From Saccoglossus kowalevskii (Eukaryota; Hemichordata; Enteropneusta; Harrimaniidae): DNA of 39,178 nt. Below, piece after piece: positions 1-39,178 of the stretch. A program made the position numbers and the translations under genes. Position 1 is the first letter of the stretch. Every line of letters starts with the position of its first letter. The notes beneath the pieces are model-generated. The model did not search any database and was not told the origin of the DNA. It was given only the letters and a program-made list of their open reading frames with translations. Location of the stretch: positions 181,079 to 220,256 of the forward strand of contig NW_003126389.1 of assembly GCF_000003605.2 (NCBI RefSeq), given 5' to 3'.

Positions 1-227
1 TGCACCCGGAAACATGAAAATAATCGCACGATTACGTCTCACGACTGTTGTATCCTGGTGCAGTGGTCGTTCACCTCTCGTACGATTTTATATATTGCTT
101 GCGACTCAAAGACAACACTTCTACAACAGGACGGAAAAAATATTTTCGAAAACAAAAATTATCGCACGAGTGAGGCGCCAATTGTGAAAGGGGCTTAAGG
201 ATCCTGGGACAAGAAAGAATTTGACTT
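1..227. other. Unassigned left-edge sequence
   Basis: No supported gene or repeat is visible here. The minus-strand open frame across this stretch has no recognisable domain and looks like chance. Confidence 0.4.
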
Positions 228-560
228 TCAAATGTACAGGCTGTACCATGGCAATGCCGAATAACGTTCAACAAATTTACAAAGTACTTTTTCTCGCCAA
301 GTAGATTTGTATATCACATGGGTGACATCATTGATACTACAGGGCAACGATACTGCGCACAACGAATTGTTGTTCGCTGCACTGGTGTCGTCCGGTCTGC
401 TGTTGCTTTCGAGCTTGCTTTCCCGGTTAGACAGCGAACGTACCACAATGGATATTAAGTAAGGAACTCCGTGTTGCTGTTTGGAATAGTTTTTATTATT
501 TATCACATCTCACTCTTGTTACACATACTGTGATTGGTTGAGACCCTTTCACATGAAATC
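228..560. repeat. Dispersed repeat, copy 1 (permuted)
   Basis: This segment shares long stretches with 29799-30100. The block with CAACGATACTGCGCA, the TTCGCTGCACTGGTG motif and GGATATTAAGTAAG lies at about 340-460. The block with TATCACATCTCACT and TGATTGGTTGAGAC lies at about 498-555, after the first block. In the other copy the order is reversed, so the two are circularly permuted. The minus strand of both copies is open and encodes similar peptides (for example SAANNNSLCAVSL here and SAANDNLLCAVSL there). That could mean a relic coding element or simple absence of stops. No known transposon ends are visible. Confidence 0.6.
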
Positions 561-1164
561 TAATAAAATATTACTTGGTACACTTGCCTGTCAAGTGAAA
601 CTACTGCATATAACAAATGCGCAGCTGCTTCCAAGCCAGACAATGTTTTATTGGACGAAAACAAAAGGTTGAGTATAACCTTATGAAAAACGTTTGTAAA
701 GAGCAAATCTAAAAAGAATTTCATTCCAGCTTGCATTTCGTACGGCGATATTTCAACTGACAAACCTAAAAACATTGCCCGGTTATGTAATAATTATTTC
801 GAATCTGTTTTTTTCCCCTAAAATAGAGGATCTTGTACGACCTAATAGTGACACTTTTTGTGACTCTATAATAAACAAAATTGTGTTTTCAGTTGATGAG
901 TTTAATATTGTATATTAAGTTGTTGTTCTAGATGGTAACTTAAAATTAATTTCAACAAATGTAATGTGTTTAATAATTTAAAATGTAGTTTAAATGCCAG
1001 AAAGTTCTCATACATCCCCCATGCACTTTCTCATTTTAATCACATTTCTCCTAATGGCACTTTTGATATTTTCAGTACTTTCATTTTTTAGAAAGTGATT
1101 TTTGTTTTTAATGTCAAATGTCTGTATTTGCGCAATTGTGTTAATGTTTTGCCTGTTGGCTGCA
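561..1164. other. AT-rich sequence without visible gene
   Basis: No coding exon with a usable splice frame is visible. The stretch runs into the A-rich AATAAA tail at about 1170-1203, so it may be the 3' untranslated end of a LINE or of an upstream gene. Confidence 0.35.
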
Positions 1165-1203
1165 GCTCAATGAAATAAAGTAAAATAAAATAAAAAATAA
1201 ATG
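1165..1203 (+). repeat. A-rich tail with poly(A) signal, possible LINE 3' end
   Basis: The sequence GCTCAATGAAATAAAG is followed by repeated AAAATAA units. This is how many LINE 3' ends and some gene 3' ends look. No reverse transcriptase code is readable just upstream, so the source is unknown. Confidence 0.4.
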
Positions 1204-1658
1204 GCCTCCAGATTTTAATTAAATTTGATATAAAGCATATATAATCATGTTCTAACCTAATAGTATTGAAAGTTTCAACTTAATTCTTAACCTAACACCT
1301 AATATTCATAGCAATCTGAATTCTTACCTTACAGCTAACCCTGTCCCTCAACATCCGGTTGGGAAACGCCTTTGTTCTAAGGTGTTAATCCCTGATCGCT
1401 GGTGTGTGCGTTATGCTTGTGGCGTGAAATCGATGACGTCATTGCATTTTTGGGTCTTCCTAGATTTAAATTGTCTTCCGCTCTGCGCCTGTGAATCTTG
1501 TGCTATTTTATACAGCTTGTTTCGAAATTATTCCATATTGCGAGAGTATTTGTGTTCGTAATAGCTTCCTAGTAATAGCTTTATCTAGTGTCTTTGAATT
1601 GACTTAAAAAATCGAGATTTCAATTTCAGACCGTCACAGCCAGCATTGTTCAGTGCAG
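1204..1658. other. Intergenic sequence
   Basis: No coding exon or repeat is recognised in this stretch apart from the palindromic TGACGTCA octamer listed separately. Confidence 0.35.
1434..1441. promoter_or_regulatory. Palindromic CRE-like octamer
   Basis: TGACGTCA is the consensus full-site for CREB/ATF bZIP factors in animals. It sits about 1.6 kb before the first propeller exon, with no other promoter element recognised. A single octamer may well occur by chance; the link to the gene is inference. Confidence 0.2.
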
Positions 1659-1723
1659 GGTGGCGTGTTATGGTGGCGTGTTATGGTGGCGTGTTATGGT
1701 GACGTGTTATGGTGACGCTGTAC
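1659..1723. repeat. 13-bp minisatellite, five units
   Basis: The unit GGTGGCGTGTTAT occurs three times exactly (1659, 1672, 1685), then once with one change (1698, GGTGACGTGTTAT), then as a decayed fifth unit at 1711. It is a small perfect-phase tandem array in otherwise unique sequence. Confidence 0.9.
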
Positions 1724-2777
1724 AACATGTGTCCACCCTGTGAAAATGCGCTTCTGTATCTAAAACTACCACAGTCATCATATTTTTGTTTTTTGATATT
1801 CAATTTGTTTAAGGGGTTTATTTTAGACGATTATTTTACCGTTAATTGTGATCAACTGTTCAAATTTCGGCTCACTCCGAACGTTTCACTGGCTTTGATA
1901 CCACATTCAATTTGTATCCAACCATCGACACAAAAACTGGATACTTTACGCTCTTATGTTTGAACTCTTTTTAACGCGTGCCACGCCCCGCCAGAGTCTT
2001 AATTATTATAACGCGGATCGGGAAGGTATATACCAGTATAATAACTAACTGTAAACCGCAGGGTTCATCTTTATTCTGTGGCAAAGTGAGCAATTTTTCT
2101 AGGACTTCCAGCCCGCAGTGATACACTTTTTTTCCGTCTTTTAAAAAACATTGTGCAATAAAAACGAACCTTCGCCCCCCTCCCGGCTACGGTACTTGAA
2201 TGTGTGTTTTGAAAGCAAGTTAAACAATCGAATTGTAGCATTGTTTCAATTCCAATTTTAATTTCTAAGTGATAAAACATGTATGAACCACAATACTATT
2301 TTGGAAATTATGCCAAGGTTAACCCATAAACTAATTGAACACAGCCTAGTGTACAAATCCACTATAAGAAACCGGTGTTATACACATCATTTCTAATCCT
2401 AATTTGGGAAAAAAGTTCTGGTATCATATTTAATGCACTAGCTTGACAAACATTCATCGTCTTGCAAAAATGATTTTGTTCAGAATATAAGGATTATATT
2501 CACCAAAACTTCACAATATATATATCAATACGTAACAAAATAAAACAAAGAGGGCGCTATGATACACACACGAAGCATTATCTTCGGGGGCGGAGATACT
2601 TCACAAGATTTTCCACTTTGCTAAAACGCACACCATTATGCCACGTATTTCTATGGGCTCTGCGCGCGCGGGACACCGAGCGAAGAGCTGGTGAAAATTC
2701 GAGAAAACAACAGGAACTTAACTTTGAAGTAATCCTGAATAATGAAATTTATATGCGTTACACACGCAGGGAAAATA
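1724..2777. other. Intergenic sequence or part of an upstream intron
   Basis: No supported exon was found. I looked for a signal-peptide exon ending in a phase-1 donor that could feed the propeller exon at 3037 and saw none, so the true start of that gene may be left of the window. Confidence 0.35.
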
Positions 2778-2895
2778 TTGTTACACTGTTCAGGGGAGTC
2801 TCAACAACCATACCAAAGTACTGTTTTCTGAGAGTTCTCGGCCTTTGTTTTCACCGTGATGGTTGCCATGCGGTGAAAATGACCGGATGTCCGCC
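2778..2895. repeat. Dispersed repeat, copy 1
   Basis: This stretch matches 24697-24805 closely in the same orientation. Shared blocks include GTTACACTGTTCAGGGGAGT, GGCCTTTGTTTTCACCG and GCGGTGAAAATG. Flanks outside are not alike, so this is a fragment of an interspersed element of unknown class. Confidence 0.75.
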
Positions 2896-3036
2896 CCCCC
2901 CGAGAATACCCAAATGTGAACTGTTTTGCCACGAGGAAAGTTAGGCATCAGCAACATACTGTTAATAAAACATAAACCATCTATATACTAAATATTGATT
3001 GTTACCATAAAATGAGTCATTTATATTTTAACACAG

Positions 3037-3684
3037 GTAGCATTGGTAACTTGCCGACACAAGCATATAGGAAGCCACACCAAGGGCGATCACGACGCCA
3101 AGTAAACGGGGCATTTATTGGAGTTACGAGCAGCCACGAACTGGTTACTTATGACCCATCCAACAACGCTTTGTCAGAGCCATTACCGGGTACAGGTTTC
3201 ACAATTGATATAGCTCCATATATTGATGGGGCATTGCTTGGAATTACCGAATCTGGTGATCTGCAACACAAACCATCATTGGATTCACCCTGGTCAATCG
3301 TTTCACCTAATCGTTTCAACATTACATCAGTCACATTCACTAAAGATAATATAATATGGGCTGTAGAAGCTAACACACATCTGCTGATTTTCCGGGAATC
3401 ACTCAATCAAGACTGGGCTGACGTCATACCGCAGAGTGGACCAATACTTGGAATTGAAAGCTATGCTGGTGGAGTACTTCTTGGCATTGCTTGGCCTGAT
3501 GCAGATTCAGTGTTTTATGGTTCAGCTGCCGGTGACACGTTCTGGGTTCCAGCTGTAGATAATCTCGGGGATCAGAGATTATTCGATATCATGGTAGTAG
3601 CAGAAATTGAACAGATATATGTTCTAACAAATCCCAATGATTATTCTATAGTTAAGTGGTGCTCTTGGGATTTTAAGAATGCTG
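3037..3684 (+). CDS. Propeller cassette exon 1 of membrane propeller protein
   Basis: The acceptor is TTTTAACACAG before 3037 and the donor is GTAAGT at 3685. Both ends are phase 1 (split Gly codon), and 648 bases are 216 codons. The translation has repeats of about 40 residues: AFIGVTSSHELVTY, then LLGITESGDLQHKPSL...WSIV, then a more diverged WAVEANTHLL...W and LLGIAWPDADSV. The pattern of a G-V/I-T strand, a short turn, a second strand and a W before the next turn fits tachylectin-2/tectonin-type beta-propellers. The first blade is weak compared with the other cassettes and is replaced by a basic stretch with RSRR. This is the most diverged cassette and lacks the I-A-I-C-Y end of its sisters. 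It carries an N-glycosylation sequon (NIT). Known: such propellers bind glycans. Inferred: extracellular. An alternative start at 3012 would give no signal peptide, so I prefer an internal exon. Confidence 0.75.
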
Positions 3685-4956
3685 GTAAGTGGTGTTCTAA
3701 AATTCTTATTGAATCGTATTCTCGTTTTAATCGTGATAAATTTTAGCAATAATTAGGCAATAAATATTCAAACTTCAATAAAATATTTGACACATTTGTT
3801 ATAAGGAAACTTTGTATGCATGCATGCATATTACACGTTTTGCACGGGAAATACTGGCTATAAAACCATCATAATTATTAATTTATATTCATTTTTCTCA
3901 AATAATATTACATGTACTTTGTACTTAATCGCAATGTTTCCCATAGAATAATATAACTTGAATTGTATACAATTCTATAAAAAAATAGTTCAGCATAATT
4001 TAGCAAGACTAATACCAGCCAATATTTACTATATTTAATGTATTAATCTGAATCAATCTCATACAATGATATAAGATGAATTGACAAATACAAGCCAATC
4101 AAAACTATATTTACTGTATTAATCTGAATCTATCTATAATCCGTGTGATTGACGTATACAAAATGTGAGACATAGAAACTGTCTTAAAATGAAATGAATG
4201 CTAAAAGTTCTGAAAATTTCACCGTCTACAACATCAATATGGTTTTAGATGACGATATTGAGTACCAAATAGGCAGACCCATTACGCGGAATAGAGTTTT
4301 TACGGTCAGTTATTGAACCATTGAGAGATAGAATTTGTCTTCATATCGTATTTGCATTTATTTTTGTTAAGATTAAGACCCCATTGAATAATGTCTAAAA
4401 GTTGAGTGAATGTTATAGAGTTATTAGAGTACCACTGTCTAATTTTGGAGAGTTAACATTTAGAGATAAACATTTGGTTTTCAGTATTCAATACATCATA
4501 ACACTACTCTGTGCACATAACGATTAAGATAGACCGTAATATCCAAACTACCTGCATACTTACAAATGGAGTCTTTTCGCCCATACTTTTACCAGCGAAG
4601 TAAAAACAAATTTTGTGACCAAAATAACCGATGTTTATTTCAAATGTTATTGTTTCCATCGCAACTACAGAAAAAATATGCTGATATTATATACTTTTAT
4701 ACCACCTAATATTGAACATTTCACAAATACGCACTCACCTGTTTCAAGTCAGCTACTATATAAACCTTAAATGTATTGTGTAAATAACACTACCAGTACA
4801 AAAGTACTAAGAACGATTGTCGTTTGCAAAGAAGCATCGTAATAGCATATTAAATGTGTCATCCAAAAATGGAATTACTGACCCCAAAACAAAGTTCAGT
4901 AACATTTGTAAAATTGTTTTGTGTAGCGCATTATTAATTTCTGAATTACATTTTAG
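3685..4956 (+). other. Intron after propeller exon 1
   Basis: AT-rich, with a GTAAGT donor and an ATTACATTTTAG acceptor. A minus-strand open frame at 4807-5052 overlaps the next exon and is a shadow. No repeats or RNA genes seen, apart from two similar stretches with GTATTAATCTGAATC at about 4038 and 4109. Confidence 0.65.
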
Positions 4957-5574
4957 GTGATACTGGTGGTACCTCTGCAGTAGATGGCATGGAATTGTTG
5001 ATAATAAATACTGAGAATCAATTGTATCAAACGAATTTAGAAATGGACTCATTTAATGGACCATTAACACCCAATGTACCTTTGATTGATGTTGCAATGT
5101 CCCAAGATGGATGGTTTATTGGTGTGACGAATTCATACGAATTAGTACATATGCCATCGTTGGAAAATGGTGCCTGGTCAAACCCAATTCCTGGAAGTGC
5201 TAGTGTAATCAGTGCGTGTGTATATGGAACGACTACTATTTTTGGAATAACTGAAAATAAGGAGATGAAAATAAGAAATGACATCCAATCATCATGGTCG
5301 CTTGCAGCGGATGGGTATCGGGAACAGGTCATACAGATAACTACTTCCGATTCAATCTTGTACGGAATAACACCTAACAGTCTTTTGTATTTTGATCCAT
5401 CTGGGTCATGGGTAGATATGGAAATTGACTTTGGTGGCAATACTGTTACAGACCTTACATTTGTTGACAGGGAATATATTGCATCAACGTTTACAAATTC
5501 AGGTTTTATAGCTGTATGTTATGCAGTAAGCACTGGAGGAAATAGCGGAGGAAGTAGTAGCAGTTCAAGTTCAG
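4957..5574 (+). CDS. Propeller cassette exon 2
   Basis: The acceptor is TTACATTTTAG and the donor is CAG|GTATGT; both ends are phase 1 and the length is 206 codons. The module starts with a strand of the type ELLIINTENQLYQ, then NGPLTPNVPLIDV, WFIGVTNSYELVHM, WSNPIPGSASVISAC, IFGITENKEMK, SILYGITPNSLLYF, and ends with GFIAVCY. That makes four full blades of about 40 residues plus half-blades at each end that could close a five-bladed ring as in tachylectin-2. After the last strand comes a Gly/Ser linker (GGNSGGSSSSSSSG). It is clearly the sister of cassettes 3 and 4, with which it shares the PLTPNVPLIDV and NPIPGS motifs. A start at the internal Met (4989) is possible in the open frame but would cut the first strand. 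Confidence 0.82.
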
Positions 5575-7154
5575 GTATGTGTATTTGTTCGTTGACACCC
5601 ACGAGGAGCTTTATTTTTGCACATATGTTCAATGACATGATTTAATTATTGAAACCAAACGAAGTCTACCATGATGTATAACTATTGTTATTGTACACCC
5701 CAGGGATAACATTTTACCACAGTATCATATACAAGTTCAGAGTATTTCATCGGATTTATCGATAATAACTTATTTTATATAGCTTATATAGATTTAGATT
5801 TACCATACAAATCACAATATCCACATCTATATGTTTTAGATAATCAATGGTATACTTGCCTTTCTAACTTTTTCACCACCAGACTTTCTCGCCCAGATTT
5901 TGTTAATTTGTGATGCAAATAGAAAACTGGTGCTAAAAAAATTAAAAATGTGAACAGCATCTTGACTACTAACTAGTTTTGTTAGTAGTCAAAGTATGTC
6001 ATCAATTGTCTTGGAAATAGATATATGCATAAATAATGCGACAAAACGACCAGTTAGTACACATGTTTCAGCACCTTGCTTGCACATTTGGTATATGTCA
6101 AAATAATTAATATTAAATTTTTCGTAACATCTCATGGAATAATACATGTAAATGTGCGTAAAAACATGCAATGACAGTCAAGTTTAAAGGGGAAAATGCA
6201 AATAGCTTTAGAATAACCACGGTGAACCCCATCACCTATGTTTGCTTCATGCTTACTAATATGAGTTCGAATCCATAATATAAATCGTACAATTTAATCC
6301 TCTTTCTTCAATATTTGATTTGATTTTACACTTTTACATAAATTTTCTTTTCAAGTTGTGAATGTAAACAAGACTAGATGAAGATGGATTTCAGAATATT
6401 ACGACTTAATTTGCCATAGAGAGCATATGATAATAATTGCATCTTAGCTGGTTATAATATCAAATTATTTCTTTGCTCGATACATTATAATTAATCAGAT
6501 CATTTTTTTTTCACCGTTGGAGCAATTGTTTCTAGGGAGTGTATTTCAAACAATCAACTGGATATTTGTCATGTAGCATTTACGTCACATGTTTTAGCTA
6601 CCATTTTGAACTTTTGACCAAAATGAAAAAAAAAAAAAGATTGGGAATTTTCTTCTAAGGAGTGCTTAAGCCGATCATCTAGATATTTGGTATACAGCAT
6701 ATATGACATAAGTTTTGTTTACAAGATAAATGTCCTTATTTTGATCGACCACATGGTTTGGCCACCAACTTGAAATTACCTCAATTTAAGGCATTTCTGT
6801 CCCATGGATACTTTTGCCGATCAAAATGTTCTTTTCCATGTAGCTGAATGAGAGAATAATCTTCTGAAATAAATAACATTTATATCAATGGAAACACATT
6901 TAAGCATATGCAGCCTTCAAAGACCCGAAAAAGCTATTTATTTATTTATGTATTGGCTTGAGGTTAATAAGTAATGAACACTATTTTCCTCTTAGCATAA
7001 GTTTTAGAACATGATTGAAGGGATAGTGTGAGATCTCATGATTAAAAATCCATGATAAAAACGAGTGTTAAATTGACAACACAAGGATTATTTAAGAAAA
7101 CAAGGTTTGTAATTGTTGTTACCATAGTCATATTGAGTTTGCATCATGTTTTAG
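5575..7154 (+). other. Intron after propeller exon 2, with degenerate repeats
   Basis: Starts GTATGT. The part 6490-6860 holds imperfect repeats of about 140-180 bases marked by GATATTTG.(4-7 bases).TAGCAT and by CACATGGTTTGGCCACC; related units recur in the next intron. The stretch 6940-7060 aligns with 8676-8795 of the next intron. From 7052 the frame is open into exon 3 and may encode a signal peptide (see exon 3). Confidence 0.6.
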
Positions 7155-7769
7155 GTTCCACTGGTTCATCAGTAGCCGATGGCATCGACACATTAGTAAT
7201 ACGTACTGATAATCACTTATATAAGACAACATTGGAAATGGAATCATTTATAGGACCATTAACACCTAATGTTCCCTTGATTGATGTTGACATGTCACCG
7301 GATCAATGGCTCATTGGTGTAACAGTTGGATATGAATTAGTACATATGTTGTCATTGAAAAATGCTGTGTGGTCAAATCCAATTCCAGGAAGTGGTAGTG
7401 TGATCAGCGCATGTGTAGATGAGCAGGGATACATCTTTGGAATAACTGCAACTAAAGCGTTGAAAAGGAGAATTGATGTCCAATCAGCATGGTCGATTGT
7501 AGTCAATGGGTATGTGGAAGAGGTCATACAAATAACCACACATTCAATGCTGTACGGAATCACACGAAACAGCCTCCTGTATTTTGATCAATCTGGTTCT
7601 TGGATTGATACTGGAATTGATTTTGGTGGCTATGCTATTGCAGATCTTGCATTTGTCACTTCAAAACGTATTGCCCAAGTGGTAGAGAATATTGGACTCA
7701 TAGCTATATGTTACATTGGACAACAACAATCATTACAACCGAATGAAGAATCTAGTAGTACGAGTGTTG
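7155..7769 (+). CDS. Propeller cassette exon 3
   Basis: The acceptor is GCATCATGTTTTAG and the donor is GTTG|GTAAAT; phase 1 at both ends, 205 codons. The repeats read LVIRTDNHLYK, then PLTPNVPLIDVDMS, WLIGVTVGYELVHM, WSNPIPGSGSVISAC, IFGITATKALKRR, MLYGITRNSLLYF, then LIAICYIGQQ and a Gln/Ser linker. It is very close to exon 4 across the first 90 residues, a recent duplication. The reading frame is open upstream to a Met at 7052, giving a basic start followed by FVIVVTIVILSLHHVLG, which looks like a signal peptide. So this exon may be either internal or, from an alternative promoter, a first exon. The shared TTGCATCATGTTTTAG before exons 3 and 4 is both a fair acceptor and code for LHHVL. 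Confidence 0.82.
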
Positions 7770-9600
7770 GTAAATACACACGTTTGTTTTATTGCTTATT
7801 GTCTTTTACACATAGTTATAGTATGTATTTCAATGCACGACCCCTTCTTCCCATCCCCTCAGTAAAGCCGCGACCCCCACATAGATCAAGACATCCGACA
7901 CTTATAAACAAAGCTGGTGCACCTAACTCTCAACATTGTTAATGATCGGACTGGTTCGGCAGTCATTTTGGATTTAAGTTAAACTGAAAGTTTACATTAC
8001 GAACCATTTGAATCTTTACGTATTGTGATTTTTGAAGTAGTATTGTCGATATATGGCTACCCATGTTATGAATACAAACGTTAGTAGCGGTCATGTGACT
8101 TTTCTGTTTTTGTAGTTGCTAAAATCATCTCCACAACCATTGAACACATGAAATTTATTTTCTAGCATGTATGTATAATTCTCATTAATATTAGCAAAGA
8201 TCTTTGTGACTGATCACATGGTGTGGTTGCCATCTTTGGTTTTTTTACTGATGCTATATTGATCTGATTATTTTGAAATCTGCCATGTTGCATTTCTATG
8301 CTATGAATTCTTTGAGGCAGAAAATAATTAATTCGACTGACTCACATTATTTTGCGCCATCGGAGTAAATGTTTTTCGTAAGTGCTTTTTAACCAACAAA
8401 CCAACTGAATACTTATAATGTAGCATATATGATCGTACCTTTTTACAAATAAATTAAAGTAATGTTTATCAGATCGTGCTTTAGGTGCCAATTTGAATTT
8501 TCAAAATGATAAAAGTTTGGGGCGTTTATTTCTTATGAATGATTCAACCAGTCAACTTGCTATTTTTCATCTTCTTAGCACAATAAACATATACATCGGT
8601 GGGTAAATCAATGGGCATATTCCTTTTTTTATACTTGATTCCGATAAAGTTGCTCGAACGCTTTAATTATGATTATTATGCATTGGTATCATGTTAATAA
8701 GTGGGGAGCACTATTTTCCCATTAGTATAAGTTTAAGAAGCATGATTAAAAAAATAGTGTGTCATCCCTTGAATAACAATCCATCGTTAAAATGAAGAAT
8801 TACCAATCAAATCATTGCGCTACAGCTGCGATATACTAAAATATCCCCATAACAATGCCTTGACGAGATATAAATACTAAATTAATTTAACGAGTTTCCA
8901 CGGTTACAATTGAAAACAAACATGATTAATTAAGGAGCCCTTACCAATTTAAAATGAAGAACATTTTTGGAAACTGTAGTGCAGCGCGCCCTTTAGCAAG
9001 CAATAATAGTAATGTCATATGTTAAATGTATGGCTAATCAAAGATATTGTACGATATTCAGTTGACTTTTGAAATAATATTTTGATGATTTTACATGCCT
9101 AATGGTAATGACACAATATGAAAAATGTTCACCAAATACATCCACTATTATTGCATTTGTCGCATAAGATCAGAAAATATGTACAGAGAAGACTTTGCAA
9201 AATAATGCATTGGTTACACTCGTCCAGTCCCCTGCATGGTTTCACCTGTTGTTTCTTCAATATCACACAATACACCTTGTTACCCAAAATACTACGCAAT
9301 TATGGTTACGAATATTGGTTTAGCAACAAATACACAGCAAATAATAGCTAAACCACACGTAGTATGTGGTTGTGCCTTTGCAATTGATGGAATTTCCGGG
9401 TGAAAAAGGGTACAAACATATACCAATCAAATGTGAAGTAGTATATTACTCTCTTCAATTCTATACGTCTACAAACTCCCGTTCTTGCGTTTATTACTCA
9501 TTCCACGTTGAATACTGTTGTATAATAACCTCTATATCCAAAAGAAAAAAGTGTGTATTTATGAAAATATTATTAATATCGAATTTGCATCATGTTTTAG
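7770..9600 (+). other. Intron after propeller exon 3, with duplicated intron sequence
   Basis: Starts GTAAAT. Degenerate repeat units related to those of the previous intron lie at about 8100-8590 (for example TGATCACATGGTGTGGTTGCC). The block 8676-8795 matches 6940-7060, showing that the tandem duplication that made exons 3 and 4 included intron sequence. About 700 bases between 8795 and 9500 have no counterpart before exon 3. A short open frame at 9118-9351 has no recognised content. Confidence 0.6.
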
Positions 9601-10197
9601 GTTTTGCTGGTTTGTCGGTAGAAGATGGCATTGATACCTTAGTGATAGGTAGTGATAATCAATTATATCAGACAACATTGAAAATGAAATCATTTATAGG
9701 ACCATTAACACCTAATGTGCCATTGATTGATGTTGACATGTCACCGAATGGATGGCTCATTGGTGTTACAGTTGGATATGAATTAGTACATATGTTGTCA
9801 TTGGAAAATGCTGTGTGGTCAAATCCAATTCCAGGAAGTGCTAATGTAATTAGCGCATGTGTAGTTGAACGGGAACTCATTTTTGGAGTAACTGCAAATA
9901 ATGAGTTGAGAATGCGAACTGATATTCAATCAGCATGGTCGATTGTGGCTAATGGGTATGCGCAGCAGGTTATAAAAATAACTGCCCACATAATGCTTTA
10001 CGGACTTACACCAAACAGTCTCCTGTATTTTGACCAGTCTGCTGCTTCCTGGATTGATACTGGAATTGATTTTGGGGACAGTGTTTTGGTAGATATTGCA
10101 TTTATTGATTCAGAAGTTATTGCCCCATTGGTAGCGAATACAGAAATGATTGCTATATGTTACATTGGACAACAAACATCATCACAATCTAATACTG
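9601..10197 (+). CDS. Propeller cassette exon 4
   Basis: The acceptor is GCATCATGTTTTAG and the donor is ACTG|GTAAAT; phase 1 at both ends, 199 codons. The module reads LVIGSDNQLYQ, PLTPNVPLIDVDMS, WLIGVTVGYELVHM, WSNPIPGSANVISAC, IFGVTANNELRMR, MLYGLTPNSLLYF, MIAICYIGQQ, then a short linker rich in Ser, Thr and Gln. It is almost the same as exon 3 in blades 1 and 2 and less so in blades 3 to 5, as if the outer blades diverge faster or a conversion event kept the first half alike. The frame is open upstream, with a Met at 9561 giving MKILLISNLHHVLG, a short signal-peptide-like run. The status as internal exon or alternative start cannot be settled from sequence. Confidence 0.82.
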
Positions 10198-12288
10198 GTA
10201 AATATAAACAATTGTTTTTTGAGTATTGTATTTTACCCATAGTACATTTTTTATCACTTCACAGAATCACTACTGTATCACGATAGCTCAGATTAAAACC
10301 TTTTATGCACTATCATGTTATAACACAAATTTGGGAATTACATTAAGAATACAAACTGCGCTATTACAAACCAAAGTTTCGTCATCCTAATACTTCATAA
10401 AGTAGTCATGTGTTACGTAATACATTACAGACCCAGTGATAGCAACATTAATACTTGGGTTTAAAAATGGTATTAAAAGAAAGCTAAATATGTCATTTTT
10501 AAGTATTCACGAATGTATGAACTTCTAGTTTATGGAATCATTTTATCATGATATTACAAATATTTTGTTCTATTGATGGAAATGTCGTTGTCAAAAAGTT
10601 AAAGTACGTTACCATACTGGTAAACGGTCTGCTGATGCATTGTGTTATGTTCCATAAATATGATTAATGTTCCAATTCATAGTGTGGTTACCCAGCACTG
10701 TATGTCATATGAAAATGGCTAGTATTTTGCTGATTTATACGTCTTCTTTATGAGGGAGTAGTAGTAGTAAATGCAAAATCTGTCAAGCTTCTATGAAACC
10801 GTGATATGTCGTACATGTATTCGGAAGACGCATTTGATAAACACGTCATTTTACAGACACAGAGACTCAATTTTTGTAACCATCACGTAGGTGTATTTCC
10901 AATCCTATATAAGGTGTTCTAGAAGACTTGGAACGGCTTTGAGTTTTCCATAAATACGTTTTTGAAACTCTTGTACATTTTTTGTATTTTAACACACTGT
11001 TTGTTTTCGGATTTTCTAATCAACTTATATTGTTTTGGCGAAATATATGCATGTTTTTCTATTGCGCCATTTCGATAATAAAAGTGCTAGACCCTTCATA
11101 CACTTTACTCGAGTACATAAAAGAGGTGTAATTGTCAATTAGAATGTAACATAAACAAAGGTTTTTATAATCATACAGTTTACAGTTAAAATTCAAAGTT
11201 TTTCCAAGTTAAGTGTTTTAGAATTTCTCATATAGGATCGGGCTACACCTTTAATAATTGTTTACTTTACTGACACTGAGAAATTTACTGATCCTTGTAC
11301 TTTTTGTCAGTAAACACTGATTTAATAATATACAACACAATTGCAAAGTAAGTTGAAATTGTCGAAAAACTGGTAAGCATGTTTGTTTCTGAACAAGATT
11401 TTGCAATCATGACATCGAACATATTGCCCCAGTGTGTGGAACCGTTTTGTTCGTTTACTAAATTCGAAGGGATAGTCACGTCATACTGCTATTATATTTA
11501 TTATGAGAGTTTATTTCATTCTGAGCAGACATCTCCAGTTAACAATACATTCTGATATTCTGTTCTTGTAACGTGTTTTTATTGGGTAAGATAATTTCAT
11601 GACAACAAATATGCACCCAATATTTTCACTGGGGCTATCTTCATAAAACATTACACTAATCATCAGCAGACCCCTTAGTCATACAATTAATTTGATTTAA
11701 TTTCTATCAATCGGAAAATATGTTTGCATCATCATAAACAATGTACTCCAATAATAATTACTTAACGTATAGTTAATGAAATAATAACTTTATTTACTAT
11801 GATATTTTATATGAAGGTACCATTGAAGGGACAATAAAACATTGTTATTTATCCGACAATTTACAATGTTTTTTGGGGGGAGTCAAATTCCTTCTGCTAA
11901 ATTGTTTTTTTCAGCAGCGGAAGTATTTCTGCCAGTATGCCAGTTTGTATTCCGACTGTAGAATGCAACATAATTCACTTCTAGCAAACTGCCTGGGACA
12001 CTATTTACACCACTTGATTGGGTTTTAGTAATTTGTTTAGTGGTCTTTATATACCCTTACAGCATTGGTTGATTATGGGCTGCAACGTAAAACCGATCAT
12101 TCAGTGAATGGGGAAAGCTACGTTAAAAAAGTCCTTAATATTATGCTCATCAAGAGCAATTTTATTTATCTTTTCTTTAATTTGTTTTCAATTAAGTAAT
12201 ACCTAATCATACATTAAAGTCACAACTTATAAAGAAACAGTATTGTAATTCTCAATTGAATATACTCTATTTTCTATTTCCTTTTTAG
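10198..12288 (+). other. Long intron after propeller exon 4
   Basis: About 2.1 kb of AT-rich sequence with a GTAAAT donor and a pyrimidine-rich TTTCTATTTCCTTTTTAG acceptor. I see no further cassette, even a broken one, on either strand. A minus-strand open frame at 11285-11479 shows no recognisable protein. Confidence 0.6.
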
Positions 12289-13050
12289 TAGAAACAGCAC
12301 TTCTCGTTGGAGATGACAACTATTTGTACACACGTGATGAAAGTGGCTCTGTTTCCCTTGTTCCATATACTTATGGTATTATCGATATTGTTGTCATGAG
12401 TGACGGTTCTTTACTCGCCGTGAATATAAAAAACGAAATGGTGCTAAAGTATAAAATAAATGATCAAGGATGGACTGAAATAGTACCAAACTCTTGCTGT
12501 GTGATTAGTGTAGAAATCAAGAACAGCCTCATAATTGGGGTCGGAATCGATAACCATCTATATACAAAAAATACATTGAATGATGTTTGGAATGGCCCGG
12601 TTGCAGACAGTGGATTTGTACAAAAGGTGGTCACATACAAGGATGATATATATGATACAATAATGGCAGTGGATACAAATGGTGTAATATTAATAACATC
12701 AAAGGACAGTGTACCTTTTTGGCGAGATGCAATAATCAATGGCAATGTGAAAGATTTTACGGTGGTACCATCAGGTTTTATTGATCCAATAATGCATGAT
12801 GACCCTTTCTTTCAAGCAATATGCTATGGTGAATTGCCAGATAGTTTTACTGCTATGGGTAGTTCTGGAGGATCTGGCAGCTCTGGTGAGTCGAGCAACG
12901 CTGGTTCACCAGGAAGCACAAGTGGATCTATTGATTCTGGCTCTGATGGAAGTTCTGGGAGGAATGTTGACTCTGGTACAGCTGGAGGTTCAGGTGGATC
13001 TGTTGAGTCTAGCTTGGCTGGAAACTCTGACAGATTAGACGCTGCAACAG
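12289..13050 (+). CDS. Propeller cassette exon 5 with Gly/Ser linker
   Basis: Acceptor TATTTCCTTTTTAG, donor ACAG|GTAGAC, phase 1 at both ends, 254 codons, the longest cassette. It opens with ALLVGDDNYLYTRD, then SLLAVNIKNEMVLKY, the CC strand NSCCVISVEI, LIIGVGIDNHLYTK, a less regular blade ending FWRDAI, and FFQAICYGE. About 65 residues of Gly/Ser/Asp-rich low-complexity linker follow (GSSGGSGSSGES and similar). The L-x-x-G-x-D-N-x-L-Y-T signature is the clearest propeller mark in the gene and links it to a widespread invertebrate repeat type with N-S-C-C-V-I strands. The linker is the likely flexible hinge before the last propeller. Other frames are also open over the linker because of its repeated codons; those are shadows. 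Confidence 0.85.
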
Positions 13051-13225
13051 GTAGACAGTGATATATTTTTATATATATATAGATATTGTAACTATATGCA
13101 TGCTTTCGTGGGTAGTTGCAATTATTCATATGTGAGTACATTTAGTGAAAATTGCATTCTACAAAAATATACAAATTATTACTCCCTAACAAAGAATTCT
13201 CATAAATTCTATTATCGATTTCTAG

Positions 13226-13894
13226 AAGATCCTCACACTTCTGTTGCTATGCCTGGTGCATCATATTCGGCAAGTCACTATATAACAGGAGAAATGGATC
13301 AATGCAACGTGATTGCTGTTGGGAAGGATGGTTATCTTTATACTGGAATCCCAATGGGTGACCATGCATATCAATACCATGGCCCAATTCATGGCTCATG
13401 TTGTGTGATAGACATTGCTAGTCTACCTGACAAAACACTTGTAGGTGTTCAAGAGGACAATAGGTTATATGTTAAAACAAATTTAGTGGACGGCAGTTGG
13501 ATTCAAAGTAATACAGATAGCTGTTGCATTGTAAGTGTGGACGTGTTACCTGATGGTGAAATAATAGCAGCCAGTATCGAAGATGTGTTGCTCATTAGAT
13601 CAAGTATAAATGCTAAATGGGATCTAACAATTCATATTGGCATGCACATTGCAAAACTTACCTTAATTCCAAACAGTTTTGATATAATTGGGATTAGTGA
13701 AGATAGTACACTCATTATTCGTACTGACGGTGTGTGGAAGACACTCGACAACGACCTGTTCGTTCAACCTATCACTGACTTGACTGTAGACGAGGAAGGC
13801 AATTATGGTGCCTTGGTTCCCGGAATGTCAGAATTATCAAATGGGGACCAGATTCACATTGTCAGCATTGCATATGTCGATCTCCTTCTCCAAG
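13226..13894 (+). CDS. Propeller cassette exon 6
   Basis: Acceptor ATCGATTTCTAG, donor CCAAG|GTATTT, phase 1 at both ends, 223 codons. The intron before it is only 175 bases and its frame happens to be open, so a longer translation from 13096 is an artefact of retention. Repeats: VIAVGKDGYLYTG, GSCCVIDIASLPDKTLVGVQEDNRLYVK, DSCCIVSVDVLPDGEIIAA (two CC strands), then IGISEDSTLIIRTDGVW, and an end strand IHIVSIAYV in place of I-A-I-C-Y. It shares the CCVI type of blade with exon 5, so exons 5 and 6 form a second subfamily apart from exons 2 to 4. It is the membrane-proximal propeller. Confidence 0.84.
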
Positions 13895-14712
13895 GTATTT
13901 TCTAAACTTACTTGTGCAATATTTAATTTTATATTGTCATTGACAACACTGATTTGTTTTGGCAGAATGAATTTAATAATGAATTTAGTAATGTTTTGAT
14001 TAAATCATGGATTACTATTCGTCATCAAATTCATTGAATATTGCATTCACCAGGAAATGGCGTTGTTCTAAATAGTGACCTCTTCATTCAGATAAAAAAT
14101 GTTCACATACAAATATATTGGATATTAAACACACTAGAACCATAATGCTCATTGGACTGTTGTATTATGCTCTCTCACTGTTACATTCTCAAACTTTCTT
14201 TTATCTTAAATTAAAATTAAAACAGCAATGATCTCAAAGCTTTCGACTGTCACATTGCATTACAAATATCAAACTTAGCGCACAATTGGATATTACAACT
14301 ACAACAACAACAACAACAACAACAACATGTAATAAAATACCATGTTACCTCTGCTAGGTTTATTAATGAAATTATCAGCTTGTTTCAGTGTCCATGACAG
14401 CATAAATTTGAAAGCTTTTGCGATGCGACATAACAATATTGATTTACAAATCTTTGCTAGAAATGTATGGTCGAGTATTTCGAGAGAAGTTACTGTAGTT
14501 TTAACTTATGCCTAACGTCCCAGTGAAGCAGACGACGAGGGTCAATCAGACTGATTTGAGTGCGACAAGTGCAATAAATGTTCAGATGTGAAACAGGGAC
14601 TAGATAATTAAGGATAAATTTACTGGGTCACGTTCATTGCATTGAACTAGCAAATTGAGAATACTTGTATTATTTCATTTTAATTCAACTATTATATTTT
14701 TATTCATTTTAG
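13895..14712 (+). other. Intron after propeller exon 6
   Basis: AT-rich, donor GTATTT and acceptor TTTATTCATTTTAG. It carries a CAA microsatellite at 14301-14326 and nothing else recognised. Confidence 0.65.
14301..14326. repeat. CAA trinucleotide microsatellite
   Basis: About eight to nine perfect ACA units inside an intron. Length is likely variable between individuals. Confidence 0.9.
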
Positions 14713-14739
14713 ATTATATGGGGTCTCCTCAGATGATCG
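14713..14739 (+). CDS. Mini exon, 27 bases, membrane-proximal stalk
   Basis: Acceptor CATTTTAG and donor TCG|GTAAGT (strong), both phase 1. It adds nine residues, DYMGSPQMI, between the last propeller and the next stalk exon. The frame and phase match on both sides and the donor is a consensus match, which is why I accept an exon this small. Like the next exon it begins with D-Y. It could be skipped without breaking the frame, so alternative splicing is possible. Confidence 0.6.
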
Positions 14740-15008
14740 GTAAGTTTAAGATCAAAATAAACCCTCTAAAACTAGCCATAACAAATAATGATTCTGTATT
14801 ACTGTTTGAAATACAAAATCAATAATAGAGGTTTTTAAGTATTGTTTTCGCTTCGCTGTTATTTATTATTTTGTTTGCCGTTTAATGCCCAGAAAATAAT
14901 CATTGCTGCACATGTACATTATATATAAAAATAGCACATCAATGTTTTGCCAAATGTCACTTAAATGTACATTTACTGGTTGTAGTTCAAATGTATGTTT
15001 GTTTACAG

Positions 15009-15083
15009 ATTACCAGGACATTTCTACTAGTGGTATTTTCAATGACGAATATGGTTCAATTCCTGCTGAAAACAGTGGATTAG
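15009..15083 (+). CDS. Small stalk exon, 75 bases
   Basis: Acceptor TTTGTTTACAG, donor TTAG|GTAAGA, phase 1 on both sides, 25 codons. It encodes DYQDISTSGIFNDEYG then SIPAENSGL, a polar acidic stretch suited to a stalk or juxtamembrane segment. Two Tyr residues in acidic context (DYQD, DEYGS) could be sulfation sites; that is inference. Skippable without frame change. Confidence 0.7.
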   Translation: MTRTFLLVVFSMTNMVQFLLKTVD

Positions 15084-15195
15084 GTAAGATACGTTCAATA
15101 CAAAACATCCCTTATTCACGAATATGAATATATAAATAAAACAGTTTTACTTGGATTCAAGTAAATTTCACCAGAATTTGTATCCCAAATTCTAG

Positions 15196-15305
15196 GTACT
15201 GCGACCAAGATTGTATTGCCGCTGATTATAATTGCTCTACTGATTGCGGGATGTATTGGTGTATATTACTACAGAACAAAACAATTGTGGCTTGGTACGC
15301 CATGA
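15196..15305 (+). CDS. Last exon: transmembrane helix and cytoplasmic tail
   Basis: Acceptor CCCAAATTCTAG, phase 1. The translation starts GTATK, then a hydrophobic run IVLPLIIIALLIAGCIGVYY of about 20 residues, then YRTKQLWLGTP and a TGA stop at 15303-15305. The basic residues after the helix fit the positive-inside rule for a type I protein, with the propellers outside. The tail is only about 11 residues, with no known signalling motif, so the protein probably acts as a surface lectin or needs a partner to signal. An alternative is a donor at 15295 (CTTG|GTACGC), which is weak. If used, the next acceptor at about 15406 (CTTATTTTCAG) would give a different hydrophobic end. Confidence 0.75.
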
Positions 15306-15690
15306 CACCACACTCCATTCTCCTTCCCAGAGCTCCTTGCGGTTAGATAGGTTAGATAAATGTATGTGTCACTTGTCAAGTCACTCTGCCAAAAATCTTA
15401 TTTTCAGGTCATTTATATCGCTTTATTTTCTTGTCAACCCTGGCAATCTACGTTATAATAATGGGTTTTTCTACCTCAGCATGAAAAGTTCGAATTGAAT
15501 TATTTACGGAACCAAAAATCTGATGAAATGTTGAAGTAGCCGAGTAGTGAGCTGTCTTCTTGGACATATGTAAATGGATTCCGATGGTCTGTTTGCATTT
15601 TTGTACTTGCATTCATTGTGCTTTAAAATAACTGTGTATTCTGCGGTTTGCATTATTTTCTGTGGTATTTAGAAGCAAACGGTCATTTGT
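15306..15690 (+). other. Presumed 3' untranslated region
   Basis: This lies between the TGA stop and the LINE insertion. There is no clear AATAAA; the poly(A) site is not evident. A TTATTTTCAG at about 15406 followed by a short open hydrophobic frame could be an alternative last exon, weakly supported. Confidence 0.45.
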
Positions 15691-15741
15691 CGCCATGTCT
15701 CCCCATTGTTTGTTGCGTATTACTACTAGTGTCATACCCCG

Positions 15742-15795
15742 ATATTACCTCGTCTTCTACTCTTTGTGGGTAACATTAAAACCAACCCAGGTCCT
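15742..15795 (+). pseudogene. 2A-like peptide relic at LINE N-terminus
   Basis: The frame reads ILPRLLLFVGNIKTNPGP. The known 2A consensus ends D-(V/I)-E-x-N-P-G-P, and the ribosome skips the Gly-Pro bond there. Here the NPGP core and the Leu-rich lead are intact, while the D and E have become N and K. An in-frame TAG a few codons upstream and a shift relative to the ATG at 15695 show that it is no longer in a working frame. 2A-like motifs are known in APE-type LINEs of several invertebrates. Confidence 0.7.
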
Positions 15796-15804
15796 GACAG
15801 TGAT

Positions 15805-16340
15805 ATGAAATGAAAACGGAACTTCTTGGTCAATTAAAACTCACTGGTAATAGACTGATTAGTGAACTACACGATGTTAAAATCAGACAAGTTACAATAA
15901 ACATGTTACAGTTTTAGAGATCAGTTTGACGACTTTCGCATTTCACTTGCTAATGTTCAAGACGAAGTAAACAAAATCAAAGACAAGATCAGGTAAATCG
16001 ATTATATTTGGAAGCAATTGATCAGAAACTTGATGTAATTATCACAAGAATAGATAATGTTGAGAAAGATGTTGACGATCTGGAAGGTCGCTCAAGACGG
16101 AATAATGTCCGATTTTATGGCATTCAATCGGAAATTAACGAAACAGCTGACGAATGTAAAGAAAAGGTAGCATCATTGTTAAATAGTCATATTCATGGTA
16201 AAACTTGGTCAAAACGTGATATTGAAATTGCACATCGTACAGGTAACGCGGATGTGGGCCACCAACCAAATATTGTTAAATGCCAATACGGAGTGGATCA
16301 AATTAGTGTGCTTTCTGGGAGATCCGAGTTAACTATCTAA
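15805..16340 (+). pseudogene. LINE ORF1-like coiled-coil region
   Basis: The region carries a heptad-like run (IDQKLDVIITRIDNVEKD...) followed by LEGRSRRNNVRFYGI and later EIAHRTG. This coiled coil plus RSRRNN..F.GI layout is typical of the nucleic-acid-binding ORF1 protein of invertebrate LINEs. Upstream code is interrupted by stops at about 15807 and 15916. The open part at 16008-16340 is a fragment, not a working gene. Confidence 0.75.
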
Positions 16341-16572
16341 CTAAATGTCAACATAAAACACTATCCGATTTAAAGAAACAAGGGAAACGCGGTTATTTTA
16401 AAAAGGGAAAACTGTTCATTATAGAGAATTCTAGGCAAAGGAGTCATAGTAATGTTACTCCAATTGTAAATCGTCAGCATTATACTACCAATTATCGTCC
16501 AATGACAAGATCTCAAGCCTGTGGCAGTGGTCATATGAGTAAAGAATAACAAACTGGCCATGGTCCAAAACC

Positions 16573-17320
16573 TTTAAATTTCCTCGCGTGGAATGTTAGA
16601 GGTTTAAAATACGAATTACCAATAGCTGACTTTATGAACTATTTGATGAAACATGATTTCATTGTTTTGTCTGAGAGTAATAAGCAATACGATAACGTTT
16701 TTTCCTGATTTTGAAGTATTCAGTACATATCGAATTAGAAAGTCGCCTACTGGTCGTTTTTCTGGAGGAGTTTGTGTACTAGTACGTAGTGTTTACAAAC
16801 AATTTATCAAACATATTGTTTGTCCCCTGCATGATTGTATTTCTGCAATTGAAAGGCGACCTGTTTAATATTGACAATGACTTTAATACAAACAATGGTA
16901 TGAAAATCAACGCATAAATATTATAGCCACTTTGCTCGATGTTTTTGTAATCGTTGCTGGTGGGTGACATGAACGCACGTACAGTTGAAGAACTTGATTA
17001 CATAATTGGCGATGATATTAGCTATGCTATAAGTGATAAAAAATGTTTATGACGTAGATTTCTTTAATATTAATAGAGTTTTAAAAAACACGACTACATT
17101 TGGTGGTTCCTTATTGACAATATGTAAAACCTTTAGTTTACATATGTTAATGATAAGTCAGGTGATGATTTAAATTGTGGTAACTTTACATGCATTACTA
17201 GTACAGGCGCAAGTGTTGTCGATTATGTATTGGTGTCATCTGGTGTTTTTCATAATATTTTAAATTTCTTGATCCCAATCCGCTTAGAATCTGACCATTT
17301 ACCTTTAAAGATTGTCATGA
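16573..17320 (+). pseudogene. APE-type endonuclease relic of LINE
   Basis: Signs are LNFLAWNVRGL at the start (the Asn of WN is a metal-site residue in the family), a loop IVLSES, then GDMNARTVEELDYI at about 16966, and VVDYVLVSS with ESDHLPL at about 17215-17310 (the Asp-His pair is catalytic). All these are in different frames or parted by stops (for example the TGA after NVFS), so the enzyme cannot be made. Confidence 0.8.
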
Positions 17321-17979
17321 ATATTTATCCACATTTCGATTTGTGTTACCATGACAATTTAAATGTTTCTTATTCAAAATATGTGTGGCACCCTGATAAA
17401 GCCAACCAAGTTGGTAGTGATTTGTGTTCGTTATTTAGTTTTGATAACTCCACTGAGGATCCAGAATCTTCTTTTAAGGATTTTATCTTGCAATTTGGCG
17501 AATTATGTCGCAGTGCTCCTACCAAATGTAACATTCATAAAAAAGAGGTCATCCGTTCTCACAATATTCATAGACAGCCTTTTTGGTTTGATGATGACTG
17601 TGAACAATTAAAGTATTAAAAATCCAGTTTGCTGAGACAATTTCAAAAGTATGAGAATCAAAGCCCTTTGATTAAATTTAGTGACGCTAAGAAATGTTTT
17701 AAAGCAATGTGTCGTCATAAAAAAGAAAATTTCTTGTAAATAAAAAAGCCAATTTGATTTCTTTAGCTAATCGTAAAAGATTTTGGTCAGCACTCAGAAA
17801 CCATATATTTACGCCTACTCCTGGAGGCGCTCAAATTTCCTCTGTTCAATAGTATGATTATTTTCAGGATTTCTTTTCACAAAAGGACAGTTCAGAGGGA
17901 TTTATCCTCAGAGATAAAATGGAGGATTTGGCCTCTTTAAATGACACTAATATTGGCTTGATCTATGACCTTTAAAATG

Positions 17980-19137
17980 GACCAATTTCTAAAGATGAAA
18001 TATACCAAAGCATAAATTCATTAAAACCAGGCAAATCATCTTGATGACATTATTGGCGAATATTTTAAATCAACGCGTGATCAAATAATTCCCTATTCAA
18101 ATATTCTTTTTAATAGATTGTTTGACAGTGGGATATTTCCAACACTTTGGTCTAAGGCTATTATAATACAATTGTTTAAGAAGGGTTCCACAAACCTTCC
18201 TGGGAATTATAGGATGATTACTTTGCTAAGTATTTTCAGTCATTGATTCAGAAATATTATAGTATGAAAAAGGGTAAATTTTACTGTTCTTTTATTGATT
18301 TCGCCAAATCATTTGACACTGTAGAACGTCAAAGGCATTGGTATGTCTTGTTAAAAGGGGGTGTCCATGGCAAAATGTTCAAAATACTAAATAGCCTATA
18401 TAGTGATGTTAAATCGTCTGTGAAATCATATGTTGGCAACACAGATTATTTTACCTGTCCAAAAGACGTCCGTCAGGGATTCATGCTGAGCCCTTTTCTA
18501 TTTCTTTCTTTATAAATGAACTACCGCGTAAATTACATAATACAGGTCAAAGAGGTATTCAACTTGCACCTGATCTGACTAAACTGTTATGTTTATTATT
18601 TGCCTATGATGTTGTTCCTTTTTCAAAATAGTGTTATATGTTACAATGATTGTTAAATTGTTTATGTTTTTTGTAAACAATGGAAAATGTCTGTTAATAT
18701 GCAGAAAACTAAAATTATTGTCTTTAAGTGTGGTGGGCGTGTTGCCAAAATTCAAAAATGGTCATTTAATGGGGACAAGGTTGTTTCTTATTATAAATAT
18801 TTGGGCATTTTATTTTCCTGTTGTCTAAAGTGGTCGTACCACTAAAGTTCTTGCTAAGCAAGGTAGAAAGTCTCTTTTGAGTGTTTCAACTAAAATTGAT
18901 AATATTGGTCAACTTCCCATTAACATATTTAACAAAATGTTTGATTCAATGCTCGTCCCAATTTTAACATACGACTCTGAAATATGGGGATACCAACGTT
19001 ATGAATATTTAAAACACGTTCAACTATTTGCATATAAAATGTATCTGGGCGTAACCAAAAATGCACCAAATGTCACTGTTTTTGGGGGAATGTGGGCGTT
19101 ACCCAATTTAGTTGTTAATTGCAAAGAAATGTATTAA
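17980..19137 (+). pseudogene. Reverse transcriptase relic of LINE
   Basis: Recognised blocks: INSLKPGKSS, then YSNILFNRLFDSGIFPTLWS, then FIDFAKSFDTVER (a catalytic Asp region), then DVRQGFMLSPFLF, then LFAYDVV at about 18599-18616. The family motif there is (F/Y)ADD; here the first Asp is Tyr, so even the open stretches are catalytically dead. The C-terminal part has NMQKTK, YYKYLGI and PILTYDSEIWG. Stops and frame changes separate the parts. Confidence 0.85.
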
Positions 19138-19548
19138 ATATTTGGCCAAAGTGATTAATATGCCAAGTCATCGTTTCCCAAACATACCTGGGGTAACGAG
19201 GTTAAGAATTGTTATACTTATGTAATTATGTGCATGGTGCTTGGGAAACCCAACAAGTCTGTAACATAGACGATTTTGTTAAGTTATTCACTTCACGTTT
19301 TAAGGAAGTATTGTTTTCTGAATGCTATTACGAAATCTCATCCCTTGATAAATTGGTTATTTATCGGAGTTTCAAAACCACTTGTAAATACTCATTCCCC
19401 CAGAGTAATGTTATCACGTTTACGCTGCTCGTGTAACCATTTACGGATTGAAACTAACAGAAAAAAATTATATGGAAAGAAATGAACGGCTTTGTATTTT
19501 ATTTATTTATTTATTTGGGTCACTGGCCTTATAGTACAAATAAGAACC

Positions 19549-19549
<1 letters not shown>

Positions 19550-19589
<40 letters not shown>

Positions 19590-19590
19590 G
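19550..19590. repeat. AT dinucleotide microsatellite
   Basis: About seventeen AT units straight after the LINE tail, which suggests growth from the element's 3' end. Confidence 0.9.
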
Positions 19591-20914
19591 GAAAACACTA
19601 TGAAAAGAAGGAAGCTGCAAATAAAAAAGCAAAATGCAGTAATTTCACCAATACGCCTCATTTATTTACATTAATCTTCATAGATTATGCTATTAATTTG
19701 AAATTCGGCAAACCTGCAGTCTAGACTGAATTTTTGTAAAGACCGATAGTGTCAAGTAACACTAATTGGGTTATCAGTTTAAATAATGAATGCAATACTG
19801 TGATAATATTCTACTGTGAATTATGTTGGGAACCGGATTGCTATGATCTATTATGTTTCTATCCTAAAACTTACGAACGAACAATCATACAATACAAAAA
19901 TATATAGTTATGCGGAATTAAGTAAAACTAACGTCATTGTACATCGGCCATGGGGAAACACGAACTTTGAGAAAACGTCCAACAAAAGTTAAGCTACATA
20001 AGTGTGTCATTCTAGGTTGAAGATTGTCTCATTTATTTTTACCTCACATTTACGCCACATTAAGATGCAAAACGTGTTTCCGACCATCAATGTTATTGTT
20101 TAAGACCATTACATCAATTATTATAGTTTATGCCTTGTGTGCAGCTTACTGTGACGAGATATGTTTTGCGATAAAACAAAATACCAACAGGTATATAATT
20201 AAAACCAATGCTCAGGTTACATAAATTAACAAATGTATAGTTAATGTTAGTAGTATAGGTTTCACAACACAATATTTATCAGAGCACATGATCACGTGCG
20301 CATTACACAAATGTAATTTTGAAAACAACCTTTTGTAAGTTCAGTGTTGTGAGATGACATTCTGCTCAAATTGGTTGCTGATGGCGTTGTGATATATCTA
20401 AATACAAGATCCTAGTTTAAACGGTTGAGGAAGCTCATCCAGTTATCTTGAATTTTACGAAAAGTTTGCTCGCCTCCTTTGAAATTTAATAAAATCCTTG
20501 AAGCAAATTTTATTTTGGTCTGGTCTAGTTTCATCATCTTAGAATAACTTATTTATAGCAGTGTACTTTGTAATATTCTTAATAGGTGTATCTATTTAAA
20601 CAAAAAATAATACTTAATATACCACTGAGCAATAATCCCACTTAACTGATATTTCCTGGAGCCAGTGTGCACAGGCCTGTGATGTTTAGAGAACATGATC
20701 TCAGTAGTATTACAAGTAATTTTACATATTATTAACATCTATTTATTTGTATTCATTATGTTACAACGCAATTATTATATTTATGTATTCAATGTGATCT
20801 AATTCCCTAATGTCACTGACTATAGGATCGAATAAAAGAACTGATCATATTAGACATATACCTGTGTGAACACTGATTGATTACGTTTCAGGGAGATAAG
20901 GACCATTATTTTAA
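19591..20914. other. Intergenic sequence
   Basis: AT-rich. No exon, RNA gene or recognised repeat. Short open frames (for example 20024-20224) have no domain signs. Confidence 0.5.
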
Positions 20915-22242
20915 GCATAAGTTAACACATTTGATTATAAAAATTCACATATATGTGGATCACATATATTGGTCACTTGAATGAATGAATGGAATTCATA
21001 GAGCTATGATGATAAACAAATGTTATAGTGCATGCTATTAGTTGCTTAGAATCCCGATGTTCTTGTCCCGTCTTATTATTATTATTACTATTATTTGTAA
21101 TTATTCTTTCAAAACGAAAATAAACTGTCAACAATCCATGAAGCATCACTTGTGAAATCATACAGTAGAAAAATTTAATGTGCTGTCTTCACTTTTCATG
21201 GAACACACACACACACATGCAGGTATGCACTTGCAAGCACACTTGTACCCTACCCATAACATAATATCGCATTTCAGAATTTGTCAAGTGGTGACTAAAC
21301 AATCACTTATCTGTTCAGAATTTTCAGAAGATGTCCATAAATACTACACAAATATACTTATTATGAAAATAATTTAATCATTAACAAAATAAAAAATGAC
21401 CAATTTAGCAATTTGTTGCTAGATTCGTCCAAAAACGGGTAATATTGAATGTAGTCAAGAATGTCTCATATCCATCAAAGTAAATTGCATGAAGTGAACA
21501 TGTGTTTCACCTAATGAGCGCGTCTTTAATATTCTCATTTTGTAAATGTTTAAATCAGTTCAGTTTATTCGTCAAATTATCAAAATTAGCTGTGGTGCAA
21601 AAACTGAACAACTTTCTTATGTGTAGAGAATTGTGAATTATTCTATGTTCGCGTTGAATACAGTTCGCAGCATGACGTACAGTAATAATTGTGAATGAAA
21701 AATGCAATTCAAACACATGTGTGAACATAGATATATTGAATTAGGCAAATTGTATAGAATACAAATATGAACAAAAGCTGTTAAAAAACGTCATTTAAAT
21801 ATAAGACTGTCGCATATTGGTTCCTGAGTTGGATTGCGAATTTGGTTTGAAAAAAAAAAGAAATTTGTTTCAGGATCTTCGTTTAATTAGATGTTCATAT
21901 GAACAAAAACGACAAATTCGGCTGAATTAGTGGCTTAATGGCTTAATGTTGCCAAAACGGCTGTGAAAGTTGATATTTTTCCTGGTTTGTAGGAATTTGA
22001 AAAACTCGTTTCTCAAGTTGTCTCTATATTTAATTTCACGTCGTCTTCCCCCATATAGTAAATACCGGTAAGTTGATCGCCTTTATTTTATTATCGCCTG
22101 TACGCCAGCTGACTATGAATACGACGTTACAACCTTTCTCTGTATTGCTCGATTTTACGCATAAAGCGGAATCTGGCAATGGACGTAAAATGGTCTATCA
22201 ATTGAGAAGCTTTGAAGTTTCATGATTACAGATGAAATGTAG

Positions 22243-22497
22243 CAAGTCACTCGATGTGGACTGTGGCTTCACTTATTTTTTGCTCAACTCGGCGATGCAG
22301 CTTCACGTGCCAAAGTGTACGTGCGGAAATCTACATTAAACGTAATTAACCGCCGAGATTTCACAGCGAACGAGAGTGCCACGAGATGTATTGTTCTATT
22401 TGATCCTATCATCGAGTTCACTCCCCGTTTTTTTGTCAGTAACAACGGAGGAACGGAAATAGGCAGAGTAAGACAGGGGAACCGGTTATTAGTATGA
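22243..22497. other. Open stretch of unclear coding status
   Basis: Both strands are open. Plus: RAKVYVRKSTLNVINRR, then RCIVLFDPIIEF and FFVSNNGG, ending in TGA. Minus: LPISVPPLLLTKKRGV then GSNRTIHLVALSFAVKSRRL. It is less AT-rich than its surroundings and is missing from the other duplicate, so a transposon-derived fragment is likely. I do not recognise a family on either strand. Confidence 0.3.
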
Positions 22498-24137
22498 CAT
22501 TCATTCAAGACATTCATTTTAACCGACCACCAGTCGTTTTTTTTCTCATGGACATCTACGCTACATGTTCGTAATAATTATTTTTTTCTTATGTATTTGT
22601 TCTAGTTCCGATGTAGAACTAGTATTTCTCTGCAACCTCTCTATTGTATTAGTGTACGAGAGTACATTTTGCATAACTTTACACCATATTTTTGATGGAC
22701 TACGATGTGCGCTTCCTACTTTAACAGCAAGCATCCCAAGGTTTCGAAAATGGAAGTCTACACAAATTCAAATTGGAGAAACATAGAAAAAGATTCCACA
22801 CCTTTTTGCCCGTGCGTTTTAAAAAAGGAAATAGCTTAATTTACGAAAATTAATTTCTAGTAAGAAATATATTTTCCTTTCCATCAAATGCATTCTGAAA
22901 TTCATTCCCCTTTGCATGTATGTTTATAGAATATTTTTATTACCTCATATAAATAGAATATGCAGTAAGTTGATATATCCAGTTACAACTTTAAAATATG
23001 TCAATGTGATCATAGTTTGAAAGTGTAAACATTTCATCTAGACATGGTCAAAATATCATTCATTTTTTTTTTATAGATGTGCATGTGCGTGTCGAGTAAG
23101 TACTACTTGGTGTTAAGAGGGCTAATTTCTTAACGTCTGTGCGCGGTTGAACGCTCTGTTTGGTAGATTTCGTTTATGCTTTTGTTTCAGAGATTTTGAG
23201 TGATTTTGCTGCTGAAATGTTTTAACTATGTGACTTTTCTGCTCGGTACATTACGTTATCGTTCGGCGACTCAATTGCATGTTTACGTGTTTACGCTGAC
23301 TCATTTACCTAGTGAGAATATTTGCTGTATTTATCTCTGATTTACTGATTTATGTATAGCTTTGTTATTCCATTACTTCTGAAATAGTGTATTTGTGATG
23401 ATCTATAGGACTGTATTATACCGATATCTAGTGGTTTCTGATTTATAGAAATATTTAATTATTTGCTTTCGCAGTATTGGAGTACAGTCATAATAAAGCA
23501 CGCCGTTAGCACATGTTGATGTTCCACTTGAGGTGTTGGAAAATTGTTGTGGCGAGACATGGTTCTTTAGGCTATTATACTTACCGTATTTACAGTATTA
23601 TATATTATTGGATTGTATTTTATTATTTGACTTGTACATGTATATGCTTATATATGGATATTTATGTTTGTATTTTCAGAATAATCGACAATTGTATTTA
23701 GAGTTTTCTTTATGTATATTTTCAGTTAATCGTATCGTACCGCATGTAACGCTTGGTTATGTGATAGTTGATGCTCATTAAATACAACATATCCCTCAAG
23801 TCAAGCCTCCATGCTGTCATTTAATTTTATTGCATGAAAGGGACCCACAACTTGGTGTAAAATAATTTAGCAGGAAACGCCCAAATACCTGATTGCACGG
23901 ACGGCAAAGTACATTATAGATGTCCCCGAACTGTTAACTGATCTCAAGGAGCAGGTAGGAAACATGAGAAATTGATCAAACATACATTATAAACGCAATT
24001 ACAAACTTTGCGAATTGTTCATGGCATTAACTGGATTAATTTGGTAAAGTGCGCAGCTAAATCTACAAATTAACGGGACTGCCATTTTCTTTCATTTTTC
24101 TGTTTTTTACAAGGCATAACCACATCGTGCATTATTG

Positions 24138-24168
24138 ATGACAACGTCTGTTGCCAACCCAATCACAG
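24138..24168 (+). pseudogene. Broken signal-peptide exon (duplicate of 36507-36576)
   Basis: The frame TTSVANPIT matches the end of the intact exon TTSVAKPIT. About 110 bases present upstream in the other copy, with the ATG and most of the hydrophobic core, are absent here. The donor GT of the other copy is GG at the same place (ACAG|GG). Both changes would stop it from working as a first coding exon. An ATG has appeared by a point change at 24138, but it gives no signal peptide. Confidence 0.7.
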
Positions 24169-24696
24169 GGTTGTTACCCAGTCATTATGTTTCGCTATCA
24201 TGCTCTGTCACTGTTCAACAGTTTTCTTTCAATAACATTGCCTATCTCGCCTGTGAGTGATGCATGAATGCACTCATTCTTAAAGTATAGATGCAGGTTC
24301 GTGGGCACTTTTTTTGCTTTTTATTATTCAAACAGTCTATAAACTGTTAAAGAATCGCAAATTCCACTAAAACATACTCAAAAGACGACTTAAAAATATA
24401 GAAAACGGGTATAAACATTCTCTCTTTTGAATGCTTAGCAAGATTTAGCAAAGCTGTACATAAATACGAAACATGGTGAAAAAAGAAATGACGGGATCTC
24501 CATATTATGCGCTATATTTAACTTTTTACAAAACGATAATAGGTTTAAATTTAGGACTGTTATATACTTCTTCTGTTCCATCGTTAATCATGTCAATGCC
24601 ATCCAGCAGAATCATTATTGGATGAAAGTACATAGTTACTAATAATTTACCATGTAATTTCGTCAACACATGTGTGACAATAACGATGGCTAATCT

Positions 24697-24805
24697 TGTT
24701 ACACTGTTCAGGGGAGTCTTAACAACCATCCCAAAATACGAGTTTTCGATTCGGCCTTTGTTTTCACCGCGAGGGTTGCCAAGCGGTGAAAATGCACGGA
24801 TGTCC
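24697..24805. repeat. Dispersed repeat, copy 2
   Basis: Same orientation and sequence family as 2778-2895; it lies just past the end of duplication copy A. Overlapping open frames on both strands are side effects. Confidence 0.75.
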
Positions 24806-26201
24806 GCCACTGAGGATTGCTCAAAACGTTTTCAGGGACTTTTATCAGTGACAAGTTATTTAATTAGCATGCATTTCGAGAAACCACTGTGTGTGTGCAT
24901 GCGGAGTTTTGAATGCGCAGTTTTGTTGAGGATTATTTTGTTAAGAAGTCGCTGAAATTATGTTATCTGTTTGTAAAAGAGACGTTGTTGTCCAGAACGG
25001 GCAGCGCCCTCTCGTGGTCCACCTGTTCCATCCGTATTGGACGGCGCCCTCTCAGTCACAAAGAACAATTTGTCTTTGTCGATGGTGGCGCTGTTGATAT
25101 AACTCGCGACTTTTCGTTGTCGATGTGTATGATACGTGTAAAATCATAGACCTATGGTAAAATCTGTAGAATGAACAAAAGTCTGCACATATATTATCAT
25201 ATTTATTCTTATATCTAGTTGCCCATGGAAACCAGTGTGCACTATAACTGGTACAATTACGATGACATTATTCCACATTTTATTTTCAAATCACTGAGCT
25301 AATATTTTTCCTTAGCGCCATTGGTCAAAGGGATTCTTGTCAGCAAACTATTGCACCTACAAGGTCGGTTATAATCGTCTGAAAACTGTCAGTCGTGTAA
25401 TTTCACCGTATTCATTTTTAGAAAATGCCATTTTTGATAGCAAAAAGCATAAATATTTGCTAAAAAAATCAGTAGACAAAGCTGAAAGATAATCATTAGA
25501 GGTAGTTGACACGTGAATATGAACTTATATTTTCATAATTGTGCCATTATAGTAAAGGACATAAAGCTGTGGTCGTTATAAACATCTTATAAATATACAT
25601 TTTTATAATCCAAAATGAATTAACCATTCCGAAAATGGCTCTGCCGGACATCAACGTTAGTTCTCGACAATTTTCACGGGCGACGGTCGCTGCGCATACG
25701 CCGCCTCCTGTTCGCCAGAAAGCGACACACAGCATGTAAAATACATCATACTGTTTACATAAAATTTGAACACCGTTCTTTAATGAGATAGTTCAACATT
25801 AGAGACTGGAGAGGTAATTTAGTTCAATAAATTGCTGTAATCATGATTAAAAAATAGGTTACAGTTTTTGGATTCAAGTGATCAACATGAATTGATAAAA
25901 TTCAAATAAGAAAACATATACCACATACTAAAAAGAAAGGAAGAATTTACCTTGTTAATTTAGACTTTGATTTAAAAAGCTAGCCCTAAATAATAACAAT
26001 TTAGTGTTAATTTTAGAAATTAGAAGCTTTAATCATTTAAGCGTTTATATGCCATACCATACACCGGAGTCAGATCTCTTTGTTTTCATACATTGTTCTG
26101 GAACATTCAACATGAGACCCAAAGCTCACAAAAACGGCGATTGTATTGTCCATTTAGCTATCTGGAATATGATGTCGGTCAGTGGCTTTTGAGATTTTAG
26201 T
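24806..26201. other. Intergenic sequence with a short GC-richer island
   Basis: Two similar CGCCCTCTC motifs lie at about 25006 and 25046. At 25635-25739 a 34-codon frame (starting MALPDINVSSRQ) with a good start context lies in locally GC-rich sequence. It could be a short first exon or a transposon relic; no family recognised. Confidence 0.35.
25635..25739 (+). CDS. Possible small ORF, 34 codons, unknown
   Basis: ATG in context GAAAATGG, stop TAA. The product is MALPDINVSSRQFSRATVAA, then 14 more residues with a PPP run. It is GC-richer than its surroundings and has more balanced codon use than chance AT-rich frames. The opposite strand is also open, so the evidence is weak. It is more likely part of an unrecognised repeat or a promoter-type GC island. 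Confidence 0.2.
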   Translation: MALPDINVSSRQFSRATVAAHTPPPVRQKATHSM

Positions 26202-26832
26202 GATGCTGATATTGAGTTACAAAAATGACCACGACCATATTTCAGAAACCACACCCACTTTTGCGAAAGGCCCAGGCTCCAATTGTAACTCAGAACTTCG
26301 ATTTACGGGCAACATACATTTTGGTGGTGGTGGTTGTTGTTGTTGTTGTTGTTGTCGAACGACCAAATTTATTAAAGCGAACTTCAATTAAAAGTTAACC
26401 GAACTTGCAGGCAACATAGATTCATGGTTTTATTTAAAGCGAGGGAGTCGTCACCTGCTCATACGTCAGATGGCCATAGCGATTCGTTGTTTACAAAAAA
26501 GCGTCTATCCATGAGCCTTTGTGTTTTAGCGTGTGCTCAGCTTTTATCATCGCTTGGGATTCAATTCCCGCGCGTGCGCAGGTGACAACCCTCCAGCTTT
26601 AACTTTTAGGTTTAGTAACTCGATAATTAACTGTTAACCGAACTTCGAGTTACAGGCAATATGTGGACGTTCAACAAAAACAAAAATGTATCTTGCCTGT
26701 AACTTGAAGTTTTGTTACAAGTTGGGCGTAGTTTCGTAAAAGTTGGCGTATTTTTTCATAATATGGATGACCACATTTTTGTAACTTAATGTTTTCGTAG
26801 TTCGTTGTTCGTAACTCGAACTATCCAGCATC
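26202..26832. mobile_element. Fold-back DNA element (MITE-like)
   Basis: The left arm (about 26202-26320) is the reverse complement of the right arm (about 26675-26832). Shared marks are GATGCTG at the outer ends, GAGTTACAAAAATG, CAACATACATTTT against AAAATGTATCTTG, and an ACTTTTGCGAAA type stretch against TTTCGTAAAAGTT. The arms are about 110 bases, with a GTT microsatellite at the inner edge of the left one. No transposase is present, so it is non-autonomous. Target-site duplication not clear. The 69-codon frame at 26182 runs through the left arm and is not a gene. Confidence 0.75.
26321..26355. repeat. GGT/GTT trinucleotide microsatellite
   Basis: Four GGT-type units followed by about seven GTT units, lying within the fold-back element. 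Confidence 0.9.
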
Positions 26833-27145
26833 TCATGATTTCAAGAGCTAGATCATGAATATTCATACGTTATACATATCTTGCGTAGATGATATATCTG
26901 CTGCACTTTCAGTATAGGGGAAGGGGGAGGGGGTAGCTGGTACAGGTTGCAAGAAATAAAAAAACAAAAATTTTACGTTTTTACAGGAAATAAAATAAAA
27001 GTTCCTTTTACTGTAAAAAATAGGTTTTTACATTTTACAGATAAAGTAAATCCTAATTACATTTTACATTGTTACAATATAATTTAATAATTTGTGTTTA
27101 AGAATCAAAAATAAAAATGACGTAAGAATTACGAATTTATTTAAA

Positions 27146-27205
27146 TTACATTATTACGAAAATAAAAACATTTTATTACTAAAATATTCTTTGCCGACCT
27201 TCAGT
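27146..27205. repeat. Short dispersed repeat, copy 1
   Basis: AATTACATTATTACGAAAAT followed by AAAAACA and, after a short gap, CTTTGCCGAC recurs at 32464-32524 with few changes. Upstream (26950-27140) is a T/A-rich stretch with many TTTTAC motifs. Confidence 0.7.
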
Positions 27206-29798
27206 TACAAATTGTTTGAGAACGACAACATTCCATTTGAATTTTACAACACATTCCATTAGAGAATAGGCCACAGTACACTTTCTCATTATGAATATTC
27301 TTTAAAAATGTTTTTATTGTTTTTGTGTAATTTATCGATTTTTATTTACAGTGGTATTATATCTAAAGATGGTTTGGTGCAGTGGGTATAATCGTAATCG
27401 GAATTTTCTTGGATAAAATGTCCAAGTGCGGGCCAGACTGTATGTATAACGCACGGATAACCGTGATGTTTCAAATCGTTCACGAGGTTTATTTTTCTTA
27501 GAAATGTTCACTCCACATTTTATCTAAACTGGTACATTATTCGGCTGAAGCCACCTTGACATTCCCAGAATGTGATACGAAATGTTGTCACGGTGCTTTG
27601 AATATCAACTATTCTAAGTCATTGATCTTAAATTGTAATACAATTTCCTATATGAATTTGAAAGATTGAGAGTGAGCCCCTCAATGTAAATATAAATAAG
27701 CCCTTTTGATAATGATATGATCCCAAATCAAATCGCGCGTTCGAATGCGCAACGGTATGTTATACCAGTGCACAGTCCTTCCATACCAGGTGTTGTGGAA
27801 CTGTGACCAGTGTAATAGTCAAGGAAAGTCCTCGTTATGCCTTCAGAAAGTGGAAAACCGAAAATCAAAACTCTAAAGTGAATAAATCACGAGACTAGAA
27901 CAGTTCTTTTGCGAAGCAATATAGTAACTATCATGTAAGCATGGCTCATTTATGAAATAACATTTTACTATAAACTCAGAAGCAAGCCGTGAAACAAACA
28001 CAGTGGGAAATAAACTTTGACACTTGGTGGCGCTATACTGAATTCATCAGTACAGTTGTAAAACGAAAAAAAAAGAATGGATGGACGGAAGTAAAGAAAG
28101 ATTAACTCCCATTATTTTATGTTTAGCAGACGCATAATTATTTTGGTTACCAAATAAACGTTTGAACGGTTACCTACTGTGATCAGTCACTCTGAGAGGA
28201 AAACTTAACTGTCATATTCACAGTGCCAGAGTAGTAATATATTCATCTGCCAATCAATATAGGTCACCCGCTGAGAGTTGATATTAATACAGTCTATGAC
28301 AAATTAAAATAACTGTAAAATGTACAGATCTGCACATTTGTATAAATTGGGCGACTTTTCTGTACACTTTGGTAAAAACACTGAGGGATTCCTCAAGGTG
28401 TTTCCAGGCATTCTTTGAATCGACTGAACAGTTAACCCAAAGTACTTTAACTATTCAAATGAGCCACTTAATTATCACAAAACTGCGTGATTAAAAATCA
28501 ACATTGCACTGCCTGTTACTGGCAGAACTTGTTCAAGGTTTTACACAGATTAATTATTGCGCTTTAAAACTATTGCATGAATATTCTTTGAGGTAAACAA
28601 ACAACATTTTCGTCAGTAAGACAATAGAACTAAAAATGAATAAACAACCCTGTATCGTATGGTACTATATTTATTATGCAATACTGAAAAATGATACATA
28701 AATGATTTTGTTATGAAATACAGTAATGTCACTTTTCCTATAACTTCTGCCCCGGGTAAGGAACACTATCAGTTTCTCAGCTCAATAATTAGGCCTATGT
28801 ACAATTATACTATATTATACTATACTATGGCCGGCTTCAGCAAAACCATGCGCGTATAATGATGGTAGTCGTATTGGTTTGGAAATTCTGATTTGCGCTG
28901 ACAAGCATCAAGAACATTATAAGTTTGCTTTGAATTGAAACTGAGCAAGATAAATTATGCATATTCACTAAGATCGGTGGCATGTCAAGGAATTGTAGTG
29001 ATTCGCTAGCAATTTTAATATGTTTTCTTCCAGAGAGAACGCAACTACATTATGATATTATACTTGATCGTGTATATCTATACATAAATTTAGCAAGGTT
29101 TGACCTAATATTTATAGTTGCATAATTTCACACACGAATTAATTCCTAATGCAATATGATATCAGAGAAAACAGAACTAATGTAGTTGAGTGGCCCTACT
29201 GACCAAACCATAAACATGGCTGTAATATGATATTAAATACCGAACCTTTGTGGTCACTTGGTTAGCATAGTCACTGTGTATTCCATTAGTTCTTTAAAAA
29301 AATCAGATAACAAAACAACTAAATATGCATAAAATGTCAGGAACAGTACAGAAATAAACCACAACTCTCATTTCGAAAAGCTATGCAGATGCTGACGTAC
29401 CATACTTTTAAACAAAACAGATGTACACATATCCCTTTCAGTACTGTAAAGTCTTACAAACCATGGGTACGCGTTTTGGATGTTTATATTAAGTCATGTA
29501 ATTTAAATTAATGTCTTGAGTTTGTTCTCGAAGGAGCAATACATGCCCGCATCTCCAAATGTAACTGTACTGTTAATAAAGAATTAATTTATTTTGGACC
29601 ACGACATTAATGTGGATTTTTGAGTAATTCAAATCTTCACTTATATCCCATGATAAACACTACGTAGGAAAATATTCTGAATTCTGTAAAGGATGGGGAA
29701 AACATCGTTGCATGTACAATGAAGTAGAGTACCATAAATTAATGAACACATTAAAAGTATACAACCATACAATTTCACCAATTGATGCGATATTCTAT
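27206..29798. other. Intergenic sequence
   Basis: About 2.6 kb, AT-rich, no coding exon or RNA gene recognised. Only simple motifs, such as a TATACTA run at about 28807-28826, are visible. Confidence 0.5.
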
Positions 29799-30100
29799 GT
29801 TATCACATCTCACTGCTGTTACGCATGCTATGATTGGTTGAGACTCGGTCACATGACATGCAATAAAAATGGATATTACATGGTATATTGCCCGCCAAGT
29901 GGATATTACATGGGTATATCACATGGATGACGTCACTGAAACTACTGCGCAACGATACTGCGCATAACAAATTGTCGTTCGCTGCACTGGTGCTGCTCTG
30001 GCCGCTGTTGCTTTCGGGGTTACTTTCAGGGTTTTGAAGGAACTTTAGCCATCCGAAATAGACAGTGAACGTTCCAGAATGGATATTAAGTAAGATACTC
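29799..30100. repeat. Dispersed repeat, copy 2 (permuted)
   Basis: This is the counterpart of 228-560. Here the TATCACATCTCACT/TGATTGGTTGAGAC block (29799-29855) comes before the ACGATACTGCGCATAAC/TTCGCTGCACTGGTG block (29945-30100). A GGATATTACATGG unit occurs twice between them (29870 and 29900). The minus-strand open frame here matches the one in copy 1. Sequence to about 30270 is GC-richer and open in two frames and may belong to the same element. Confidence 0.6.
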
Positions 30101-30270
30101 TGTTTTGATGTATATGGTATTTTTTTATATGGAGCGAAAATGTACGGCAAAGCCGCCACTGAAACGTCGCAGCCGGGGTCGCTGCAGAGCGTTCTACGCT
30201 GTGAGCATTTCTACGCGTTCCACGCCGATGCTAAGCGAAAACGCTCTAAACAAAGCTGTGTGGCTTGTGA

Positions 30271-32050
30271 ATAGGTGTGGTACGTTCGTGAGAAAGTAAT
30301 TTCAGTCACTTCCATGGCACTCTGACATTTTTATCTGTATAGTGATCAAATAACTTGCGTTTGAGAATTTCTCAATTCATTTCAAAAATGTTATTCTCGA
30401 TAATTTGAGTGATCCACACTGCTGAAACACGGTTCAAATAAATAAAAACTATACATGGCTGAAAATAACATTTACTGAGTGTATTTCGTTGTGTTTTCAG
30501 CAAACAATGTATGTATATTATTGAGTAATGTAAAACTTGTTATAATAGATAAAATAAAATATTGCATACTTCATTATAAGTGTATAAGTGTAGCTGTGAT
30601 TGTCATGGTGGATGTCTGTTCGATGTGATAAAATAAATAACACATGGTTATTCGGGCAATATCACGATTTGTTGTCTGCCCTCGGGCTGTTGGTCATGAC
30701 CATCATCCATTGGGCAGGCAACAAATCGTGATATTACCCTCACAAGCATGTGTTATTATTTAACTATACTCATGATGTGACTCTGCATGCCGCTTTAATC
30801 TGTGACGTATTACGAATGAGACGCAAATAATATCGGTGGCCAGATAAGAAAACACTAATTCCATCTCTTATTTCTACTGACGCTGTAGCTAATGTATATT
30901 CACATACATACAAACGTTATACACGATATGTATAACTACAACTTTTGTAAACCAGAATGGAAAACCTATATTCTATGACGACTCATTGTCAGGAAGCTGC
31001 ATGTACTGGTAACTGTTATATGCGCTTCAGAATGATGTTTAATATTATACACTGGATTTCATGAAGGCGTGGATTTGTTTTGTGGACATTTATAACGTAA
31101 TCACCGTGCTTCATTCAAAATCGAACGAAGATTATTTCAATGCCCGTAGAAACCGTTTTATAACGCATGTTTTCTTTAACAGACGTATTTAATTACAAAA
31201 TATAGATCCCATCAAATGACGGTAATTCATGTAGTACTGACATGTTAAATTGCCAGCCAGTGCTAAAAGAAAGTTTAAAGGAGTGGCGTTTGATACCAGA
31301 GGTACGGTATCATCCGCTAAAGCCTGAGTTATTTTCATTCGCTATTTGAAATTTATAACCATTTTCAAATATTCAAATAAAACACATCTTCATGAAAAAT
31401 GGTGTATTTGCTACCGACATAGTATCATAGTTGTTTATTGTTAAATTGTTAATTTACGATGAATTCACTTACTATAACTATCTTTTTAGCCCAAAATCTG
31501 CACAGCTGGGGTGGGCTGACATACACTTCACAAATGTTTATCAGCCCACCCAGCCTTTTACTTGAACATCTCTTAACAATATTTCGGGTCCGGACGAAAT
31601 GCATCAATGACATGTTCTCGGTTGTTTTGGCCCAGCAGCATGAAAGTGACCTGGAAAAGATAAAGAGATGGGAATTTATTATGTCTCATTTCAGATTGCT
31701 GACATGAATTATACAAAACAAACATTAAGAAGGTAATATACCAAATTGTATCTAAAAGTAAAATTATTTTTTTCTTTTACTTTACTTTTACGACATTGTG
31801 GTTTTTTAAGGGTTCATACACCTGAAATGAAATAAAATAAAATTCCAGAAATTTTTACAACAGTTTTCCAGAAATATTTATTTCATTTTTTGTTTTTCCT
31901 TAAGATAGCTTGCTTTTATATTCTGACCTTTAAACTAGCAGTCTGTCGGCTGATATAGCTCCGCTGTTTGTGGTGCATGCTCTGAAATCAATGACTAAGA
32001 AGCATTTTAAACTTGCTAACTGCTTTAATATCGCAACTTTCTTAATTTTG
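30271..32050. other. Intergenic sequence
   Basis: Apart from the hairpin at 30632-30762 and a smaller one at 31505-31556 (CTGGGGTGGGCTGA against TCAGCCCACCCAG), I see no gene. The frame at 31459-31707 overlaps the smaller hairpin and has no domain signs. Confidence 0.5.
30632..30762. repeat. Long near-perfect hairpin (inverted repeat)
   Basis: Inner arms GGGCAATATCACGATTTGTT and AACAAATCGTGATATTACCC pair over more than 25 bases. Outer arms AATAACACATG and CATGTGTTATT continue the stem to about 50 bases in all. The loop of about 30 bases holds a small palindrome, GGTCATGACC. It could be a tiny MITE or the source of a structured RNA. Confidence 0.85.
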
Positions 32051-32054
32051 TTGC

Positions 32055-32395
32055 AGAGAATATTTCACTAAAAGTAGAGAATTGAAGATATCTTTACGAA
32101 ATAGACAAATCTAATAGAGGTCTACCCAAGCTGCATGTGTAAAAAATATGTTTTTTGATGAAAAATGACAAAAATATTCACTAAAATTAGAGAATTGAAG
32201 ATATCGTCATGAAATTAACAAATCTGACTGAGATCCATCCAAGGTAGCTACAAATAAATATACAAAGCAATCACATTAGAGGTTTTCAACAAGAAGTTGA
32301 AAATAACATTTTTGATGAAAAATGACAAAATATTCACTAAAATGAGAGATTTGAAGATATCGTCATGAAATTACAAAATCTGACACGAATTACGG
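32055..32395. repeat. Intergenic repeat, three units
   Basis: Three copies of a unit marked by ATATTCACTAAAATTAGAGA, GAAGATATCGTCATGAAATT and CAAATCTGAC start at about 32059, 32170 and 32330. Between units 2 and 3 extra sequence is present, and GATGAAAAATGACAAAA precedes units 2 and 3. This looks like a decayed satellite or an element with internal repeats. Confidence 0.75.
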
Positions 32396-32463
32396 AAGAA
32401 TAAAATAACTGATTACATTTCACATCTTGCCCATGTCTACAAATTTACGTTTTTTTATTTAAT

Positions 32464-32524
32464 CAAATTACATTATTACGAAAATAAAAACAATTGATTA
32501 CGAAAATACTCCTTGCCGACGTCC
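32464..32524. repeat. Short dispersed repeat, copy 2
   Basis: Matches 27146-27205. It ends just before duplication copy B begins. Confidence 0.7.
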
Positions 32525-33367
32525 CTCAATCGTTTTCGCCATAAGTTAACATATTTGATTATAAAAATTGATTGATCGTATTATTTCAAAATGGTTGATA
32601 GGTCCGATAGGTAATGTGTTGTTGAATTATCCAACCACTTTCAATCACATCTCATTATCGTGACAAATCATGCACAGACTAAACCTTGATTATGTTGATA
32701 AAAACGATTTGTCTGCTTGCCACAATAAGTGTGTGTGGTGGTGGGGGGGGGAGTATAATGCTAATACATATATAATATCAAAATCCACAAGCAAATCTAG
32801 AATTCCAGAAACACAATGGAGACAAACACATGGATCTCCTGGAAACCAACAAAGAGGTGATGTCAAGCGTGTCGAAAATAAGCACATCCCGTCCAACCTT
32901 ACAAATAACTCCTCTGCGGAATACAACATTAGAAAAACATTTCTTGGAATTAGTTTAAAGTCAGTATAATATTTCGACATTTTCAAATGCTCTTTTCTGT
33001 ACAGAACGAAAAGGTAATGTCACTTCAAATAGAAGTAGTAGAACTAATAGGTTAGTGTACCTGGCAATAAACTGAGTTTTTTCAATATCTGAAAATAATA
33101 GCTGTGAATTGTCTCCGTTGAAAGTAGAAGTAACAACCTAATGTTATGTAAATTCAGCCATAAATGACTTGATTGACAAATATACCACATGAAAAATAGA
33201 TCACATATTCTGGTATTATGATAACCAAATGTTATAGTTCATGTATTTATTTGCTTGGAATCCAGATGTTCTCGCCATGTATTTTATTATTATTATTTTC
33301 AACTGTCAAAAATTCATGAAGCATTACTTGTAAAGTTATACAGTAGAAATGTAATGTACTGTCTTGG

Positions 33368-33432
33368 GACACACAACCACACACATACATACACACACAG
33401 ACAGACAGACATGCAGACATACACATGCAGGC
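33368..33432. repeat. CA / GACA microsatellite
   Basis: Mixed CA, CATA and GACA units. Copy A has a shorter CA run at the matching place (about 21202-21216), so the array grew after the duplication or shrank there. Confidence 0.85.
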
Positions 33433-34084
33433 ACACTCACACTCTACCCATAACATAAGACCCCATACCTGAATTTGTCAAACGGTGACTAAACAATCAT
33501 ACAGTTGTACACATACAGTTGTAAGGAATTTTCAGATAATATCCATGAATACTACACAAATATACTTTGAAAAAATTAAAAAAATGACAAATTTAGCAAT
33601 TTATAGTCAGATTCGTCCCCAAACAGGTAGTAATGCATGTCGTCAAGATTGCTTCATATGCATCAATGTCTTTAAATTATACACCTTTGTCGACTACAAT
33701 TTTGTATATAACAGGTATAACAGCTCATTTACATAGCGCACTTCACACTCTTGTGTATAATACTCAATTGTCACTGTGTCACTGACTGTTTGTAACCCCA
33801 AATTGGTATCTTTAATGATGTTTAATTGTTGATCCAACATATGCCAGCTTCCAGTTTAGATGTCACTCCGTGTGCTTTCTTCAGATCACTATATATAAAG
33901 AAATTAAAAATTACATAAGGCAATATATACCAAGGTTCCTATTCCTAGTTTGACTAACCCCCAAAATGCAATTTGAATGCAATATTAATTTCGGCTGCAT
34001 CACAGTAACTACTTCACTGTGAATGAAAAAGCAATTCAAACACATGAGTGAACATAGCGGCGTGATTTTGCGTCTTGTCTTATT

Positions 34085-34097
34085 GGGGGGGGGGGGG
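34085..34097. repeat. Poly-G run
   Basis: About thirteen G in a row; error-prone in sequencing and able to form a quadruplex only as a single tract. Confidence 0.8.
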
Positions 34098-34789
34098 TCC
34101 TAAATGGATATCCAAATTGTGTGTGTGGGACCGTGATCACCATACAACTGGAATTCTAGTTTGGGTTTAATCTCTATATATTTATTCACCCTCGCCGCCT
34201 AAACTTCATATCGAACGGCACTGAATCAGCGCGGAGGGCACAACTCAGGCGACTCAGGTTAGATATTTACGTGCAGAGTATTAGCATAAGTATGTGGTCA
34301 CACGAACTTTTTCTTGTTTTCTCAAACGTAATTAGGCAAATTGTATAGAATACACATATGAACAAAAGCTTCTAAGAAACGTCTTTTAAATGTAAGGCCG
34401 TCGCAGATTGGTTCCTGAGCTGGATTGCGAATTTGATTTGAAAAAAACCCGGAAATTTGTTCCAGGATCTTCGTTTAAGTAAGTGTTCATAGGAACGAAA
34501 ACGACGAATTTGGCTGAAATAGTGATTGGCTAAATGTTGCCAAACGGCTGTGAAAGTTAATATTTTTTCCTGGTTTGTAGGAATTTGAAAAACCCATTTC
34601 TCAAGTTGTCTTCAAAATGCCTTCCCCCATATAGTAAATAGCGATGAATTAATTTTATTATCGTATGTACGCTAGCTGACTGTGACCACGACGTTACGAC
34701 CTTTGTCTGTCTTGCTCAATTTCATGTATAGAGCGGAATCTCGCAATGAACGGAAAATGATCTATCAATTGAGAATGGATGTTTTGTCA

Positions 34790-35590
34790 TGAATTTGTTT
34801 TTGCGTATCTGTTGACCGACTTAATTAACTGATTATTAGCGAATTGCTGTGTTATGTCTGTCATCGTGTAGGCCTATTTGAAGTTTTGGACGGAACTTGG
34901 CTCAGTGGTTTGGAACTAATTACAAGATACCGTCGCTATTCTGACATCCGTAGTTATTAATGTAGTGAACGATTAATCAAAAGATATGACGTATTCAGTA
35001 CTTAGTTTGATTGGCTTTATGATTGAAGTTTACGCCTTAGAGTCTTTTTACTGCTTTGTAATTGGTTAGAGTTTTGAAAATGAATAAAGAAAGTTTGAGT
35101 TGGTCTTGGCGAATGCAGCACGATAGACGCAGTAGAGAGAGGGTGCAGTCCTGGAGAGCCTTTGGGCGAGCCTTGACGCAGTCTAAGAGAGTCTTGGGGA
35201 TTTTTCCCCAGGGCGCTGTGTCTGATAGAGTGCTCGATTGACCGACTAAGACGAGAGCTGAAACGTATTTCGTTGTGTGTGTCTTATTTGACTGTAAAGT
35301 TAAAGTGACTTTCCCGATCCCGTACCTCAAGGGGACGAGATATAGAGACGAGACGAGTTTCCCCCCCTGACAGTGTGGAGTACCCCGAGAAAGAGATTTT
35401 CCCTCTGATAGATTTTTGACAGGAGCGACACCTGTAATGTTGTACCTGTATTCCTCTATTTTGGAAACAACTTTTTGTTAGTATTTTAAAATGATTCAAT
35501 AAATATGATTCCATAACAATTTATTGTGAATGGAATTTTAAAGGAACCCGATCGGTTTTGAAAAAAATAAGTATACTTGGACATTTAGCA
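34790..35590. mobile_element. Copy-B-specific insertion, possibly a solo LTR
   Basis: This stretch is missing from duplication copy A and is GC-richer than its surroundings. It has AATAAA at 35499 after a T-rich stretch and a purine-rich middle. Those are features of LTRs, but I could not define TG...CA ends or a target duplication. Minus-strand open frames over it have no recognised domain. Confidence 0.3.
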
Positions 35591-36506
35591 TTTTGAAGTA
35601 TCTCTGATTTACTAATTTATGCATAACTTTGTAATTCCATGTCTTCAGAAATATTGTTTTTGTTCTATAGGACTATACCGATATCTAGTGGTTTTATAGA
35701 CCATATTTTATTATTTTGGAGTACTGTCATAGTAAAGCACGCCGTTAGCACATGTTGTTATTAGTACCCTCCATTTGAGGTCTTGAGAAATTGTTTCGGT
35801 GAGGCACGGTTTTTTATGTTATTATACTTACCGTGTTTACAGTATAATATATTATTGGATTTTGTTCATGCGGCCTGTATATGTACATGCCTATGTATGG
35901 ATATTTATGTTTGTATTTTGAGAATAATCAAGTACAGTATTTAGTGATTTCTGTGTGTATCTTTACAGTTAATCCTATCGTATTGCATGTAATGCATGGT
36001 TAGGTGATATATGATGTGCATTAAAGACATTATATCCCTCAAGTCAAGCTTCCATGCTGTCATTTAATGTTATTGCATGAAAAGGACCCACAACTTAGTG
36101 TAAAATAATTGTGATGGAAACGCCCAAACTCGTGACGATTTACATATACTGCTACTGGTCGACGTAATTGTCAGGCAATCTGCTCTCTTGATTGCACAGA
36201 TGGCAACGTGCATTTATAGATGTTCCCGAACTGTTAACTGATCTCAAGGAGCAGGTAGGTAACATGATAAATTGATCAAACATACAATTATCAACGCAAT
36301 TGAAAACTTTACACATTTTTCATGGCATTAGCTGGATTAATTAGGCATATTGAGCAGCTAACTCTACACATTAACGTGGCTGCCATTTTCTTTCTTTTTA
36401 CTGTTTTATACAAGGCATAACCACATCATGCCAACTGTTCAAAGTGTGTTTTCACTTTCACGACATATTTTCTATATTCTGTATAGGATCCTACGTCAGT
36501 GTAGTC

Positions 36507-36576
36507 ATGAAGCTGCTGGTAGCTGTGTTCTGCTTCCAGTTACTGATAACAACGTCTGTCGCCAAACCAATCACAG
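36507..36576 (+). CDS. Signal-peptide first coding exon of a second gene
   Basis: ATG at 36507 starts MKLLVAVFCFQLLITTSVA, then KPIT and a donor ACAG|GTTTGT after the first base of the next codon (phase 1). The n-region Lys, the hydrophobic core and the small residues before Lys make a standard secretory signal, probably cut after SVA. A TTCTGTATAG acceptor at 36486 suggests a 5' UTR intron. The phase equals that of all propeller cassettes, so the gene may be another member of that family continuing past the right edge; that is inference, as no propeller exon follows in the remaining sequence. The duplicate at 24138 is broken. Confidence 0.65.
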
Positions 36577-37030
36577 GTTTGTTACTCAGTCATGATGTTT
36601 TAGTAGCATGCTCTGTCTCTAGTCAACTGTTCATATTCGATGAAGTAAACACTTGTCTTTCAATATCACTGCTTATCTTGTCTGTGAGTGATGCATGAAT
36701 GTACTCATTCTTAAAGTATAGATGCAGGTCCGTGGGCATTAGGGTGTAATTTTTTTTGCTTGTTATTATTCAAACAGTCTTCGTTATAGACTGTTTGAGT
36801 TTCGCAGCATTGTGAATAGTGGAACATATTCAAAAGACGATTTTAAAATATAGAAAACAGATACAAACATTCTCTCGTTTGAATGCTTAGCAAGATTTAG
36901 CAAGGCTCTACATGACTATACAAAACGAAACATGGTGAAAAAAAGAAATGAGGGAATCTCCATATTATATGCTATATTTAACTTTTTACAAAACGACAAT
37001 ATGCTTAAATTTCGGACTGTTACAGCCATT

Positions 37031-37736
37031 TTACTTATGAGCATTAGCATAACTTCTTTCAACATGCATGGTTATGCAAATTATTCATTATCTCCACTTG
37101 TGTTTTTCAGTGTGCCGGGGAGGTTCAAATCTAAATAGCTCAAACGATTGTTGTTTATTTCAAGTGAAACTTAACATTACGTTTATCAGTTGTTTATTAA
37201 CAAATCGGCAAACAACAACATTCAACATTCAATGTCTATTGTGAACACGTAACGCATTTTGTATGTTTGTATGTACAGATGCGGGCACATTGATGATGCT
37301 TTTAAAGCTTTGCATAATGCACTATTGAGAATTGTCATATGAGATATGCATGTGGACAACTATACGCATTTGTTCTGTGATGTAAACATAAATTAATAAT
37401 AATTAACAATATGTCAAATAATGTTTCCGTTCAATTTGCTAAAAATGCGTCTGATTAAAAAGAACACATATTGGGTGTGCATTGGGTGTGGTCGCAGTTT
37501 GATCTGAATGGTAAATTACATTACTGAAACCACTTTAACATTTCAATGTCTGTGGCAAATGCATTTGTGTTTAATTCTGTGTCTTATAACCTAATGTCCT
37601 AGCCTACATTTGAAAACTTATAATTTCCATTATCCATTTTTCCTAAATTTAGTTATAATTTTATGTCACTGCATGTATTTAAATATTATGGGCATTTTAA
37701 TATATAGTAATATTCAATACAATACAATACTGATCG
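37031..37736 (+). other. Presumed intron of the second gene
   Basis: No propeller cassette is seen. An acceptor-like TTGTGTTTTTCAG ends at 37110 and is followed by an open phase-1 frame with several Cys, but no good donor follows. The region ends with AATAC repeats just before the Tx1-like element. Confidence 0.4.
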
Positions 37737-39178
37737 AGTGAGCACGTCTTTTCCAGCGCTCCGTGCGTTTTCGCCTGGTTTTGGTGTCTTGCTTCCGTCT
37801 GAGTTGTGATTTTTGCTATAGGCGTTCTGTTTTGTTGTTATTGTCACTACGTGAGTGACTTTCTGGTTTACTATAACTTATTTTGGTGCTTTTTGGAGTG
37901 TTTCTTGCCTCTACCTTGGCAAGGTGGTCGGCGACCAAGATGGCTGCCGCTCACACACGACCACCTTCAATGTCAACAAGTCAGTTAACGAGAAATCATG
38001 CGATAAGGTGTGAAAATATTGATGGAATCCCAGTCGAAACCTATGTGGAGGAAATTGCTAATTTGATCGGGGCAACCAATATTGTGGCGGCCTCTCGCAT
38101 GAATCGATCTGTTATCGTTTTTCTGTCTAATGTCTCATGGGTTGATATGGTCTCTGCCGCTGGCATTGATGTTGGAGATTTACATGTGTCAGTCGAACCT
38201 CTGGTCCGTCCCTCAATTAAAATTGTTTTATCCCATATACCCCCTTTTTTGCCAGACAAATGTATTACTGACGCCTTGGCCAACTATGGGCGTGTTATGA
38301 GCGCGGTGCGAGCAATCCCACTCGGGTGCAAAAATCCAACACTAAAACACGTTAAGTATTTTCGCCGCCAGGTTTATGTTCATTTAAAAGATCTAAATAG
38401 TAATGGTTTATTGCCTATTGCTTTCCAAGGTCAAACATACAACATTTATGTTTCCTCCGATGAACTGACTTGCTTTTCATGTAAGATGAAGGGGCACACA
38501 CAAAAAAAACATGTCCAAACTCACAATCAATATATATGCAAATGACTCACAGTGAAAACAATGGTAATGAAAATAACTCAACAACAGATATGCAACAGGT
38601 AAAAGGTAACTTAAATACCACTGACACATTGACTGACGGAAACGATGACATAACCGATAAAAATATTACAACACCAGCTGATACTGCTATACAAAATAAT
38701 GTGACCTATCTAACAGAAAACATTGAAACTGATATGGCTACTGGCTCAACCAAGGACACGACAAAAAAGCGCACGCGTTCAAAATCGCCAGTGAGCAGAG
38801 AAACACAAAATGGTGACAATATAAATAATGAAAATAAGACTGAACCGATCTTCAAAAAGCGCAACGATGGAAATGAAAATGAAATAGAAACTATTGAAGA
38901 AAATATTTCAATTGATGAAGAGAGGGTACAAACCCCTCCTTCCCCGCCCATTGCATCACCTTCGCCTCCCCACCCTGTTCGCCCTCTAAACCACATGTTT
39001 ATGCCAATGTGACAGTGTGCAACCCTGTGCCACAACCCGATGACACTGTGTTGTCTTCATTTCCACCATCCCCCTCATTTTATTTCACTGCTACATCCCC
39101 GCGCTACTCACCGCTTTCTGCTATCCCGCTTGACTTAACAGCTATATCAAATGAAAATATTAAAGAGTTTTTGGTGTC
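37737..39178 (+). mobile_element. Tx1/L1-like LINE, 5' end with ORF1
   Basis: Base composition changes at about 37737 from AT-rich to a GC-richer 5' region, then ORF1 begins. The protein and its zinc knuckle are as in the ORF1 of Tx1-type L1 elements known from frogs, fish and invertebrates. The element runs past the window edge, so endonuclease and RT are not seen. Confidence 0.75.
37940..39178 (+). pseudogene. Tx1-like ORF1, frameshifted and cut by window edge
   Basis: The chosen start is the ATG at 37940 (AAGATGG context, MAAAHTRPPSM). An N-terminal domain contains RPSIKIVLSHIPPFLPD, LANYGRV, PLGCKNPTLKHVKYFRRQV and then ELTCFSCKMKGHTQK. The CCHC knuckle (C-x2-C-x4-H-x4-C) lacks its last Cys in this frame. 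After the A8 run at about 38502-38509, the frame starting upstream of 38536 supplies T-C-P-N and continues through an acidic, Ser/Thr-rich tail. A second shift at about 38990-39010 is needed to reach the final frame (TAISNENIKEFLV at the edge). Two frame changes suggest an inactive copy or sequencing errors in homopolymers. It acts as an RNA-binding chaperone in the family. Confidence 0.75.

What the first reader, a model, noticed from the sequence alone, without database searches (positions are those of the whole stretch)
3037..15305. A membrane protein built from six single-exon beta-propeller cassettes
Seen: six large exons, all multiples of three, all phase 1 on both sides, each encoding repeats of about 40 residues with the same start strand (L..G.DN.LY) and, in four of six, the same I-A-(I/V)-C-Y end strand, followed by low-complexity linkers, then two mini exons and a transmembrane exon. 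Known: tachylectin-2 and tectonin proteins are propeller lectins, usually soluble and often single-domain. A type I surface protein with six such rings, each shuffled as one exon, would be a multivalent glycan receptor of a kind I do not recognise. Immune or cell-recognition roles are inference.
Basis: partly seen in the sequence, partly recalled or inferred. Interest (0 to 1): 0.82.

Follow-up and report, generated by a model that had tools for sequence, protein, structure and literature searches.

The report
Membrane receptor of stacked propeller exons
An invertebrate gene appears to encode a cell-surface protein with six ring-shaped domains in a row, each made by one exon; it belongs to a tandem gene family in which one type of ring exon occurs in different numbers in different genes, and its natural binding partner is unknown.

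Summary
Six exons (3037-13894), all phase 1-1 and multiples of three, each encode one homologous domain of ~40-residue repeats; two mini exons and a transmembrane exon follow. AlphaFold models of two of the six cassettes are propellers. The own genome adds what the window could not show. The gene is the fourth of at least five array members on one contig. Where readable, paralogues keep exon order, mini exons and transmembrane exon. A signal-peptide exon with a phase-1 donor precedes two paralogues and a third copy lies in the window; for the window gene its place falls in an assembly gap. A tree of 27 cassettes resolves four types: E1, E2-E4, E5, E6. A paralogue on contig C805 has the plain order 1-2-3-4; type 2 multiplied by tandem exon duplication. 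So exons were duplicated in place, not shuffled in. A LINE insertion cut the cytoplasmic tail in genes B, C and D. No window cassette matches Pfam Tectonin alone, but a relative that passes it aligns with E5. Ligand, expression and species are unknown; a recognition-receptor role is inference.

The parts
3037..3684 (+). E1, cassette type 1: propeller exon, phase 1-1; begins with a short pro-region ending R-S-R-R|Q (furin-like motif, recalled)
   Evidence: type-1 exon of C805 is 56% and 54% identical to the D and C copies; RSRRQ in gene C, RLRRQ in C805
4957..5574 (+). E2, cassette type 2, with Ser/Gly-rich end
   Evidence: AlphaFold2 pLDDT 74.6, pTM 0.76; fold searches
7155..7769 (+). E3, cassette type 2
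9601..10197 (+). E4, cassette type 2 (72% aa identical to E3; similarity extends into introns)
12289..13050 (+). E5, cassette type 3, followed in the same exon by a Ser/Gly-rich linker of about 65 residues
   Evidence: aligns with the C2388 tectonin-like ORF at 35% identity over 117 residues
13226..13894 (+). E6, cassette type 4, membrane-proximal, lowest dN/dS of the six
   Evidence: AlphaFold2 pLDDT 79.6, pTM 0.79; dN/dS 0.30-0.40 against genes A and B
14713..14739 (+). mini exon m1 (27 nt), stalk
   Evidence: found again in genes A and B
15009..15083 (+). mini exon m2 (75 nt), stalk
   Evidence: found again in genes A, B, C and E
15196..15305 (+). transmembrane exon and stop; last codons (from about 15286) are derived from the LINE insertion
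15286..19591 (+). decayed LINE inserted in the cytoplasmic-tail codons; probable 8-bp target-site duplication AAAACAAT at 15278-15285 and AAAACACT at 19592-19599 (borders read by eye)
   Evidence: gene A aligns on both sides of the same site; B and C share the insertion; gene E lacks it
19591..19632 (+). displaced DNA homologous to the tail codons of gene A
36507..36576 (+). signal-peptide exon (MKLLVAVFCFQLLITTSVAKPIT, donor G|GTTTGT in phase 1), taken to belong to the next gene of the array
   Evidence: copies with the same donor at C1914:102782 and 139317
24132..24230 (+). decayed copy of the signal-peptide exon region (N-terminal codons missing)

Best explanation
The gene most likely encodes a type I cell-surface protein. 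A signal-peptide exon is expected just outside the window in an assembly gap. It is followed by a short propeptide ending in a furin-like site, then six propellers of the tectonin superfamily in a string, a stalk of two mini exons, one transmembrane helix and a 13-residue tail cut short by a LINE. Shown: exons, phases, homology, conservation in paralogues, tandem duplication, the LINE. Predicted: ring fold and membrane topology. Inferred: the string works as a multivalent binder of external ligands, most likely microbial or cellular glycans. Type 2 cassettes act as the variable, copy-number-adjustable binding units and the type 4 cassette as a conserved base. With so short a tail it would need a partner to signal, or act in capture, adhesion or shedding. 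Diversity arises by unequal exchange between phase-1 single-exon cassettes and between whole genes of the array.
Confidence: 0.6

Rival explanations
1. The protein is a surface adhesion or cell-to-cell (for example gamete or self) recognition molecule that binds protein partners, not glycans, as LRP, ROS1 and Sevenless propellers do.
Against: The sequence ties found lead to tectonin, not YWTD or NHL families (a type-3 consensus touched NHL only at E 0.54); no EGF or other partner modules matched in the six cassettes.
Confidence: 0.25
2. Cassettes E2-E4 are alternative exons, so each mature protein carries four propellers (types 1-2-3-4) with one type-2 version chosen, as in Dscam-like variable exons.
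For: All are phase 1-1, so any can be skipped in frame; the C805 gene has one type-2 cassette; among the genes read, type 2 is the only type seen more than once per gene.
Against: E2-E4 can equally be joined; docking or selector sequences were not sought; no expression data.
Confidence: 0.2
3. The window holds more than one gene: E3 starts a separate transcript, because its frame runs upstream into a signal-peptide-like stretch (MIKTSVKLTTQGLFKKTRFVIVVTIVILSLHHVLG).
For: Open frame and hydrophobic stretch before E3.
Against: In four other type-2 exons of the array (frames opening at C1914:86413, 109391, 111799 and 149493) the frame opens only about 10-20 codons before the acceptor; C2808 copies and E4 are open further, but E4 has no comparable leader. 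The acceptor TTTTAG|G is shared by E2-E4. No stop or TM exon was recognised after E2 before E3, and the conserved signal-peptide exon is a different one.
Confidence: 0.06
4. The copy is a decaying family member: the LINE in its last exon makes it non-functional.
For: LINE insertion; neighbours with broken frames.
Against: All six cassettes are open with intact splice sites and dN/dS is below 1 for E6, E1, E2, E3 and E4 (E5 is near 1); genes B and C share the insertion, and the cassettes of theirs that could be read are open.
Confidence: 0.12

Closest known systems
Tectonin domain proteins (Pfam PF19193; Laccaria tectonin 2, fish-egg lectin/fishelectin, human hTectonin of PMC2707011)
   Same: Blades of about 40 residues with a V-I-x-[IV]-x-x-x-x-D-G start and a conserved Trp; nearest named family in sequence through C2388 and among the structure matches
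   Different: Window cassettes do not match the Pfam model one by one; the known ones, as I recall them, are soluble or cytosolic with one or two rings, not single-exon cassettes strung on a membrane anchor
Tachylectin-2 (horseshoe crab; coral homologues, PMC2880987)
   Same: Five-bladed propeller with repeats given as 40 residues in the coral paper; sugar recognition; positive selection reported in Oculina (abstract and passages seen)
   Different: No Pfam tachylectin match; GW motif of loop DA' (PMC8023676, passages seen) absent by inspection; eukaryotic tachylectins-2 are described there as secreted proteins of the propeller alone
LDL-receptor-type YWTD multi-propeller receptors (LRP4, LRP6, megalin, ROS1, Sevenless)
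   Same: Membrane proteins with several propellers in a row (recalled); similar or higher fold scores
   Different: Six-bladed YWTD rings with EGF modules (recalled); no such Pfam match in the six cassettes
Nascent propellers by blade amplification (PMC9218822, start of abstract seen in a search listing only)
   Same: Repeat amplification as a source of new propeller proteins
   Different: Here whole rings, one exon each, are amplified together with introns, not single blades

Membership tests
Tectonin (PF19193) | profile match above the gathering cut-off of 30 bits | tested here: not met
   0 of 6 window cassettes listed at E<=10 and 0 of 9 paralogous cassettes; six-cassette and 27-cassette consensus 20.8 and 19.0 bits; four type consensuses not listed; only the C2388 relative passes (33.2 bits)
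Tectonin (PF19193) | sequence homology to an accepted member | tested here: met
   C2388 ORF (passes PF19193) aligns to E5 at 35% identity over 117 residues, E 5e-19 for the single comparison; the same ORF is hit in the whole genome by E6 (E 8.1e-10) and E2 (E 5.1e-5)
Tectonin (PF19193) | beta-propeller fold | tested here: met
   predicted models of E2 and E6 and PDB matches; prediction only, 2 of 6 cassettes
Tectonin (PF19193) | carbohydrate or LPS binding | not testable with these tools
   needs protein
Tachylectin-2 (PF14517) | profile match | tested here: not met
   not listed for any of 6 cassettes at E<=10; the own-genome PF14517 search did not complete
Tachylectin-2 (PF14517) | GW motif in the loop between blades | tested here: not met
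   absent from the D-A' loops of E1-E6 by inspection of the alignment; motif taken from PMC8023676
Tachylectin-2 (PF14517) | five-bladed ring | tested here: inconclusive
   strand order of the E6 model fits five blades closed by the last strand with the first three, but coordinates were not inspected
YWTD (LDL receptor) propellers | YWTD repeats with flanking EGF modules | tested here: not met
   no such Pfam match for the six cassettes at E<=10; introns and mini exons were not scanned for EGF
Type I membrane protein | cleavable signal peptide plus one TM helix | tested here: inconclusive
   TM exon conserved in paralogues; signal-peptide exon seen in array copies but that of the window gene would lie in a gap; no topology predictor was run

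The most novel reading that the evidence does not exclude
An invertebrate repertoire of cell-surface recognition receptors not met in the papers listed by my searches. The number and identity of binding rings per receptor change by tandem amplification and exchange of a single-exon propeller cassette (type 2: one in C805, three in the window gene, at least four complete near-identical ones on C2808). The membrane-proximal ring and stalk stay constant, and the tail has been remodelled by a transposon.
Probability: 0.33. Interest if true: 0.8.

Novelty: new variant of a known kind. Interest (0 to 1): 0.6.

Why it matters
Propeller lectins are known to me mainly as small soluble proteins. A membrane-anchored family with four to six or more rings, each one exon, shows a route by which valence can be changed by simple in-frame exon duplication, with near-identical copies still present on C2808. 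It makes a testable case of cassette copy-number variation in an invertebrate receptor family, with a constrained base ring and, by weak evidence, faster-evolving outer rings.

Tried and rejected
Tachylectin-2 membership: rejected (no Pfam match, no GW motif). A second start at E3 or a separate gene: judged unlikely (see rivals). Signal-peptide exon inside window 1-3036: scanned, no good candidate; then found as a conserved exon elsewhere in the array. More exons downstream of the TM exon (suspected because a phase-1 donor-like GTACGC lies before the stop): searches showed the site to be a LINE junction; the similarity of C805 and C126 beyond their tails appears in several frames at once and looks like DNA conservation; further exons are not strictly excluded. 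PDB sequence searches with the whole protein and with the profile found nothing convincing. NCBIfam and PHROGs: only weak single-member matches, best E 0.037 and 0.028. Phage collection, E2 only: no match. Rfam at gathering scores: nothing in the window. Tandem Repeats Finder on L023: no rows, its longest period being 500. The tree printed showed support labels displaced by re-rooting (0.015 beside type 2); one search read the unrooted file and gives 1.0 for that split. Species: the mitochondrial cox1 stretch on C4830 reads with TGA=W, holds no AGR codon, and fits ATA=I and AAA=K better than the echinoderm or usual invertebrate code; this rests on recalled conserved cox1 residues and the taxon was not pinned. 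Papers: the capped listings of searches showed no paper on a membrane-anchored multi-ring tectonin family; abstracts and outlines seen for PMC2880987 and PMC2707011, passages for PMC2880987 and PMC8023676, all others in listings only. Variation by strand or loop: type-2 loops vary more than strands (0.49 versus 0.35), type 4 shows no such contrast (0.22 versus 0.23); not taken further.
Full report
What is there. The window lies at G000:C1914:181079-220256 in a 572-Mb assembly of 4830 contigs. Nine exons on the plus strand between 3037 and 15305 have AG/GT borders (the last ends in a stop); the first eight are multiples of three with phase 1 on both sides. Together they encode 1372 residues without a start exon. 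The six large exons are mutually homologous in all 15 pairs (best E per pair about 1e-90 to 1e-5), and a profile of them finds no seventh in the window. Each tested cassette contains repeats of about 40 residues; a blade profile that leaves out the tested cassette beats 200 shuffles in 4 of 4 cassettes tested.

Family. E2 finds 40 places and E6 46 places in the genome at E<=0.001; these include own exons, other cassette types and pieces of broken copies, so they are not gene counts. The stalk/TM query gives 13 matches at E<=10, nine covering the TM and four the m2 exon only; three of the nine are weak alone (E 0.1 to 2.7) but lie next to family cassettes. On C1914 there are at least five genes in tandem: A (TM at 93.4 kb), B (117.2 kb), C (160.9 kb), D (the window gene, 196.3 kb) and E (283.9 kb), with assembly gaps between and inside them. 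On C805 one gene has the plain series type 1, type 2, type 3, type 4, TM, its cassettes 46-66% identical to the matching window exons. In an unrooted tree of 27 cassettes each type is one split: support 1.0 for type 1, 1.0 for type 2, 0.946 for type 3 and 1.0 for type 4. Type 2 holds E2-E4 and all other multiplied copies seen. Local duplication is plain: E2-E4 similarity runs into the introns, and contig C2808 carries four complete type-2 units of about 2.5 kb, 94-99% identical, plus a partial fifth at its end. That small contig could hide assembly errors.

Splice sites in paralogues. For 22 paralogous cassette exons read (one of them split by a frame change), a phase-1 AG lies near the expected start in 22, but AG is common and this alone is weak. 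A phase-1 donor with at least 5 of 9 consensus matches at a plausible place was found in 18, one of them (C126) only just. The four C2808 copies have only a weak GAAG|GTGTAG at the place matching a C805 donor.

Signal peptide. The exon MKLLVAVFCFQLLITTSVAKPIT stands at C1914:102782, 139317 and 217585 with small substitutions and the same phase-1 donor ACAG|GTTTGT in all three. The first two are upstream of genes B and C; the third is inside this window at 36507-36576, ahead of gene E. A decayed copy is at window 24132. For the window gene the matching place falls in the gap at 171162-181078, directly before the window. Joining of this exon to E1 is inferred from position and phase. E1 starts with a short stretch ending RSRR|Q, also in gene C; the C805 copy has RLRR|Q. 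I read this as a furin-type site (motif recalled).

Tail. Gene A continues from YYYRRK into a basic tail. Genes B, C and D break off at the same codons, where a decayed LINE of about 4.3 kb in the window copy is inserted with a probable 8-bp target duplication; DNA matching the gene A tail lies at window 19591-19632. Gene E has an uninterrupted tail. So the window protein ends in about six residues of transposon origin.

Selection. Against nearest array paralogues, dN/dS is 0.30-0.40 for E6, 0.48-0.79 for E1-E4 and 0.73-1.04 for E5. Bootstrap on one gene pair (D and B) gives E5 above E6 in 96.5% and E3 above E6 in 98% of 200 resamples, with overlapping intervals. I read this as a constrained base ring and freer outer rings, weakly.

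Relation to known families. No window cassette matches Pfam Tectonin, nor do nine paralogous cassettes. The six- and 27-cassette consensuses reach it at E 3e-4 and 1.1e-3, below the cut-off; four type consensuses do not, and one of three shuffled controls reached E 0.007 with an unrelated model, while the reversed control gave E 0.44. The link that counts is an intermediate: a regular ORF of about five repeats on C2388 passes Tectonin (33.2 bits), aligns to E5 at 35% identity and is hit in the genome by E6 at E 8e-10 and E2 at E 5e-5. I therefore place the family in the tectonin superfamily without filing it as a Pfam Tectonin member. Tachylectin-2 membership is not supported.

How it may work. 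A string of rings on a short-tailed membrane anchor suits multivalent capture of repeated ligands such as microbial glycans; tectonin domains of a human protein are reported to bind LPS (PMC2707011, abstract seen). That is inference, as are adhesion and self-recognition alternatives. Nothing here shows a ligand, a tissue or a signal.

Noticed in passing
window 21203-24562 and 33397-37022: Two copies of a block of more than 3 kb, 81-96% identical in the reported ungapped pieces, 12.2-12.6 kb apart; the second carries an intact signal-peptide exon, the first a decayed one.
   Followed up: partly
window 15954-19137: Decayed reverse-transcriptase-like and endonuclease-like open frames (names recalled) within the LINE insertion of the tail exon; the insertion is shared with genes B and C.
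   Followed up: yes
window 37877-39012: Open frames resembling a LINE ORF1 with a zinc-knuckle-like stretch (recalled resemblance; frames).
   Followed up: no
window 302-568 and 29800-30130: Dispersed repeat, 78-84% identical segments.
   Followed up: no
L023 and L024 (C2808): Tandem array of near-identical type-2 cassette units of 2.5 kb filling an 11.9-kb contig and running off its end.
   Followed up: partly
L035:1435-2022 minus strand (C2388): Regular tectonin-like ORF of about five repeats, with a near copy of its second half nearby at 2960-3292.
   Followed up: partly
L029 (C4830, 17,037 bp): Mitochondrial contig with cox1 on the opposite strand to frames that look like nad1 and cox2 (the latter two recognised from memory); its code fits TGA=W, ATA=I, AAA=K, which I find unusual.
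   Followed up: partly
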